From assembly GCF_001027285.1 (NCBI RefSeq), contig NZ_CP011509.1, forward strand, positions 7,030,501 to 7,094,500: a DNA stretch of 64,000 nucleotides. Direction: 5' to 3'. Position numbers and translations under genes: made by a program. Below are positions 1-64,000 of this stretch, one piece after another; position 1 is the first letter of the stretch, and each line of letters opens with the position of its first letter. This DNA comes from Archangium gephyra. GTDB taxonomy: Bacteria > Myxococcota > Myxococcia > Myxococcales > Myxococcaceae. A model generated the notes under the pieces. The model saw only the letters and a program-made list of their open reading frames with translations, ran no database searches and was not told the origin of the DNA.

Positions 1-98
1 TGTCCTTCTATCGCCGGTACCTTCACCAGCACGGCTTCCGCACCTTCCTCGGCGGCAAGTACGACCTGCTGCTGACGGCGATGCGCGGCGAGGGCTGA
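1..98 (+). CDS. C-terminal end of an unidentified protein (partial)
   Basis: The reading frame beginning at base 3 is open to a TGA at 96-98 and gives a 31-residue tail (starts SFYRRYLHQHGF, ends TAMRGEG). The aromatic and basic composition and the GC-rich third positions look like real coding sequence, but the piece is too short to assign a family. It runs towards the convergent gene that ends at 126, leaving a 27-base gap. Confidence 0.55.
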   Translation, partial: SFYRRYLHQHGFRTFLGGKYDLLLTAMRGEG

Positions 99-125
99 AG
101 GGCTGGGGTTGTTCGAGAAGCAGAC

Positions 126-1577
126 TCAGGGACTCTTCTTGCGACCACCCTTATGACAGGCCAGCCCAGTGGCGTCGAAAGGAATGGACTGTGTCTTGAG
201 CTGCTTCCCCGTGGCACGAGCGAAAGTGAGCAACTGTGTTTTCGTACCGCTTCCCTGCCCCAGGATGAGCAGATGGCCATCTTCGGTAACGTCCAGACCC
301 ATGATCCACCCATTGTACCCCTCGAGCTTGAGCTTCTCGGGGGTGGCACCACGCTTCAGCGCGAGGGTCGAGATCGAGTCCGTGGCGTGCCAGGCAAAAT
401 ACCCCTGGTCTCTCTGGACTGCCATCCTGGAGGCGTGAAGCTCGTGGTCGAGCGAGCACGAGCTTTCATGTCGCGCCGCGTCCTCGAAGGAATCGAACTG
501 GGCGAGCGCACGGCTGAAGCCATTGCCGGTGCTGTCGCCGTGGAGCATGACGAGCAGTCCATTGCGGTGGGAGGCGACCCCCTCACATGAAAGGGGGGCA
601 ATATCCACGCTTCCGTCAAGGAGGGAGATGCGCGCCAGGCCCCTCTCTCTGATACAGGCGTAGAGATAGTCACCCCGCCACGCCAGGGAGGAGGAATCGT
701 ATCGAGCGGCTCGCTCGATGGGCACTCCAGAGCACATCCGTCCACTGTCGAGCCCTAGTACGGTGGGAGTGTCGGAGTTGAGGGTCATGCAATAGGTCGA
801 CTCTTTCGCGAACTGTTCACACCCCCTGGGCAGCGTGGGTTTCTGACGATTGGACACCTTGTTCGCGGGCTTCAGGGTCCCTGGTTCGCCGACTTCGAAG
901 CTGACCGCCTCGTAACATCCCCGGAAGGAGGTGAGCTCTCGCCTGAAGAGACTCTCGGAGGCATTGACGAGTCTGGCGGAAGAGAGGGTCGGCCAATCAT
1001 AGCCGGTTGAGCCCAGACTTTTTTGGGATTGCTTGAAGCTTTGGAGCCCGACGGGGATACCCTCTGGAGCATTGATTCGCTGCTCCTCGAAGCCACTCAC
1101 GAGGATGCGCTCCACCTGGGCCCCTGGTGCGACCTGGACATTCCAGGTGGTTTGACTGTACGCGGAGAGCACGAGCACCGAGGAGCCAGGGCGCGTGACC
1201 CGCACCTGGACGCTCCTCTGATTATCAGCCCCCTTCTTCGCTTGATAGATGCCGATGACATGCAGTTGCGGCCCGGTTCCGGCGTTGTGTTCATACTGAA
1301 CATACCGGCCGCGCCCGCATTCATGGGGGCCGGAGGCATTGCCCCCGTCGAGAGTACCCCGTGTCGGTTGGGTCGTGAGGGGGGAGAAGTCTCCGCCCGA
1401 GGGACACCAGGACGAGGCATTGTCTCCGGTCGCGGGGGGGCGACTCCCCTTCGCAGGACGCTTGACTCCCGCGTCCTGGGGGCCCGCGTTCGCTCGAGGT
1501 GCCTGCAAGAACCCGACGAGAAACACCAGGCCGAGCAGTCGCGTGCCAGGCCAAGAAAGCTTGAACTTCATTCCCAT
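126..1577 (-). CDS. Secreted protein of unknown function
   Basis: This encodes 483 residues. The start at 1577 is chosen because a strong GGGAGGAG ribosome-binding site lies just upstream; a second in-frame ATG follows two codons later. Residues 1-32 form a Sec signal peptide (basic start, hydrophobic LLGLVFLVGFL, cleavage expected after RANA). The next ~40 residues are low-complexity and then the sequence becomes beta-rich. The C-terminal half (about 270-470) has repeated strand patterns such as LAWRGDYLYACI, NGLLVMLHGD and DVTEDGHLLILGQG, which resemble the blades of a beta-propeller. Several cysteines suggest disulfides in the cell envelope or outside the cell. No catalytic motif is visible. 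It is convergent with the partial gene at the window edge, and its upstream side faces the left end of the duplicated segment. The family is not recognised. Confidence 0.8.
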   Translation of the reverse strand: MGMKFKLSWPGTRLLGLVFLVGFLQAPRANAGPQDAGVKRPAKGSRPPATGDNASSWCPSGGDFSPLTTQPTRGTLDGGNASGPHECGRGRYVQYEHNAGTGPQLHVIGIYQAKKGADNQRSVQVRVTRPGSSVLVLSAYSQTTWNVQVAPGAQVERILVSGFEEQRINAPEGIPVGLQSFKQSQKSLGSTGYDWPTLSSARLVNASESLFRRELTSFRGCYEAVSFEVGEPGTLKPANKVSNRQKPTLPRGCEQFAKESTYCMTLNSDTPTVLGLDSGRMCSGVPIERAARYDSSSLAWRGDYLYACIRERGLARISLLDGSVDIAPLSCEGVASHRNGLLVMLHGDSTGNGFSRALAQFDSFEDAARHESSCSLDHELHASRMAVQRDQGYFAWHATDSISTLALKRGATPEKLKLEGYNGWIMGLDVTEDGHLLILGQGSGTKTQLLTFARATGKQLKTQSIPFDATGLACHKGGRKKSP

Positions 1578-1753
1578 GAAGAACTCCTCCCGTGCCGGAA
1601 GTAGACTCCCGGCGCACCGGACTTGCTACGCGTCTGTTCGTGTTTTGATCAGGAAGGACGCAGCCCTTCGAGATCCCTGGTCGAGCGTCCCGAGCGGGTA
1701 CGTGCCTTCCTTGCTCCAGGAGTGGGGCCTGCGCATCGGCTCGCTCACCTGCT

Positions 1754-2608
1754 ACGGGGCAAGCCCGCCTTACGCGGACCCTCTGTCCGCGCGCTGGCGC
1801 AGCTCGCTCCACGCTTGATTGAGCTTGCGCGTCTCCTCCGCGGCCAGCGCCTGGAGCTTCGGCCCCAGCTGCGCCACCTTGTCCGGGTGGTACTGGGTGA
1901 TGAGGGCCAGGTAGGCCTGCTTCACCTCGGCCAGGGGCGTGCCCGGCGCCACGCCGAGCACCTCCCAGGGGCTGTGGGGGGCGGGCCTCGCGGCAGCGGG
2001 CGGCTCGGGCTCTTCGGGCTCGGGGGGTTCTTCTTCCACGAGCGGCCTGGCCCCGAGCTCCTCCGCGCACGCCGTACACAGCAACAGCTCACGGGCTCCC
2101 GGCAGCGCGTAGTCGCCGAAGCAATCGCCACACACCATCCGCCGGCAGTGCTCGCAGCGCGCGGCGCAGTCGACCTGATCGAGCGAGGCCGCGCACGAGA
2201 AACACTCCTCGGGCAGCGGAGCCTCCTCGCCGCATGCAGTGCAGAAAGCCCAGGTGGGCTCGAGCTTCGCCTCGCACCCCGCGCACGCGGGCGCGCTCTC
2301 CTCGGTGGAGGGCCGCCAGCGCTGCGCCGTGGCGCACCAGGGGCAGTACGGCATCAGCCAGGCCACCTTGCCCTCGCACCGGCGGGAACGGCAGTCGAAG
2401 TCGAGTGCATAGCCCTCGGCGGAGTCCTGGGCTTCGTTCTCCTCCTCGAAGGACTCGCCGCAGGCCCAGCAGGCGTTGAAGGCCTCGTACGAGGGAGCTC
2501 CACACGCGTCGCACAGGGGGTTGCCGTGCTCGGCCTCCCATTCCAGCTCCAGGCCGCAGCACGGGCAGCACCGCATCCACCGGACCGCCCGAGGGTGCGT
2601 ACAGGCCG
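1754..2608. repeat. Left copy of ~855-bp direct repeat
   Basis: This segment is repeated almost perfectly at 8720-9574. Identity starts near the shared GGGGCAAGCC and stops abruptly after a shared GTACAGGCCG. I see only a handful of substitutions and one base of length difference near the left end. The right copy lies inside an intact gene, so this copy is probably the duplicate. Confidence 0.95.
1770..2576 (-). pseudogene. 5'-truncated copy of the zinc-ribbon/J-domain gene
   Basis: An open frame of 268 residues is nearly identical to the C-terminal two-thirds of the intact protein encoded at 8736-9869; differences include Tyr for His and Glu for Lys at single positions. It keeps several CxxC zinc pairs (for example CCPCCGLELEW, CWACGESF) and the C-terminal J-domain with its HPD motif (QYHPDKV). 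The first ~110 residues, the native start and the upstream operon genes are missing. Just past the repeat boundary at 2608 the frame meets a stop, so only an internal Met could start translation. It is most likely a non-functional duplicate, although an internally initiated J-domain fragment cannot be excluded. Confidence 0.85.
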
Positions 2609-2610
2609 TG

Positions 2611-2890
2611 GTCTACCCTCGCCACATCCGGAAAGAGGATGACTTCCGCAGGTTCTACAAAGAATTCTTTGATCCTTCATTCAAGCTCAAGGTCTCCCAT
2701 GAGTTCGCAACGCGGGAGAGCACCATCCCGATGCTGAGGCAGCCCGCCGCGCTCAAGCCGCGGGTGCTCGCCGTCATGCACGGATCCTTCTATCGCGGCG
2801 ACGGGCGCGACGCGCTCGAACGTCTCGCCCGGCGATTCGAGCAGCGCCTCCTCGCACGCGCCGCCTGGACAAGCGGAGCTCGGTCCGGTC
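2611..2890 (+). pseudogene. C-terminal remnant of a metallo-beta-lactamase-fold-like protein
   Basis: From 2611 the plus strand reads as convincing protein (starting VYPRHIRKEDDFRRFY, then ATRESTIPMLRQP, then LAVMHGSFYRGDG) without its own start codon. The first junction coincides exactly with the end of the direct repeat at 2608. The motif order recalls the C-terminal part of MBL-fold metallohydrolases, with an HG near the end. That family call is from memory and is weak. It is a decapitated gene fragment left where the duplication joined older sequence. Confidence 0.5.
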
Positions 2891-3661
2891 TCAGACGGGC
2901 GCCTGGGTGGTGATGGTGACGACAAGCGAGCCAACATTGTCGCCGAGGCCGGCACCGTACTGACCGTTGAGATCGTCGTTGATGCACAGCGACAGCATGC
3001 CCGACTGGCCCGGCATCACGTTCTGCGAGGTGCCGACCAGGAAGGGCGCATTGTCGCCGATCTTCCCGATCAGCGCGCCCTCCGGCGCACCCGGCAGGGT
3101 ATAGCCGGGCCTCGCCGTGTAACCGGGATTGCCATTCGCGCCGCACATTCCGGTCGCGGGATTGGCCGTCCACGAGCCGCTGGTGCAGATTATCGCCGTC
3201 AACTGCTGGCCGGTGACGGTGACGCCGGTCGCCTGCCACACCTGGTTGGACTGGACGGTGACGGTCGCGGGGTAGAGAATGTTGACCGCGCCCTGTGCGT
3301 CGCCCGCCGAAAAGTCACAGCCCGTCAGCGCATTGTACATGTCCGCCTGTCGGGTGTTGGGGAGCCCCGCCTGAACGGCTTGGGCGACGCCCAGCGCCGA
3401 CAGCTTCGGAAATTGGGTGTGGATGATGCTCGCCAGCTCCGCCGGCTTCAGGGCGGTGCCGAACGCCGCGGCGAGGGCCATCGAGAGATCGTCCGCAGCG
3501 ATTTCCGCGGCGCCGATGGGGTCGAGCGCCTCGGAGGCGGTCCGTGCCTCGGCGGAGGAAGGCTGGCGTTCACCCATGAGCGCGGCGGCGGCGGCGCTGG
3601 GGGACATTCCCGTCCCCTTGTACGCAGACAGACGTTCGACGAGCACAGAATTGGCGGGCAT
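2891..3661 (-). CDS. LecA (PA-IL)-like lectin-domain protein
   Basis: The product is 256 residues, starting at the ATG at 3661, which has GGAGA eight bases upstream; the longer frame to 3712 has no better site. Residues 1-115 are helical and carry a degenerate version of the repeat found at the C-terminus of the neighbouring 1330-aa protein (HTQFPKLSALGVAQAVQAG). Residues ~118-256 resemble the galactose-binding, calcium-dependent PA-IL/LecA lectin fold: GALIGKIGDNAPFLVG matches the GALVMKIG region, and LCINDDLNGQYG with GDNVGSLVVTI matches the calcium loop and last strand, keeping the Asn-Asp and Asp-Asn positions. There is no signal peptide. It lies 47 bases after the large neighbour on the same strand, probably in one operon, so the two may act on the same sugar-coated surface. 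Sugar specificity cannot be read from the sequence. Confidence 0.75.
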   Translation of the reverse strand: MPANSVLVERLSAYKGTGMSPSAAAAALMGERQPSSAEARTASEALDPIGAAEIAADDLSMALAAAFGTALKPAELASIIHTQFPKLSALGVAQAVQAGLPNTRQADMYNALTGCDFSAGDAQGAVNILYPATVTVQSNQVWQATGVTVTGQQLTAIICTSGSWTANPATGMCGANGNPGYTARPGYTLPGAPEGALIGKIGDNAPFLVGTSQNVMPGQSGMLSLCINDDLNGQYGAGLGDNVGSLVVTITTQAPV

Positions 3662-3708
3662 GGGAAATCTCCATCGCAAGTATAAAGGTGGAACGAAGCA
3701 TAAGCCAC

Positions 3709-4410
3709 TCACGGATAAGCCTGGGCCAGCGCCGTCGCCATCTGGGCGGGGGTGATCGATGGGAAGGCGGTGTGGAGGCCGGCCGCGGTAGCGGTGGCGG
3801 GATAGCCGCCCTGGGCCATCGCGGCGGCCAGCGCTTCGACCGTGAGGGTCGGGAAGGCCTGGATCAATTGCTGGCCGCAGGCGGCGCCGTCGACATTGCC
3901 GCTGAAGCAGCTCCGTGCCAGCTCCTCCGGAGTCTGCGGCGCCGGCGGATAGGCCTGCGCCAGAGCCTGGGCCATCTCGACGGGGGTGATCGACGGGAAG
4001 GCGGCGTGGAGGCCGGCCGCGGTGGCGGCGGCGGCATAGCCGCCTTCGGCCATGGCGGCTGCCAGCGTCTTGGCGGTCAGCGTCGGGAAGGCCTGAATCA
4101 ACCGCTGGCCGCAGCCGGCGCCGTCGACATTGCCGCTGAAGCAGCTTCGCGCCAGCTCCTCCGGAGTCTGCGGCGCCGGCGGATAGGCCTGCGCCAGAGC
4201 CTGGGCCATCTCGACGGGGGTGATCGACGGGAAGGCGGTGTGGAGGCCGGCCGCGGTGGCGGCGGCGGCATAGCCGCCTTCGGCCATGGCGGCTGCCAGC
4301 GTCTTGGCGGTCAGCGTCGGGAAGGCCTGAATCAACCGCTGGCCGCAGCCGGCGCCGTCGACATTGCCGCTGAAGCAGCTCCGCGCCAGTTCCTCGGGCG
4401 TCTGAGCCGA
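3709..4410. repeat. Three tandem 234-bp coding repeats
   Basis: The 3' end of the 1330-aa gene is three head-to-tail 234-bp units (78 codons). The middle and 5' units are almost identical at the DNA level, while the unit at 3709-3942 has diverged. High identity points to recent unit duplication or gene conversion. Confidence 0.9.
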
Positions 4411-7400
4411 CGCGACGGTGACGCTTTCGGGGCTGCTCAACGGACCGGCGACGGTCTGTCCCGGGCCGTCGGCGGGTATTGCCTGCACCGCGATCATCCA
4501 GATGCCAACGGCCACGGGAGTCGGCAGCGTGATGCTGCCGCTCTGGCTCTCTCCTGAAACGGCGGGAACGGCTTGCGATCCGGTCGCGCCGTCGGGACTT
4601 GTCCAGGCGAGTGCATAGGAGCCGGCGCCGGCAACGCTGTCCCAGGTGGCGTCAATGGCGGTCGTCGTCGCACTGGCGGCGAGGCCGGCCGGGGCGGGCA
4701 GCCGAGTCAGGGCCAGCGGCGCCGAGGCCGTGCTCGGAATGGTTCCGGCGCCGCCCACCGCCGTCACCGCCACCGCATAGGCGCCCGCCAGATCGGTGGG
4801 GATAAAGCGCAGCGTCGCGTTCGGCGTTTGAGTGGTGACGGTAGCGCTTTTGCCACCGGACAGGTCCACGACATAGCCAGTGGCGCCGGTGACCGCCTTC
4901 CAGCTGATCTCGATCGCGACGTCGGGGGCGGTCGCCGCTGCTGGCTGGCCGGTCAGCCCGACGGGCGCCGCGAGGCGGGTGAGAGTGAGCTGCGCGGGCG
5001 GGCTCGGAACGGTCGCGGCGCCACCCGTTGCCGCCACGGCGACGATATAGTCGCCGGCCGGATCCGTGGGGGTGAAGCTCAGCGTGATGCTCGGGCTCAG
5101 GCTGGTCGGGCTCTCGCTCTTGCCGCCCGAGACCGACACGGCATAGCCGGTGGCGCCAGCGACCGCCGTCCAGCTGATCTCTACCGCGACATCGGGAGCC
5201 GTCGCGGGTGCAGGGCGGCTCGCCAGGTTCGTCGGCGCCGCCAGGAAGCTGACAGAAGTGGTCGAGGCCGGCGAGTCTCCGGCCGGATTGCTGGCGACGA
5301 CCGCGATGGTGCAAACCGTCGGCAGTGGCGTCGGCGGCTGGATGTTGGTGAAGGTGTAGGCACTGGAGTTGTAGGGCAGCGGTCCGCTGCCGCCCATCGA
5401 CCCGCCTGGACCAGTCAATGTCGCCGTGTAGTTCTGCCCGCCGCTGCTCAGCAGCCACTGGGCCGTGATCGCCGAGCCGCTGATCGACGCCGTGAGGTTG
5501 GCTGGAGCGGCCGGCGGCGAGTTCCGGCCACCGCCACCGCCACCGCCACCGCCACCGCCACCGCCACCGCCACCGTGCGAACTGGAGCTCGCGGCGACCA
5601 CCGTCGCCACGGCGACTCCGGCCGTGCCCAGCGCGCTCCCGGCCGCCGCGGCACCGGCTTCGGCGGCGGCGCCGACGGCGCCATCCGCGAGCCCTTCGCA
5701 GATCAAGGTCGCGGCATAGGCGACGGCCTTCCGACCCGCGAACAGCACCAGGAAGTTGGCGATTGCGTCGGGGTTCGCGAGCAGCGCCTCGACGAACGAC
5801 TGCGCCGCCGCGCCGATCGCGTTGGCGATCACCGTCCACAGGTAATGGGGGCTGCCGGAATCCAGATTGACGCTGTTCGGGATCGGTATCACCAGTGCAT
5901 TCGGCAAGGTGACGGTGGCGAACGCCGTTCCGGAGAAGCTCAGCGTGTAGCTGATCGAAAGCGAGAGGCTCAAGCCGCCGCTTCCGGAGCTGAAGCTCGG
6001 CGATATCTTGTAGCTCTGGCCGAGGAGGTTCGTCAGCAGGAAATCCGCGATCTGGCCGCAATTGCCGCTCCCGGCATCGGCCAGCTTCTTCAATTCGGAG
6101 AAGAAGTCGATGAGATCGTCCAGCGCCTGTATATCGGGCCAGTTGGTGATCCTGAAGCCCTGGGCGCTGCTGTAGCTGAAGCCCAGCTGGTCGGAGGCCT
6201 TGAGGAGGGGAGGGTAATCCTTCGCCGGGCTGAGGGAAGCGGTGACCAGGAGTTTGCCAGCGTCGTCCCTGGTCGCGGCGACCGTGGCATTGATGCCGAA
6301 ATTCTCCTGGAAGAAGAGCAGCGCCCCCGTGAAGCTCATCGTGCCGCTGTTGCCGGCCGTGCTGATCGAGAGCTTCGGGCCTTGTGCGGCATTCTCCTGC
6401 CGCGTGATCCGAAGGACATAGATGTCGATCGGATTGGCGATGTCGATCGAAGCCGTCACTCCTTTGTTGTTGACGACGACGGTGCCCGCGACGTCGATCG
6501 TGTCGAGGAGGCTGAGTTCGAAGAAGGCGGAGAGGTTGAACCCCTTCGCGAAGGTGACGCTGGTCGGGCTGCTCGGGACCGGAGCGGACGCGCTGCTTCC
6601 CCCACCCGAGGCCGGCTGCGTGCCCGAATCGGCCGGAACGGGCAGCAAGGTCGGCCCCGTTCCGTCGTTCGACAGCGTCAGGGTGAGCGGCGCGTCGCTG
6701 TTGTTGTAATAGACCTGCGCTCCCGCTTGGAGCGTGAGGTCGACGAGGCTGCTCGGCCAGCTCGCCCCGGGAATGCACTGCTCGAAGAGCGTGCTGATCG
6801 ACGCCGACTGGGTGAAGACGACGCTCGCCAGAACGGGCGTCGTGCTCTGCATATAGAGCAGGCCGGTAAACTGCAGACTTGCGAAACTGCAATTGCCGCG
6901 AAGCATGAATTGCGCGGCACTCTTGTTTTTTCCGTACGGATAATAGAGGTTGAACTTGACGTCGGTGAACGAAATTTTCGGGAACTCGCCCCCGAACAGT
7001 GATTTGAGATTCGCGGTGCCCTTTGCGGCGACGTTGGCGGTGACCGCTTGAACTCCACTGTCGGAGAGGACCGAACCGGAAAACGTGAAATTGCTGCCGA
7101 AGACGGAGACGTCGATTTCGCCGACGGCGGCGATGCGCTTAGAATTCTCGATGCTGTAACTGACGATGACGTCACGGAACGTGAAGATGTCGAAGAGGCT
7201 GAACGATCCGGACAGCGCGATCGTATACTTCGCCGCCTTGATCGCTTTAGCGGCTTGCAAGTTCGCGAAGGTGGCGGCAAGCGACAACTGGCTGCCGCTC
7301 GCCACGCCGATGTCGACAAGGCTCCCGAACAAGCCGCCGTCGCCGTTGCTCCCGCCGAGGTCCACGGTCAGCCAGAAGCTGGTCGTATCCGTGACCGGCG

Positions 7401-7701
7401 TGGCGGCGCTCGCCACCGTCGCCGGGACAGGCGATTGCGGAAAGATGCTGCCCAGGGTCGCTTGCCGCGCGCCGGCGGCCGCCGAGTAGGTGAAGAAGCC
7501 GGCGGAGGCGACGTTCAGCGAAGCCTTGCCGAGGCCGAGATCGAACGCCTCGTTCAACGCCGCGAGGACGTCGAAATTTCTGATCTCGGCGTAGATAAGG
7601 CTGTAGCTTCCGCAGAGCTCAAGCCTGCAGTCTGTCGTGAAACCTAGCCTACTTCCGAAGATCTCGGAAAACTGAAAGGCTCCGCTGATACCGATGCGCA
7701 T
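3709..7701 (-). CDS. 1330-aa multidomain protein: beta-rich region, Gly linker, Fn3-like domains, three 78-aa repeats
   Basis: Residues 1-640 are beta-rich and repetitive in style (many FSGSF, TFSGSV, FTGALLFF strands). An alanine-rich hydrophobic stretch at ~640-705 is followed by a run of about 16 glycines at ~710-725. Residues ~730-1090 hold three or four Fn3/Ig-like modules (ISWTAVAGATGYAVSV, ISWKAVTGATGYVVDL, ATWDSVAGAGSYALAW). Residues ~1097-1330 are three 78-residue repeats beginning TPEELARSCFSGNVDG. No classical signal peptide is visible, so export (if any) would be by another route. The style (wording of Fn3 modules, GAT/GAC-Ala mix, less extreme GC in the 5' part) differs from the flanking myxobacterial genes, which suggests transfer. 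It sits between the small gene at 7774 and the lectin gene. An adhesin or self-assembling surface protein is a guess. Confidence 0.8.
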   Translation of the reverse strand: MRIGISGAFQFSEIFGSRLGFTTDCRLELCGSYSLIYAEIRNFDVLAALNEAFDLGLGKASLNVASAGFFTYSAAAGARQATLGSIFPQSPVPATVASAATPVTDTTSFWLTVDLGGSNGDGGLFGSLVDIGVASGSQLSLAATFANLQAAKAIKAAKYTIALSGSFSLFDIFTFRDVIVSYSIENSKRIAAVGEIDVSVFGSNFTFSGSVLSDSGVQAVTANVAAKGTANLKSLFGGEFPKISFTDVKFNLYYPYGKNKSAAQFMLRGNCSFASLQFTGLLYMQSTTPVLASVVFTQSASISTLFEQCIPGASWPSSLVDLTLQAGAQVYYNNSDAPLTLTLSNDGTGPTLLPVPADSGTQPASGGGSSASAPVPSSPTSVTFAKGFNLSAFFELSLLDTIDVAGTVVVNNKGVTASIDIANPIDIYVLRITRQENAAQGPKLSISTAGNSGTMSFTGALLFFQENFGINATVAATRDDAGKLLVTASLSPAKDYPPLLKASDQLGFSYSSAQGFRITNWPDIQALDDLIDFFSELKKLADAGSGNCGQIADFLLTNLLGQSYKISPSFSSGSGGLSLSLSISYTLSFSGTAFATVTLPNALVIPIPNSVNLDSGSPHYLWTVIANAIGAAAQSFVEALLANPDAIANFLVLFAGRKAVAYAATLICEGLADGAVGAAAEAGAAAAGSALGTAGVAVATVVAASSSSHGGGGGGGGGGGGGGGGRNSPPAAPANLTASISGSAITAQWLLSSGGQNYTATLTGPGGSMGGSGPLPYNSSAYTFTNIQPPTPLPTVCTIAVVASNPAGDSPASTTSVSFLAAPTNLASRPAPATAPDVAVEISWTAVAGATGYAVSVSGGKSESPTSLSPSITLSFTPTDPAGDYIVAVAATGGAATVPSPPAQLTLTRLAAPVGLTGQPAAATAPDVAIEISWKAVTGATGYVVDLSGGKSATVTTQTPNATLRFIPTDLAGAYAVAVTAVGGAGTIPSTASAPLALTRLPAPAGLAASATTTAIDATWDSVAGAGSYALAWTSPDGATGSQAVPAVSGESQSGSITLPTPVAVGIWMIAVQAIPADGPGQTVAGPLSSPESVTVASAQTPEELARSCFSGNVDGAGCGQRLIQAFPTLTAKTLAAAMAEGGYAAAATAAGLHTAFPSITPVEMAQALAQAYPPAPQTPEELARSCFSGNVDGAGCGQRLIQAFPTLTAKTLAAAMAEGGYAAAATAAGLHAAFPSITPVEMAQALAQAYPPAPQTPEELARSCFSGNVDGAACGQQLIQAFPTLTVEALAAAMAQGGYPATATAAGLHTAFPSITPAQMATALAQAYP
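5524..5575. repeat. CCACCG simple repeat encoding a poly-glycine linker
   Basis: About eight CCACCG units on the plus strand encode a run of glycines on the minus strand, joining the beta-rich part of the 1330-aa protein to its Fn3-like modules. Such a hexamer run is prone to slippage in whole-codon steps and so to in-frame length change. Confidence 0.9.
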
Positions 7702-7773
7702 CGAAGCACTCTTCTGCAGCGGCTGCCGGAATAGCGTGGCCCGGCGCGGGCGGTCCGAAGCGCTGCATCAGGC

Positions 7774-8112
7774 TCAGGTGAACTGCTTCGTCGTCTGATT
7801 GTAGTTGCCTTCGGCGACCTGCACATTCAGCGCCTGAACGATGTTGCTTCCGGCCGTGGCGTTAATCAGATCGGTCGGCGGCGCAACCGCGACGAAGACC
7901 TGATTGGTCGCGCCGACCGCGACGGTGAGGAGCGTCGTCGGAGTCGGCGGCGTCGTCGGCGGGTTTTGCCCGGTTGTGGGCGTCTGAACTGAGGTGACCT
8001 GGAACAGGAACGGCTCCGTTGCGGTCGGCGCCGAGGTTGGGAGATTCATGTTCGCGGTATAGGTGGTGCCCTCGATATTGAACGCGGCGTTGAGTTGCAC
8101 GGCGATCGGCAT
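7774..8112 (-). CDS. Small protein of unknown function, first gene of the island operon
   Basis: The product is 112 residues. The start at 8112 is fixed by a textbook GGAGGT six bases before the ATG. The protein is rich in Thr, Pro, Val and Asn with alternating strand-like segments (TVAVGATNQVFVAV, NIVQALNVQVAEGNY) and a Thr/Pro hinge (TTPPTPTT). There is no signal peptide, no cysteine and no catalytic motif, so a small beta-sandwich is plausible. It is followed after ~70 bases by the 1330-aa gene on the same strand and has the strongest ribosome-binding site of the three, so it is probably made in excess. The family is not recognised. Confidence 0.65.
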   Translation of the reverse strand: MPIAVQLNAAFNIEGTTYTANMNLPTSAPTATEPFLFQVTSVQTPTTGQNPPTTPPTPTTLLTVAVGATNQVFVAVAPPTDLINATAGSNIVQALNVQVAEGNYNQTTKQFT

Positions 8113-8719
8113 TGAAACCTCCAACATGGATGTTGAAAACGGACTGCTTTGTCAGTGCCCCCGAGTCGCACCCGCGACCAATTAGGCATTAATCAAGAAG
8201 AACATGCCTCGAGTGTTCGGACAAGCCCCTCCGCGACAAATGGTCAGGTTCAGCCTTGTCACACACTCGTCCATTCCCCCTGGCGGAGGCAGAGCCGAGG
8301 TGCCCCGGACCTTGTCGAGGGGCTGGCCAAGGCGCACATGACCAGCCACCTGCCTGGCCCCTGAGGGGAGCGCGGCCAGCGGCCCTCCTCGGCCCCTCTG
8401 CACCAGCCCTCACTCGCGACAGTCCTTCTCTTGGCCCTATGCGTTGAGCCGCAAGCAGATTGAGGAGTTCGTTCCCGGCGGCGTGGGCGGCCGAAGAAAA
8501 AGGCAGACGGAGCGGGTACGTCGAAGCCAGGGGTGAAGAAGAAGAGTTGAGCCGAGAGAGATTCGGCCCGGGTGGCGCAGGTGCCGGCCGAGGCTGTGTG
8601 GCTGGCCTTGTTCCAGCAAGGTGTGCCTTTAACGGCTGAAGTGACTGGGTAGTACCAAGAAGGCGTTTTGCCTCGGAATAGCGCTCCAGCCAGGGACATA
8701 ACCCTACTGTCCACGCAAC
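8113..8719. other. ~600-bp stretch without a recognisable gene
   Basis: This lies between the start of the small island gene and the right copy of the direct repeat. Every frame is either short or lacks coding character. The GGAGGT of the small gene is at its left edge, so its promoter should be here. A short frame near 8470-8550 gives a basic RRRGRPKKK stretch reminiscent of an AT-hook or transposase edge, but nothing around it supports a gene. Confidence 0.6.
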
Positions 8720-9574
8720 CGGGGCAAGCCCCCCCTTACGCGGACCCTCTGTCCGCGCGCTGGCGCAGCTCGCTCCACGCTTGATTGAGCTTGCGCGTCT
8801 CCTCCGCGGCCAGCGCCTGGAGCTTCGGCCCCAGCTGCGCCACCTTGTCCGGGTGGTACTGGGTGATGAGGGCCAGGTAGGCCTGCTTCACCTCGGCCAG
8901 GGGCGTGCCCGGCGCCACGCCGAGCACCTCCCAGGGGCTGTGGGGAGCGGGCCTCGCGGCGGCGGGCGGCTCGGGCTCTTCGGGCTCGGGGGCTTCTTCT
9001 TCCACGAGCGGCCTGGCCCCGAGCTCCTCCGCGCACGCCGTACACAGCAACAGCTCACGGGCTCCCGGCAGCGCGTAGTCGCCGAAGCAATCGCCACACA
9101 CCATCCGCCGGCAGTGCTCGCAGCGCGCGGCGCAGTCGACCTGATCGAGCGAGGCCGCGCACGAGAAACACTCCTCGGGCAGCGGAGCCTCCTCGCCGCA
9201 CGCGGTGCAGAAAGCCCAGGTGGGCTCGAGCTTCGCCTCGCACCCCGCGCACGCGGGCGCGCTCTCCTCGGTGGAGGGCCGCCAGCGCTGCGCCGTGGCG
9301 CACCAGGGGCAGTACGGCATCAGCCAGGCCACCTTGCCCTCGCACCGGCGGGAACGGCAGTCGAAGTCGAGTGCATAGCCCTCGGCGGAGTCCTGGGCTT
9401 CGTTCTTCTCCTCGAAGGACTCGCCGCAGGCCCAGCAGGCGTTGAAGGCCTCGTGCGAGGGAGCTCCACATGCGTCGCACAGGGGGTTGCCGTGCTCGGC
9501 CTCCCATTCCAGCTCCAGGCCGCAGCAGGGGCAGCACCGCATCCACCGGACCGCCCGAGGGTGCGTACAGGCCG
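8720..9574. repeat. Right copy of ~855-bp direct repeat (within an intact gene)
   Basis: This is the mate of 1754-2608, in the same orientation. It starts ~16 bases beyond the stop codon of the J-domain gene and ends inside that gene at its ~105th codon. Recombination between the copies would delete ~7 kb (the whole lectin island) and leave one intact gene. Confidence 0.95.
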
Positions 9575-9869
9575 CCTGCGCCGCCCGCCTGCGCCGGCCC
9601 GGAGGCTCGGGGAAGGATGGGGTCCCGCCGCGAGCCGCGAGCGCTTCCCACAAGCAGCTGGCACAGGCCTGCCTCCGCGAGGCCCGAGGCGTCTTCGTGC
9701 CTTCGGGGCCCGCGTTCTGGAAGAGCACCTCCACGTCCGGCGAGCCCGAGCGCAGGCAGTGCTGGCACACCTCATCCCCACAGAGCCCGCAGCTGCCCGC
9801 GAGCCGCCGGCCACCGAGTCCCAGCAGGGCGGGCGTCAGGACCTCCAGGCAGCACGGGCACTCGGACAT
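8736..9869 (-). CDS. Multi-zinc-ribbon protein with C-terminal J-domain
   Basis: The product is 377 residues starting MSECPCCLEV at 9869; a TTG seven codons upstream is possible and would overlap the preceding stop. Residues 1-280 hold a chain of about eight CxxC pairs (CPCC, CGLC, CCPCC, CDAC, CWAC, CPWC, CAGC, CTAC, CEHC), consistent with several zinc ribbons or B-box/RING-like knuckles. A Glu/Pro-rich linker follows, then a J-domain at ~310-377 with HPD intact (QYHPDKV) and flanking helices. J-domains stimulate Hsp70 ATPases, and here the zinc array probably selects clients. It is the last gene of the ATPase operon, 17 bases from the end of the 766-aa ATPase gene. The domain order (zinc array first, J-domain last) is unlike DnaJ, so it is a type III J-protein. 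A truncated copy lies at 1770-2576. Confidence 0.9.
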   Translation of the reverse strand: MSECPCCLEVLTPALLGLGGRRLAGSCGLCGDEVCQHCLRSGSPDVEVLFQNAGPEGTKTPRASRRQACASCLWEALAARGGTPSFPEPPGRRRRAAQAACTHPRAVRWMRCCPCCGLELEWEAEHGNPLCDACGAPSHEAFNACWACGESFEEKNEAQDSAEGYALDFDCRSRRCEGKVAWLMPYCPWCATAQRWRPSTEESAPACAGCEAKLEPTWAFCTACGEEAPLPEECFSCAASLDQVDCAARCEHCRRMVCGDCFGDYALPGARELLLCTACAEELGARPLVEEEAPEPEEPEPPAAARPAPHSPWEVLGVAPGTPLAEVKQAYLALITQYHPDKVAQLGPKLQALAAEETRKLNQAWSELRQRADRGSA

Positions 9870-9886
9870 GGGCGCAGTATACCGCT

Positions 9887-12187
9887 TCAATCTCCGAGCA
9901 CCGTCGCGACGGCCCGGTACTCCGGCCGCAGCATCCGCTCGGCTTCCGTTCCGGCGACCACCACCGGGAGCATCGCGCCCTCCAGCCCCGCCTCGGCCGA
10001 GAGCTTCACGGCGATGGGCGCCATCACCTTCGCCTCGATGAGCCGCTTCAACGGCCGGGCGCCCAGCTTCGGATCGTACCCGTGACGGGCCAACCAGGCC
10101 CGTGCGTCCGGCTCGACCACCAGCCGCAGTCTGCGCCGCAGCAGTCCCGCCCGGGAGGCCGCCTTCTCCAGCTCCAGGTCGACGATCCGCAGCACATCCG
10201 CCTCCGACAGCCGGCGAAACGGAATGACGTGGTCGATGCGGTTGAACAGCTCCGGCCGGAAGGCCTGGCGGATGGCGCGCATGAAGTCCTCCGAGCCGCG
10301 CTCGGCCCCGAAGCCCGCGGGCTCCGACTGCTCGACGCCGAGGTTGCTCGTCATGCAGACCACCGCCATCCGGAAGTCCACCAGCCTCCCGAGGCTGTCC
10401 GTCAGCCTCCCCTCCCCCAGGATGCCGAGCAGCAGATCGAACACCTCGGGGTGTGCCTTCTCGATCTCATCGAAGAGCACTAGCGACATCGGCTGCTGCC
10501 GCACCCGCTCGGCGAGGCTGGTGATGCCGGGGCCCACCTCCATCAACCGCTGGGCCGAGCCGGGCAGCATGTACTCGGACATGTCGAGCCGGATCATCCG
10601 GTCCTCGTTGCCGAAGAGCGTGCGCGAGAGCTGCTTGGACAGCTCCGTCTTCCCCACGCCCGTGGGCCCGGCGAAGAGCAGCGTGCCCACCGGCTTCTCC
10701 GGATCGTTGAGCCCCGCCTTGAAGCGCGCCAGCACGCCCGCCGCCAGCTCGCAGGCGCGATCCTGGCCGATGACGCCCTGCCGCAACTGTCCCGCCAGCG
10801 AGGCCTGCTCGGCGGGCACCTCATCGCTGATGAGCTGGAGCGGCAGTCCCGTATAACGCGCGTAGGCCTCGGAGGCGTCGCGCGGATAGAGCGTCCGGGC
10901 CTTGCCCGGCTCCCCCTGCTGCTCCAGCCAGTCGAGGAACCGGAAGGCCTTGCCCGGAAACAGGCTGTCGCGCTGGAACGTCTCCAGGTGCCCGACGAGC
11001 TGCCTCAACCCCAGGGCATGGATGCTCACGCGGCTGCGCTTCGCCGCCTGGTAGCGCAGCATCAGCTCCGGCACCTGCGAGGCCGGGGGCGGCTCGATGC
11101 GGATGATGCGGAAGGGCCGCAGCGACTCCGGGAAACGCCGCTGGCAGCGCTCGAGCTCGGCCTCGGTGCACTCGGCGATCATGGAGATCTCCCCGCTCAT
11201 CGCCGCGGGCAGCAGCAGATCTCCAATGGACGAGCCATCCGGCTGGGGCGCGAGGATCGACGTGAGCCGGTCCACGTAGAGGTAGTCGTTCTCGTAGGAG
11301 AGCGCGTCGACGATCTTCAGGCAGCGCTCCTGCCACATGCCCAGGTACACCATGCCGGCGACGATGCGCTCGGCGCTGGTGCGCCAGATCCTCGGCAGGT
11401 TCGCCTTCTTGTCCTCACGCCGCTGCTCGGCGATCAGGCGCGCGAGCTTCAGCACCTGGCTCGTCTTGCCGGAGCCCGGTCCGCCGACGAGCAGCAGCGA
11501 CTGGGGTGGCTGGCGCTGCGCGTGGGCGAGCCAGGTGCGCATCGACTCAGCGTCGTACACCAGTGCCGGCTGCCTTCCGCCCAGGGCGCGCGAGGTCAGC
11601 TCCTCGCTGATCTGATCGAGCACCTCCGGCGGACGCTCCTCGGACGGGCCGCGCCGATTGTCCCGCTGTAGCCAACCGAGGTCCCAGCTGCTCACGTACT
11701 CCACGCCCTCGTGGCGGAAGTCGTACAGCCCCTTGGGCTTCTCCCCGAGCAACACCGTGGTGAGCGCGTTCTGCAACACCTCACGCGCGATGGCGAGGTC
11801 CTCGAGCACGAACGACCAGCCGAAGCGCGGCACCCTCACGCGCCAGGCGCCGCTCTCCAGCTTCCCGTAGACGTACGTCAGCTTCAGCGGAATCAGCGCC
11901 TTGGCGATCACCGGCCGCTTCTTGTGCAGGGTCTGCGGGTGGATCTCCACGGTGATCGTCCGCGCCTCCAGGTTCTCCTCCCAGAGGAACCGCTCGAGCC
12001 CGGCGGGGTTCTCGAGCAGCATCATCCGGATGCGGGTCTCCAGCAGCGCGTAGATCTCCGCCTCGCTGTTGCCATAGGCCGAGGGCGGGGGCTCATCGAA
12101 GAAGCTGTCCCAGACCGGCAGGAGCTGCCCGGTGAGCCGGCCATCGTGGTGGGTGGTGAAGTAGACGCGAAGGCTCTTGTCGCTCAT
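9887..12187 (-). CDS. ClpA/ClpB-like double AAA+ ATPase, short form (766 aa)
   Basis: The start at 12187 (MSDKSLRV) overlaps the upstream stop as ATGA. Residues 1-150 form a novel N-domain, not Clp_N, shared in outline with the two ATPases upstream. AAA1: Walker A GGPGSGKT (235-242), pore-loop-like AGMVYLGMWQER, and a Walker B reading LYVDR (303-307) in which the catalytic Glu is Arg. AAA2: GPTGVGKT (507-514), LVLFDEIEK (569-577), sensor-1 MTSN, Arg finger FRPELFNRID and sensor-2 GARPLKR, all intact. The ~272-residue spacing between P-loops matches ClpA, so there is no ClpB M-domain. The GYVG-type pore loop expected after the AAA2 Walker A is absent. It is probably a hexameric remodeller powered by AAA2. 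Unlike its two siblings it ends soon after sensor-2. Confidence 0.9.
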   Translation of the reverse strand: MSDKSLRVYFTTHHDGRLTGQLLPVWDSFFDEPPPSAYGNSEAEIYALLETRIRMMLLENPAGLERFLWEENLEARTITVEIHPQTLHKKRPVIAKALIPLKLTYVYGKLESGAWRVRVPRFGWSFVLEDLAIAREVLQNALTTVLLGEKPKGLYDFRHEGVEYVSSWDLGWLQRDNRRGPSEERPPEVLDQISEELTSRALGGRQPALVYDAESMRTWLAHAQRQPPQSLLLVGGPGSGKTSQVLKLARLIAEQRREDKKANLPRIWRTSAERIVAGMVYLGMWQERCLKIVDALSYENDYLYVDRLTSILAPQPDGSSIGDLLLPAAMSGEISMIAECTEAELERCQRRFPESLRPFRIIRIEPPPASQVPELMLRYQAAKRSRVSIHALGLRQLVGHLETFQRDSLFPGKAFRFLDWLEQQGEPGKARTLYPRDASEAYARYTGLPLQLISDEVPAEQASLAGQLRQGVIGQDRACELAAGVLARFKAGLNDPEKPVGTLLFAGPTGVGKTELSKQLSRTLFGNEDRMIRLDMSEYMLPGSAQRLMEVGPGITSLAERVRQQPMSLVLFDEIEKAHPEVFDLLLGILGEGRLTDSLGRLVDFRMAVVCMTSNLGVEQSEPAGFGAERGSEDFMRAIRQAFRPELFNRIDHVIPFRRLSEADVLRIVDLELEKAASRAGLLRRRLRLVVEPDARAWLARHGYDPKLGARPLKRLIEAKVMAPIAVKLSAEAGLEGAMLPVVVAGTEAERMLRPEYRAVATVLGD

Positions 12188-15100
12188 GGAGTCACCCGCT
12201 CGCTCATCCGCAGCCGCCACAGGGCCGGCAGGGCCTCGGCGGGAGTCCTCACCCGGTGGCTGCCGCTGTGGGTCAGCAGGTAGTCATCGAGCTCCAGCAC
12301 CGATACCGCGCCCGGACGGGCGGGCGGCTCGAAGCGGTAGGCGCGAACGACGGGGGCCGCCGCCTCGGGATCCTCCGGGAGCGGACGCACGCCCTCCTGG
12401 CGCGCCTTGTGGAAGGTCTGGAGCTTCATGGCATGCAGCGCGAGCAGCTCCGCGGGCGCTGGCGCACTCGCCTCGTGGACGCGCACCTTGACGATCTCCG
12501 GGAGCCGGCCCGAGGACTGCCACACGTGCAACCCGGCCTCGCCCTCGAAGAACGGCCGCACGCCCGGACCCACCAGTTTGATCGCGGCGTGTACGGGCTC
12601 CTGCATGGACAGGTGCAGGAACTCCCGGAGCTGCCGGGGACCGCCGGACACCACGGCCCCACCGGGCAGGTGCGCGGCGAAGGCCTCGATCTCCCCACGC
12701 GAGTGCGCATAGGCCGAGCAGAGCCACCGGGCGAGCAGCGAGCCGGTGGACGCGCCCTGGCGCCACTGGCCGAGCGGGAGCAGCTCCAGCATGACCACGT
12801 GCTGATCCGGGCTGGAGAGCCCGCGGAGGATGCGTTGCAGGAAGTAGACCTCCGACAGCGCATCGAGCATCTGCTCGCGGGAGACGGCCTTCACCGGCTC
12901 CAACGCGCGCCGGTCGAAGAGCCGGATGCGTGTCCCCTGGGACCAGCGGTCGGCGCCAATCCGCTCCACGCCGAAGCGATCGGCCTCGATCATCTCCCGC
13001 TCCGTCTCCTCGGGAGCGCGGGCGAGGGACTCCAGCTGCACCGCGAAGGCCTCCAGGTACATCCGCATCGCATCGAGCGTGAAGAGCGACTCGGCGTGAT
13101 CCTGCTCCCCCGCCCGCAGGCGCTCCAGGTGGAAGCGGACCTGCTCGGACAGCGCGCCGAGTGCCTCGCTCTCACGCATCTCCTGAACCACCTCGCGCAG
13201 CTCGAGCATCTTCTCGCGCAGCCGCGCGATGGGGAGCGACAGGAGCGGCTCCAGCGCGAAACCGTGGGCCAGCGGCTCCCGGGGAATGAGCGCATCGGCC
13301 TGCACCTCGAAGCGCCCGTCCCGGGTGTAGAGCTGGAACAACCGCATGAGGGCCTGGGGTCCCCGGATGATGGCATCGGAGAGGACCTGCCCGACCTTCT
13401 CCTCCAGGTAGCGCTTCAGCGGCCTCGCGCCCAGGTGGGCATCGAAGGCCTCCTCGACGATGCGCCGCTTCACCGCCTCGTCGGCGGCCACGAAGACGTT
13501 GCGGGAGACGAGCCCGTGCCGCGACAGCAGCCGCGCCAGCTCCTTCTCGACGACCTTCTCGCCCACCTCCCGCGACAGCGGCGAGAAGTGCACGATGCGA
13601 TCGATGCGGTTGAAGAGCTCGGGCGGGAAGAACTCGCGCACGGCCCGGTCCGCATCCAGCTCCAGGGAGCGCGCGTCCGGCGCACCGAGGCCCACCGCCG
13701 GCTTGCGCCGGGCCCCGAGGTTGCTCGTCATCACGATGACGGTATGGGTGAAGTCCGCCGTCTCGCCCGAGGCGTCCGTCAGCCGGCCCTCGTCGAACGT
13801 CTGCAGCAGCAGGTTGAGCAGCGAGGGGTGCGCCTTCTCGATCTCATCGAGCAGCACGAGCGAGAAGGGTTGCTCGCGGATGAGGCGCGTCAGCCGGCCC
13901 TCGGGCTGCCAGGCGTCGCCCGTGAGCCGCGCGACGGCATCCGGCGTCTGGAACTCGCCCATGTCGAGCCGTATCAGGCGCGACGCATCGCCATACAGGT
14001 AGCTGGCCAGCGCGCGGGCGAGCTCGGTCTTTCCGGTGCCCGTGGGTCCGGTGAACAGATAGACACCATAGGGGCGCCGGGGATCGGTGAGTCCGGCGTG
14101 GATGCGCGCGACGAGATCGCACGCCACCCGCACCGGCTCCAGCTGCCCCATCACCTTGCGCGCCAGGGCCTCGTGGACCTCCTCGGGCACCAGCCGCTCC
14201 TGGGGGCGCAGGAGGAAGTCCGGCAGGCCCGTCCTGCGCGAGAGGTGCGCGAAGAGCTCGCCGATGCCCAACTCCCGGCCCGGGCTCCCCTGGTCCGTGG
14301 CCAGCTCGCGCAGCAGATCGAGCGCCTTGCCCGGAAGCGCGGACCCGGAGAAGAGCGTCCCCGCCTGCTCCAGCAGCACCGGGAAGAGCGGAGGAGACCA
14401 GGCGATGCGGTGCTTGGACTCCAGCTCACGCGCCTCGTGCAGCAGCATGCGGAGCGTCTCGTCGGTGCGGGTGGAGCGCACGTGCACCTGGGTGAAGAGC
14501 GCGGCGAAGGACGGGGCGTCCGTCTCCAGCCGCTGGAGCTGCTCGGGCGTCACCGTCCCGGCGAGCGTGAGCTCCCCTCGGGAGAGCGCGCCCTGGAAGA
14601 AGAGCGCGAGGTTGGTGTCACTCTCCCGCGAGCGGCCGATGCGGCCGAAGGCATGCAGATCCTCGACGAAGAGGATGCGCCGCCCTCCCCTCGTGTCCTC
14701 GAGCACCTTGAGGCAGCGCTGCTCCCAGTCGCCCACGTAGCTCATGCCGGCGATGATCCGCTTGCCGGCGATCGACCAGACCTCGGTCACCTTGTCCAGG
14801 TTGCGATGGGTCTGGAAACCCTCGGCTTCGAGCTGCTCGGCCACGAAGCGCTTGAGCAGGGTCCGCTTGCCGCAGCCGGGAGGCCCGACGAGCAGCACCG
14901 GTGTGCGCCGCTCGCCTCCGAGCAGGAGCTGGAGTTGCTCGCGATAGGGACTGCGCGGCATGCCGGTGTCGAGCGTGCCCTCGGCGGCCTGGAGGGTGAG
15001 GTTCATCCCCAGCTTGTGCAGCACCTGGGTGCCGCCGCCCGACTTCTTCTTCTTCTTGCCGCCACGTTCCCGCCGGTCCTCGGCCTCCAGGTCGTCCCAG

Positions 15101-15651
15101 GGCCCCTTCTTCTTGCCCAGCTCGTCGAGCAGCGACTTCGGGTGGGCCATGAAGGCGAGCGCCTTGAGGGTGTCCTTGCGGTTGGAGCGCAGCTCATCGT
15201 GCTGGTGCGGCTCCAGCTGGGCCCAGGCGCGGGTGAAGAAGAGCTTCGCCTGATCCTCCAGAGAGGCGCCGGTGTCGACCGGGAACCACTCGTGCTGGCG
15301 CGAGGGGTGGTAGGCGATGGTCATGAGCTCATCGCGCGTGCGCCAGCGCGGCTCGAGGATGAGGGGAAAGAGGCCCGACAGCCGTGGCGTCTCGGTTCCG
15401 GTGCGCACGCGCTTGAAGTCGAGCTCGAGCTGCACCCGCTCCAGGCGGATGCCTCGGGGGAGCTGGAAGTAAGACAGATCCCGGACGGGCAGCTCGCCGA
15501 TGATGCTCCGGAGCTCCTCCACGAGCTTCTGCTGGAGCTTGACGGTGCTGCGGCCCTCGCGGTCGCGGGTATGCGGGCCGAGCGCGAGCGTGGTCCACCG
15601 GTAGCCACCGGAGGCATCGCGGCTCTGGTACACGCCAATGGTGAGGTTCAT
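12184..15651 (-). CDS. ClpA/ClpB-like double AAA+ ATPase with C-terminal release-factor-like region (1155 aa)
   Basis: The start at 15651 (MNLTIGVYQS) overlaps the upstream stop as ATGA. N-domain ~1-150, then a Lys-rich linker (~190-205). AAA1 is damaged: Walker A GPPGCGKR (256-263) has Arg where Thr/Ser is required, and Walker B is LFVED (327-331). AAA2 is intact: GPTGTGKT (535-542), LVLLDEIEK (598-606), FPPELFNRID, GARPLKR; the GYVG loop is missing. Residues ~770-940 are long helices (REKMLELREVVQEM). From ~946 to the end the sequence follows the PCRF domain of class I release factors: a strand, an amphipathic LLARWLCSAYAHSRGEIEAF, a strand, FFEGEAGLHVW (compare E-x-GVHR), and VVRAYRFEPP (compare IRTYNFPQ). 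No GGQ motif occurs. The PCRF reading is by eye and needs a profile search. Confidence 0.85.
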   Translation of the reverse strand: MNLTIGVYQSRDASGGYRWTTLALGPHTRDREGRSTVKLQQKLVEELRSIIGELPVRDLSYFQLPRGIRLERVQLELDFKRVRTGTETPRLSGLFPLILEPRWRTRDELMTIAYHPSRQHEWFPVDTGASLEDQAKLFFTRAWAQLEPHQHDELRSNRKDTLKALAFMAHPKSLLDELGKKKGPWDDLEAEDRRERGGKKKKKSGGGTQVLHKLGMNLTLQAAEGTLDTGMPRSPYREQLQLLLGGERRTPVLLVGPPGCGKRTLLKRFVAEQLEAEGFQTHRNLDKVTEVWSIAGKRIIAGMSYVGDWEQRCLKVLEDTRGGRRILFVEDLHAFGRIGRSRESDTNLALFFQGALSRGELTLAGTVTPEQLQRLETDAPSFAALFTQVHVRSTRTDETLRMLLHEARELESKHRIAWSPPLFPVLLEQAGTLFSGSALPGKALDLLRELATDQGSPGRELGIGELFAHLSRRTGLPDFLLRPQERLVPEEVHEALARKVMGQLEPVRVACDLVARIHAGLTDPRRPYGVYLFTGPTGTGKTELARALASYLYGDASRLIRLDMGEFQTPDAVARLTGDAWQPEGRLTRLIREQPFSLVLLDEIEKAHPSLLNLLLQTFDEGRLTDASGETADFTHTVIVMTSNLGARRKPAVGLGAPDARSLELDADRAVREFFPPELFNRIDRIVHFSPLSREVGEKVVEKELARLLSRHGLVSRNVFVAADEAVKRRIVEEAFDAHLGARPLKRYLEEKVGQVLSDAIIRGPQALMRLFQLYTRDGRFEVQADALIPREPLAHGFALEPLLSLPIARLREKMLELREVVQEMRESEALGALSEQVRFHLERLRAGEQDHAESLFTLDAMRMYLEAFAVQLESLARAPEETEREMIEADRFGVERIGADRWSQGTRIRLFDRRALEPVKAVSREQMLDALSEVYFLQRILRGLSSPDQHVVMLELLPLGQWRQGASTGSLLARWLCSAYAHSRGEIEAFAAHLPGGAVVSGGPRQLREFLHLSMQEPVHAAIKLVGPGVRPFFEGEAGLHVWQSSGRLPEIVKVRVHEASAPAPAELLALHAMKLQTFHKARQEGVRPLPEDPEAAAPVVRAYRFEPPARPGAVSVLELDDYLLTHSGSHRVRTPAEALPALWRLRMSERVTP

Positions 15652-18600
15652 CGGGCCACCCCCCTGATGGCGTCGAGCGCGAAGGTGAAGCCACTCTCGG
15701 GATCGAAGTTCCCGGAGTGTTCGAGGAGAAGGATGTGTTCGAGCAGGATCCGCTCGAGCGCCGGGAAGTGCTCCCAGGGATCCAGCTGAAGCTTGCGAGC
15801 GCCATCGCACAGCAAGAGCTCGCCGCCGGGGAGGTACTCACGGACGGCCGGCATCAGCCGCAGCTCCCGGAGCTCCTTGCCGGCCCGTTGCGCCGGAGGG
15901 GCGATGGCTGGCAGCTCGAGCTCCTTCTGGAACAGCTGGGTGGACATGGCCACGGGCCTGACGTCGACCAGGACCAGCTCGTCCTGCTCCGTGGGGGGAT
16001 AGCGATGCAGACCGGCCTCGAGCGCCAGGAAGACCCCCGCGTTCGTGCCGTTGACCAACAGCAGCACCTCCCGGAAGGCACGCGTGGGCGCGGCCAGCTC
16101 CCTCCTGAGCTGCTGCGCCCCGAGCAGCTTGTCCTCCCATTTGCGCTTGCGATCGCTGCCCTTGTGGGTGACCGAGACGCGGCCCTCGACCGTCCAGCCG
16201 CGCCGGGGCGCATCCTCGAGCAGCGGCACGAGCCAGTGCTCGAGGCCGCGCGTCTCCCCCGCTTCCTGGAGGATCAACGTGATCTGATCCCTCCGGGGCT
16301 GGAGCGCGAGCAGCAGGGACGGCATCAACTGGCGGAGGGCCTTCATCTGCTGGAGGGCGTCGTCCACGAAGGGAGCGGCATCCTGCTGCTCGAAGAGCGC
16401 CATCAGCGCCAGCTCCTCGGCGGCCAGGAGCGCCGCGCGCAACCGCCGGGCCTCGCTCCAGAGCGCCTCGAGCCGGCTGTGTTCGTGCTGGAGCTGACCC
16501 AGCGAGGAGGCCTCGGGCCCACGCAGCTTCTTCTGGTCGCCGCCCTGGGCGAGCTGGGCCACCAGGAAGTGGATCCGCTCCCCGACGTTCTCCACGGCAT
16601 CCATCCGGAAGAGCAGGTCGAGGGCCCGCCGCTGCTCCTGCAGGTCACGCACGAGGTCGAGCTGGTTGCGCGCCGTCTTCGGACTGCCCTTGGACAGCTC
16701 CACGGCGATGCCCCCGGGACGGGAGGCGATCACCACACGTCCCCCCTGGGCCTCGGGCCCGGCCGCGGAGAGCGCGCGGGCGATGGGCACGACGAGCTGC
16801 TGGTCCAGGTGCCTGCGCATGGCCCGGGCGCCGTAGGCCTCCTGGTAGCCGGAGGTGGCGAGCGCGGTGGTGATCTCGGGAGGGACGAGCAGCGAGACTC
16901 CGCGCTGCATCAACCCGCGCCGCTGCCGCAGCTTGTCCACGCCGAGCCGGGCCACCTCCGCCGCCTGCTCCGAGGTGAGTGGGTGGAAGGGAATGAGCTG
17001 GTCGATGCGGTTGACGAACTCGGGGCGGAAGTGCCGGTGCACCTCGCGCACGTAGTACGAGGCGTCATCCACCGAGGTGGCGCCAATGCCCAGCGGGGAG
17101 CGGCGGTGCGCCACCCCGAGGTTGCTCGTCATGATGATGATGGCGTTGTGGAACCACGCCGTCTGCCCCCGGGCATCGGTGAGCCGCCCTTCCCCGCACA
17201 CCTGCAGGAGCAGATCGAAGACGGACGGGTGGGCCTTCTCGATCTCATCGAGCAGGAGCACGCAGAAGGGCTGCTGGCGGACGCGGCGCGTGAGCAGCCC
17301 CTCGCCCTGGTTGTTGCCCCGGATGAGCCGTTCGGCGGCCCAGCCATCCATGAACTCGCTCATGTCGAAGCGGAACATCCGCTCCGGCGAGCCGAAGAGG
17401 AACGTGGCGAGCAGCCGCGCGAGCTCCGTCTTCCCGACGCCCGTGGGGCCCACGAAGAGGAAGGTGGCCAGCGGTTTGCCCTGGGGCTGGAGCCCCGCCT
17501 TCACCATGCACAGCGTCTCCACGACGCGGCGCACCGCCGTCTCCTGGCCGACGAGCTGGCGGCGGAAGTGCGCCTCGACCTCACCGGCGAGCAAGGCGCG
17601 GTCCTCGCGCAGCAGGAACTCGGGGACGCCGGTCTTGAGGCTGAAGAGCGAGTACACCCGCTCGCGGGTGAGCAGGGGCACCTCGCCGGTACCGGTGCGC
17701 TCCTGTTGCAGGCCCGCGCGCATCTCCTCGTACAAACGTATCGCCTTGCCGGGCAGCGCGCGGCTCGGCAGGTAGCGCTCGGCCAGGTCCACGAGTGGAT
17801 CCACCGCGTCGTCGGCCAGCGAGGAGCGCGAGGGCTCCTCCTTCCGTTGCCAGACCGTCCGGCTCCGGAGCGCCTCGCGCGTCTGCCGGGTCCCCAGAGG
17901 CTCCAGGCGCACGCGCCCGAGCACCGCGAAGAGGCCCGGGTGCCGGTTCTCGAGCAGATCCAACGACTCCGGGGTGAGCTCGCCGAGGAAACGCACCCGG
18001 CCCTCCTCCAGGAAGGGCTTCATCGCGCCGGGGATGTCGACGTGCTCCGTGGACTGCTGCGCGAGCAGCTCCCCGAGGTTCTCGAAATACAGGACGGCAT
18101 CGAGCTCCTGTGCCGCGCGCATGACACGCAGCACGCGCTCCTGCCACTGGCCGAAGCCGGACATCCCGGCGATCAAGCGCGAACCACTCGTGGCGTACAC
18201 CCGCCGCTCGCGGCCGGCCTTCCGCTCGGCGCGGAGCCACGCGAGGAGCAGCTCCGTCTTGCCCACGAGCTCCGGGCCCACGAGCAGCACGCCCTGCCGC
18301 TTCTCGCCGCCGAGCAGGCCGGACAGCAACGCGAGCTCGGTGTCCCGGGCAATGAGGGGCGGTCCATGCCGGGCCTCGTCGCGATCATGCAGGGGCGTGG
18401 AGACGGAGAGCAGCACCTGGTGCGCCTGCTCCCGCTTGAGCTTCTCCTCCAGCTTCTTCTTCGCCTGCCGGGCCTTGTCGCTCGCGTCCTGGCGCCGGAG
18501 CGCGAGCTGGACGGTCTCGAGCGTCACGGACTTGGGAGGCAGCAGCCGCAGGTACTCATCGGCGGCCGGCTCGCGCGCGGCGAGCAACCGCTCCACGTCC

Positions 18601-19013
18601 GCGCGCACCGTCTCCCGGACGTCCTGGTTCCTGCCCACGTAGACCGTGTGATCGATCGCCGGGACGAAGACCCAGGTCTCCTCCGGGAGTGGCACGACGA
18701 TGGCGGCCAGCTCGACGGTGACGGGCTTGACCAGGCGCTTGGGCAGATCGGCGCGGGGCGCGAGGATCTCCAGCATCTCGAGCCGCACCTGCTCGGGGAA
18801 GGAGAAGCGGGCCAGCTCCTCGGGCTCCACCCTGGACAGGTGCTCCTCGAGGAACAGGCGCTGCTCGCCCAGACAGGCCTCGAGGGTGGGCGCGTGGCTC
18901 GTCAGGGCCGGCGCGGCCACGGGGAACACCTGATGGTCCCCGTTCCAGAGCTGCTGGCAGACGAGCGGCGTGGAGAACTCGAGGGTTCCGGGGACGGCAT
19001 GGGAAGGGGCCAT
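15648..19013 (-). CDS. ClpA/ClpB-like double AAA+ ATPase with C-terminal release-factor-like region (1121 aa)
   Basis: Starts at 19013, 25 bases after the lipoprotein gene. The N-domain (1-150) has the strand pattern WVFVPAIDHTVYVG, comparable to WRVRVPRFGWSFVL in the short sibling; a Lys-rich coiled stretch is at ~178-197. AAA1: Walker A GPELVGKT (246-253) is intact, pore loop AGMSGFGQWQER, Walker B VLYFEN (307-312) lacks both Asp and Glu. AAA2: GPTGVGKT (522-529), LLLDEIEK, FRPEFVNRID, and sensor-2 altered to GARAMRR; no GYVG loop. Residues ~770-900 are helical. Residues ~905-1121 again resemble a release-factor PCRF domain: VLLLVNGTNAGVFLALEAGL followed by HR matches the G-x-x-Ay-x-L-x-E-x-GVHR signature closely, and MPAVREYLPGG sits where IRTYNFPQ is expected. 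No GGQ. It is probably a partner subunit rather than a replacement for its siblings. Confidence 0.88.
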   Translation of the reverse strand: MAPSHAVPGTLEFSTPLVCQQLWNGDHQVFPVAAPALTSHAPTLEACLGEQRLFLEEHLSRVEPEELARFSFPEQVRLEMLEILAPRADLPKRLVKPVTVELAAIVVPLPEETWVFVPAIDHTVYVGRNQDVRETVRADVERLLAAREPAADEYLRLLPPKSVTLETVQLALRRQDASDKARQAKKKLEEKLKREQAHQVLLSVSTPLHDRDEARHGPPLIARDTELALLSGLLGGEKRQGVLLVGPELVGKTELLLAWLRAERKAGRERRVYATSGSRLIAGMSGFGQWQERVLRVMRAAQELDAVLYFENLGELLAQQSTEHVDIPGAMKPFLEEGRVRFLGELTPESLDLLENRHPGLFAVLGRVRLEPLGTRQTREALRSRTVWQRKEEPSRSSLADDAVDPLVDLAERYLPSRALPGKAIRLYEEMRAGLQQERTGTGEVPLLTRERVYSLFSLKTGVPEFLLREDRALLAGEVEAHFRRQLVGQETAVRRVVETLCMVKAGLQPQGKPLATFLFVGPTGVGKTELARLLATFLFGSPERMFRFDMSEFMDGWAAERLIRGNNQGEGLLTRRVRQQPFCVLLLDEIEKAHPSVFDLLLQVCGEGRLTDARGQTAWFHNAIIIMTSNLGVAHRRSPLGIGATSVDDASYYVREVHRHFRPEFVNRIDQLIPFHPLTSEQAAEVARLGVDKLRQRRGLMQRGVSLLVPPEITTALATSGYQEAYGARAMRRHLDQQLVVPIARALSAAGPEAQGGRVVIASRPGGIAVELSKGSPKTARNQLDLVRDLQEQRRALDLLFRMDAVENVGERIHFLVAQLAQGGDQKKLRGPEASSLGQLQHEHSRLEALWSEARRLRAALLAAEELALMALFEQQDAAPFVDDALQQMKALRQLMPSLLLALQPRRDQITLILQEAGETRGLEHWLVPLLEDAPRRGWTVEGRVSVTHKGSDRKRKWEDKLLGAQQLRRELAAPTRAFREVLLLVNGTNAGVFLALEAGLHRYPPTEQDELVLVDVRPVAMSTQLFQKELELPAIAPPAQRAGKELRELRLMPAVREYLPGGELLLCDGARKLQLDPWEHFPALERILLEHILLLEHSGNFDPESGFTFALDAIRGVAR

Positions 19014-19038
19014 GAGGTGCCTCGAAGAGGGGTCCGCG

Positions 19039-21300
19039 TCAGTTCAGCGTCGCGGTCAAGGAGTAGACGCCCGCCGAGCCGGTGAACCCATCCACCCAGA
19101 GGTAGTACTTCCCGGGCGGCAGCGAGCCGGTGGAGAGCGTTGCGTCGTAGCTCACGGGCGGGGCCACCGCGCAGGCCAGCTCGTCCGCGTCGCAGCTCGC
19201 GCGCAGGTACACCGCCGGCCGGAAGCCCGAGGTGTCCGACGTGACCTTGACGTCGAGCCGCCTCGGCTCCGTGAGCTCGAGGGCGTAGACCACGTCCCGC
19301 CCGCCGCTCCCGCCACACGAGCCCTGCGTCGTGGAGAACGCGCTGGCGGTATGGCCACTGGCGGTCGCCACCCTGGCCGTTCCGCCATCGTCTCCGCTCC
19401 TGAAGACGAGCGGGAGCGGCTCCTGGCAGAGCGGTGGCGTCAGCGCGGCCCTCAGGGTGTAGCTCGCTCCCCCGCCCGAGCTCGAATCGACCCACAGGTG
19501 GTACGTCCCGGCGGCCAACCCGGTGGCTTCGAGGATGGAGGAGGAGGAGCCACAGGCCAGCTCCGGCCCCGACGCACAATCCCCGGAGCGCAGGTACACG
19601 TAGCCGGTGCTCGTGGAGGCGCGGAAGTTCAGCGGTGTGGACGTGGTGAACGAATAGACGTGATCGCTGCCCGTGCCACCGCAGCTTCCGCTCGAGTTGT
19701 GGAAGCGGGTGGACAGGTTGCCGCGCGCCTCGGCATCACCGCCGAGGGTGCCACCGGAGAACACGAGGGGCTCGGGGCTGGCACACGTATCGCCCGGGGC
19801 CGCCGGTGTCAGGCTCGCCGACAGGGTGAACGGGCCAGGGGTGGAGGTGTCGAGCCAGAGGTAATACGTCCCCGGAGGCAGGGCGCCCACCGCGAGGTTC
19901 TCGGCCCCGCACGCGAGCTGCGTCCCGGAGCAGGTGGCGCTCCGGAGGGTCAGCCGGTGGCCGGCCGCGCTGGCGCGGAAGTCGAGCGTCTTGGAGGTCG
20001 TGAAGGTGTAGACGAGGTCCGGCGTGTTCAGGGTGCCGCACCCCGAGAGATCGTTGTCGAACATGCCCTCCGTGGTGGCGGACTCCGTCACGCTCCCCCC
20101 CTCCTCCCCGTCCGAGAAGACGAGCGGCCTGGCCATCGAGCACGAGTCGCCCGGGAGGGGATCCGAGAGGTGCGCGTACAGGTCGTAGGTCCCTCCGGGC
20201 GAGTCCCGCCAGAGGTAGTACGTCCCGGGCGAGAGCTCCTGGCGGCGGAGCACGTTGCCGCCGGTACACGCGAGCTCACCGCCTCCGCAGACGCTGCGCA
20301 GGTAGGTGTTGCCCAGGAAGGACGTCGCCGAGACGCGCACGTCGAGGTTCTGCACGCGATCCACCGTCAGGCGGTACACGTGATCGCCGCTGGACGTCCA
20401 CGTCTCACAGCTGCCATGCGTGTCATGAATCCAGCTCGTCTCCGCCACCGAGAGGTTCGCCTCGCCCGCGCCGAACGGCAGCTCAATGGGCGAGCCGCAG
20501 GACTCCCCCAGGCTGTTGAAGGACGCGACACGGATGGAGTACGGCCCAGCGCTGCCCGGAGCGCCATCCACCCAGAGGTAGTATTTCCCGCCCGAGGCGG
20601 GAGTGGGGCTCACCAGCGTGGCGGTCCCCTTCTCGGTGCCCGCGGCGACGCAGTACCTGGGGGTGTCGCACAGCGGGCCCATGTAGACGACGGGCCGGAG
20701 CCCACCGCTCGTGAGGGGCTCGACGGTGACCACCATGTTGCCGCTCCGAGGGGGCAGCTGGAGCTCGTACACCACGTCCCCGCCACCGGCTCCTCCACAA
20801 GGACCCGCGCCGAGATCCCCGTGGCCGGTGGTATCGCCCACCACGTAGGCGCCACCGTCCACCACCTTGAGCGGGATGGGCTCCGAGCACCCGGCGCCCG
20901 AGGGAGCACCCGCGTCCACGCCGCCACCACCGCCCCCATCTGGAGCACCCGCGTCTGGAGGGTTTCCCGCATCCGGAGGGTTCCCAGCATCCGGAGGTGG
21001 ATTCCCCGCGTCCGGCAGGCCCGCATCCGGCGTGTTCCCGGCATCCGGCGGAGCCACACACACGCCAGCGCCGCACACCCGCGCGCCGGTGCAGGTCTGA
21101 CACTGCTCCCCGCCCCGGCCACAGAGGGAGAGAGCCGTACCCGCCATGCACTGGCCATCCACACGGCAGCAGCCCTCGCAGTTCGAGGGCCCACAGGCCT
21201 GCGGAGGCGAGGGAGCCGGTTCATCGGGCCGGCAGGCCTGGAGCGCGAGCGAGAGCAGGACGAGCCCGAGGAGCCGGGCCAGGACACGCTGGAGTGACAT
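19039..21300 (-). CDS. Lipoprotein with five PPC-type beta repeats, first gene of the ATPase operon
   Basis: The product is 753 residues, starting at 21300 (MSLQRVLARLLG). A lipobox, LALQAC, puts the acylated Cys at ~23. A Cys-rich knot (CGPSNCEGCCRVDGQC) and a PDAG-rich linker follow, then five ~115-residue repeats. Each opens with a cysteine and PLVF-type strand, carries a GSCGG..DVVY segment and closes with LPPGTYYLWLD; this is the pattern of bacterial pre-peptidase C-terminal (PPC) domains. Such domains bind surfaces or aid secretion of proteases, but no protease is fused here. The open frame extends ~290 codons further upstream, but that part is antisense to the M48 gene and is not coding. 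The 25-base gap to the first ATPase gene argues for co-transcription, linking an envelope lipoprotein to a cytoplasmic machine. That link could also be accidental. Confidence 0.85.
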   Translation of the reverse strand: MSLQRVLARLLGLVLLSLALQACRPDEPAPSPPQACGPSNCEGCCRVDGQCMAGTALSLCGRGGEQCQTCTGARVCGAGVCVAPPDAGNTPDAGLPDAGNPPPDAGNPPDAGNPPDAGAPDGGGGGGVDAGAPSGAGCSEPIPLKVVDGGAYVVGDTTGHGDLGAGPCGGAGGGDVVYELQLPPRSGNMVVTVEPLTSGGLRPVVYMGPLCDTPRYCVAAGTEKGTATLVSPTPASGGKYYLWVDGAPGSAGPYSIRVASFNSLGESCGSPIELPFGAGEANLSVAETSWIHDTHGSCETWTSSGDHVYRLTVDRVQNLDVRVSATSFLGNTYLRSVCGGGELACTGGNVLRRQELSPGTYYLWRDSPGGTYDLYAHLSDPLPGDSCSMARPLVFSDGEEGGSVTESATTEGMFDNDLSGCGTLNTPDLVYTFTTSKTLDFRASAAGHRLTLRSATCSGTQLACGAENLAVGALPPGTYYLWLDTSTPGPFTLSASLTPAAPGDTCASPEPLVFSGGTLGGDAEARGNLSTRFHNSSGSCGGTGSDHVYSFTTSTPLNFRASTSTGYVYLRSGDCASGPELACGSSSSILEATGLAAGTYHLWVDSSSGGGASYTLRAALTPPLCQEPLPLVFRSGDDGGTARVATASGHTASAFSTTQGSCGGSGGRDVVYALELTEPRRLDVKVTSDTSGFRPAVYLRASCDADELACAVAPPVSYDATLSTGSLPPGKYYLWVDGFTGSAGVYSLTATLN

Positions 21301-21406
21301 GATGCCCCATGCTCCCCGGTCCCCGCTGGTCCGTCCAGACCCCCTTCCGAGCGGCTCGCCGCGCGGCGAGGTTGAGGTACGCTGGCGGCAGGAGGCATTC
21401 CCCACG
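21301..21406. promoter_or_regulatory. Divergent promoter region between the ATPase operon and the M48 gene
   Basis: These 106 bases separate two start codons pointing away from each other, so both promoters must lie here or inside the opposite genes. A GC-rich inverted repeat (GGCTCGCCGCGCGGCGAG) sits near the middle and could be a hairpin or operator. GGAGG precedes the M48 start at 21407. No consensus -35/-10 pair is clear. Confidence 0.5.
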
Positions 21407-22558
21407 ATGGCGCATGTGAATCCGAGCATCTTCCAGTCGGCGCTCGAGCGCCGCTTGCGCGACGAGCTCCTCGCCGGCGAGGACACCCAGCGGGCGCTGC
21501 GGCACGTGGACAGGGTGCCGGGCAGGTTCGGCGCCGTCGCGAGGCAGAGGCAGCTGCTCTCGAACGCCTTCAAGCTGACGCGCCCGGTGGCCCCGCGGGT
21601 CCTGGATGCACTGGCCGCCTGCAAGGAGCTCCTGGGCCACGAAGGACCCGTGGACGTGTTCATCCACCCCGAGCCGATGATCCGGGCCGCGGCGGTGTAT
21701 GCCCCGCCGGACACGCCCGCCATCGTCCTGTCCTCCCGGCTCCTGGAGGTGTTCCAGGAGGCCGAGCTGCGCTTCATCCTCGGGCACGAGCTCGGGCACC
21801 TGGCCTTCGAGCACTTCACCCTCCCCCTGCCCGCCATGGCGCTCGCCTCGGACTGGGACGAGGAATCCGGAAGGCTCGTCTCCCCCGCCACGGCCCTCGG
21901 GCTGTACCGGTGGAACCGGGCGGCCGAGGCCAGCGCCGACCGGGCGGGACTGCTGTGCGCCAGGGAGCTGGAAGCCTCCGCGAGCGTCCTGCTCGCACGG
22001 GTGAGCGGATGGACCGCCGGCTCGGTCAAGTCCGAGCTCCAGGCGGCGGAGCGCCATGTGGACGCGCTCCTGTCCGACCCGTCGGCCCGCCAGCGACGCA
22101 GCGAGGACGAGGAGGCACTCGGTGGTTTCCGCGCCCATGCCTTCAGCCCGTGGCGGGTGCGTGCCCTCGTGGCGTTCTCCAAGACGAGGACCTTCCTGAG
22201 GAGCGCGGGCCGCTACGCGAGCGAGGAGGGACTGTCGGACGAGGAGGCCGACACCCTGTTGGCGTGGGAGCTCCGGGAGCTGGATCCCTCCTACCTGGGG
22301 AAGTCCGAGCATCCCGAGCTGCTGCAACTGGCCCTGACGACAGGAAAGCTCCTGCCCGTGCTGGAGCAGCTGTACCAGGAGAGGGCGGCCCTGTCCGAGC
22401 GGGCCCGGCTGGTGCAGCACTTCACCCTGCTGAAGGCCCCGGACGGAGTCGTGGACAACCTGGGTTACCTGGAGCTGAAGCAGATCGCTGGAGCGCTGAC
22501 GGTGCCCTCGTGGCTCGTGGACGAGGCCCTGCGCGGCGCCAGCAATCCCCTGGACTGA
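21407..22558 (+). CDS. M48-like zinc metallopeptidase, cytoplasmic
   Basis: The product is 383 residues. The start at 21407 (MAHVNPSIF) has GGAGG 11 bases upstream; the longer frame to 21146 is antisense to the lipoprotein gene. Zinc motif HELGH at ~126-130 and the downstream EASADRAG (third zinc ligand Glu plus the Asp typical of M48/HtpX-type gluzincins) are both present. No transmembrane helix or signal peptide is visible, unlike HtpX, so it is probably soluble. The remainder (about 200-383) is helical and may bind a partner. It is divergently transcribed from the AAA+/J-domain operon across 106 bases, a position common for functionally linked genes. A protease acting with the ATPases is an attractive inference but is not shown by sequence. 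Confidence 0.85.
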   Translation: MAHVNPSIFQSALERRLRDELLAGEDTQRALRHVDRVPGRFGAVARQRQLLSNAFKLTRPVAPRVLDALAACKELLGHEGPVDVFIHPEPMIRAAAVYAPPDTPAIVLSSRLLEVFQEAELRFILGHELGHLAFEHFTLPLPAMALASDWDEESGRLVSPATALGLYRWNRAAEASADRAGLLCARELEASASVLLARVSGWTAGSVKSELQAAERHVDALLSDPSARQRRSEDEEALGGFRAHAFSPWRVRALVAFSKTRTFLRSAGRYASEEGLSDEEADTLLAWELRELDPSYLGKSEHPELLQLALTTGKLLPVLEQLYQERAALSERARLVQHFTLLKAPDGVVDNLGYLELKQIAGALTVPSWLVDEALRGASNPLD

Positions 22559-22564
22559 ATCGGC

Positions 22565-23293
22565 TCAGTGCGGTGGAGGGGCCACGAGGATGTGGAGGCC
22601 GGGCCAGCGCTCGCGCAGGAGCCGCTCCAGCAGCCCGAGGCCCCACCGCTCCGAGCGAGCATGCCCGAGGGCAATGGCACACATTCCCGTGTCCTCCAGG
22701 GCCTGTCGGGCCGGGACGCGCAGCTGGCCGGTCACATAGGCAGTGGCTCCGAGCCCGGCCGCCTCTCGCACGAGCGCGTCGTTCATCGCCCGAACCACGG
22801 CGATGCGCTCCACCCGCTCCGCGCCACCGGGCACCACGTCCTCGACCGCGCCAAAGTGTTGCTCGAGCGATTGCACGAGCTCACGGGGAGACAGGGGCGC
22901 CATGCTCCCCACCATGCCAAGCGGTTGCCCGGCCCGCTCGCCGAGTGGCGCCAGGGCTTCGAGCCCCAGAACCTGGGCCAGGTGGCGGTTGAACCCGAGC
23001 CCCAGCCGCTCATCGAACGGCGCGTGATTGGCCACCACGCCGAGCCCCAGCGGGAGGGCCACCGTGTCGAGCCGCCAGTGCCGATGAAGGAAGAGCGCAT
23101 CGAGCCGCTCCGTGCTCCCCCACTCCGCGAGCCCCGCCCACGGTTCGAGGGCCAATCCCAGGCGGCACACGGGCTGCTCCCGCGCGGCGACGATCCGGGT
23201 GCGCTCGCCCGTCTCGGCGGAAGCACCGAGCAACTGGTCGATGTGCCCGGCGAGCTCGTCGAGCCCCGCTGGATGCAAGGATTTACCACCCAT
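22565..23293 (-). CDS. Nif3-family (dinuclear metal-centre) protein
   Basis: The product is 242 residues from the ATG at 23293 (MGGKSLHPAG); upstream codons are in AT-rich non-coding sequence. The pattern matches Nif3/YbgI proteins: LFLHRHWRLDT in place of the first metal segment, then GVVANHAPFDERLGLGFNRH (compare HT-x-x-D and G-x-N in the family), a middle domain, and the C-terminal GATAYVTGQLRVPARQALED and ALGHARSERWGLG segment, with H and E ligands. The family is widespread, binds two metals in a toroidal hexamer and has no firmly settled role. The first metal-binding HH pair is altered here, so metal content may differ. It is convergent with the M48 gene, separated by 6 bases. The upstream region is the AT-rich tract. 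Confidence 0.75.
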   Translation of the reverse strand: MGGKSLHPAGLDELAGHIDQLLGASAETGERTRIVAAREQPVCRLGLALEPWAGLAEWGSTERLDALFLHRHWRLDTVALPLGLGVVANHAPFDERLGLGFNRHLAQVLGLEALAPLGERAGQPLGMVGSMAPLSPRELVQSLEQHFGAVEDVVPGGAERVERIAVVRAMNDALVREAAGLGATAYVTGQLRVPARQALEDTGMCAIALGHARSERWGLGLLERLLRERWPGLHILVAPPPH

Positions 23294-23640
23294 CGCCTGA
23301 CACCCCAAAAAAAACGTCTGCCTTTGATTTAAAATACAGACATCCACAATTAATTGTATGTATTTAATTAAAACAAAACACAAACAAAAATACACTCACA
23401 ATCAATATCAACACCATCAATTACATATACAGACAGCAAAACCAGTCAATCACTATCACAAAACATAAGAAATACATGTAATTGATTGGGCATCTCACTT
23501 ACAAAAGCCGCTGATGTAGGCACGGCATGATTAGATATTCGGGCGTGACGATGTCGTGAGATGTAGGCATGATGGGTTCAATTTGGAGCATCGAACAGGT
23601 GTGTAGATGTAGGCACGATATCCGTCCTCTCTCTGCATCT
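23294..23640. other. Strongly AT-rich intergenic tract with palindromes
   Basis: Roughly 23300-23490 is mostly A and T in a genome that is otherwise near 70% GC. It holds a perfect 12-bp palindrome, ACAATTAATTGT (23346-23357), a nearby TTAATTAA, and an 11-bp inverted repeat, ATCAATTACAT (23416-23426) against ATGTAATTGAT (23476-23486). No gene is visible in any frame. It lies upstream of the Nif3-family gene. It could be a promoter/nucleoid-protein target, an AT-rich foreign insert or a recombination scar. Confidence 0.85.
23513..23620. repeat. Three GATGTAGGCA repeats spaced 46-47 bp
   Basis: GATGTAGGCA occurs at 23513, 23560 and 23606, each followed by a C/T-G-type base pair and then unrelated sequence. 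The constant spacing (47 and 46 bases, about 4.4 helical turns) and same orientation suggest decayed tandem units or an array of protein-binding sites. Confidence 0.75.
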
Positions 23641-23739
23641 CATGGAGACGCGTGGAGTGTCCAAGAAGTTACGAGCCTGGCGAGCGTCTCCAGGGCGAGC
23701 CCGTCGAAAGGAGGCTCGCCCCGGAGCGGTTGAGGCAGG

Positions 23740-24645
23740 TCACTTCATGCAGGCGGCCCAGCCCCGCTTGCCGTTCTCCATGTTCAATAGGAACTGGCTA
23801 CCCGAGGTGGTGATGGAGACGGCGTCGTTCCAATCGCCAGAGGCCGCGTCGAAGTGTCCGTTGATGCCGGTGAGGCCACAGGTCGAGCCGCTCTCGTTGG
23901 TGAGGTTGATCTGCGCCGTGCCCGGGTCACCCGCCTTCCAGGTCCAGGCTCCGTCGAACTCGTTGATGTCGAGGCAGACGGCGGACGCATGGATGTTCAC
24001 CGGATACGTGTGGGCTCCGCTCTTGATGGCGAGCTTCCAGTAGGAGCCATCGTTGAGGACCCGCACCTCGTCCGGATTCGGCTTGTCGTCGAACGCCCAC
24101 GAGTACGAGTAGATCGCGCCGCTGCTGTCCTTGAGAGGCACGGCGAAGTTCTTCACGTCCTGCAGGAAGCACTGCCGGTTGGTGGCCGCGGCGGCGATGA
24201 CCTTGTCGCCGTAGTACGACTGGCTGCCCGAGCTCCAGCTCACCTCGATACGGCCCGCCGCGCTGTTCACGCAGCGCGCATAGGCGATGAGGTGTTTTCC
24301 CGCCTCGGGCTGGACATAGAGCTCGTAGTTGCCGTTGGCCGCCTTGCGCACGCCGGCCATGGCCGGGTAGGTCCCACCGGAGTAGAGATAGGCACCCAGC
24401 GGCCGCAGGTGGCCACCGATACCCGTCAGGAAGCACGTGCGGCCAACGGAGGTCCCGATGTCCACGGAGCTCGTCTTGGTGTCGCCCCAGGAGTAGTTCC
24501 AGTTGCCCGAGAAGGCCGCCTCGCTCACTCCGAGCTGGCTCTGGCTCTCGTCCACGGCGGGCTCCTCCATACCGCCGCCGCACGCCATCAGGGGAAGTGC
24601 CATCACGGCGGACAGCGAGAGGGTCTTGGCGAAGGTCGCGAACAT
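23740..24645 (-). CDS. Lipoprotein with three ~85-aa beta repeats
   Basis: The product is 301 residues starting MFATFAKTLS at 24645. Lipobox LMAC gives the lipidated Cys near residue 22, followed by Gly-Gly-Gly and an acidic linker. Three related repeats follow, each with an internal Cys pair: one opens RTCFLTGIGGHL, one RQCFLQDVKNF, one STCGLTGINGHF. Each ends in a strand that closes with ARC, AVCLD or AACM. The repeats look like small disulfide-linked beta domains. No catalytic residues stand out. It is probably anchored in the outer or inner membrane facing the periplasm or outside. The Asp that would favour inner-membrane retention is not at +2. Single gene, convergent with nothing close. 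Confidence 0.8.
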   Translation of the reverse strand: MFATFAKTLSLSAVMALPLMACGGGMEEPAVDESQSQLGVSEAAFSGNWNYSWGDTKTSSVDIGTSVGRTCFLTGIGGHLRPLGAYLYSGGTYPAMAGVRKAANGNYELYVQPEAGKHLIAYARCVNSAAGRIEVSWSSGSQSYYGDKVIAAAATNRQCFLQDVKNFAVPLKDSSGAIYSYSWAFDDKPNPDEVRVLNDGSYWKLAIKSGAHTYPVNIHASAVCLDINEFDGAWTWKAGDPGTAQINLTNESGSTCGLTGINGHFDAASGDWNDAVSITTSGSQFLLNMENGKRGWAACMK

Positions 24646-24918
24646 TGTCTTGGCTCCTTGTCTGGGTTTGTCTTGCATTTGCTGCGGACGCGGAGAGCCA
24701 TTCCAAAGCGCGTGCCAGCGCCAACGAGCGTGCGCGGCGGTGCACCCGCGAGGGGCTTCTTCCCTCGGGAGAGCCACGATTCAGCCGGCCACGCGGGCGC
24801 CAGCCGTGCCTCGGCGCGGAGTGCCGACACGGCTGTGCCTGTGCCAGTTGTGGCTGTGCCAACTGTGCCACCCGGCCTCATCGAGCGGGCAGCGGCCGCG
24901 TCGTATTAGGCTCGAGCC

Positions 24919-25644
24919 ATGAACGGCACGGCAGCGCCCGAGAAGCTCCTCCAGCCGGGTTGCCCCTGGTGGGACATGCGGGTCGCGTGGGGCGAGCCGA
25001 ACGTGAAGTGGTGCGAGGCCACGGTCTGCGCCTGGGTGAACGAGCCCGCGAATGCTTGGTCCAACCTCGCCTACCTGGCGGTGGCGCTCTGGTGTGCGTG
25101 GAGGTGGAGGGTCACCGGCAGCCGGGCCATGGCGCGCTTCGCGTGGACGACGTGGCTCGTGGGGGCGTTCTCCTTCGCCTTCCACGCGACCAACAACTTC
25201 GCCACCCAGCTCCTGGACTTCGTGGGCATGTACGTGCTCGCCTTCCTGCTGGTGGCGCTGAACCTGCACCGAATGGGCTGGTTGTCCCGCGAGCGGGTGG
25301 GCGCGGTACACGTCGGACTGACGGTGGGGTGCACCCTGCTCGTGCCGGTGATGAGGCTCGCCGGGGTCCCCTACCAGCTCGTGGTGCTAGGGGCGGTGCT
25401 GGTGATCGTGGGGACCGAGGTCCGCCTCTCCCGGCGGAAGGACCCGCGCGAGTCGTACCGGGATTTCTGGCTGGCGGTGGGGCTGATGGCCGCGGCGGCG
25501 GCGTGCTCGGTGGCGGACGTGACGCGGGCGTGGTGCGACCCGGACAATCATTGGGTGCAGGGACACGCGGCCTGGCATGTCCTGAGTGCGCTCGCGCTGC
25601 TGTTCACCGCGCGCCACCATGCCGGGCTGGAGCTCAGGCGTTAG
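24919..25644 (+). CDS. Ceramidase-family integral membrane hydrolase
   Basis: The product is 241 residues with about seven hydrophobic helices. The order of motifs fits the alkaline ceramidase/CREST superfamily: WCE near the N-terminus followed by VNEPANAWSNLAYL, then a His and Asp in AFHATNNFATQLLDF, and a C-terminal GHAAWH (compare the H-x-x-x-H zinc pair). These would supply a membrane-embedded zinc site that hydrolyses an amide bond, in the known enzymes that of ceramide. Myxobacteria make sphingolipid-like and ceramide lipids, so a lipid-remodelling role is reasonable, but the substrate is inferred. Its last 11 bases overlap the end of the convergent small zinc-ribbon gene. Confidence 0.85.
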   Translation: MNGTAAPEKLLQPGCPWWDMRVAWGEPNVKWCEATVCAWVNEPANAWSNLAYLAVALWCAWRWRVTGSRAMARFAWTTWLVGAFSFAFHATNNFATQLLDFVGMYVLAFLLVALNLHRMGWLSRERVGAVHVGLTVGCTLLVPVMRLAGVPYQLVVLGAVLVIVGTEVRLSRRKDPRESYRDFWLAVGLMAAAAACSVADVTRAWCDPDNHWVQGHAAWHVLSALALLFTARHHAGLELRR

Positions 25645-25648
25645 CGCC
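25631..25648. terminator. Palindrome at convergent overlapping stops (possible shared terminator)
   Basis: AGGCGTTAGCGCCT contains the TAG of the ceramidase-family gene on one strand and lies over the TGA of the zinc-ribbon gene on the other. It can form a 5-bp stem with a TTAG loop from either direction. There is no U-tract, so termination would be weak or Rho-assisted. Confidence 0.35.
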
Positions 25649-25837
25649 TTCGTAGGTGATGCGCAGACCCTGGTGGGTCACCGTGAGGAGTGGACGGCCA
25701 AACCAGCCGCAGTGCTTGCAGACGCCGTGGGTACCGGCTGCCGAGACGCGCACCGGCAGATCCGCGCCACACGAGGGGCAACCCTCGGGCAGCGTGTAGT
25801 CGCGCGTCGGCACCTGGACATGGGATACGTCGGTCAT
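25634..25837 (-). CDS. Small zinc-ribbon protein (67 aa)
   Basis: Starts at the ATG at 25837 (MTDVSHVQVP); upstream extension is GC-rich and not protein-like. Two CxxC pairs (CPSCGADL and CKHCGWFG) 20 residues apart form a classical zinc ribbon, followed by a short strand region (LLTVTHQGLRITYEG). It could bind nucleic acid or a partner protein; nothing more specific can be said. It converges on the ceramidase-family gene with an 11-base overlap, and both stop codons lie in one palindrome. Confidence 0.75.
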   Translation of the reverse strand: MTDVSHVQVPTRDYTLPEGCPSCGADLPVRVSAAGTHGVCKHCGWFGRPLLTVTHQGLRITYEGANA

Positions 25838-26189
25838 TGATCTGAGGTAACGCAGGCCTCGGGCCGCGCAAGCGGGCGCACTGGAGCCCACATCCCTGCT
25901 CCAGCGCTTACACGCGGCTGCTCGACAGCCAGGCGGACAGCCGCTCAAGCGCCAGGCCGCCTCGGTGCTGCCCGTCCAGGGGCAACGCCACCGCCACCGG
26001 AATCATCCAGCAGGCCTCTTGAAAACTTTCGCCAGGACGGGAGTTTCTCGTATTCCCACGTAAACTTCTATCGGCATTGCAATCACTTTCATCCAATACA
26101 TGATGAAGACAGATTGAGCGTGGCCGCCGCGTTGGATCGCGAGTCTGGTTTTATGTCAAAGAATCAGACCCGAATTCGCGAGGTACCTC
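25838..26189. other. ~350-bp intergenic region, no gene seen
   Basis: This separates two divergent genes, so it should contain both promoters. The right half (about 26020-26170) is noticeably richer in A and T than its surroundings, with stretches such as AACTTCTATCGGCATTGCAA. No frame has coding character. Confidence 0.6.
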
Positions 26190-27638
26190 ATGCCTTCCAG
26201 CGCGCGTTGGCTGTTGCTGTTGGTCCCCGGGATGTTGTTCTTCTCCACACTCAGCGGAGCACCCCGTGAAGCCGAGGCCGCCCCGCGCGGCGGTGGAAGT
26301 GTGTGCAAGAGGTGTCCGCCAGACGCCGGTACTCCGGACGCGGGCACCGGCTCGGACGCGGGCACTCCGGATGCGGGCTCGGGCGGCTCCGACGCGGGCA
26401 CCGGCTCGGACGCGGGCACTCCGGATGCGGGGACCGGCTCGGATGGCGGCACGAACCCGCCCACGGGCTGCCTCGGCCAGCCGCTGCTCGAGTCCCTCGG
26501 AAAGGACCACGTGCTCATCGGCGGTCAGACGGACAACTCCGTGGCCGGGCTGGCTCCGTTCGATCTCCGTTACATCTACCTCGCGGGCGGCCTGTTCGAC
26601 AGTGTGGAACCGTGCAACTCGTGCAGCACGAGCTGCTCCTCCGCCGGGCAGTCCTGCTCCAACTGGAATCCCAATGGCTGCGGCTGGTGGGGCTGCTGGC
26701 AGTGGGACCAGTTGGCTCCGGGACAGTACCTGCGTGACTACTTCCAGCAGACGATCAATCTGGGACAGGTCCCGATGATCACCTACTACCAGATGCTCCA
26801 CGCCAGCCGTGTGGCGGAGGGCTCGCCGGAGGTGGCCGCGGCGCAGACCGTCTCCTTGATGCAGCGCTATTACAATGACTGGCGTTTCGTATTGAAGCAG
26901 ATTGGGAATTCCACCGCATTGCTTCACATCGAGCCAGACTTCTGGGCGTATGCGCAGCAGGTGAATCCGAATCCTCACATGATTCCGGCGGCGGTCGCCT
27001 CGGCCAATCCCACGGATTGCGCGAACGTGGAGAACACCATCGCCGGCATGGGCCGCTGCATGATCGCCATGGTCCGCAAGTACGCCCCCAACGCCAAGGT
27101 GGGCCTGCATGCCTCGGCGTGGGCCACGAAGATCGACGCCATGATGAACACGAATCCCGCGCTCGACGTGGAGGGCGAGGCCCGCAAGGTGGCGGACTTC
27201 CTCATGGAGTGTGGGGGTGCCGCCGGGGACTTCGTCGTGGTGGAGACGAGCGACCGCGACGCCCAGTACTACCAGGTGCGTCTGGGGCGGAACAGCTGGT
27301 GGGATACGACCAACACCACGCTCCCGCACTTCCGTCAGGCCTTCCGGTTCGCCAAGGCGCTCTCGGAGCGAATGGGCCGGCCCAACCTCTGGTGGCAGAT
27401 CCCCGTGGGCAACATGTCCATGCCCGGCTACGACCAGCACTGGAAGGACAACCGCCTGGACTACTTCTTCGACCACCCCCAGGAGGTGGCCGCCGCTCAC
27501 GGTATCGGCATGATCTTCGGCGCGGGCGAGCAGACCCAGACGAACCCCGCCACCGACAACGGGCACCTGCTGCTGCGGACGAACAACTACTTCCTCACCG
27601 GTGGGCAGGCCGCCTGCCTCAACGCCAGCATGCCCTGA
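26190..27638 (+). CDS. Secreted protein with SDAG linker and TIM-barrel-like domain (putative glycoside-hydrolase-like)
   Basis: The product is 482 residues. Residues 1-30 are a Sec signal peptide (LLLLVPGMLFF, cleavage near EAEA). A CKRC pair and a repetitive PDAG/SDAG linker (~45-90) of the kind common in myxobacterial surface proteins follow. The ~370-residue domain contains alternating strand/helix elements: HVLIGGQTD, a Cys-rich insert (CNSCSTSCSS), YLRDYFQQ, VPMITYYQML, LLHIEPDFWAY, KVGLHASAW, DFVVVETSDRD, LWWQIPVGN and GIGMIFGAG. The strand-ending acidic residues (HIEPD and VVETSD) resemble the acid/base and nucleophile positions of clan-A glycoside hydrolases. The family is not certain and the substrate is unknown. 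It stands alone, divergent from the zinc-ribbon gene. Confidence 0.75.
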   Translation: MPSSARWLLLLVPGMLFFSTLSGAPREAEAAPRGGGSVCKRCPPDAGTPDAGTGSDAGTPDAGSGGSDAGTGSDAGTPDAGTGSDGGTNPPTGCLGQPLLESLGKDHVLIGGQTDNSVAGLAPFDLRYIYLAGGLFDSVEPCNSCSTSCSSAGQSCSNWNPNGCGWWGCWQWDQLAPGQYLRDYFQQTINLGQVPMITYYQMLHASRVAEGSPEVAAAQTVSLMQRYYNDWRFVLKQIGNSTALLHIEPDFWAYAQQVNPNPHMIPAAVASANPTDCANVENTIAGMGRCMIAMVRKYAPNAKVGLHASAWATKIDAMMNTNPALDVEGEARKVADFLMECGGAAGDFVVVETSDRDAQYYQVRLGRNSWWDTTNTTLPHFRQAFRFAKALSERMGRPNLWWQIPVGNMSMPGYDQHWKDNRLDYFFDHPQEVAAAHGIGMIFGAGEQTQTNPATDNGHLLLRTNNYFLTGGQAACLNASMP

Positions 27639-27728
27639 GCGAGGCCGTGGGCCCGGCGGGCGTCAGGGGTGCGATCCTGACGCTCGCGCTTGACATCGGC
27701 TCGCGGTCCGGGCGTGGGTAGGAGCCGC

Positions 27729-27923
27729 ATGGATGAGACTCCGCCCTCCCCGCTGCCCTTCCCGACGAGCCTCTGTCACCGCTGCGCGGCACCGCCGAAG
27801 TACGTGAGGACGAAGACGTCCACGTTCATCCTCTGCCCGCTGCTGCCGCAGAAGTACGCGCCCCAACCGGTGCTCCAGTGCCCCCTCTTCCGGCCCAGGT
27901 CTCCGGAGCCGGAAGCGAAGTAG
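27729..27923 (+). CDS. Small Cys-containing conserved-type protein (64 aa)
   Basis: The ATG at 27729 gives MDETPPSPLPFP. The core CHRCAAPPKYVRTKTSTFIL with following CPLLPQKY and CPLFRPR has four cysteines (CxxC, then two Cys-Pro), suggesting a small zinc-binding or redox protein. I recall near-identical short proteins in other myxobacteria, but no function. A start at 27690 is possible but adds only GC-rich, unlikely residues. It ends 15 bases before the convergent macro/TIR-like gene. Confidence 0.6.
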   Translation: MDETPPSPLPFPTSLCHRCAAPPKYVRTKTSTFILCPLLPQKYAPQPVLQCPLFRPRSPEPEAK

Positions 27924-27938
27924 GGACACCCGGCGTGC

Positions 27939-28934
27939 TCAGCCCAGGTGCTGCAGCTCGCGCGAGAGCAGGGTCTCCAGGTCCCGGATGTTGCGGTACA
28001 CGAGGCAGCGGTGGCCCGCGACGTCGAACTTGAGCTCCTTGAGGTCGCGGACGAGCAGGATGGTGGGCCGTCCCCTGCCCCACGCGTAGCCGACCTCCAG
28101 GTACACGTTCGGGTTGGCCATGGAGAGGTCCGCGATGACGACCTTCGCGGTGTCGATTCGCTCCTTGATGCGCTGGATGATGGCGCCCTCGAACACGGCC
28201 TGATCCACGCGCTCGCACAGGAGCCCCGCGCCCTTCACGGGGCCCAGGATGCCGTAGTGGTAGACGTCCTCCATCTCGGCGGCGAAGGGCATGGCGACGA
28301 AGGCGTGGGGCTTGGCCAGTGACTGCGCCCCGGCCGTGGCCATGGGCGGCGCCTGGACGTGCTGGCTCATGCGCTTGACGCGGAAGCCCCAGCCGCTCGT
28401 CAGGGGCTCCACCCCCGGGCTCTTCCCGAGTCCCCGCTCCAGCGCCGTGCGCAGCCGCTCCGCGCGCTTCTGCTGCAGCTCCACCACGGTGATGCGCTCC
28501 AGCCCCTGCGGCCCGGCGCCCCGCGTGAAGGCCTCGACGAGGCCTCCGACGAGCGCGAGCGCCGCCTCGTCCTCGTCCAGGCCGTAGTTGGGACCGTGCA
28601 CCGTGCAGGCGATGTGGCGGAGGTCCGAGCGCGACTCGAGCGCCTTGAGCGCCCGGGCCGCGAACTGGCGGATCTCGTGGTAGCCGAACTTCCCCAGCTT
28701 CACGGTGCCGAGGAAGAGGGCCAGGGGCGCGCCGATGGCGCCCCGCGTCTCGATGAAGACGTGATCCCCGATGGGCACCGAGAAGCTCGCCATCGGGATG
28801 CCCACCTGCACGAGCCGCGAGGCCACGGCCTGATCCGCGCCGTAGAAGCTCTGGGCGTGCTTGAGCAGCACCACGTCCGCGCGCGTGTCGGTGATGTTTC
28901 CGGCTTCCAGGACGACTTCGAGGGCAGCGCTCAT
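27939..28934 (-). CDS. Macro-like (M17-N-type) domain fused to TIR-like/nucleoside-deoxyribosyltransferase-like domain
   Basis: The product is 331 residues from the ATG at 28934. Residues 1-180 resemble the macro-fold N-domain of M17 leucyl aminopeptidases (LEVVLEAGNITDTRADVVLL, later GIPMASFSVPIGDHVF and HIACTVHGPNYGLD), without the peptidase domain. Residues ~205-331 have the signature of the TIR-like/deoxyribosyltransferase-like superfamily: HAFVAMPFAAEMEDVYHYGI, a GLLCERVD strand, IIQRIKERIDTAKVVIADLS and NPNVYLEVGYAWG with its candidate catalytic Glu, then ILLVRD. Such domains occur as NAD- or nucleotide-cleaving effectors and as sensors in bacterial immunity. Pairing with a macro-like nucleotide-binding fold suggests ADP-ribose or nucleotide signalling; this is inference. 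The much longer open frame upstream (to 31376) is antisense to two other genes. Confidence 0.75.
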   Translation of the reverse strand: MSAALEVVLEAGNITDTRADVVLLKHAQSFYGADQAVASRLVQVGIPMASFSVPIGDHVFIETRGAIGAPLALFLGTVKLGKFGYHEIRQFAARALKALESRSDLRHIACTVHGPNYGLDEDEAALALVGGLVEAFTRGAGPQGLERITVVELQQKRAERLRTALERGLGKSPGVEPLTSGWGFRVKRMSQHVQAPPMATAGAQSLAKPHAFVAMPFAAEMEDVYHYGILGPVKGAGLLCERVDQAVFEGAIIQRIKERIDTAKVVIADLSMANPNVYLEVGYAWGRGRPTILLVRDLKELKFDVAGHRCLVYRNIRDLETLLSRELQHLG

Positions 28935-29002
28935 CGGCGGGGACTGTCGCACGGAGGGGGCGGGCCCGTCACCGGGGTCCGCGCGGTGGAAACGGCTCCG
29001 AG

Positions 29003-30076
29003 CTACGCCGGAGCGACCTCGACCGCGCCTCCCGGCTCCACCGTCACGCGCACGGGCAGGAAGCGCTCGATGAGCCACGCATGCGTGGTGAGGTGATCCG
29101 TCACCCGCGCCGTCGTGTAGCGCGTCGTCCCCGGAGAGGAAGGGCCCAGCCGGCCCGCCGCCAGCAGCGCCGCGGGCAGGAGGATCTGATCCGCGAGGTG
29201 TTCGTCCAGCGCGCCCCCACTCTCCATGAAGCGCGCCACCTCTTCCGCCGCCTCGCGCCCCACGTCCTCCGCCGGACGCCCCCGCTTCCCCAGGGCCGTG
29301 AAGCCGGCGATGGTGTGCTCGAACTGCGCCAGGATGAACGTCACCGTGCCCACCGAGTGCGTCACCGGCAGCGGCCGGTTCTCCGCGTGGCTGTAGATAC
29401 CCCGCTCGCGCAGTGCCGCCACCGCCTCCTTGGACTGCCGCTCCGCGATGCCGAACGGCAGCCCGCCCACGAACGAGCCCACCGCGATGTCTCGCAGCGT
29501 CCCGCGTGCCGGTAGCTCCACCCGGCTGGGCGGATCTCGCACCGGCTCCACCTCGGCGATGAACTCTCCCGCCCCCTGTGGGTAGAAGCCCGCGTGCACC
29601 AGGCGCAGCGAGGCGTTCAGCCCGTAGGCCTTCGCCACCGGCAGCCACACGCCCACCACGTAGTGGTAGCTGGGGCTGTGCGGCAGGTGCGTCCCGCCGC
29701 GCAGGGTGAGCGAGCCGCCCCCCGCCAGCGCCAGCGGATAGAAGAGGCACTGGAAGAGCAGCGGCGTGCTGCCCGCCGTGCCCACCTCCAGCACGTAGTC
29801 GCCCGGGCGTACCGGTGCTGGCTCGAAGCGCAGCTCCGAGGCTCCCACCGCCGCGCCCTCGCTCTGGCCCCCGCTGATGGCCTCGGCGCCCCGCACGCAG
29901 GCGAGGTGCTGCGGCCTCAACCCCGGCGGCTGGCGGTTGGCCCTCACGTTCTTCATGTGGAAGGGCCTCCCGGTGATGAGCGACAGCGAGAGCGCCGAGC
30001 GGAGGATCTGCCCTCCTCCCTCGCCCTCGCTTCCGTCGAGCTCCACCGGTCCGTCGTGGCGGTCGGTGCCTGCCAT
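29003..30076 (-). CDS. rtcA: RNA 3'-terminal phosphate cyclase
   Basis: The product is 357 residues, starting at the ATG at 30076 (MAGTDRHDG), preceded by GGAGGGGAG; a GTG seven codons earlier is possible. The enzyme uses ATP to convert an RNA 3'-phosphate to a 2',3'-cyclic phosphate through an adenylated His. Diagnostic segments are DGSEGEGGGQILRSALSLS near the N-terminus, RANRQPPGLRPQHLACV, GGGSLTLRGGTHLPHSPS, FYPQGAGEF, and the C-terminal LADQILLPAAL followed by VTDHLTTHAWLIERFL, which holds the expected catalytic His. Length is normal (340-360). No RtcB ligase is nearby, so the usual repair pair is not an operon here. Divergent from the SLC13-like permease gene at ~60 bases. Confidence 0.93.
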   Translation of the reverse strand: MAGTDRHDGPVELDGSEGEGGGQILRSALSLSLITGRPFHMKNVRANRQPPGLRPQHLACVRGAEAISGGQSEGAAVGASELRFEPAPVRPGDYVLEVGTAGSTPLLFQCLFYPLALAGGGSLTLRGGTHLPHSPSYHYVVGVWLPVAKAYGLNASLRLVHAGFYPQGAGEFIAEVEPVRDPPSRVELPARGTLRDIAVGSFVGGLPFGIAERQSKEAVAALRERGIYSHAENRPLPVTHSVGTVTFILAQFEHTIAGFTALGKRGRPAEDVGREAAEEVARFMESGGALDEHLADQILLPAALLAAGRLGPSSPGTTRYTTARVTDHLTTHAWLIERFLPVRVTVEPGGAVEVAPA

Positions 30077-30137
30077 CTCCCCTCCGGGAAAGTCCACCGC
30101 AGCCTAGCAGAAGGCTTTCGGTTACTGTCCGCCCGCC

Positions 30138-31388
30138 TTGGCCCTCGCCATCTTCCTGTTCACCTACGTCTTCATCGCCGGTATCCGCCTCCCCTTTCCC
30201 AGGCTGGATCGCCCCGGAGGCGCGCTCGTGGGCGCCGTCCTCATGGTGGTGGCCGGTGTCGTCGCCCCCTCCGAGGTCTTCAACTACAGCTCGGACCCCG
30301 CCCGGCACGCCGTGGACATGGACACGCTCGTGCTCCTGCTGGGGATGATGCTGATCGCGGACTACCTCTCGCAGGCCGCCTTCTTCCGCGCGGCGGGTGC
30401 CTGGGCGCTGCGCAAGGCCCATACGCCCCGGCTGCTCCTCGTGGCCGTGGCCTGCACCAGTGCGTTCCTGTCCGCCTTCCTCGTCAACGACACCATCTGT
30501 CTGATGCTCACCCCGCTGGTGCTGGTGGTCGTCGAGGACGCGCGGCTCCCCCCCATCCCGTACCTGCTGGCCGTCTGCATGGCCTCCAACGCGGGCTCGG
30601 TGGCCACCTTCACCGGCAACCCCCAGAACATGCTCATCCAGGGCGCCTCCGGGCTGCCCTATGCGCAGTTCGTGGCCTACATGGCGCTGCCGGCCGTGCT
30701 CTCCACCGGCGTGGTCATCGGGGGGCTCCTCTTCGTCTTCCGCAAGCAGCTCTCCCACGAGCGCTTCGACACGCACCCGCCTCCGCCTCCGGTGGATCGG
30801 CCGCTGCTCGGGCTCACGCTCGCCACGCTCGTGGGGGTGGTCGCCGCCTTCTTCATCGGCCTGCCCATGAGCTGGAGCGCCCTGGCCGGCGCCGCGGTGG
30901 TGATGACGCTCTCGCGCCGCGCCCCGCCCCGCCAGGCCATCGAGCGCGTGGACTACGTCCTGCTGCTCTTCTTCGCCTGCCTCTTCGTGGTCGTCTACGG
31001 CGTCAACAAGGCCGGCTGGGCGGATGACATCTACCGCGTCTTCTCGCCCTTCATGTCCGGGCCGCCCTGGCGCGAGACGCTCGGCTTCGCGGGGCTGACG
31101 CTCGTGGCCTCCAACCTCTTCAGCAACGTGCCCTTCGTCATGCTGGCGCGCGCCTGGGTGCCCACGCTGCATGATCCCGTGCTGGGCTGGCACGTGCTGG
31201 CGCTCGGCTCCACCCTGGCCGGCAACCTCACCCTGGTGGGCAGCGTGGCCAACCTGATCGTCTTCGAGGCCGCGCGCGGCAAGGCCGAGCTCAGCTTCCT
31301 CGGCTACCTGCGCGTGGGCATTCCCATCACGCTTGTCAGCTTCGTGCTGGGGCTCGCGGTGCTCCTCGCGGAGCACGCGCTGTTCTGA
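30138..31388 (+). CDS. SLC13/ArsB-NhaD-type membrane permease
   Basis: The product is 416 residues with 10-12 hydrophobic helices. It starts at a TTG at 30138; I see no better ATG. The hallmark FTGNPQNMLIQ loop and the earlier FLVNDTICLMLTP re-entrant segment are characteristic of the ion-transporter superfamily (ArsB, NhaD, CitM and DASS relatives), and the second half repeats the pattern (NLFSNVPFVML, GSTLAGNLTLVGSVAN). Members move Na+, arsenite or di/tricarboxylates; the substrate cannot be told from sequence. It is followed by a REP-like inverted repeat at 31391, which probably ends the transcript. Confidence 0.88.
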   Translation: MALAIFLFTYVFIAGIRLPFPRLDRPGGALVGAVLMVVAGVVAPSEVFNYSSDPARHAVDMDTLVLLLGMMLIADYLSQAAFFRAAGAWALRKAHTPRLLLVAVACTSAFLSAFLVNDTICLMLTPLVLVVVEDARLPPIPYLLAVCMASNAGSVATFTGNPQNMLIQGASGLPYAQFVAYMALPAVLSTGVVIGGLLFVFRKQLSHERFDTHPPPPPVDRPLLGLTLATLVGVVAAFFIGLPMSWSALAGAAVVMTLSRRAPPRQAIERVDYVLLLFFACLFVVVYGVNKAGWADDIYRVFSPFMSGPPWRETLGFAGLTLVASNLFSNVPFVMLARAWVPTLHDPVLGWHVLALGSTLAGNLTLVGSVANLIVFEAARGKAELSFLGYLRVGIPITLVSFVLGLAVLLAEHALF

Positions 31389-31390
31389 AG

Positions 31391-31530
31391 TTCCCCTCTC
31401 CCCTCGGGAGAGGGACGGGGTGAGGGTGTCGAGGTTCCCGGGTTGAACCCACTGCCCACACCGCGGACCACGGATTGAAGAACAGGCTCGGGCACCCTCA
31501 CCCTGACCCTCTCCCGGAGGGCGAGGGGAG
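31391..31530. repeat. Inverted pair of REP-like GC palindromes (dispersed family)
   Basis: The element reads CCCTCTCCCCTCGGGAGAGG and continues into a GGGTGAGGGTG tail (31391-31428); an inverted copy ending GCGAGGGGAG lies at 31493-31530. A third copy is at 43076-43112. Each unit has a 7-8 bp stem, and the pair could fold into a large cruciform. This looks like an intergenic REP/terminator-type repeat. Confidence 0.85.
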
Positions 31531-31540
31531 GTCTTCGCTC

Positions 31541-31560
31541 ACTTCACTTCACTTCACTTC
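31541..31560. repeat. ACTTC pentamer tandem repeat (four copies)
   Basis: Four perfect ACTTC units, flanked by partial units, lie 15-40 bases beyond the stop codon of the lipoprotein gene at 31578. The spacer is short and non-coding. Its length may vary between strains by slippage. Confidence 0.9.
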
Positions 31561-31577
31561 ACTGAATGGATGAATGG

Positions 31578-32393
31578 TCAGGGATCCGGATCCGGCAGCT
31601 CGCCGGGCCCCAGATCGGGCTCGGGGGGCTTCGGAGGCGCTGGCAGCTCGCGGCCCGTGGTGTGCGAACTGTCCCCCTCGGGCGGCGGCGCTCCCGGCTT
31701 GCGATCCGGCGGGCGCAGCTCCTCGGCGAACTGCGCGGCGACCACGTCCAGCATCGCCGTCAGCTCCTGGCGGAACAGCGAGGGATCCTTCCCCACCTTG
31801 AAGGGATCCAGGTGCTCGGCGCCCTCGGTCACCCGGTCCACCTGGAAGGGACGGCGCCAGAGCTCCGCGCGCCCGTTGATCTTGAACATGCGCGCGTAGC
31901 CTCGCATGTACGCGCCCGCGCGCCCCTTGTCGCTGCGCATGCCGTAGTCCTGGATGACGAACTCCACCACCGAGTCCGCTCCCAGCCGCGTCAGCAAGTC
32001 GTAGTCCGGGGCGTTCGCCGGCACCTCCTCCACCAGGAAGCTCTCCAGGATCGTCGCCACCCGCGCCGGATCCAACGCGTCCACCCACGGCCGCTCCTCG
32101 GGGAGCTGCCGGAACGTATTCACCCGCAGGCGCTCGGACACCTCGAAGCGCGTCACCGCCGCGGTCAGCTTCGCCTGCAGCCGGCGATCCGCCTCCTTGG
32201 GCTCCAGCTTCTTGAGCTTGTCCTTGTAGGCGCTGTCCTCCCGGAACACGAGGCTGTGCGGGCCCGCCTCGAGCTCGATCCGGGAGATGAACGCGGGCCG
32301 CGTCACTCGATCCAGATCCGCGCCCGCGAGCCGCTGCGAAGCACAACCCCCAGTAAGAAGCACCACCAATGCGAGGAATGAGATTCGCCCCAT
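31578..32393 (-). CDS. Lipoprotein of unknown function
   Basis: The product is 271 residues starting MGRISFLALV at 32393, with GAGGA just upstream. Lipobox LTGGC places the lipid-modified Cys at residue 17. The central part (about 40-210) alternates charged helices and strands (ELEAGPHSLVFRED, ADSVVEFVIQDYGMRS, YARMFKINGRAELW), and the last 40 residues are Pro-rich (PPKPPEPDLGPG). A conserved-looking SVVEFVIQDYG block suggests a small alpha/beta lipoprotein of the type seen near envelope-assembly genes. The family is not recognised. It is followed on the left by the REP-like pair, and the gene upstream (at 32476) is on the same strand, 82 bases away. Confidence 0.75.
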   Translation of the reverse strand: MGRISFLALVVLLTGGCASQRLAGADLDRVTRPAFISRIELEAGPHSLVFREDSAYKDKLKKLEPKEADRRLQAKLTAAVTRFEVSERLRVNTFRQLPEERPWVDALDPARVATILESFLVEEVPANAPDYDLLTRLGADSVVEFVIQDYGMRSDKGRAGAYMRGYARMFKINGRAELWRRPFQVDRVTEGAEHLDPFKVGKDPSLFRQELTAMLDVVAAQFAEELRPPDRKPGAPPPEGDSSHTTGRELPAPPKPPEPDLGPGELPDPDP

Positions 32394-32475
32394 TCCTCAC
32401 ACATACAGCATTTTTCCGCTTCCACCCAACGCACGGCGTCAAGGGGCGGACACTCTCTCCCAGGGGGAGCAGGCT

Positions 32476-34323
32476 TCAGAACAGCAGCAGCTCCTCGTGG
32501 GGCTCCAGCGTCTCACCGGTGACGTTGGTATGCCCTCCAAGGAGGGTCTCGTTGCTGCGCTGGCGGGCCTCGGACAGCTCGGAGACGAGGGCGAGGATCT
32601 GCGGATGGGTGAGGATGAGGGTGTCGAAGTCCTCACGGGGCAGCCGCAGCAGCGAGGTGTTGCGGGCGGCCGTCACGGTGGCGTTGGCGGGCGTCCTCTG
32701 CAGCAGGGACATCTCGCCGAACAGCTCGCCCTCGCGCAGCCGGGCCAGGGGTTGCTCGCCCTTGGAGACGGCCACCTCGCCGGAGAGCACCACGTAGAGG
32801 CCGTCCACCTGGTGGCCCTCGTGGATGATGGTGTCGCCCCGGCGCACCTCGCGGGCCCGGAAGCGCTCCACCAGCTCGCGCCGATCCTTGCGGCCGAAGG
32901 GCTGGAAGAGCGCCGAGGTGTTCACCACGTCCGACAGCAGCCGCTGCCGGCAGAAGCGCCGCAGCGCCCGGGCCACCTGGGGGTAGCTGCGCGAGAGGCC
33001 CGCGAGCACCGGCGCGGAGATCTCCAGCACCTGCGTCTCCTCGGAGGCGCTCACCACCGAGGCCGAGCGCGGCGCGCCCGACAGCAGCGCCATCTCGCCG
33101 AAGAAGGCACCCTCGCCCAGCTGGGCCAGCTCGCGCTGCTCGGCACCGGTCTGGCGCACGATGCGCACGCGGCCCGCGCAGATGACGTAGAAGGCATCGC
33201 CCTTGGTGCCCTGCTCGATGATGCGTCCGCCCTCGGGGAAGCGGCGCAGCGGGCAGCGCTCGAACAGCGCGATGAAGGCGTCGCGCGGCAGGTCCGAGAA
33301 GAGCGGAATCTTCGGCAGCGCCTCGTCCTGGGGGGCCGCCTCGGCGATGGGCTCCTCGGCCTCCGGCGAGCCTGGCTCCTCCACCGCGGGGGCGGACGAC
33401 ACGGGCTCCGCGTGCTGTTCCGCGCCCGCGAGTGCCGCCAGCTCCACCGCGTGCAGCAGCGAGTCCGCCTGGACGGCGAGCTCCGTGAAAGGCGTGCTAC
33501 CCGGCACCGGAGGCTGGAAGTCCACGCCGTCCTCGGGCGTGAAGCGCTCGAGGCGCGGCGAGGCGGGCCCCACCGCCGCCACCCGCAGGGGCTGGGGCGG
33601 AGGCTGGGGAGCGGAAGGCGCGGGGGGTGGCTCCGTCTCCGTCACGGCCGGGCGGAGGTCGCTCGAACGGCGGCGCAGCCCTGGAGGCCCGGACTTCGCC
33701 ACGGCGGCCTGGACGGGTGAGGCCTCGGGGCTCCCCTTCTCCGCGTCGCTGAGATCCAGCTCCACCTCGATGTCGGCCGAGGGCGCGGCGGGAGGCTCGG
33801 CACCTGCCTCCTCGAGATCCAGCTCCACCTCGAGCCCCGACAGGGACGAGGCGATCCCGGGCTCGGGCCCGGCGTCCTCGACGGGCGCCTCCGGGGCCAG
33901 GGCCTCGTCGATGTCCGGCGGCAGCTCGATGAAGAACGCGGACTGCTTGACCACCGGGGGCGCTTCCAGGGGCTTGGGCGTCACCGCGCGAGCCGCGCCT
34001 CCCGGTCCGCCCCGGCGGGCGTAGAGGTTGGCGAGCATCTGCTGCACGCCCTGGTGCGACGCATCCAGCTCCAGGATGAGCTTGCTGGCGGCGATGGCGC
34101 GCGGGAGGAAGCCCTCCCGGGCGAAACCCTCGGCGGCGGCCTGGTAGGCGGAGATGGCGCGGGCGTTGTTGCCCACCTTCACCCAGGCATCTCCCAGCCG
34201 CACGCGCGTCTGGTAGTCCTTCGGATCCAGCTGACAGTATTCCTCGAAGAGCTCGGCGGCCCGGGCAAAGCGTCCCTTGGTGAGGGCTTCGTTGGCTTTG
34301 TCCCTGAGCTGCCGTGGCTCCAT
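32476..34323 (-). CDS. TPR plus two cyclic-nucleotide-binding-domain sensor protein
   Basis: The product is 615 residues. Residues 1-115 are three TPR-like helix pairs (ALTKGRFARAAELFEEYCQL, AWVKVGNNARAISAYQAA). A disordered Pro/Glu-rich middle (~120-310) contains repeated acidic patches (EVELDLSDAE). Two cNMP-binding (CRP-type) domains follow at ~335-460 and ~470-600, each with the phosphate-binding cassette pattern GEGAFFGEMALLSGAPRSAS and LREGELFGEMSLLQRTPANA. The key Arg of the cassette is present in the first (PRSAS) but replaced by Asn in the second (PANAT), so only one may bind cAMP/cGMP tightly. No DNA-binding helix-turn-helix is present, so it acts through protein contacts. Just one base separates it from the upstream HEAT-repeat gene, so the two are coupled. 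Confidence 0.88.
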   Translation of the reverse strand: MEPRQLRDKANEALTKGRFARAAELFEEYCQLDPKDYQTRVRLGDAWVKVGNNARAISAYQAAAEGFAREGFLPRAIAASKLILELDASHQGVQQMLANLYARRGGPGGAARAVTPKPLEAPPVVKQSAFFIELPPDIDEALAPEAPVEDAGPEPGIASSLSGLEVELDLEEAGAEPPAAPSADIEVELDLSDAEKGSPEASPVQAAVAKSGPPGLRRRSSDLRPAVTETEPPPAPSAPQPPPQPLRVAAVGPASPRLERFTPEDGVDFQPPVPGSTPFTELAVQADSLLHAVELAALAGAEQHAEPVSSAPAVEEPGSPEAEEPIAEAAPQDEALPKIPLFSDLPRDAFIALFERCPLRRFPEGGRIIEQGTKGDAFYVICAGRVRIVRQTGAEQRELAQLGEGAFFGEMALLSGAPRSASVVSASEETQVLEISAPVLAGLSRSYPQVARALRRFCRQRLLSDVVNTSALFQPFGRKDRRELVERFRAREVRRGDTIIHEGHQVDGLYVVLSGEVAVSKGEQPLARLREGELFGEMSLLQRTPANATVTAARNTSLLRLPREDFDTLILTHPQILALVSELSEARQRSNETLLGGHTNVTGETLEPHEELLLF

Positions 34324-34324
34324 G

Positions 34325-36433
34325 TCAGTGTGCCCCCTCGGCGGCGGTCGTTGTCTTGGCCAACGCCGTCACCGCTGCTTCCCGGACCCGACGGTAATAG
34401 TCACTCTTGAGCGCGTCCAGTGCATCGGCCTGGGCGCCCGTGCCCATCTTCGTGAGCGCCCCCGCGGCCGCGGCCCGGATCTCCGGCAGATCATGGTACA
34501 GGTCGCGCGCCACCACCTCGGCCGCCGTGCTGTCGCCGATCTCCCCCAGGGCGGTGAGCAGATCGCGCCGGCCGACGCCCGAGGGCTCCTCCAGCGCCTT
34601 CACCAGCGTGGGCACCGCCTCCTTCGCCTTCAGCCGGCCCAGCAGCGTGGCGGCCAGCACCACCTCGGGGCCTCCCTCGGAGACGACCTTCTGGAGCTCG
34701 CCCACCGCGGAGGCCGGCACGCCCGCGCGCACGAGTGCATCGAGCACCACCAGCTTCTCGCCGTGGATCTGCGGCAGCAGCTCCACCAGCGCGGACCGCC
34801 CGGCCTCGCCCTGCTCGGCGAGCGCCTGGGCCAGGGCCTTCACCAGCTCGCGCTCGGCCTCGAACAGGCCATTCTTGGCGAGCGCCACGCCCTCGGGCCC
34901 CAGCCGCGTCAGGCCCACCAGGGCGGCGGTGCGCACCGTCACGCTGGAGTCTCCGGCGAAGCTCTTGAGCAGCTCCAACGCCCCGGGCGCCTTCACGGAC
35001 CCGAGCGCGCGCAGCAGCCCGGCCAGCGGCTCGAGCTTGACCGAGTCCACGTCATCGAACAGCTCGGCGGGGGCGCGCTGCTGCACCACGGGGCGGCCGT
35101 GCTCGCGCGCCTTGGCCGCGTTGAGCGCCTTCACGCGGGCCATGAGGCTGGCGTGCTTCTCGCGCTTCGAGCTGTCACTTCCGCTCCCCGGCTGGGAGGG
35201 ATCGAACCCCGGCCCGTAGCGCTCGGGAAGCTTCTGGGTGACCCAGTCCTGGCGCAGCGCCTGCGCGGCCGCGAGCTCCTGCTCGAAGGCCTTCTGCAGC
35301 ACGGGCGCCGCGGAGGCATCTCCGATGGCCGCGGCCGCGTCCACGGCGAGTGCACGCAGCGTGGCGTCACCCTGGGTGATGTAGGGCAGCACCTTGGGAA
35401 GCAGGTCCTTGGCCACGGGGCCGAGGCCAATCACCACCTGCAGCCCACCGGCGGCGGTGGTGGGGCGCGACAGGCGCTCGATGAGGGGATCCACGGGGCA
35501 GCCGCCGCGCTCACGCATCGCCCGGGCGACGGGGACGGCCTCACTGGTCTCGGCGTCGAGCGCGAGGGAGCACAGGGCGGCATCCGTCTGGGGCTGGCGC
35601 GGCATGGCGAGCAGGGCGTCGATGGCCAGGGGGCTCACGGAGCTCTTCTCCACCGCCACGGCCTGGAGCCGGGGAATGGCCTGGGGCTCCTGCAGCCGCG
35701 TGAGGGCGGTGATGGCGGACTCGCGCAGCTCGGGGAAGCTCTCGTCCAGCAGGGGGAGGATGGCGGGCACGGCGCGCTTGTCGCCCAGGTCTCCCAGGCC
35801 GCGCACCGCGGCGGCGGCGAGGATGACCTGGCTGTCGCGCACCAGGGGGACCAGCCGGTTGAAGGCGTCGGGACGGCCGCTCTTGCCCAACTCCTCGGCG
35901 GCGCCCACGCGCTCGGGCAGCGAGCCCTCGTTGAGGGCCAGCAGGTTGCGCTCCCAGATGGCCTTGGACTCGGCGGCGACGACCTCGGCCATGGCGCCCG
36001 GCACGTTCGCCTGCTTGAGGGCCTGGACGATCACCTGGCGCGTCTGGCGGCCGCGGCGGCCGTACTGCAGCGTGAGATAGGCCTTGGCCTTGTCGTTCTT
36101 CACCTGGGCGAGGGCCATGGCCGCCTGACCCTGCACGTCCACGTCGGAGTCCTCGAGCAGCTCGCCGAGGAGATCCACCACGCGGGCATCCTGGCTCTTG
36201 CCGAGCGCGGAGGCGGCCTCGCCACGGACGATGGCGGCCATGTCCTTGGCGGCACGGGTGAAGAGGGCCAGATCGTCGGGACGGGCGTCCTCGGCGAGCT
36301 TCTTCACGGCGAGAGCCCTCACCTCGGGGCGAGGGCTCTGCAGATCCGCGAGGAGCTGATCCCTGCTTCCACTGCACCCGGCGGTGGCGAGAAGGGACAG
36401 GACGACAAGGAAGGTGCGCACGCCGGTTCGCAT
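34325..36433 (-). CDS. HEAT-repeat lipoprotein
   Basis: The product is 702 residues. The N-terminus is a lipoprotein signal (FLVVLSLLATAGC, lipidated Cys ~20). The rest is almost entirely HEAT/PBS-lyase-type helical repeats of ~31 residues, for example RPEVRALAVKKLAED, VDVQGQAAMALAQVKND, and FPELRESAITALTRLQEP, giving a long solenoid used for protein-protein contacts. A charged insert (~400-450) interrupts it. It is probably a periplasmic or outer-membrane scaffold. It precedes the TPR/cNMP-sensor gene by one base on the same strand, so the two are very likely co-expressed, although one is predicted extracytoplasmic and the other cytoplasmic. Confidence 0.88.
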   Translation of the reverse strand: MRTGVRTFLVVLSLLATAGCSGSRDQLLADLQSPRPEVRALAVKKLAEDARPDDLALFTRAAKDMAAIVRGEAASALGKSQDARVVDLLGELLEDSDVDVQGQAAMALAQVKNDKAKAYLTLQYGRRGRQTRQVIVQALKQANVPGAMAEVVAAESKAIWERNLLALNEGSLPERVGAAEELGKSGRPDAFNRLVPLVRDSQVILAAAAVRGLGDLGDKRAVPAILPLLDESFPELRESAITALTRLQEPQAIPRLQAVAVEKSSVSPLAIDALLAMPRQPQTDAALCSLALDAETSEAVPVARAMRERGGCPVDPLIERLSRPTTAAGGLQVVIGLGPVAKDLLPKVLPYITQGDATLRALAVDAAAAIGDASAAPVLQKAFEQELAAAQALRQDWVTQKLPERYGPGFDPSQPGSGSDSSKREKHASLMARVKALNAAKAREHGRPVVQQRAPAELFDDVDSVKLEPLAGLLRALGSVKAPGALELLKSFAGDSSVTVRTAALVGLTRLGPEGVALAKNGLFEAERELVKALAQALAEQGEAGRSALVELLPQIHGEKLVVLDALVRAGVPASAVGELQKVVSEGGPEVVLAATLLGRLKAKEAVPTLVKALEEPSGVGRRDLLTALGEIGDSTAAEVVARDLYHDLPEIRAAAAGALTKMGTGAQADALDALKSDYYRRVREAAVTALAKTTTAAEGAH

Positions 36434-36501
36434 CGTTCTCCGGGGAGGGAAAGCGTGAGACGCCGGCGGTTATATCAGCGGTGCGCGCGACCGCCCACGA
36501 C

Positions 36502-38751
36502 TCAGCGACCCTTGCGAGGGCCCCCTCGGCCCCTGGGCGCCCCAGCGCCGCCACCGCGAGGGCCACCAGCGCCCCGAGGAGCCCGGGTGTTCCACTCGGG
36601 GGTGGGGCCCGTCTTCTTCGCGCGCCAGTTCACGAAGGGCTTCGAGCCCTCGCCCGACTCCTCGCCTCCCGGGCGTGCCGCACCGCGGCGTGCCGGGCCA
36701 CCCTCGCCCGCGCCGAACGGCTTGCGCGCGGGACGCTCGCCGCGCTCCTCACCCCGAGGCGCCCACTCGCGGCGCTCCGGACGAGGACCGCGCGAGGGAA
36801 CCCGGCGCTCGGCGCTCGGATTCGACGCGAAGGAGCCGCGCTCCTCGCCCCGAGGCGCCCACTCGCGGCGCTCCGGACGAGGGCCACGCGCGGGAACCCG
36901 GCGCTCGGCGCTCGGATCCGAACCGAAGGACGCACGGGCGGGACGCGCACCGCGCTCGCCGCGCTCCTCACCACCCCGAGGCGACCACTCGCGACGCTCC
37001 GGACGGCCACCGGCGCCCGCGCCGAACGGCTTGCGAGCAGGACGCTCACTCCGCTCCTCACCACCCCGAGGACCCGCGCCAAACGGCTTGCGCGCGGGGC
37101 GCTCACTCCGCTCCTCACCACCCCGAGGCGACCACTCGCGACGCTCCGGACGGCCACCGGCGCCCGCGCCAAACGGCTTGCGAGCAGGACGCTCACTCCG
37201 CTCCTCACCACCCCGAGCACCCGCGCCAAACGGCTTGCGCGCGGGGCGCTCACCGCGCTCCTCGCCACCCCGAGGCGACCACTCGCGACGCTCCGGACGG
37301 CCACCCGCGTCCGCACCGAAGGACTTACGGGCAGGACGGGCACCGCGCTCCTCACCACCCCGAGGCGACCACTCGCGACGCTCCGGACGGCCACCGGCGG
37401 CCGCGCCAAACGGCTTGCGCGCAGGACGCTCGCCGCGCTCCTCACCACCCCGAGGACCCGCGCCGAACGGCTTGCGAGCAGGACGTTCACTCCGCTCGCC
37501 GCGCTCCGCACCACCGCGAGGAGACCACTCGCGACGCTCCGGACGGCCCCCCGCGCTCGCTCCGAACGGCTTGCGCTCCGGACGGCCACCCGCGCTCGCA
37601 CCGAACGGCTTGCGAGCAGGACGCTCACTCCGCTCCTCCCGCTCGGGACGGCTGCTCGGGGTCTCCTCCACCCCGGACTCGGCCTCGTCCTCGCCAGGCG
37701 TCCACGTCCCACGGCGCTCGGTACGGCCGGCCGCGCCACGGAACGCCGGACGGGAACCGCCCTCGCCACGCGGGCCGAACGCCTTGCGCTCGGGCGCACC
37801 CGCCGCCGCTCGCGCCGGACGCTCCGCCTTCACACCCTTGCGCTCGGGACGCTCCGTCCGGGCGGCCCCTCGCGGCGCGGGCTTCTTCGCCGCCGCACGC
37901 GACCGGGCCGGCGCGGGAGGCGCCTCGTCATCGAAATCATCGTCGTCCACGTCCGCCGTCTCGAAGCCCGGGGCCGAGCGCCCGTGGCGCCGCGGCGGCA
38001 GCTTCAGCTCGCGCTCCGGAGGCGTGGCCTTTCCGTCCGCCACCTCCTGCAGCATGCGCACCTGGTTCTCCGACAGCGGCTTCATCTCACCCGGGCGCAG
38101 GCCCTCGACGGTGATGCCCGCGTAGGAGGGCCGGTACAGACGCACCACCGGGGCTCCCACGGCGGCGCACAGGCGCTTGATGAGGTGCGGGCGGCCCTCG
38201 GCCACCACGATCTTCAGCCAGGTGTTGCGCTCGGCCTGCTCGAAGACGTCCACGGACAGCGGCGTGGCCATGCCGTCCTCCAGCCGCACGCCGCTGCGCA
38301 GCTTGTCCAGCGTGGCCGCGTCCGGCGCGCCCTTCACCTTCGCCAGGTACGTGCGCGGCACCTGGAAGCTCGGGTGCGTCAGCTTGTGCGCCAGCGCCCC
38401 GTCGTCCGTGACGAGCAGCGCCCCTTCGGCGTCGTAGTCCAGCCGGCCCACCGGGAAGAGCCGCTTGCCGGTCTCCTCGATGTAGTTGGCCACCGTGGGC
38501 CGCCCCTGCGGATCCGAGAGCGTCGTCACGACGCCCACCGGCTTGTACAGCAGGTAGTAGGTGGACTCCTCGGGCGGCGAGACGAGCTTGCCGTCCACCG
38601 TCACCAGGTCTCCCGGGGACACCTTGGAGCCCAGCTCCGTCACCTTCTGGTTGTTCACCGTGACGCGGCCCTCGGTGATGAGCTCCTCCGCGTGCCGGCG
38701 AGAGGCCACGCCCGCGCGGGCGAGGTACTTCTGCAAACGTTCAGACGCCAT
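36502..38751 (-). CDS. rluB: 23S rRNA pseudouridine synthase (RluB/RsuA family) with ~500-aa Arg-rich tail
   Basis: The product is 749 residues from the ATG at 38751 (MASERLQKYL). Residues 1-60 are an S4 RNA-binding domain (LQKYLARAGVASRRHAEELI). The catalytic domain spans ~65-240, with the catalytic Asp in PVGRLDYDAEGALLVTDDG and the usual YLLYKPVGVVTTLSDP. That is already a complete RluB. From ~255 the protein becomes a low-complexity tail: an acidic patch, then roughly 15 imperfect repeats of the form ERREWSPRGGEERGERPARK with KPFGAGAGGRP between them. Such RG/RGG-rich tails bind RNA and can phase-separate. Most bacterial RluB proteins end near residue 290, although myxobacterial and other delta-type relatives often have extensions. 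It follows scpB on the same strand. Confidence 0.92.
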   Translation of the reverse strand: MASERLQKYLARAGVASRRHAEELITEGRVTVNNQKVTELGSKVSPGDLVTVDGKLVSPPEESTYYLLYKPVGVVTTLSDPQGRPTVANYIEETGKRLFPVGRLDYDAEGALLVTDDGALAHKLTHPSFQVPRTYLAKVKGAPDAATLDKLRSGVRLEDGMATPLSVDVFEQAERNTWLKIVVAEGRPHLIKRLCAAVGAPVVRLYRPSYAGITVEGLRPGEMKPLSENQVRMLQEVADGKATPPERELKLPPRRHGRSAPGFETADVDDDDFDDEAPPAPARSRAAAKKPAPRGAARTERPERKGVKAERPARAAAGAPERKAFGPRGEGGSRPAFRGAAGRTERRGTWTPGEDEAESGVEETPSSRPEREERSERPARKPFGASAGGRPERKPFGASAGGRPERREWSPRGGAERGERSERPARKPFGAGPRGGEERGERPARKPFGAAAGGRPERREWSPRGGEERGARPARKSFGADAGGRPERREWSPRGGEERGERPARKPFGAGARGGEERSERPARKPFGAGAGGRPERREWSPRGGEERSERPARKPFGAGPRGGEERSERPARKPFGAGAGGRPERREWSPRGGEERGERGARPARASFGSDPSAERRVPARGPRPERREWAPRGEERGSFASNPSAERRVPSRGPRPERREWAPRGEERGERPARKPFGAGEGGPARRGAARPGGEESGEGSKPFVNWRAKKTGPTPEWNTRAPRGAGGPRGGGAGAPRGRGGPRKGR
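36690..37640. repeat. Degenerate tandem coding repeats in the rluB tail
   Basis: About fifteen imperfect ~60-75-bp units alternate between GCTTGCGCGCGGGACGCTC-type and GCGACCACTCGCGACGCTC-type motifs. They encode the Arg/Gly/Pro-rich tail of the RluB protein. Units differ by substitutions and small in-frame changes, a pattern expected from repeated slippage and recombination. Confidence 0.85.
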
Positions 38752-38782
38752 TTCCGCCACCTTCCACTTCTTCGACCACCCG

Positions 38783-39749
<967 letters not shown>

Positions 39750-39769
<20 letters not shown>

Positions 39770-40616
39770 CCACCTCCGTGGGGACCAGCCGCTCCAGGGC
39801 ATCCCCGTTGGGCGTGAGCATGATGTCCGCCAGGGGGGCTTCCTGGCTCACCTTGAGCAGCCGCCGCTTCACCATCTCCAGGATGGCCAGGAAGGTGATC
39901 ACCAGCTCCTGACGCGTACGATGCTCATCGAACAGACTCTCGAAGGTACACGCTCCCTGGGCCTTCAGGCGCTCGGCGATGCGCAGGATGGCCTCGGAGA
40001 TGCTCACCTTCTCGCGCACCACCTCGTGCTGCAGCTTGGGCGCCAGGCGCTCCAATACCCGGTCGAGCGCTTCGATCAGCTTGAGGACGGAGAACTCCTG
40101 CAGCCCCACCTCCTCCTCGGGGATGGGCACGGCCTCCACGGGCACCCGGCGCGGGAAGACGTCGCGATCCAGGATGTCCTGTTTGGCGAGCTGCTCGGCG
40201 GCGTCCTTGTACTTCTGGTACTCGAGCAGGCGGCGCACCAGCTCGGCGCGCGGATCTCCGGCGTCCTCCTGCTGCAGCTCGGCCACCGCGTCCGCCGCCT
40301 GCTCGGCGGTGTCCTGGCGCGGCAGGAGCATGCGGCTCTTGAGGTGCGCCAGCGTGGCGGCCATCACCAGGAACTCACCGGCGATGTCGAGGTTGATCTC
40401 CCGCATCCGCTCCAGGTGCTCGAGGTACTTCTCGGTGATGAGCGCCAGGGGGATGTCGAAGATGTCGAGCCGGTGCTCCTTGATGAGGTGGAGCAGGAGG
40501 TCGAGCGGTCCCTCGAAATTGGGCAAGGCAACGCGGAACGCGTCGCCCGGACTGCGGGGCACGTCTGCCTCGAGGGTCTCCTCGGTGGGAGGGGCGCTGC
40601 GACGGCCTGCGCTCAC
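39750..40616 (-). CDS. scpA: Segregation and condensation protein A (kleisin)
   Basis: The product is 288 residues. ScpA bridges the two heads of the Smc dimer and is needed for chromosome compaction and segregation. Diagnostic residues are FRVALPNFEGPLDLLLHLIK near the N-terminus (the kleisin N-domain), INLDIAGEFLVMAATLAHLK, SRMLLP, and a C-terminal winged helix (TFLAILEMVKRRLLKVSQ followed by DIMLTPNG). About 25 extra residues precede the core. It overlaps scpB by 20 bases and starts 18 bases after trpS ends, so the three genes look co-transcribed. Confidence 0.95.
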
Positions 40617-40634
40617 CAGACGTCCTTCACGCGC

Positions 40635-41648
40635 TCAGGGAACGCCCACGGCGCGGCGGACCCGCTGCATGAGCTGGGAGGCCTCGGCACGGGCGCGCTC
40701 GGCGCCATCCTGGAGGATGCGCTCGAGCTCGGCGGGATCGCGCTTGAGCTCGTCGTACCGCTTGCGCGCCGGACCGAAGTTCTCGTGGAAGGCCTCGAGG
40801 AGCAGCTTCTTGTACTCGCCGTAGCCCTTGCCACCCGCGCGCCAGGACGCATCCGCCTCCTGGAAGCGCTGCTCGGGCAGCATCAGCTTGAGCAGATCGT
40901 ACAAGGGGGCGTTCTCGGTGGGCTTGGGCGCCTCGACGGCCGTGGAGTCCGTCTTGATGCCCATGATCCGCTTCTTGATCTCCTTCTCTTCTCCGAAGAG
41001 CTCGATGGTGTTGCCGTAGGACTTGGACATCTTCTGTCCGTCCACGCCCGGCACCGTGGCGGTGCTCTCCTGCACGCGGGCCGCGGGCAGCTTGAGGATG
41101 CCGGGCGCGTGGCCCTTCTCCTTGCCCTCGGGATCCTGCGGATCGTAGCCCGGCACGTAGGTGAGGTTGAACTTCACCGCCCAGTCGCGGGCGAACTCGA
41201 TGTGCTGGATCTGATCCTTGCCCACCGGCACGAAGTCAGGGCTGTAGAGCAGGATGTCGGCGGCCATCAGCACCGGATAGGCGAAGAGGCCGAAGTCCGG
41301 GCTGATGCCCTTGGCGATCTTGTCCTTGTAGCTGTGGGCGCGCTCGAGATGGGCGTGCGGCACCACGGTGCCGAGGATCCAGTACAGCTCGAGCACCTCG
41401 CGCACGTCGCTCTGGCGGAAGAGGACGGCCTTCTTGGGATCCAGGCCGAGCGACACGTAGGCCATGGCGGCGTCGCGCGTCAGCTCCTCGGCGAGCTTGG
41501 GCTCGCGCACGGTGGTGAGCGCGTGCAGGTTGGCGATGAAGAAGTAAGCCTGGCCCTCGTCCTGGAGCTGCACGAACTGCCGGATGGCGCCGTAGTAGTT
41601 GCCGATGTGCAACCGGCCCGAGGACTGGACTCCCGAGAGGATCCGCAT
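40635..41648 (-). CDS. trpS: Tryptophanyl-tRNA synthetase
   Basis: The product is 337 residues, the usual size, from the ATG at 41648 (MRILSGVQSSG); the open frame extends ~80 codons further but is not protein-like. It charges tRNA-Trp with tryptophan at the expense of ATP. The class I signatures are both present: GRLHIGNYYGA (HIGH-type) and GQKMSKSYGN (KMSKS). The tryptophan pocket and dimer segments (AAMAYVSLGLDP, MAADILLYSPDFVPVGKDQI) are intact. It heads the trpS-scpA-scpB-rluB run. Confidence 0.96.
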   Translation of the reverse strand: MRILSGVQSSGRLHIGNYYGAIRQFVQLQDEGQAYFFIANLHALTTVREPKLAEELTRDAAMAYVSLGLDPKKAVLFRQSDVREVLELYWILGTVVPHAHLERAHSYKDKIAKGISPDFGLFAYPVLMAADILLYSPDFVPVGKDQIQHIEFARDWAVKFNLTYVPGYDPQDPEGKEKGHAPGILKLPAARVQESTATVPGVDGQKMSKSYGNTIELFGEEKEIKKRIMGIKTDSTAVEAPKPTENAPLYDLLKLMLPEQRFQEADASWRAGGKGYGEYKKLLLEAFHENFGPARKRYDELKRDPAELERILQDGAERARAEASQLMQRVRRAVGVP

Positions 41649-41883
41649 GACTCCCACGCCTATACACGAAAGGGGTGACAGCCCTGGTTCGCACACCCAG
41701 GGCGACCCTGCAACTTTCCTGCGAGCCCGTTGCTCCGATTGAACCCGGCCGCCCGCTCCCCGAGCAGACCGACTAGTGGGAACTTCTTGGGAGGTGAGAA
41801 AAAGGCCTGTGAAATCAAAGGGTTGCTGGGTCTGGAGGGGTTGGTTACGCTGCCGTTCCCCCAGCAGGAAGGAAGTCGTCGAC

Positions 41884-43050
41884 ATGGATCGGTTCAAGGG
41901 GAATCTGGCCAGCTACCGGCTGCAGCTGTTGATGCCCGCGTTCTTCGAGGCACCAGCGGTGGACGGGATGCTGCGCGTGGAGCGGGGGGCGGTGCGCCGG
42001 CACTTCTTCTTCCAGCGCGGCTACCTGGTGGGCGAGAGCTCCAGCGAGGCGACGGAGCACCTGGGACAGGTGCTGGCGCGGCTGCGGATCCTCGACGCGG
42101 AGCGGTCGGCGGTGGCCTTCGAGGCGGCGGAGGCGGCGGGTGTGCCCTTTGGCACCTTCGTGGTGGAGCGGGGCCTGGTGGCGAGGGCGCGGCTGCTGGA
42201 GGCGATGGAGCACAAGGCGCGCGAGGCGCTCTTCGACTGCTACGGGTGGGAGTCCGGCGAGGTGGAGTTCCGCCCGGGGCTGCCGCCGCTGGGGCGGGCG
42301 GTGGAGCTGCAGCTGGGCCTGAAGGAATTGCACCGGGACGCGCTGGCGCGGCTGCTCGAGTGGAGGGTGTTCTGGAACCTCTTCCCGGGGCCGGGGACGA
42401 CGTTCGGGGTGTACCGGGAGTTCGCGGTGGAGACGGTGGCGGCGGCGGAAGAGCAGCTGCTGCAGCTGGCCGAGAAGGGGGCGACGCTGAGTGAGCTGCT
42501 GGCGGCGTCACCGGAGGGGCCGCTGCATGGGGCACGCTGGGTGCTGCGCCTGTACCGGCGCGGGGCGCTGACGCCGCGCAAGCCGAGGGGCCCGAAGGTG
42601 GGCGACGAGACGGAGCTGGCGGACCTGCTGACGCTGGCGCGAGGCCTGGTGGACGGAGGCCGGTACGAGGAGGCGGTGGCGGTGGCGGCGCAGGTGTTGG
42701 AGCGGGCGCCGGTACCGGAGGCGCACACGCTGTACCGGGAGGCGGAGGTGCGGTTGACGGTGGCGCTGGCGGAGGAGGTGCTGGCACTGGACGGGCGGCT
42801 GTACTTCGAGCCGTTGCCCCGCCCTGCCCCGCCGTCGCTGACGGCGGATGACTTGTACCTGTACACGAAGCTGCGGGGCACGCGGACGGTGCGCGAGGCA
42901 CTGCGGAACACGGCCATGGGCGAGCTGGCGGCATACCGCGCGCTGAAGCGGCTGATGGAAGCGGGCGTCGCGAAGCTGATGCCGGACACCGGAGCCCCGA
43001 GGCGGCGCGCGAAGACGGAGCCGTTCGGAATCCCGATCGTCGTGCGCTGA
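41884..43050 (+). CDS. DUF4388 (PATAN-type) domain protein
   Basis: The product is 388 residues starting MDRFKGNLAS at 41884, with AGGAAGGAAG upstream. Residues ~1-130 fit DUF4388/PATAN: ASYRLQLLMPAFFEAPAVDG, LRVERGAVRRHFFFQRGYLV, ARARLLEAMEHKAREALFDC, GWESGEVEF. The remainder alternates helices and may contain TPR-like pairs (LVDGGRYEEAVAVAAQVLER) and a C-terminal winged helix-like end (VREALRNTAMGELAAYRALK). The family is abundant in myxobacteria, often in regulators of motility and gene expression, but this member has no receiver or kinase domain. It diverges from trpS across ~235 bases in which I see no gene. Confidence 0.8.
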   Translation: MDRFKGNLASYRLQLLMPAFFEAPAVDGMLRVERGAVRRHFFFQRGYLVGESSSEATEHLGQVLARLRILDAERSAVAFEAAEAAGVPFGTFVVERGLVARARLLEAMEHKAREALFDCYGWESGEVEFRPGLPPLGRAVELQLGLKELHRDALARLLEWRVFWNLFPGPGTTFGVYREFAVETVAAAEEQLLQLAEKGATLSELLAASPEGPLHGARWVLRLYRRGALTPRKPRGPKVGDETELADLLTLARGLVDGGRYEEAVAVAAQVLERAPVPEAHTLYREAEVRLTVALAEEVLALDGRLYFEPLPRPAPPSLTADDLYLYTKLRGTRTVREALRNTAMGELAAYRALKRLMEAGVAKLMPDTGAPRRRAKTEPFGIPIVVR

Positions 43051-43075
43051 GCCCCCAGACGAAGCCGTGCGATGT

Positions 43076-43112
43076 CCCCTCTCCCCTCGGGAGAGGGCTA
43101 GGGTGAGGGTGC
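43076..43112. repeat. REP-like GC palindrome, third copy
   Basis: The same element as at 31391-31428 (CCCTCTCCCCTCGGGAGAGG plus a GGGTGAGGGTG tail). It lies between two convergent genes, and the last codons and stop of the Uma2-type gene fall inside it. Probably a bidirectional terminator or a mobile REP unit. Confidence 0.85.
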
Positions 43113-43700
43113 CGGGGCCCGTGCCGCACCGGCCCGTGGCCACCACAGTGAGCCCAGCGTCAATGAGAGCGCATCGAACGGCTCGGCGAGCACCACCCCA
43201 TCCCCGCTGTACTGGGCAACGCGCAGCCAGCCCCGCGTCCGCCGACGATAAACCTCCAGGGTGCGCACCGACGGATCGATGAGCCAGACATGGCTCACGC
43301 CCTCGCGGTGGTAGAGCGGCAGCTTGCGTTTCCTGTCGACGTTCTCGGTCGAGGGCGAGAGCACCTCGCACACCCAATCCGGGGCCACCTTGGAGAAGGG
43401 CTCGTCCATGAAGGGAGGCACGGGCATCCGATCGCGACGCCACCCCGCGAGGTCCGGCACCAGGACGTCTCTCCCGAGGTGGAGCTCCGGCTCGTAGAGG
43501 ATCCACCACCCACCGCCCGGCTCCTGCTGCCCCAGATCCGAGGCTGGGCCCAGCAGGACACTCAGGGCCCAAGCCACCCGTGCATGGGGCATGGCCGGCC
43601 GAGGCGAAGCAACCAGTTCGTCCCCCAACAACTCCCCCACCCATCCAACCGGCAGCGCCTCGATGTCCTCGTAGGTGGCCGGCTTCTTTCCCTTCCCCAT
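43098..43700 (-). CDS. Uma2-family (DUF820) putative restriction-like endonuclease
   Basis: The product is 200 residues. The PD-(D/E)XK-type fold is recognisable: PDLAGWRRDRMP (metal-binding Asp), APDWVCEVLSPSTENVDRKR (E-V-L-S-P-S-T and the catalytic Lys region), KLPLYHREGVSHVWLIDP, and an initial TYEDIEALPVGWVGELLGDE. Uma2 proteins are often multicopy and poorly understood; proposed roles are nuclease activity in mobile elements or DNA repair. Its stop codon and last few residues (PAPSP) are encoded inside a REP-like element, suggesting that insertion of the element remodelled the C-terminus. Confidence 0.85.
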   Translation of the reverse strand: MGKGKKPATYEDIEALPVGWVGELLGDELVASPRPAMPHARVAWALSVLLGPASDLGQQEPGGGWWILYEPELHLGRDVLVPDLAGWRRDRMPVPPFMDEPFSKVAPDWVCEVLSPSTENVDRKRKLPLYHREGVSHVWLIDPSVRTLEVYRRRTRGWLRVAQYSGDGVVLAEPFDALSLTLGSLWWPRAGAARAPAPSP

Positions 43701-43885
43701 CTCCGCACGCCTCCTTCGCGACTCCCGCCATCATACACCGCGCTCTGACCTTTCCGGTAGGGTCCTCGCATGGGGCCGGGGCCAGGACGGCTCCCAGAGG
43801 AGTCCACATTCCCGGACTCTTGCGGGCGGCAAGGGCTTTCCCCTATGACCCGCCCGCCTTCTCTCCTGTCAGGAAAACGCTCCCC

Positions 43886-44554
43886 ATGCTCAAGAAGATC
43901 TTCCTCGGTGCCGCCGTCATCATCCTGGCGCTGTGCGGTGTCATCGCCCTGCAGCCGTCCACCTTCAGCGTGCAGCGCAGCGCGACGTTCAAGGCGGCGC
44001 CGGACATCGCCTTCGCGCTGGTGAACGACTTCCACCGCTGGGAGGGGTGGTCGCCCTGGCAGAAGCTGGACCCGAACCAGAAGATGACGTTCGAGGGCGC
44101 GGCCACGGGCGTGGGGGCGAAGTACGGCTGGTCTGGCAATGACCAGGTGGGCGAGGGCCGGATGACGATCGAGGAGAGCAAGACCAACGAGCTCGTCCGC
44201 ATCCAGCTGGAGTTCATCCGGCCGTTCGCGTCCACCAGCCCGACCACCTTCACCTTCAGCCCGGCGGCCGAGGGCGTGACGGTGACGTGGAAGATGGAAG
44301 GCACCAACACCTTCATGGGCAAGGCCATCTCGCTGTTCGTGGGCATGGACGCCATGCTCGGGAAGGACTTCGACGCCGGCCTGGCGGCGATGGGCAAGCT
44401 CGCGGAGGCCGAGACGCAGAAGCGCGCCGAGGCGGAGGCCGCGAAGCTGGCGGCCGAGAAGGCGGCGGCCGAGGCCGCGGCTGCTGCCGCCGCTCCGGTC
44501 GAGGGCCAGCCGGCTCCCGCGGGCGGTCAGACCGTGGCGGCGCCCACGCCGTGA
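43886..44554 (+). CDS. SRPBCC (polyketide-cyclase-like) family membrane-anchored protein with Ala-rich tail
   Basis: The product is 222 residues from the ATG at 43886 (MLKKIFLGAA); the upstream frame is antisense to the Uma2 gene. Residues 1-25 are one membrane anchor or uncleaved signal (IFLGAAVIILALCGVIAL). Residues ~28-165 have the START-like SRPBCC pattern: VQRSATFKAAPDIAFALVND, FHRWEGWSPWQKLDPNQKMT, YGWSGNDQVGEGRMTI, LEFIRPFASTSPTTFTF, and a long C-terminal helix (MLGKDFDAGLAAMGKLAEAE). The last ~50 residues are an Ala/Glu/Lys-rich coiled coil and a Pro/Ala tail. These folds bind hydrophobic ligands; the ligand here is unknown. Convergent with xerD (18-base gap). Confidence 0.82.
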   Translation: MLKKIFLGAAVIILALCGVIALQPSTFSVQRSATFKAAPDIAFALVNDFHRWEGWSPWQKLDPNQKMTFEGAATGVGAKYGWSGNDQVGEGRMTIEESKTNELVRIQLEFIRPFASTSPTTFTFSPAAEGVTVTWKMEGTNTFMGKAISLFVGMDAMLGKDFDAGLAAMGKLAEAETQKRAEAEAAKLAAEKAAAEAAAAAAAPVEGQPAPAGGQTVAAPTP

Positions 44555-44572
44555 TGAGGTGAGGTGGAGGGC

Positions 44573-45526
<954 letters not shown>

Positions 45527-45668
45527 CGTCCGTGCAGGCTACCCCAGTGGGGGACACGGGCAACCTTCCGGGCAACCCGGGTGGAAGGGGGAACGTCAGG
45601 GCCAGGAAGTAATCCTTGTCCTGTCTCCAACCGTGAGCCTTGAACCCGAACGAAAGCGAGTCCGACCC

Positions 45669-46352
45669 ATGACGCTGCGCCCCCTGAAGACCCTCTCTCT
45701 CCTGGCCTCCACCTGCCTGCTGCTCGCCGGCTGCAAGGAGGAGCCTGCCTCGAACCGCCGCATCCTCGCCAAGAACGTCGTTCTCGACGCCCAGGCCTCC
45801 CAGAAGACCGGCGTCAGCGCGGCCCAGGCCGCACAGGACAGCAACGTCGACCCCGACCTCCGGGTGCTGGCCTCGAACGTCCAGCTCGACAACGCGAACA
45901 ACGCCCTCGAATCGTCCAACCTCCAGGCCGCGCTGGACGACGAGCTGGCCGTCGGTCTCGCCACGCTCCTGCCAGGAACCACCTGGAGCATCACCAACCG
46001 CGCTGGCGACCCCGAGTACAATGGCTCGACAGGGGAGCTCACCTTCAACAAGGATGGAACGGCCACCCTGGTCTCCGGCAAGTTCGCCGTCATTGGCATG
46101 GGGCACCCGGGTAGCTCCAGTGATGGTGGCACCATCAGCCCCAACTGCACCCCCACCAAGATGACCTACGAGGTGATTGGCGACACCACCATCTACCTGA
46201 ACGTCACCGTCACTGCCTCCGGCACGGAATCGAGCTCTTCTGCCGTTCCCGTCGTCGCAGCCCGCAAGCGGGATGAGCTGCTCCTGGTCGGCTCCAGTGG
46301 CTGCGGCCTGACGGGCGAGGATCGCATCAGCGTGTTGACCCGCAAGCCGTAA
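45669..46352 (+). CDS. Lipoprotein of unknown function
   Basis: The product is 227 residues from the ATG at 45669 (MTLRPLKTLS). Lipobox LLAGC puts the lipidated Cys at 22. Residues 25-100 are hydrophilic and Asn/Ala/Asp-rich with an internal repeat (ILAKNVVLDAQASQ and VLASNVQLDNANNA). Residues ~105-227 are a beta domain (TWSITNRAGDPEYNGSTGEL, GTATLVSGKFAVIGMG, MTYEVIGDTTIYLNVTV) with two cysteines. It is reminiscent of lipocalin-like or META-type small domains; that is only an impression. Divergent from xerD. Confidence 0.72.
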   Translation: MTLRPLKTLSLLASTCLLLAGCKEEPASNRRILAKNVVLDAQASQKTGVSAAQAAQDSNVDPDLRVLASNVQLDNANNALESSNLQAALDDELAVGLATLLPGTTWSITNRAGDPEYNGSTGELTFNKDGTATLVSGKFAVIGMGHPGSSSDGGTISPNCTPTKMTYEVIGDTTIYLNVTVTASGTESSSSAVPVVAARKRDELLLVGSSGCGLTGEDRISVLTRKP

Positions 46353-46483
46353 GTCCGGGGAGCTACATGGGAGTGGGGGTTCGACTCGAGGCGGCGGGTG
46401 CAGTCGCTCCAGGCCCTGTCGGTCGTTGGCGTGCAGAGCATGGGAGGACGCGAGTGCGTTTCCCATGGCAGCATGGAGCACGC

Positions 46484-47872
46484 ATGAGCACGCTGCCCCC
46501 TGACTCCCCCACTCCGCCGTCCGAATCCCACGGGGAGCAGGTCCCCCGGCGGGTCTCCGCGGAAACCGCGCTCCAGTTCCTCGTGGCCAGCAAGGCCTCC
46601 AGCGAAGGAGCCACGGACCTCGTGTCGCTCGCGCGGCTGGTGGCCGAGACCTTCAACGTCACGAGCGCCGTGCTGGTGCGGCGCCAGGGGCGGCTCCCGC
46701 TCGCCGCGTGGAGCCGGGGACAGCCCCACCTGCCGCCCGCCCCCGTGCCCCACGGCACGCTGCTCGATCTGGTGTTCGACCGGGGCCTGTACCACCTCCC
46801 CAGGGACGCGGACACCAAGGCCGAGGACGTCTGGCCGCGGCTGCTCGGGCGGTGCGGCTTCCTGGGGATGGCGCTGAAGAGCGCGGCAGGCGAGGTGCTC
46901 GGCGCGATCGTGCTCTACGATGACGGGCCGCTCGAGGTGGGCCCGTCGGACCTGGCGCTCCTGGACGTCTTCACGCTGCGCGCGGTCGCGGCGCTCGAGC
47001 GGTCGGAGCCCGTACGTTCGCTGACGCGCGATTTCCTGCTCAACCTCCTCGACAACCTTCAGGTTCCCATCCTCATCAAGGATGGCCAGCACCGCTATGT
47101 CAGCATGAATGACGCGTTCTGCCGCTTCATGGACCGCGACAGGGAGACGCTGCTGCACAAGTCCGACGCCGACTTCATGTCCCCCCAGGATGCCCGCATC
47201 TTCCAGGGGTACGACGAGCAGGTCTTCAGCTCTGGCAAGCCCCACGAGTACGAGGCGGCCTTCACGGACCGCGTCACCGGGGAGCTGCGCAAGCTCTTCA
47301 CCCTGAGGGCTGGCTTCCTGGACGCGCAGGGTCGTCACCTCCTGGTGTGTGTCATCCGCGACCTCACCGCCTATACGCACGAGTGGGCGCGGATGGCCGA
47401 GCGCCGGGCCCTGGAGGCGCAGGCCAGGAGGGACGAGGCCGCCAGGAGGAACTGGCCCAGCCCCTTCAGCGAGGAGAAGCCCTTCACGAGCGCGCAGGGC
47501 CATCCCCAGCTGATGCGCGTCCTCCGCGACAGCCCCGAGTACAAGCTCGAGCTGGCACGGATGGCCGAGAGAGTGGAGACGCTGAGACGCCTGATCGCGG
47601 GGATATACAACGAAGTCCGCTCCCCCCTGAGCGTCCTACTGAGCAGCCTGCCCTTCTTGCGCGAAAACCTCGAGCGGCCGGACGCGATGACGGTGGGCCT
47701 GACCGAGCTGCGCGAGCTGGTGGGCGATTCGCTCGAGTGTGTGAAGCGCATCGAGATCCTCATGAACGGCCTCGGACGCTTCGCGCGGGAGCATCCGGAC
47801 GAGACGCACGCGAGCAAGGACCTGAATGCCTTCTTCAGCCTCCTCGAGCAGGAGATGAGGGGCGAGAAGTGA
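46484..47872 (+). CDS. GAF-PAS protein with a non-phosphorylatable histidine-kinase box
   Basis: The product is 462 residues from the ATG at 46484 (MSTLPPDSPT). GAF-like domain ~25-175 (ATDLVSLARLVAETFNVTSA, GAIVLYDDGPLEVGPSDLAL). PAS domain ~185-310 (NLLDNLQVPILIKDGQHRYV, FCRFMDRDRETLLHKSDADF). After a linker, residues ~385-450 have the shape of a HisKA dimerisation helix pair (IAGIYNEVRSPLSVLLSSLP), but the phospho-acceptor His is Asn, and no HATPase domain follows; the protein ends in a Lys after MRGEK. It is thus not a kinase. It may dimerise with or inhibit a real kinase, or serve as a phosphate-independent sensor. Immediately downstream is a stretch of gene remnants, so the 3' end could also be truncated. 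Confidence 0.82.
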   Translation: MSTLPPDSPTPPSESHGEQVPRRVSAETALQFLVASKASSEGATDLVSLARLVAETFNVTSAVLVRRQGRLPLAAWSRGQPHLPPAPVPHGTLLDLVFDRGLYHLPRDADTKAEDVWPRLLGRCGFLGMALKSAAGEVLGAIVLYDDGPLEVGPSDLALLDVFTLRAVAALERSEPVRSLTRDFLLNLLDNLQVPILIKDGQHRYVSMNDAFCRFMDRDRETLLHKSDADFMSPQDARIFQGYDEQVFSSGKPHEYEAAFTDRVTGELRKLFTLRAGFLDAQGRHLLVCVIRDLTAYTHEWARMAERRALEAQARRDEAARRNWPSPFSEEKPFTSAQGHPQLMRVLRDSPEYKLELARMAERVETLRRLIAGIYNEVRSPLSVLLSSLPFLRENLERPDAMTVGLTELRELVGDSLECVKRIEILMNGLGRFAREHPDETHASKDLNAFFSLLEQEMRGEK

Positions 47873-47882
47873 GCCGTGGGGC

Positions 47883-48090
47883 CTAACGCTCCAGGTGCTT
47901 CGGGTCCAACGTGTGTCGCGCACGGCATCGCCGAGCAGGTGGAAGCCGAGCACGGTGAGCGCCAGCGCGAGGCCGGGGAAGAGGGCGACGTGGGGCGCGA
48001 CGAGGAGGTACGGGGTGCCCTGGTCCACCAGCGCCCCCACGAGGGCGTGCCCGGCGGCGAGCCCAGTTCCCCCAAGCAGGTGAGAAGGCG
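47883..48090 (-). pseudogene. Remnant of a peptide ABC-transporter permease (DppC/OppC type)
   Basis: Reading across three minus-strand frames reconstructs the typical end of DppC: LGELGSPPGTPSWG, then QGTPYLLVAPHVALFPGLAL and TVLGFHLLGDAVRD, then LDPKHLER before the stop. Frame changes fall near 48040 and near 47905. The rest of the gene is missing. It abuts the transposase remnant at 48088, so insertion followed by decay is likely. Confidence 0.8.
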
Positions 48091-48344
48091 AGCGTGGCGC
48101 TTGAGGCAGCGACCAGGAAGGAACCGAGGAGGGAGAGGACGCCGCGAGTGGACCAGGCAGAGCTGCTGCGCAGGACATTCGCGCTGGAAGTGTTCGCCTG
48201 CATGAACTGTGGAGGCAGGCGGCGGGTGTTGGCGGGCCGTGAAGGGAGCAGCAGGGGTGCGCGATTGTGGAGCACCTGGGGTTGCCCACGAAGAGTGCGA
48301 GCCTGGCCCCGGCGCGAGCGCCCCCTCAGGCCGCGTGGTGTTGA
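48088..48344 (+). pseudogene. C-terminal remnant of an IS91-type transposase, frameshifted
   Basis: The plus strand gives VALEAATRKEPRRERTPRVD and then QAELLRRTFALEVFACMNCG, followed by GRRRVLA; after a frameshift, AIVEHLGLPTKSASLAPARA and PPQAAWC before a stop at 48342. This is the familiar C-terminus of IS91-family (Y2 HUH) transposases, including the CxxCGG zinc motif. The catalytic N-terminal part is absent, so the element is dead. Confidence 0.8.
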
Positions 48345-48550
48345 GGCTCAAGACAGCCAAGAGGCCCAGGGCCCCTGCCGCCACCCTCCTGGGAGGACGG
48401 CCTGGGCCGGCGTGTACCCCAAGGGGACTGCGCGGCCTCTCCACCGGCCTGGTGCACCACTCGGCCGGCCCCCTTCCGCGGCCCTCCTCCACCTCTCTGC
48501 TCCAGCCCTCTCCCTCCACACTCCTCCCATCCTTCTTATACGCCCGATAC

Positions 48551-48736
48551 CTCGAGCTCCAGTGTCGTTGCGGAAAGCGCCACGGATGGCTGCGCGACGC
48601 GGCGCCAGACACGGTGAACCGCGCCGTCTGCTATTGCGATGACTGTCAGGCATTCCTGCACCACCTCGGCCGTGCAGAGCTGCTCGATGAGCACGAAGGT
48701 TCGGACAAATGGACAGACCCCGGGGCTGTCTCCTGA
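48551..48736 (+). pseudogene. Remnant of a DUF6151-like (CxC, GFA-like) protein
   Basis: The frame reads LELQCRCGKRHGWLRDAAPD, then TVNRAVCYCDDCQAFLHHLG, then RAELLDEHEGSD and an unrelated tail of ten residues before a stop. The CxCG and CYCDDCQ motifs are typical of this Cys-rich family, which is normally about three times longer. No start codon or upstream region remains. It is the third fragment in a row after 47883. Confidence 0.7.
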
Positions 48737-48869
48737 ATGACAGGTGCACGACCCTCGGGACCCTGCCGCTCGGTACCTAAGGACGATGTTCCCGTTTCTG
48801 ACGCCGCGCGTCGGCTCCCGTGTCAGGTTCAGCTTCTCGTCTGTAACGCTTTTCCCCGGAAATCTTTAT

Positions 48870-48896
48870 GGAAGGAGTGGGCCCCAATGGACACTC
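48870..48896 (+). promoter_or_regulatory. Ribosome-binding-site hairpin before the sigma-factor gene
   Basis: AAGGAG nine bases before the ATG at 48887 is a strong ribosome-binding site. The GGAGTG that includes it can pair with CACTCC just after the start codon (GGAGTG then 12 bases then CACTCC), so a six-base stem would hide both the site and the start. This could give translational control of the sigma factor. Seen by eye only. Confidence 0.45.
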
Positions 48897-49714
48897 CTCC
48901 CATGCTTCTTCACATCTCAGGGGACGGCCTATCCGCTGCCGCGCGGACCCCCTGGATTAGGCTCGGTGGCATGAAAGAGCGATTCCCCGCCCCACTCGGG
49001 CTGGCCCGCGCTGCCCAGCGCGGGTTTGTCACCACCCGATGGAGCCTGGTGCTCGATGCGGGTAAAGACGCGGCTCCCGAGGCGCAGAAGGCCCTCTCGG
49101 AGCTCTTCACCCTCTACCGCTACCCGGTCTACGCCTACATCAAGAGCCTGCGCTACCCGGCGGACGAGGCGGAGGATTTCACCCAAGGCTTCTTCGCACA
49201 GATGTTGGAGAAGAACTCTCTCGGGGTTCTGGAGCGGGGCCGGGGCCGGTTCCGCAACTGGCTGCTGGTCTCCGTCAAGCACTACTTGGCCAACATGCGC
49301 GACCACGAGCGGGCTCGGAAGCGCGGCGGGGACCGGGTTCGGATCGGGCTCGAGGATGCAGAGGTCTCCTCCCTGGAGCTGCCCGAACGGACTCCCGAGC
49401 AGGCCTTCGAGCGGCATTGGGCCGTGCGGCTTCTGGAGAACGCGTTGAACGCGCTCGGCGAGGAGTACGCGCACGCGGGAAAGGGGCTGCTCTTCAGCAA
49501 GCTGAAGCGGACGCTCACCGGCGAAGCGGAGGACTCGCTCGCGAATATCGCCAGGGAGTTGGGGATGAAGACCGGCACCTTGCGGATCCACGCCTTCCGG
49601 CTCCGGCGTCGCTACCAGGAGCTGGTCGAACAGGAGGTTCTCCACACCGTCAAGAACCCAGAGGAAGTCGCCGATGAGCTGCGGTTCCTCAAATCCGTCC
49701 TCAAGAGGGGGTAG
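48887..49714 (+). CDS. ECF-type (kinase-linked) RNA polymerase sigma factor
   Basis: The product is 275 residues if it starts at 48887 (MDTPPMLLHI), which has AAGGAG upstream; an alternative ATG at 48971 (MKERFPAPLG) would give 247 and lies closer to the family's usual N-terminus. The core is sigma region 2 (FVTTRWSLVLDAG, YRYPVYAYIKSLRYPADEAE and DFTQGFFAQMLE, the region 2 DNA-melting helices) and region 4 (LANIARELGMKTGTLRIHAF and RLRRRYQELVEQEV). This TTRWSLV type is frequent next to Ser/Thr kinases in planctomycetes and myxobacteria and has no anti-sigma factor. The kinase gene starts 4 bases after its stop, so the pair is one unit and phosphorylation probably controls the sigma factor. 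Confidence 0.88.
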   Translation: MDTPPMLLHISGDGLSAAARTPWIRLGGMKERFPAPLGLARAAQRGFVTTRWSLVLDAGKDAAPEAQKALSELFTLYRYPVYAYIKSLRYPADEAEDFTQGFFAQMLEKNSLGVLERGRGRFRNWLLVSVKHYLANMRDHERARKRGGDRVRIGLEDAEVSSLELPERTPEQAFERHWAVRLLENALNALGEEYAHAGKGLLFSKLKRTLTGEAEDSLANIARELGMKTGTLRIHAFRLRRRYQELVEQEVLHTVKNPEEVADELRFLKSVLKRG

Positions 49715-49718
49715 TCGG

Positions 49719-51827
49719 ATGGGTGCCACGACCCCAGGAGGGATTCCGGAGATTCCCCCCAAGCTGTGTCCCCACTGCGGGACCGTGCTGTCCTCGGTGT
49801 TGGAGGGGATGTGCCCCGGGTGCCTGCTCGACACCGTGATGGGGCCGCCCCCGTCCTTCCCGGAGGACCATTTTGGAGATTACGCGCTGGTCCGGGAGCT
49901 CGCCCAGGGAGGGATGGGCGTGGTCTATTTGGCGCGGCAGAGCTCGCTCGAGCGGCTGGTGGCGTTGAAGATGCTCACGGGCGGCGCGCTGGCCAGCGAC
50001 GCCGAGATGCGCCGCGTCCATGACGAGGCCAAGATCGCCGCGAGCCTCGAGCACCCCAATATCGTCCCCATCCACGAGGTGGGGGTCCACGAGGAGATCG
50101 CCTACTTCACGATGCCCCTGATGGAAGGCGGCAGCCTCGCACAGCAGATGCATCGCTTCCACGGACGATTCCGCGAGGCGGCGCGACTGCTGGAGACGAT
50201 CTCCCGAGCCGTCCACCATGGGCACCAGCGAGGCATCCTGCACCGGGACCTGAAGCCGGCCAACGTGCTGCTCGACGCGGCGGGCGTGCCGTACGTGGCG
50301 GACTTCGGACTGGCCAGGGCGCTGGACGCGGAAGCCCGGGTGACGCAGACCTGCCTGGTGGAGGGCACGCTCAGCTACATGCCGTTGGAGCAGGCCCAAC
50401 CCGGGGACGTGCCGCTCACCGTGGCCGTCGACGTCTACAGCCTGGGAGTGATCCTCTATGAGCTCCTGACGGGCCGGCTTCCCTTCGAGGCGGAGAGCGT
50501 CGACGCCCTGCTCGCACGCATGCGAGAGGGCAGGCCCCTCGCGCCGCGGGCGCTCCATCCGCGAATCCCCCGGAGCCTGGAGGCCATCTGCCTCAAGTGT
50601 CTGGAGCGGGAGCCGGCCCGGCGCTACGGCTCCGCGGCGGAGCTGGCGGACGAGCTGAAGCGCTTTCTCGAAGACAGGCCCGTCCTGGCAATGCCTGTCG
50701 GCCCGCCCGAGCGGGCCTGGATGTGGTGCCTGAGACAGCCGTTGGGGGCGGGGTTGCTGGCCACGCTGCTCTGGGCTCTCGCGGTGGCGACGGTGGGCAC
50801 CTTCCGGTTGGTGCGCGCGCAGGAGGAGCTGCTGCGCAAGAGTGTGCTGCTGACCAACGTCGTCGCCGCGCGAGCGAGCGCGCTGGAAACGTTCCTGAAT
50901 CTGGAGAAGCCGCGTAACCGCGTGGAGTCCATGGCCAAGGACCAGAAGCTCGTGGAGGCGCTCGAGGTGCGTCACGAGGAAGACTTGGATGACTTCTGCC
51001 AGGCGCGCTACGAGGAAGCGAGTCGCTCGCTGGCGGCCTTGGGCCGCGATGCACGCTTCGAACGAGTCTGGGTCGAGGACGCGAGTGGGAAAACGCTGGC
51101 GCGCTGGCCCGCGCCGACGGCTCCGGACCAGGAGTTCCGGCATAAGAACTACGGTTGGCGGGATTACTGGCAGGGAGCCCAGCGCCACGCTCACGCAAGG
51201 AGTGGCAAGGCGTATATCTCGCGAGCCTATGTGTCGGAGTCTCACCACCGGCTCATGTTCGCGATCTCCGCTCCCGTGTACAACGGGAAGGGGGAGTGGA
51301 TCGGGGTCCTGTCAGCGACGGTCGCATCCAACTCCATGCTGGGCCTGCTGCCGCCCAATGCACCGGGCGTTTCGCAGTACACCGTCACGCTTGTGTCGCT
51401 CTTGGATAGGAATCGGGATGAGGAGCTGCCCCCCGCCCATCAATACGTCGTCATGAGCCACGACCCGCCAGGGCCGGGGGACCTGCGCTTCCTCGAAGGG
51501 AATCTCGGGAAGCAAATCCAGCAGGCCTTGTCGGAGTCCCCACCGCCCAAGCCGGGTCAGCCCCCGTTCTTTGAAGGCAGGAAGTTCGAGGACTATCGAG
51601 ATCCCGTCTCCCATGAGACCGAGTTGGCGGCGTTCGCGCCCGTGGGAGACACCCGTTTCGTGGTCATCGTGCAGACGCGAGAGCAAGAGGCGCTGGCGGC
51701 CATCACGCTCCTGGCGGACCACCTCACCTGGGGGTGGATCCTGCCATTCGCCCTGGGGACTGGGCTGGTGTGGCTTGTCTTCTGGGGAGTCCGCTCCCGG
51801 TCCTTGGAGCAGCGGACCTCCCTGTAA
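49719..51827 (+). CDS. Transmembrane Ser/Thr protein kinase with zinc ribbon and extracytoplasmic Cache-like sensor
   Basis: The product is 702 residues starting MGATTPGGIP. A zinc ribbon at ~17-37 (CPHCG and CPGC) leads into a Hanks-type kinase at ~50-320: glycine loop AQGGMGVVY, VALK lysine, HRDLKPANV, DFGLARA, and a TYMPLEQ-like GTLSYMPLEQAQ activation end, all active-looking. A transmembrane helix (~350-370, GLLATLLWALAVATVGTF) precedes a ~270-residue periplasmic domain with a double-Cache-like layout (ALGRDARFERVWVEDASGKT, DYWQGAQRHAHARSGKAYIS, LMFAISAPVYNGKGEWIGVL). A second membrane helix (WILPFALGTGLVWLVFWG) and a short basic tail end the protein. It probably relays a small-molecule or stress signal to the sigma factor next door. 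Confidence 0.92.
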   Translation: MGATTPGGIPEIPPKLCPHCGTVLSSVLEGMCPGCLLDTVMGPPPSFPEDHFGDYALVRELAQGGMGVVYLARQSSLERLVALKMLTGGALASDAEMRRVHDEAKIAASLEHPNIVPIHEVGVHEEIAYFTMPLMEGGSLAQQMHRFHGRFREAARLLETISRAVHHGHQRGILHRDLKPANVLLDAAGVPYVADFGLARALDAEARVTQTCLVEGTLSYMPLEQAQPGDVPLTVAVDVYSLGVILYELLTGRLPFEAESVDALLARMREGRPLAPRALHPRIPRSLEAICLKCLEREPARRYGSAAELADELKRFLEDRPVLAMPVGPPERAWMWCLRQPLGAGLLATLLWALAVATVGTFRLVRAQEELLRKSVLLTNVVAARASALETFLNLEKPRNRVESMAKDQKLVEALEVRHEEDLDDFCQARYEEASRSLAALGRDARFERVWVEDASGKTLARWPAPTAPDQEFRHKNYGWRDYWQGAQRHAHARSGKAYISRAYVSESHHRLMFAISAPVYNGKGEWIGVLSATVASNSMLGLLPPNAPGVSQYTVTLVSLLDRNRDEELPPAHQYVVMSHDPPGPGDLRFLEGNLGKQIQQALSESPPPKPGQPPFFEGRKFEDYRDPVSHETELAAFAPVGDTRFVVIVQTREQEALAAITLLADHLTWGWILPFALGTGLVWLVFWGVRSRSLEQRTSL

Positions 51828-51896
51828 CGCTGGGCCACCTTTTTCTTCACATGGCAGGGAGCACGCCCATCCCCCCAAGCGGAGGAGCACTCCCTC

Positions 51897-52676
51897 GTGA
51901 AACCGATACTGGCCGCACGCCTCGTCCTCGCAGCCCTGCTCGCCTTCTGTGCCACAGGCTGCACATCCACCCTACGGTCGTTGGCGGGACACATGGACTC
52001 CGAGCGAGCCGCCAGGTACGCGTCCCTGTCACCGGAAGAGTTCGTGAAGACCCGCTTCTACACGGAGGAGATCGGCGTCCTCGACCACATCTCTGACGGC
52101 TTGACGAAAGTCAATTCAATGCTTGGCGTGAAGAACAACTCCTCGGATGAGCGCCCCGTCCGGCCCGCCATCTCCGAGGATGGGCGGACGGTCATCTCCA
52201 GGGCCTACTACAATGACGTCAACTACCACCAATTGACGCAGCCTCGACAGAACCTCCAGATGTATTGCGAGGCGGCGCGCCGTGGCCAATGGAATGGGGT
52301 GCGGAGATATACCGATGACCCGATCGCGGCGGCGCAGTCTGATCTCTTCGCCGTCTATACCGAGACGGAGCTCCAGGTGTTCGACAACCTGCAGAGGCAG
52401 AACGGGGACTCTGGATATGCGCCAGCCGAGGCCGAGCTCGCCGCGACCGCGGCCGCCATCGCCACAAGACGTGCGGCCACGCGGAACGAGCTGATTGCAT
52501 CCGCATACGCGGGGAGCGGCTTCCGGAAGGCCATCGATGAGGGCGCGTTTGGAGTGTTCCGGTGTGATGAGGCCACGAGCTCCTGGTCTGTCTCGGTCCT
52601 GCCGCTCAAGTTCTACCCGTCGCTCGACGTCCCCTCCATCCTGGTTGGCATCAGGCAATTCAGGGCGGAGGAATGA
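51897..52676 (+). CDS. Lipoprotein of unknown function
   Basis: The product is 259 residues from a GTG at 51897. Signal LAALLAFCATGC gives a lipidated Cys at ~22. The mature protein is largely helical and polar (YNDVNYHQLTQPRQNLQMYC; AEAELAATAAAIATRRAATR). The final part (FGVFRCDEATSSWSVSVLPL) is beta and carries the last cysteine. The family is not recognised. It lies 69 bases downstream of the kinase gene and is immediately followed by the kelch lipoprotein gene, whose ATG abuts its stop, so the two are likely co-translated. Confidence 0.75.
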   Translation: MKPILAARLVLAALLAFCATGCTSTLRSLAGHMDSERAARYASLSPEEFVKTRFYTEEIGVLDHISDGLTKVNSMLGVKNNSSDERPVRPAISEDGRTVISRAYYNDVNYHQLTQPRQNLQMYCEAARRGQWNGVRRYTDDPIAAAQSDLFAVYTETELQVFDNLQRQNGDSGYAPAEAELAATAAAIATRRAATRNELIASAYAGSGFRKAIDEGAFGVFRCDEATSSWSVSVLPLKFYPSLDVPSILVGIRQFRAEE

Positions 52677-54353
52677 ATGCACATGACCAGGCTGAGTTCT
52701 GTCGCGTTTCCATTGCTGCTGATGCTGCTCATGGGATGCGGTCACTCCGCTCCCCCTACGTCGGCGTCCGCTGTGGGCTCCGTACAGATGGCTGTCTCGA
52801 CGCGCCAGGCGCTGGACGCCAGTGACGTCGCTCGTGTCACCGTTGTCACTTCCGCGGCGGACATTCCCACCGTCACCACGGAGCTGGTTCAAACGGAGGG
52901 GGTGTGGGGCGGCGTCATTGGCAACATCCCCGCTGGGGAGCACCGCCACTTCCTCGCTCGAGCCTTCGACGCCTCGGGCACCCTGCGCTACGAGGGGCGG
53001 GTGGAGGACGTCACCATCTCCGCGGGGGTCGTGACGCTCGTCACCCTGACGCTCGAGTCCACCACCCCCTCGACGCCCTATACGAACGAGGCGCCGATCA
53101 TCGACTCTGTGGTGGCCACCCCCACCACCGTGGCACCAGGAGCCCGTGTCGCGCTGACGGCGAGTGCTCATGACCCCAACGTCGAAGACTCACTCTCCTT
53201 TGCCTGGACGGCTCCCGTGGGCACCTTCGATGCCCCGGTGCTGGCGAGCACGCGCTGGACGGCCCCCGCCAGCACTGGCCCGGTGACGCTGGTCCTGACG
53301 GTAGTGGATGGACATGGGGCGGCTTCCTCGGTGAGCCTCAAAGTGATGGTCGCCGTGGGGACGGGCGGCACCAGCTCGGGTTGGTCCTCTATGGGCCCCA
53401 TGGCTACGAGCCGCTCCCTTCACACAGCGACGCTGCTGAGCACTGGCAAGGTCCTTGTCGCCGGGGGAAGCGGTGCCGCCACCGCCGGCGCCACGGCGGA
53501 GGTGTATGACCCGGCGTCGGGCACCTGGAGCTCGACGGGATCCATGGTCTGGGGCCGCTACATGCACACGGCCACGCTGCTGAGCAGCGGAAAGGTCCTT
53601 GTCGTCGGCGACAATGGCGCCGCCGCCGCCGCGGCGGAGGTGTATGACCCGGCGTCGGGCACCTGGAGCTCGACGGGATCCATGGTCTGGGGCCGCACCA
53701 ATCACACGGCAACGCTGCTGCGCAGCGGGAAGGTTCTCGTCGCCGGAGGCTCCAATCCCTATCCCATGGCCGCAGCGGAGATATACGATCCACCTACGGG
53801 AACATGGAATGTGACTGGGTCCATGGCCATTGGCCGTAACGGTCCCACGGCAACGCTGCTACCCAACGGCACTGTACTGGTCGTAGGGGGCTTCGCCGGC
53901 TATTCCATCGACACGGCGGAGGTATATGACCCAGCTTCGGGCAAGTGGAGCCCCACCGGCTCCCTCGCCGTAGGTCGCTACCATCACACGGCGACGCTAC
54001 TGCCTGACGGCAAGGTGCTTGTTGCCGGTGGCTGGAACGGCGGATACCTGGCCACGGCGGAAGTGTATGACCCGGCCACGGGTGCATGGAGCGCGACCGG
54101 CTCGTTGGTTACGGGCCGTATTCTGCACACGGCGACGCTACTGCCTGGCGGCAAGGTGCTTATTGCCGGGGGCTCGAACGGCGGAGACCTGGACACGGCG
54201 GAAGTGTACGACCCGGCCACGGGCACATGGCGCGCAACCGGCCCCATGACGACGGCAAGGATCGACCACACGGCGACGCCGCTGCCTGATGGCAAGACGC
54301 TTGTCGCAGGAGGCCGGACAGGCGGAAAGCAGGCCGAGATCTATACGCCGTAG
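52677..54353 (+). CDS. Lipoprotein with Ig-like domain and seven-blade kelch propeller
   Basis: The product is 558 residues. Its ATG abuts the stop of the preceding gene; a second Met two codons on is equally possible. Lipobox LLMGC, lipidated Cys ~22. Residues ~30-125 form a first beta domain (VTVVTSAADIPTVTTELVQT). Residues ~130-225 are an Ig-like domain (VVATPTTVAPGARVALTASA). Residues ~235-558 are seven kelch motifs of about 46 residues, each with HTATLL, GKVLVAGG and AEVYDPASGTW, forming one complete propeller. The N-terminal 190 residues are paralogous to those of the RCC1 lipoprotein at 54690, so the two proteins differ mainly in propeller type. Probably surface-exposed; function unknown. 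Confidence 0.88.
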   Translation: MHMTRLSSVAFPLLLMLLMGCGHSAPPTSASAVGSVQMAVSTRQALDASDVARVTVVTSAADIPTVTTELVQTEGVWGGVIGNIPAGEHRHFLARAFDASGTLRYEGRVEDVTISAGVVTLVTLTLESTTPSTPYTNEAPIIDSVVATPTTVAPGARVALTASAHDPNVEDSLSFAWTAPVGTFDAPVLASTRWTAPASTGPVTLVLTVVDGHGAASSVSLKVMVAVGTGGTSSGWSSMGPMATSRSLHTATLLSTGKVLVAGGSGAATAGATAEVYDPASGTWSSTGSMVWGRYMHTATLLSSGKVLVVGDNGAAAAAAEVYDPASGTWSSTGSMVWGRTNHTATLLRSGKVLVAGGSNPYPMAAAEIYDPPTGTWNVTGSMAIGRNGPTATLLPNGTVLVVGGFAGYSIDTAEVYDPASGKWSPTGSLAVGRYHHTATLLPDGKVLVAGGWNGGYLATAEVYDPATGAWSATGSLVTGRILHTATLLPGGKVLIAGGSNGGDLDTAEVYDPATGTWRATGPMTTARIDHTATPLPDGKTLVAGGRTGGKQAEIYTP

Positions 54354-54689
54354 TGTTGCGAACGAACTTCGACGTCTGCTTGCCGGCTCCGTTTTCGTGG
54401 CCCACCGCCGCTCTCGTCATCTGCTCGAGCGGCGGATTCCAGGGCGGGCGACGCGGCGCGCGAACCAGGCGCACGCGAGGACCTCCGACCCTGGTGCGGG
54501 TCAGGGCGCGGGGAAGAGGATGCGCGGGCCGCCCGTCGCGATGACGGCGTCGTGGACGCGTCGCGGGTGACGTGCTGAATGTCCCTCGGGCCCAGTTGCC
54601 GCCTTTTCTGCTGATTTTTTGAGGCCGCTTCTGGCGGCGCTTACGTTGAGAGCCACCGCCCGCTCCCCGGGTTCGCGCAAAGGCTCACA
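54354..54689. other. ~335-bp intergenic region, no gene seen
   Basis: No frame shows coding character. A T-rich patch (CTGATTTTTTGAGG, ~54610) follows modest GC-rich dyads and could mark the end of the kelch transcript; the promoter of the RCC1 lipoprotein gene should lie in the last 100 bases. Confidence 0.5.
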
Positions 54690-57038
54690 ATGAAGAGAAT
54701 GACACGGCACGTGTGGCTGTACCTGGCAGCCACCCTCCTCGCCCTGGCTGCGGGGTGTGGCGCTCCCTCTCAACAAGAGGACACCACGGGCTCGGCCCAG
54801 TTGTTCGGCACCACGGCGCAAGCCATCACCTCCGCTGACGTCACCCGGCTACTCGTCACCGTGTCCGCCTCCGACATGCCGGCGCGCACCGCCGAGCTCG
54901 TCAAGGCCAACAACCAGTGGAGCGGTCTCATCGGCAAGCTGCCCGCGGGCACGGGCCGCACCTTCTCCGCCGAGGCTTTCAACAGCTCTGGCACCAGGCT
55001 GTACGCCGGTGAGGCCACCGGCGTCGCCATCCTCGCCAAACAGACGACCGCGGTGTCCATCACCCTGCAGGAAGTCAGTCCCGCGGCTCCCTTCCAGAAT
55101 GCCGCCCCCGTCATCACCTCCCTTTCCGCCGCCCCCGGCACCGTTGAGCCCTCGGGCACCGTGACGCTCGCCGCCTCCGCTTCCGATGCCAACCCCGGCG
55201 ACACCCTCACCTACGCCTGGAGCGCTCCCTCGGGCAGCTTCGCCCAGTCCTCCAGCCTCTCCACCACCTGGACGGCACCCGCCTCCGCCTCCGCCGCCAC
55301 CGTGCCCCTGACGCTCACCGTGACGGACTCCAAGGGGCTCCAGGGCAAGGTGACCTTCAACGTCAATGTCACCTCGGGCAAGGGCGATGCCGCCGTCAAT
55401 GCCTCCCTCAACACCTGGCCCCAGGTGAGCAACCTCTCCGCCACCGCCACCTCCCTCGAGGTGAATGAGTCCACCACCGTCTCCGCCGCCGCCTCCGACA
55501 ATGATGGCGACACCCTGGCCTACAGCTGGGCGGCCTCCTGCCCTGGCACCTGGAGCAACGCCACCTCCGCCACCGCGCACTTCACCGCCACCGCCCTGCC
55601 CGGCAGCGGCACGTGCAACAACTGCAACCTCACCGTCACCGTCACCGACTCGCGCGACGGCCGGCCCATCGGCGGGAACACCACGGGCACCCTCGCCCTC
55701 TGCGTGGGCCCCAGGAAGACGGCCGCCTTCCCTCCCGACATTGTCGAGACGTTCCAGTCCGCGGCCTCCACCTCCGCCAACGGCACCGTCACCTTCCGGG
55801 TGAAGGCGGTGGACCCCCAGGGCGGTGCCATGAGTTTCTCCTGGGCCTCCAACACGGGCACCACGAGCACGCCCACCACCACCACCGACTCCAGCGAGGT
55901 GGTGTGGACGGCCCCCGCTTGCGCCGAGTCAGGCTCCACGCCTGGCGTGACCCTCGCGGTCACCAATGCCCTGGGCCTCTCCGTCTCTCTCGCCTTCTCC
56001 GTCTCGGTGAACCCGGCATGTGCCACCCCGGTTGTCAAAGTCGCCGCGGGCCTCTACCACACGCTGGCGCTCAAGCAGGACGGCTCCCTCTGGGCCTGGG
56101 GCAACAACTACCACAGCCAACTGGGAGACGGCTCCAGCACCCAACGCCCCACCCCCGTACAGGTGCTCACGGGCGTCTCCTCCATCGCCGCGGGCGGTTA
56201 CCACACGCTGGCGCTCAAGCAGGATGGCTCCCTCTGGGCCTGGGGCACCAACACCGACGGGCAGCTGGGTGACGGCTCCACCATCTCACGCGCCACCCCC
56301 GTGCAGGTGCTCACGGGCGTCTCCTCCATCGCTGCAGGCTACCTGCATTCGTTGGCGCTCAAGCAGGACGGCTCCCTCTGGGCCTGGGGCCGCAACGACA
56401 CCGGCCAATTGGGCGACGGCACCACCACCCGACGCATCACCCCCGTACAAATGCTCACGGGCGTCTCCTCCGTGGCCTCGGGCAACTCCCACGCGCTGGC
56501 GCTCAAGCAGGACGGCTCCCTCTGGGCTTGGGGCGACAGCACCTATGGCCAACTGGGCGACGGCTCCACCACCCTACGCACCACCCCCGTGCAGGTGCTC
56601 GCGGGCGTCTCCTCCGTGGCCGCGGGCGCTCTCCATACGCTGGCGCTCAAACAGGACGGCTCCCTCTGGGCCTGGGGCTATAACTTCTATGGCCAACTGG
56701 GCGACGGCTCCACCACCCTACGCACCACCCCCGTGCAGGTGCTCACGGGCGTCTCCTCCGTGGCCGCGGGCGCTCTCCATACACTGGCGCTCAAACAGGA
56801 CGGCTCCCTCTGGGCTTGGGGCTATAACTCCTATGGCCAACTGGGCGACGGCTCCACCACCCAACGCACTACCCCCGTGCAGGTGCTCACGGGCGTCTCC
56901 TCCGTGGCCGCGAACCACCACACGCTGGCGCTCAAGCAGGACGGCTCCCTCTGGGCCTGGGGCAACAACAGCCACGGCCAACTTGGCGACGGCTCCACCA
57001 TCTCACGCGCCACTCCCATCCGGGTGCAAGGGTTCTAG
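54690..57038 (+). CDS. Lipoprotein with Ig-like domains and seven-blade RCC1 propeller
   Basis: The product is 782 residues. Lipobox LAAGC, lipidated Cys ~23. Residues ~35-125 and ~135-230 are the same two beta domains as in the kelch lipoprotein ([40 protein letters not shown]). Two more Ig-like/cadherin-like domains follow (~245-450). Residues ~448-782 are seven RCC1 repeats of 48 residues ([15 protein letters not shown], then GQLGDGS), nearly identical to each other, forming a full seven-blade propeller. RCC1 repeats usually bind proteins; no GEF function is implied in bacteria. Likely displayed on the cell surface. Confidence 0.92.
56037..57030. repeat. Seven 144-bp tandem coding repeats (RCC1 blades)
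   Basis: Seven head-to-tail 144-bp units encode the propeller blades. Long stretches such as CTCAAGCAGGACGGCTCCCT recur unchanged in every unit, so the DNA is more uniform than protein function would need. Unit number could change by recombination. Confidence 0.92.
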
Positions 57039-57555
57039 CGGGTAAGCAGCCCCCGTGGCCGCCAGGACGAGCAGGGTTCTGCTCCGTCCTCGCGGCCCTT
57101 GGTGCCGACGGACTCACCCGCCCGGTGGCACACGCCTGCACGGCGGGGGATTGTCCCGGGCTGTCCGCATGCGCCAAGCGCTCGACGACGTCAGCTGCCT
57201 CATGGGGAAGCGCAGCGGCTGAAGGCGGGACGGCGCAGTGGTTCGTTGGCGTTGCCCGAGGCGCTGCGCGTGCTCCTCCCTGGCTTTCCCCGCATGCGGG
57301 TGGCCAGGTGCTCTTGTTGGCATGGACCGGGCCCGACTTCCAGGAGGTACCCGGTGCGCCGGGTGGGGGCCTACTCACGGGTACGCCGGGGAGGATGTCA
57401 TCCGACGCCTCGTCCCCTATACGAATCGTCTGACTCGACTTTCGCCATTTTGAGGAGAGCAGGCGAGTAAGCGAGGGAGGGGGCGAGCAGAGGAGAAGGG
57501 GGGCCAACGGGACTGGTTGAGAAGTCGACCAAGACTTTTCCCGTCCAGTACACCG
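57039..57555. other. ~515-bp region without a recognisable gene
   Basis: This sits between the RCC1 lipoprotein stop and the truncated transposase. Open frames exist in several phases but none has a start with a ribosome-binding site or a protein-like composition. It probably includes the left end and terminal repeat of the dead insertion element. Confidence 0.5.
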
Positions 57556-57960
57556 ATGACCGCCCCTTCCTTGAACACACTGCTACCGATACTGCTGCTC
57601 GTCAGCCCCGCCTTCACACGACCCTCGTTTCGCCGCTTCCTCACCCTGTTTGCAGGCTGGGTGCGCACCAGCGGGCTGCACGCCGTCACCGAATCGCTGG
57701 TGGTTGCAGGCGTCTCCGGCACTCTGCACCACGCCGCCTTCCACAGATTCTTCTCCCGCGCCCGCTGGTGCCTGGACGAGGTGGGGCACCTGCTGCTGCT
57801 CAAACTGGTGGCGCTCGCACCGGGGCCACTGCGCCTGGTGCTCGATGACACCCTGTGCACTCACAAGGGGCCCAAGGTGTTCGGGCTGGGCGTCCACGTC
57901 GACGCGGTGCGCTCTACCGCCCTCGCCGCCAAAGGCGGCGGACCACTCCTTCCGGCCCCG
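57556..57960 (+). pseudogene. N-terminal remnant of an IS701-like DDE transposase
   Basis: From the ATG at 57556 the protein begins TAPSLNTLLPILLLVSPAFT and RPSFRRFLTLFAGWVRTSGL; later GTLHHAAFHRFFSRARWCLD and APGPLRLVLDDTLCTHKGPK. This is the N-terminal third of an IS701/IS4-like (DDE superfamily endonuclease) transposase, and the DD of LVLDDTL is the first catalytic Asp region. After VDAVRSTALAAKG the sequence stops matching, so the frame to 58356 is accidental and antisense to the methyltransferase gene. The element is inactive. Confidence 0.75.
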
Positions 57961-58123
57961 GCTCCCCACCACTTGAGGGGACTCTCAGCTTCAAAGAATA
58001 GCACTCTCGATAATTGCGGCTTGCACACCACAATCGCTCTCACCCCTCCTGCTGAGCGTAGCGTTTGCCGTCCCTCCAGGAGGAAGCTCCGGACCGCCTT
58101 CCTGGGAGGGCTCGCAAAGCCTT

Positions 58124-59098
58124 CTATTTCACGACCGCAGTGGCGAAGCCGCCCCAGGCACGCGTGCCTTCCGTCTCCCGCCCGAGGGTCTGGTGCTCGC
58201 CGGGTGAGAGACCACAAGACCGCAGCAGCTCGGCGACGCGCTCGCTCACCGGTGGACGGCTCTCGATGCCGAACTTCAGCGGCTCTCCGTTGGCCCGGGT
58301 CCCCATCCTCGCCAGACGCCAGTAGAGCGCCTGCGATTCGAGGACCTCGGTCGTGAAGTAGTCAAATGCGACGACGCTGCCCCGGGCGGTGCGGGCGATC
58401 TTGCGCAGGGTGTCCTCGACGGCTTGTCTCTCCAGGTACATGAGCACGCCCTCCCACAGGAAGAGTGCCGGCTTGCCCACGTCGAAGCCCGCCGCCACGA
58501 GCCGTTCGAGCCAGCCCTCCTTCTCGAAGTCCGCGGCGACAAAGGTGACCCGCTCCGAGTCGATGCCAGCCGCTTTCACCATCTCCCGCTTGAGCGCCTG
58601 GGTTTTTGGCATGTCCACCTCGAAGGCGCGGATGGCCCTGTTCTTGGGGAGCCTGAAGGCGCGCGTGTCGAAGCCCGCTCCCAGGATGACGAACTGATCG
58701 AAGTCCGCGAGGTGTCGGTCCACGGCGGCATCGAAGAACGTGATTCGGGCGGAGGCCTGATGGAGCGGGGACACCTCGCCCTCGAACGGGTATCTGAACG
58801 CCCTGGGCACGTAGCCCGTCAACCGGTGGGCGAGCAGCATGGGGCCGGCCACGAGGCGTGGGGCCAGGGGTGGCACTCCGGGCAGGACCCGCATCAGCCG
58901 CTCCGTCGGCTCGTCCTTCCGGGTCCCCAGCATGTGATTGAACCAGCGCGCGGACAGCGGTCCTTGCGCCGTCCCCGAGACCCCCGAGCCACGCCGCGCG
59001 AGGAGGCCGCCTACCCAGAGGACGTAGCCGAGCTGCGTCACGGGCAACAGAAGAAAGCTGAGGAGGTAGAAGACACCAGCCGCGATGCGAGGGTGCAT
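58124..59098 (-). CDS. SAM-dependent methyltransferase, leucine-carboxyl-methyltransferase (PPM1/TIGR00027) type
   Basis: The product is 324 residues. The N-terminus has one or two hydrophobic segments (AAGVFYLLSFLLLPVTQLGY), so it may be membrane-associated. The Rossmann core has the family's FVILGAGFDTRAFRL SAM-binding loop, AFEVDMPKTQALKREMV, FVAADFEKEGW and ALFLWEGVLMYLERQAVEDT; the C-terminal ERVAELLRSCGL follows. In bacteria these enzymes O-methylate carboxylates, often of small molecules. There is no natural-product cluster beside it, so its target is unknown. The gene starts next to the truncated transposase and runs away from it. Confidence 0.87.
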   Translation of the reverse strand: MHPRIAAGVFYLLSFLLLPVTQLGYVLWVGGLLARRGSGVSGTAQGPLSARWFNHMLGTRKDEPTERLMRVLPGVPPLAPRLVAGPMLLAHRLTGYVPRAFRYPFEGEVSPLHQASARITFFDAAVDRHLADFDQFVILGAGFDTRAFRLPKNRAIRAFEVDMPKTQALKREMVKAAGIDSERVTFVAADFEKEGWLERLVAAGFDVGKPALFLWEGVLMYLERQAVEDTLRKIARTARGSVVAFDYFTTEVLESQALYWRLARMGTRANGEPLKFGIESRPPVSERVAELLRSCGLSPGEHQTLGRETEGTRAWGGFATAVVK

Positions 59099-59208
59099 GG
59101 CTTTGACTTTCGAGTCCTTTGATACCGTCTCTAGCTCACGGCACAGGGCCTTTACCGGACCCGCATCCGCGATGACGTAAGCTCCCCAGAAAATCGAAGC
59201 CGCCCCCC

Positions 59209-59820
59209 TCAGTCCAGCTGGCCCTTGCCCTGCCGGAGCACCTCGATCTGGTCGTCAATCAATGACACCACCGTCGAGGGCTCCATCAGCCGCACCCCGC
59301 CATCGAGGATGAGCTCCAACCCGTGCCCCAGCGCGTCCTTGATGTCCTTGGCGTCGATGAGGGGCTCGCCCTCGGCGTCCGTGGCCGAGGTGGTGACGAT
59401 GGGCCGCCCCAGCGCCGCGGCCAGCGCCCGCGCGAGCTCCGAGTCCGGCACCCGGATGCCCACCTGCTTCTGCTTGGACATCATCGCCTCGGGCACCAGC
59501 CGCGTGGCCTCGAGCACGAAGGTGAACGCCCCCGGCGTCAGGCTCTTCATCGTCCGGTACGCGAAGTTGCTCACGTGTGCGTACTTCGCCACGTCCGACA
59601 GGTCCGGGCACAGGAACGACAGCGGCTTCTTCTTGTCCCGTCCCTTGAGCTGGTACAGCTTCTCAATGCCCTTCTTCGAGCCCAGGTCACATCCCAGGCC
59701 AAAGTAGGTGTCCGTTGGGTAGGCGATCACCCCGCCGCTGGAGAGGATCTCCACCGCGCGCTGGATGTGCCTCGGCTGCGGGAACTCCGCGTTCACCTCG
59801 ATGATCGGCGCTGACGCCAT
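59209..59820 (-). CDS. YciO/Sua5/TsaC-family protein (threonylcarbamoyl-AMP synthase-like)
   Basis: The product is 203 residues from the ATG at 59820 (MASAPIIEVN); the open frame starts 18 codons earlier. The YrdC fold is clear: AVEILSSGGVIAYPTDTYFG, LGCDL, KGIEKLYQLKGRDKKKPLSF, MKSLTPGAFTFVLEATR, VGIRVPDSELARALAAALG and PSTVVSLIDD. The family makes threonylcarbamoyl-AMP for tRNA t6A. The FAYRTMKSLTPGAFTFVL-type wording and the KR-x-x-KKPLSFLC segment fit the YciO subgroup, whose in vivo role in t6A is uncertain. Hence no symbol. Length is as expected. It lies 34 bases before the stop of the antiporter gene, on the same strand. Confidence 0.85.
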   Translation of the reverse strand: MASAPIIEVNAEFPQPRHIQRAVEILSSGGVIAYPTDTYFGLGCDLGSKKGIEKLYQLKGRDKKKPLSFLCPDLSDVAKYAHVSNFAYRTMKSLTPGAFTFVLEATRLVPEAMMSKQKQVGIRVPDSELARALAAALGRPIVTTSATDAEGEPLIDAKDIKDALGHGLELILDGGVRLMEPSTVVSLIDDQIEVLRQGKGQLD

Positions 59821-59854
59821 GACCGTGTTCTCCTCAGGCCGGCCCTTGTAGCGG

Positions 59855-61132
59855 CTAGGAGTGTACCTCGCCACTGCGCTGCAGGGCCCGCCGGGTGAGC
59901 ACCGGGCCGATCAGCTCATGCGCGGTGATCATCGCCACGATGAGCACCTCCACTTGGGGCCCAAAGTCTGGGAACGTCCGGGAGATGAGCGCCGCCAGCC
60001 CGAACGTCACGCCCGCCTGCGAGATGAGCCCCATCCACAGGTAGCGGCCCAGCCGTGGATCCTCCGCCGGGGCGAAGCGCCGGCACGAGCCGTAGATGGC
60101 CACGCCGCGCAACGCCACCAGCAGCAGGGCCGCCGGGCCCACCGTGAGCAGCGCGTCCAGCTTGAGCCCCGCCCCGGCCGCGGCGAAGAAGAGCGCGAAG
60201 ATGGGCAGGCCCGCCACCTGGATGGCGTGGTGGATGCGCTCGCCCTCGCGCTCGTCCAGGTTGGCGATCAGCGCCCCGGCCGCCAGCGACACCAACAGCG
60301 GCGACAGGTGCAGGCGCGCGCCTCCCTCGGCCGAGACGAAGCACAGCGCCACCAGGAAGAGCGGCAGCTCGCGCTTCACCCGCCGCATGTACAGCAGCAT
60401 CACCACCGCCAGCAGGCCCCCCACCACCACCGAGCCGAACAGCTCCCACCCCACCCCGCTGAGCAACCCCCCCACGTCCAGCCCGCCACCGAAGCTCGCC
60501 CGCGTGAGGCCCGCCGCCACGGCGAAGGCCACCATGACGACCAGGTCCCCGATGATGACGAGGGCCATGAGGAACTCGGTGAAGCTGCCGCGCGCGCTCG
60601 TCTCCTGCACGATGGCGATCGTCACCGTGGGCGAGAAGGACACCACCACCGTGGACACGAGCGCGCTGACGGCCAGCCCCTGCCCCACCGTCATGGGCGC
60701 CAGGAAGGGCAACACCGGCTTGAGGGCGAAGAGCGCCGCGAAGACGACCAGGAACGTCAACCCGCAGACGGCGACGCACAGGGCCGCCACCTTGGCGCCC
60801 ACCCGGCGGATGAGCCCCCACTGCAGCTCCGTGCCCGCCACCAGCGCGATGAGGCTCACCGCCAGCCCCTTCACCAGCTCCAACCCCTTCACGCCCGCGC
60901 TGGGGATGAAGCCCAGCGCATAGGGCCCCACCGCCACGCCCACCAGCAGGTAGCCCGTGAGCCGGGGCAGTCCCATCCCCTTCGCCACCTTGCCGGCGAA
61001 CAGCCCGCACAGCAGCAGCGCTCCCGCGGCGAGCGTCACCGGCGTTCCCGTGTCCACGCGCCACACCTGCGCCCGGCCAATGGCCGCCAGCACCAGCACC
61101 AGGAACAGCAGCCGCAGGAGCGCCCCCTTCAT
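59855..61132 (-). CDS. CPA2-family cation:proton antiporter-like protein
   Basis: The product is 425 residues starting MKGALLRLLF at 61132; the start overlaps the stop of the upstream gene as ATGA. About 12 hydrophobic helices, with the family's GLPRLTGYLLVGVAVGPYAL, ELQWGLIRR, a helix-5-like VIIGDLVVMVAFAVAAG holding the conserved Asp, and the helix-10-like SAEGGARLHLSPLLVSLAAG. No C-terminal KTN (Rck) domain is present, so nucleotide regulation must come from elsewhere. Na+/H+ or K+/H+ exchange is likely. The long reading frame to 61705 is accidental. Confidence 0.85.
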   Translation of the reverse strand: MKGALLRLLFLVLVLAAIGRAQVWRVDTGTPVTLAAGALLLCGLFAGKVAKGMGLPRLTGYLLVGVAVGPYALGFIPSAGVKGLELVKGLAVSLIALVAGTELQWGLIRRVGAKVAALCVAVCGLTFLVVFAALFALKPVLPFLAPMTVGQGLAVSALVSTVVVSFSPTVTIAIVQETSARGSFTEFLMALVIIGDLVVMVAFAVAAGLTRASFGGGLDVGGLLSGVGWELFGSVVVGGLLAVVMLLYMRRVKRELPLFLVALCFVSAEGGARLHLSPLLVSLAAGALIANLDEREGERIHHAIQVAGLPIFALFFAAAGAGLKLDALLTVGPAALLLVALRGVAIYGSCRRFAPAEDPRLGRYLWMGLISQAGVTFGLAALISRTFPDFGPQVEVLIVAMITAHELIGPVLTRRALQRSGEVHS

Positions 61133-62364
61133 GGAGGGCCTCCCCGCGCCGGAGTCGACGCCAGCACGTGGCGGAAGGCCTGACTGCCGAGCAGCTCGTT
61201 GATGACGGCCCCCGCCACCACCACGTCGAAGACCCGCTGGGACAGCGTCCCCGGCACCAGTACCAGGTACTCCACCACCAGACACAGCGCGAGCCCGCCC
61301 TGGGCGATCAGCGCGTAGCCCAGCCGCGGCGGCAGCGCCAACGTGCCCCCGGCGATGCGCTGCGCGAGCGCCCCTCCCAGCACCTTGCCCAGGAAGCGCA
61401 GGCCCAGGTACCCCGGCAGCAGCGCCCACGCCATCAGGTCCCTCGCCTGCACGTGGGCACCCACCAGGAAGATCAACAGCAGGTACGCGGGCCGCTCGAA
61501 GCGCCCCAGCCCCCGTGCCGCCTGCTCCACGGCCCGGCCACCCACCAGCGCCAGGGTGGCCCCGCAGGCCACTCCCGCCAGCAGCGCCGACACCCGCAGG
61601 TACGCCGCCGCCCCGGACACCAGCGCCACCCCGCCCAGCAGCACCGCCATCAGCTCGCCCTGATCCTTCAGCCCATGCATGAGGAAGGCGAGCAGTCCGC
61701 CACATGCCATGCCCAGCAGCAGCGCGAGCGCCACCAGCCCCAGCCCCTCCAGTGGATGGCCCGCCGCGCCGAAGGCCAGCGCCAGCATGAGCACCCCCAG
61801 GCCCACCAGGTCATCCAGCATGGTGAGCAGCGCCACGGACAGGCCGCTGCGCCGCTCCATGCGCCCGCTGCGGTAGCCCAGCACCGCGAAGTGGCCCGAG
61901 GACAGGCTCGCCGCCGCGCCCAGCAGCGCCGCCGCCCCCACCGCCGCCGCGGGCGCCAAGCCCATCGTGAAGAGCAAGGGGCCGGCCAGGGGCAGGGCCA
62001 CCCACAGGAAGGCCGTCCCGGCGTGAGCGAGCGCCGCCGCGTACACCTCCCGGGGGAGCAGCCGTAGCAGCCGGGGCTCCAGGTTCAGGCCGATGATCAC
62101 GCCCGCCACCCCGAGCCCCAGGGCCAGCACCGGCCGCAGGGCCGTCAGATCGCCCCAGGACAGCACGCCCAGGGAGCCCGGCCCCATCAGCGCCCCACAG
62201 GCCAGGAAGAGCAGCCCGCTGGCCGCCAGGTGCGCCAGGGCCGGAAAGCGGCCAGGGTCCAGCACCGTCCGGCTCGAGGCGAGCAAGGAGAGCGCCGCGA
62301 TGGCGAGGAAGACGAGCAGCGCCTGCACGAACAGGTGATTACACCGCCCGTCGCGGTTCGTCAC
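61129..62364 (-). CDS. Second CPA2-like membrane antiporter protein
   Basis: The product is 411 residues from a GTG at 62364 that overlaps the stop of the upstream small gene (GTGA). It has 11-12 hydrophobic helices with Na+/H+ exchanger features: HLAASGLLFLACGALMGPGS, LALGLGVAGVIIGLNLEPRL, a helix-5-like LLTMLDDLVGLGVLMLALAF with two Asp, and YLLLIFLVGAHVQARDLMAW. It is only distantly similar to its downstream partner. Two overlapping antiporter genes suggest a heteromeric or paired exchanger. No soluble regulatory domain is attached. Confidence 0.82.
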   Translation of the reverse strand: MTNRDGRCNHLFVQALLVFLAIAALSLLASSRTVLDPGRFPALAHLAASGLLFLACGALMGPGSLGVLSWGDLTALRPVLALGLGVAGVIIGLNLEPRLLRLLPREVYAAALAHAGTAFLWVALPLAGPLLFTMGLAPAAAVGAAALLGAAASLSSGHFAVLGYRSGRMERRSGLSVALLTMLDDLVGLGVLMLALAFGAAGHPLEGLGLVALALLLGMACGGLLAFLMHGLKDQGELMAVLLGGVALVSGAAAYLRVSALLAGVACGATLALVGGRAVEQAARGLGRFERPAYLLLIFLVGAHVQARDLMAWALLPGYLGLRFLGKVLGGALAQRIAGGTLALPPRLGYALIAQGGLALCLVVEYLVLVPGTLSQRVFDVVVAGAVINELLGSQAFRHVLASTPARGGPP

Positions 62365-62699
62365 TCCCGGCGATGCATGGGGGCGGCGATCACCGGCAGG
62401 GCCACCAGCCGTCCCATCGGCGGATCATCCGCGTCCATCTCCAGCTGGACGCGCTGGACGAGCCGCTCCACCTCCTCGGCCGACTGGGCCGGCAGGAGGC
62501 TCACCAGCACGAGCCGATCCTCGTCCGCCCCGAGCGCGAGGCTGCGCAGGCCGGCGAAGACGGGCACCTCGGCCGACAGGGTGGCCGCGGCGCTTCGGGC
62601 CCGCACGACCAACGGCTCCGGGATACCGAAGTCCCGGAGCCGTCGAATGGCCCGTTCAGGTTGGTCCGCGTGGTCGAGGAACGCGAGGAAGAGGTACAC
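62361..62699 (-). CDS. Small PII-like protein, upstream of the antiporter pair
   Basis: The product is 112 residues, MYLFLAFLDHADQPERAIRR onward. The order beta-alpha-beta-beta-alpha-beta (YLFLAFL, RAIRRLRDFGI, DRLVLVSLL, EVERLVQRVQLEM, GRLVALPVI) fits the ferredoxin-like fold of PII-like trimeric regulators. Such small proteins sit next to transporters and bind nucleotides or anions to gate them. Its stop overlaps the start of the first antiporter gene, so three genes are translationally linked. The fold call is inferred from pattern only. Confidence 0.62.
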   Translation of the reverse strand: MYLFLAFLDHADQPERAIRRLRDFGIPEPLVVRARSAAATLSAEVPVFAGLRSLALGADEDRLVLVSLLPAQSAEEVERLVQRVQLEMDADDPPMGRLVALPVIAAPMHRRE

Positions 62700-62738
62700 G
62701 ACCCGTGTCTATCCGGTCCGCGGCCCTTGCGTCACGCG

Positions 62739-63194
62739 CTACTCGGTGCGGCCTGGGCCCGGCTCGCCGGACGGAGGCGAGGCAGATGCTGTCGGCTCCT
62801 CCGCCGCTGGAGCGGGGGTTGTGCCGGCCGCCGCCTCCTGCGCCGCCCGGGCCGCCCGCTTGCCCTCCTCGATCAGCTTCTTCACCTTCTGGCCGCCCTT
62901 GCGGCCGATCTCCTCGTAGAAGTTCGGACCCCGCGTGGCCTTCACCCGGTCTCCGCCCTTCTTGCCGATCTCCTCGTAGAACTTCGCCCCGCGCTCGGCC
63001 TTCACGGTCTCGCCGCCCTTGCGGCCGATCTCCTCGTAGAAGGAGCGGCCCCTCTCGGCCTTCACCGTCGCGCCGCCCTTGCGGCCGATCGTCTCGTAGA
63101 ACTCCCGGCCCCGCTCGTTGCGGACGGTCTCTCCGCCTTTTCGTCCCGCCTCGGCCACCGTCATGCTGCCCTTGTTGTCTTTGTCCTGCTGCAT
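62739..63194 (-). CDS. KGG-repeat stress protein (GsiB/con-10-like)
   Basis: The product is 151 residues from the ATG at 63194 (MQQDKDNKGS). Five ~22-residue repeats carry the KGG stress-motif: AEAGRKGGETVRNERGREFY, IGRKGGATVKAERGRSFYEE, IGRKGGETVKAERGAKFYEE, IGKKGGDRVKATRGPNFYEE, IGRKGGQKVKKL. The protein ends in an Ala/Pro-rich tail. Members are hydrophilic, heat-stable and induced by desiccation, starvation or sporulation, which would suit a spore-forming myxobacterium. No signal peptide. It is followed on the left by the PII-like gene 40 bases away. Confidence 0.88.
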   Translation of the reverse strand: MQQDKDNKGSMTVAEAGRKGGETVRNERGREFYETIGRKGGATVKAERGRSFYEEIGRKGGETVKAERGAKFYEEIGKKGGDRVKATRGPNFYEEIGRKGGQKVKKLIEEGKRAARAAQEAAAGTTPAPAAEEPTASASPPSGEPGPGRTE

Positions 63195-63484
63195 GTCGTC
63201 TCTCCTCCTACGTTCTCCCCATCCCCGCCAGGGTGCCCCTTGCCCCAAAACTTGGGACGGAAGCGCCCCGATGCAAGCAAGCTCCGTACACCGCCAGCCG
63301 TTCACACCGGACAGAGCACAGCAGTTCCCCAGGAATTACACGGGTTTGGGGGCCCACGCTGTCCCGGCGGGCATGACTACGGCCTGCCCGCCCGGACGCT
63401 TCAGTGTCAAGAACACGCCACAACACGTTGCCGATTCCCGTTCGCTGTCCCACCTTTCCCGCCAATTCTGCGTGGGAGGACGGC

Positions 63485-64000
63485 GTGAACGGTGGCGGCG
63501 GAGGAATCGGTCTCAAGGCCTGGCTGAAGCTGCTGGCGCCGGTGCTGGCCTCCATCGGGGGGCTCACGATGCTGCGGCTGCTGGGCCCGGACTTCATCAA
63601 CCAGAAGGATTTGCATGCCTTCCTGGCGCCCATGGGGAAGTGGGCGCCCATCGCCTTCGTGTTCTTCCTGGCGGTGCGGCCGGTGACGCTGCTGCCCGGC
63701 CAGGTGTTCACCGCGGTGGGCGGGATGATTTTCGGGACCCTGGCGGGGACGCTCTATTCACTGCTGGGCAGCTTCCTGGCCACGTTGCTCATCTTCGGAC
63801 TGTCGCGCTGGCTGGGGACGCGGTTGATGAAGCGCATGGCGGGCAGCCGCTACCCGGCCATCACGCGGGCGGCGAGGCGGCACGGCTTCAAGTTCGCGCT
63901 GCTCACGTGCATCAACCCGCTGCTGCCCACGGACGTGATGATCGCGGCGGCCACGGCGGCCAAGGCGCGCTTCTGGCCACTGGCGATGGGGGTGCTGCTG
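63485..64000 (+). CDS. VTT-domain (TVP38/DedA-like) membrane protein (partial)
   Basis: A GTG at 63485 with AGGACG upstream starts a frame open to the window end (172 codons). After a Gly-rich start it shows hydrophobic helices and the SNARE-associated/VTT pattern: VFFLAVRPVTLLPGQVFTAV, GGMIFGTLAGTLYSLLGSFL, ATLLIFGLSRWLG, and later NPLLPTDVMIAAATAAKARF. Such proteins scramble lipids or move envelope-lipid carriers. The C-terminus lies beyond the window. The first 290 bases upstream (63195-63484), shared with the divergent KGG gene, hold no other gene I can support. Confidence 0.82.
   Translation, partial: MNGGGGGIGLKAWLKLLAPVLASIGGLTMLRLLGPDFINQKDLHAFLAPMGKWAPIAFVFFLAVRPVTLLPGQVFTAVGGMIFGTLAGTLYSLLGSFLATLLIFGLSRWLGTRLMKRMAGSRYPAITRAARRHGFKFALLTCINPLLPTDVMIAAATAAKARFWPLAMGVLL

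Follow-up and report, generated by a model that had tools for sequence, protein, structure and literature searches.

Gene B encodes a 1155-aa protein in which two Clp-type AAA+ domains are followed by about 385 further residues, the last 210 of which have the predicted superdomain 2/4 fold of a class-I release factor (RF). Together with its relatives it apparently represents an undescribed family, conserved in myxobacteria, of Clp-like ATPases with a dead RF2 tail. The reading that we favor, and hold to be probable by a modest degree, is that B belongs to a Myxococcota family of Clp/Hsp100-like double-ring ATPases which are driven by D2 and carry their dead, RF2-derived tail as a non-catalytic docking domain, with a likely partner in translation. 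The DNA analyzed (the window, 64,000 nucleotides in all) spans bases 7030501-7094500 of a 12.49-Mb single-contig genome. Within it, nothing unusual was found outside the cassette that contains B, and the remainder is ordinary chromosome. A 1145-aa open reading frame at 27939-31376 (minus strand) has almost no Pfam coverage, its sole match being a weak, C-terminal one to a nucleoside deoxyribosyltransferase-like domain.

The predicted fold of the gene B tail

The open reading frame of gene B is real, and each of the 14 genomes carrying it has it intact. Tail identity among these genomes is 67-94%, and a dN/dS of 0.11-0.36 indicates purifying selection on the tail. Relatives of the B tail come from the named organisms Archangium violaceum, A. 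lansinium, and Hyalangium versicolor; the closest fall in the same genus, which marks the source as an Archangium-like myxobacterium. A match in one further genome (G069, L018) was rejected as fortuitous, since the gene region there is unrelated and contains a stop. The features of gene B are as follows.

15651-12184, minus strand: gene B, 1155 aa, with an N-terminal region, a degenerate AAA+ D1, an intact D2 and an RF-like tail
14332-14916, minus strand: AAA+ D1; Walker A present, Walker B with ED in place of DE, no arginine-finger LERRF, SYVG aromatic pore loop kept
13360-14076, minus strand: AAA+ D2; Walker A/B, sensor 1 and arginine finger intact, GYVG missing, VGLG at the ClpP-loop position
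~12817-13257, minus strand: residues ~799-945, helical, putative counterpart of RF2 domain 1 (weaker evidence, pLDDT partly low)
12187-12816, minus strand: residues 946-1155, RF superdomain 2/4 fold (PCRF-like) with domain 3/GGQ replaced, from the predicted fold and PDB comparison
12520-12552, minus strand: FFEGEAGLHVW, counterpart of the RF E-x-GVHR element by profile alignment of B with Clp-RF2; near-invariant in 14 orthologues
12394-12456, minus strand: single helix (tail 297-317) at the insertion site of the GGQ-bearing RF domain 3, in the predicted model
12322-12351, minus strand: VVRAYRFEPP strand, at the position of RF domain-4 IRTYNFPQ/IRSYVL, placed by element order and not by residue-level structural alignment

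The tail structure was predicted from an alignment of the 14 orthologues, with no templates and no release factor included. The mean pLDDT of the model is 63, a modest confidence (63-67 over the tail models), and its elements follow the order expected for an RF. They comprise strands (E) and helices (H) at E183-191, H203-213, E218-225, H236-245, E252-258, E272-277, E284-290, H297-317, E332-338, E348-354, E359-365, and H368-381 in tail numbering. The strand and helix order that the initial annotation had read from the sequence is thus found in the predicted model, and both motifs that it had singled out, FFEGEAGLHVW and VVRAYRFEPP, are present. It had also proposed structure prediction as a check, and the fold obtained was not an unrelated one. 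In a Foldseek comparison with the PDB the first 25 rows were RF1/RF2 (best E 4.5e-5), and VIA-align likewise had RF1/RF2 alone in its first 42 rows, with Z of 8-10.5 except for one partial RF2 chain at 6.5; the first unrelated row had a Z of 5.9. The best row was 1rq0 (Z 10.5, 3.2 Å over 134 residues, model 176-385), and its span coincides with the annotated interval 12187-12816 (model 177-386). Rows such as 1gqe place model residues 37-382 on RF2 4-363, with a large rmsd. At the level of the predicted model, the class-I RF superdomain 2/4 fold of the B tail is confirmed, and the RF-like part probably extends upstream of 12187-12816 as the domain-1-like helices at ~12817-13257.

The initial annotation had also proposed a profile search against release factors, and with B alone the outcome of sequence searches was negative. 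No PCRF match was returned by Pfam and no RF match by NCBIfam or by a PDB sequence search, and the direct profile comparison of B with RF1/RF2 (hhalign) remained at noise level, as did that of A with B. It is the relatives A, A', and Clp-RF2 (described below) that match release factors instead. The profile of the B tail does align with that of the Clp-RF2 tail from the same genome, with a score of 43.3 compared to at most 22.6 for 50 column shuffles and 14.5 for the reversed profile. This alignment covers the core strand and pairs GEAGLH with GEAGLH. Column shuffles were used as the null for profile comparisons because block shuffles left the core motif intact, which made them a poor null in the comparison of A with Clp-RF2.

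The failure of B alone could also be taken to mean that the resemblance is convergent or a prediction artifact, with no kinship between the tail and release factors, in line with the missing Pfam and PDB sequence matches and the noise-level comparison with RF2. We consider this highly improbable, given that sister proteins have significant RF2 similarity at the same position, that the B profile matches the Clp-RF2 tail, and that release factors fill the top 42 structural rows. Since fold and relatives agree, the failure is read as divergence.

The A-B-C cassette and its relatives

Gene B lies between two genes of the same ATPase family, and proteins related to it are encoded elsewhere in the same genome and in other genera.

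15648-19013, minus strand: gene A, 1121-aa Clp-like ATPase with its own RF tail; its stop overlaps the B start (ATGA)
15651-16721, minus strand: A tail, RF2-like domains 1, 2 and 4, from the Pfam top match in orthologues, fold and profile comparison
16002-16031, minus strand: A tail element FLALEAGLHR
9887-12220, minus strand: gene C, 777 aa, same ATPase family, no tail
8736-9890, minus strand: gene D, zinc ribbons and a J domain
G000:C1:3626602-3629424 (L033:6603-9428), minus strand: Clp-RF2 (P0009), stand-alone 941-aa Clp-like ATPase with an RF2 tail
L158:7435-16550: A'-B'-C' cassette in another genus

The ATG of gene C is probably at 12187, where it overlaps the B stop (ATGA). The ATGA overlaps at both junctions suggest translational coupling, and A-B-C is probably a translationally coupled three-gene cassette. 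Gene D was considered as a further member and rejected, as it is not beside A-B-C in other genomes. It is duplicated in the window, with a copy at 1770-2576 (minus strand) that is 99% identical over D residues 107-384. The A-B-C order is kept in differing neighborhoods among genomes and also in the divergent lineage. In one genome (L155), PAAR-like and Rhs-repeat open reading frames lie directly downstream of gene C, after position 14386 as counted in cassette orientation.

The central proposal of the initial annotation, a PCRF-like end of the RF1/RF2 kind on a Clp-type AAA+ protein, is upheld for B as a predicted RF fold, and more firmly than the sequence alone allowed, as gene A, Clp-RF2, and the A' cassette also have an RF-like end without GGQ. 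Among the A tails, all 14 orthologues have PCRF as their top Pfam family (best E 7e-5); the A protein of the window itself scores 16.6 bits, under the cut-off of 24. The predicted model of the A tail has an RF fold by Foldseek (best E 6e-6) and aligns with RF2 at a Z of 11.6 over 258 residues (rmsd 5.8 Å), a score which helical rows tie. Compared with a profile of Clp-RF2 and RF2, the A tail scores 51.5 over 178 columns, and shuffles reach at most 22.8.

A PCRF search of the same genome found RF1, RF2, and a third protein, Clp-RF2, which is encoded by a lone gene outside any cassette. Its tail passes the Pfam cut-off for PCRF (E 6e-19) and matches domains 1-2 of E. coli RF2 with an E of 2.5e-17; another segment, a weak one, falls in domain 4. 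This tail comprises nearly the whole RF2 fold, including a domain 3 remnant, and has a strongly conserved domain-4 motif (RVEDPRTG..TPR.KDVLRGELD.FIAAW). By a hand count of rows, Clp-RF2 is present in ~87 of 195 genomes of the phylum (~84 full and 3 partial). Nearly all carriers belong to one myxobacterial family, and nearly all genomes of that family have the gene.

In other genera a divergent cassette, A'-B'-C', has the same order and similar lengths. A' tails were found in 41 and B' tails in 37 of the 195 Myxococcota genomes. The one A' tail tested passes the Pfam cut-off for PCRF (E 2.6e-8), and the profile-profile comparison of A' with RF2 gives an E of 4.5e-8 over 214 columns; the B' tail shows no RF signal in Pfam and profile searches. 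None of the genomes searched has both the Archangium-type cassette (14 genomes) and the A' type, which is consistent with one cassette that diverged. Taken together, the two types are present in roughly one in four of the genomes sampled from the phylum; genomes beyond Myxococcota were covered by one scan with the B tail. A further A'-B'-C' cassette was seen in G050 (L229), and in two distant families A' genes occur singly (L227, L228). In another genome (G120), two 219-aa open reading frames (L161:2000-2656 and 6786-7442, minus strand) match RF1/RF2 over the C-terminal part only, from PCRF positions 147-194 onward, and are possibly duplicate stand-alone rescue-type RFs.

This distribution bears on the idea that the cassette is a biological-conflict or phage-defense system in which an RF decoy senses attack on translation. 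The cassette is patchily present and its neighbors vary by genome, with Rhs/PAAR-like genes after C in one; yet PADLOC returned generic AAA+ similarity only, and the cassette is found in 27 of 27 sampled genomes of one genus, as vertical inheritance there predicts. We regard a defense role as improbable.

In ATPase trees A, B, C, and Clp-RF2 stand apart from the canonical Clps. The tree built on D1-D2 groups A/B/C with A'/B'/C' and places Clp-RF2 nearer to the canonical Clps, a topology that is compatible with one ancient as well as with two separate RF2 fusions.

Lost loops and altered rings

In the decoding center RF2 uses its stop-codon loop (SPF in RF2, PxT in RF1) and GGxE helix tip, and in the peptidyl-transferase center GGQ. 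The annotation had remarked that B has no GGQ, and indeed the motif occurs in 0/15 B sequences as well as in 0/15 A and 0/32 A', compared to 22/22 RF2 and 32/32 RF1. In Clp-RF2, GGQ is not in the domain-3 position, and the few GGQ strings that occur belong to the linker or to a shifted frame. SPF was not found in B, and a PxT-like string in 1/15 B and 6/15 A is unconserved; across A, B, A', and Clp-RF2, neither SPF nor the GGxE tip is conserved, where present at all. Judged from these motifs, the tails are catalytically and decoding-dead RF2-derived domains. With its domain 3 remnant and strongly conserved domain-4 motif, Clp-RF2 resembles an RF2 stripped of its two active loops.

The tails share with RF2 (prfB; PF03462 PCRF plus domain 4) the order of the domain 2/4 fold, the E-x-G-[VL]-H element, and domain-1-like helices, and Clp-RF2 in particular keeps the FWDD/LWDD and RTG..T motifs. 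They differ from it in having no GGQ, SPF loop, or GGxE tip and in being fused behind two AAA+ domains, and B is too divergent for Pfam. Other RF descendants, namely PrfH, mtRF1, and ArfB/ICT1, no longer take part in stop-codon-directed termination; they keep GGQ and hydrolyze peptidyl-tRNA, unlike the tails of this family.

The ATPase part of B matches AAA_2 (E 1.3e-39) and ClpB_D2-small (E 1.8e-12) in Pfam. Its best NCBIfam matches, ClpA/ClpB, are far under their cut-offs, and its N-terminal region gave no Clp_N match. Four canonical Clp ATPases encoded in this genome served as the reference in an alignment of family members. The D1 Walker-B DE and arginine-finger motifs are lost in all aligned members and intact in the four canonical Clps; the D1 pore-loop aromatic is kept in most members examined. 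In D2, 150/150 sequences retain Walker A and B and 140/150 the arginine-finger pattern, and the GYVG pore loop, present in the four canonical Clps, occurs in 0/150. The family is like ClpA/ClpC/ClpB (Hsp100) in its two AAA+ rings, the D2 Walker A/B, sensor 1, and arginine finger, and the D2-small domain, and unlike them in its N-terminal region, the lost D1 Walker B and arginine finger, the lost D2 GYVG, and the added RF tail. The tripeptide at the ClpP-loop position, [LIV]GF in its canonical form and [LIV]-G-[FL] in the wider pattern for ClpP docking by ClpA/C/X, is [ILMV]GF in 49/50 Clp-RF2 and VGF in 31/32 A'. Within the cassette it is VG[IL] in B, [LIM]GI in A, and AGF/VGY in C. ClpP docking is plausible for some members and would be no more than a possibility for B.

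Candidate roles of the tail

In our preferred reading, the RF tail would be a non-catalytic docking domain. D2, with all the motifs for ATP hydrolysis, would be the only motor, and D1 would bind nucleotide and act as a scaffold. Docking of the ring on ClpP is possible, as the retained ClpP-loop-like tripeptide suggests, and A, B, and C probably co-assemble. The most likely partner of the dead RF2 would be the translation machinery, either the ribosome or a termination/rescue complex. Such a partner is favored because the RF2 fold was selected to bind it and because Clp-RF2 retains almost the whole fold. The loss of the loops that contact mRNA and the peptidyl-transferase center leaves no feature specific to ribosome binding to be cited; ribosome docking of the tail would be plausible.

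Almost as likely as a partner in the translation machinery is a role purely in assembly or in the regulation of ClpP. Here the RF fold would have been exapted as a protein-protein module which holds the A-B-C rings together or regulates ClpP docking, making no contact with the ribosome. This would agree with the loss of every RF functional loop, with the co-occurrence of A and B tails beside a tailless C in the cassettes examined, and with the attachment of the tail on what is, from general knowledge, the ClpP-proximal side. The A tail also evolves fast, its dN/dS of 0.39-0.51 denoting weaker constraint than on the B tail. An assembly tag, however, would have no need of the nearly whole RF2 fold and domain 3 remnant that the lone Clp-RF2 keeps. 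Taken as a whole this explanation is possible, if leaning to unlikely.

The initial annotation had proposed that the tail is a module binding the ribosome or a tRNA site, by which an active unfoldase would be recruited to stalled ribosomes, there to extract or process nascent chains. The RF2 descent of the family, the intact D2 motor motifs, and the ClpP-loop-like tripeptide are what it would lead one to expect; the absence of GGQ and SPF/PxT and the lost GGxE tip are not. As for the term unfoldase, the catalytic motifs of D2 speak for it, and the GYVG that is missing in every member counted, together with the degenerate D1 Walker B, makes ordinary threading doubtful. In Clp complexes ClpP docks on the D2 side and the entrance is at D1. 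The tail leaves D2 on the ClpP-docking side, away from the D1 entrance, and would thus be a poor fit with the feeding of nascent chains. We hold this proposal to be doubtful. Similarly tentative, and rather unlikely, is a broader extension of the docking model, by which dead-RF2 tails would tether D2-powered rings, whether ClpP is bound or not, to ribosomes or to complexes of termination independently of stop codons, as a myxobacterial quality-control route apart from tmRNA, ArfA/ArfB, and RqcH.

For Myxococcus xanthus, two ClpPs and three ClpXs are reported along with eight copies of clpA/B/C that are less conserved (PMC11423568), and the Clp-RF family may be among these eight. A release factor is nowhere mentioned in that paper, and the text of a survey of RF evolution is without Clp, ClpA, ClpB, or unfoldase (PMC6514570). 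Our literature search, which covered mainly open-access papers, found no description of a Clp-release factor fusion.

The combination of these domains, a release factor and a Clp-type ATPase, is not described in the literature searched. With Clp-RF2 in nearly all genomes of one family and cassettes in roughly a quarter of the phylum sample, it is not the curiosity of one strain. Clp-RF2, as the best-conserved member, is the best entry point for experiments. The family is a testable candidate link between termination/rescue and Clp-type proteolysis, and could connect the quality control of proteins with the ribosome. It would be an example of a translation factor that, stripped of both active loops, persists as a docking domain on a protein-remodeling motor.
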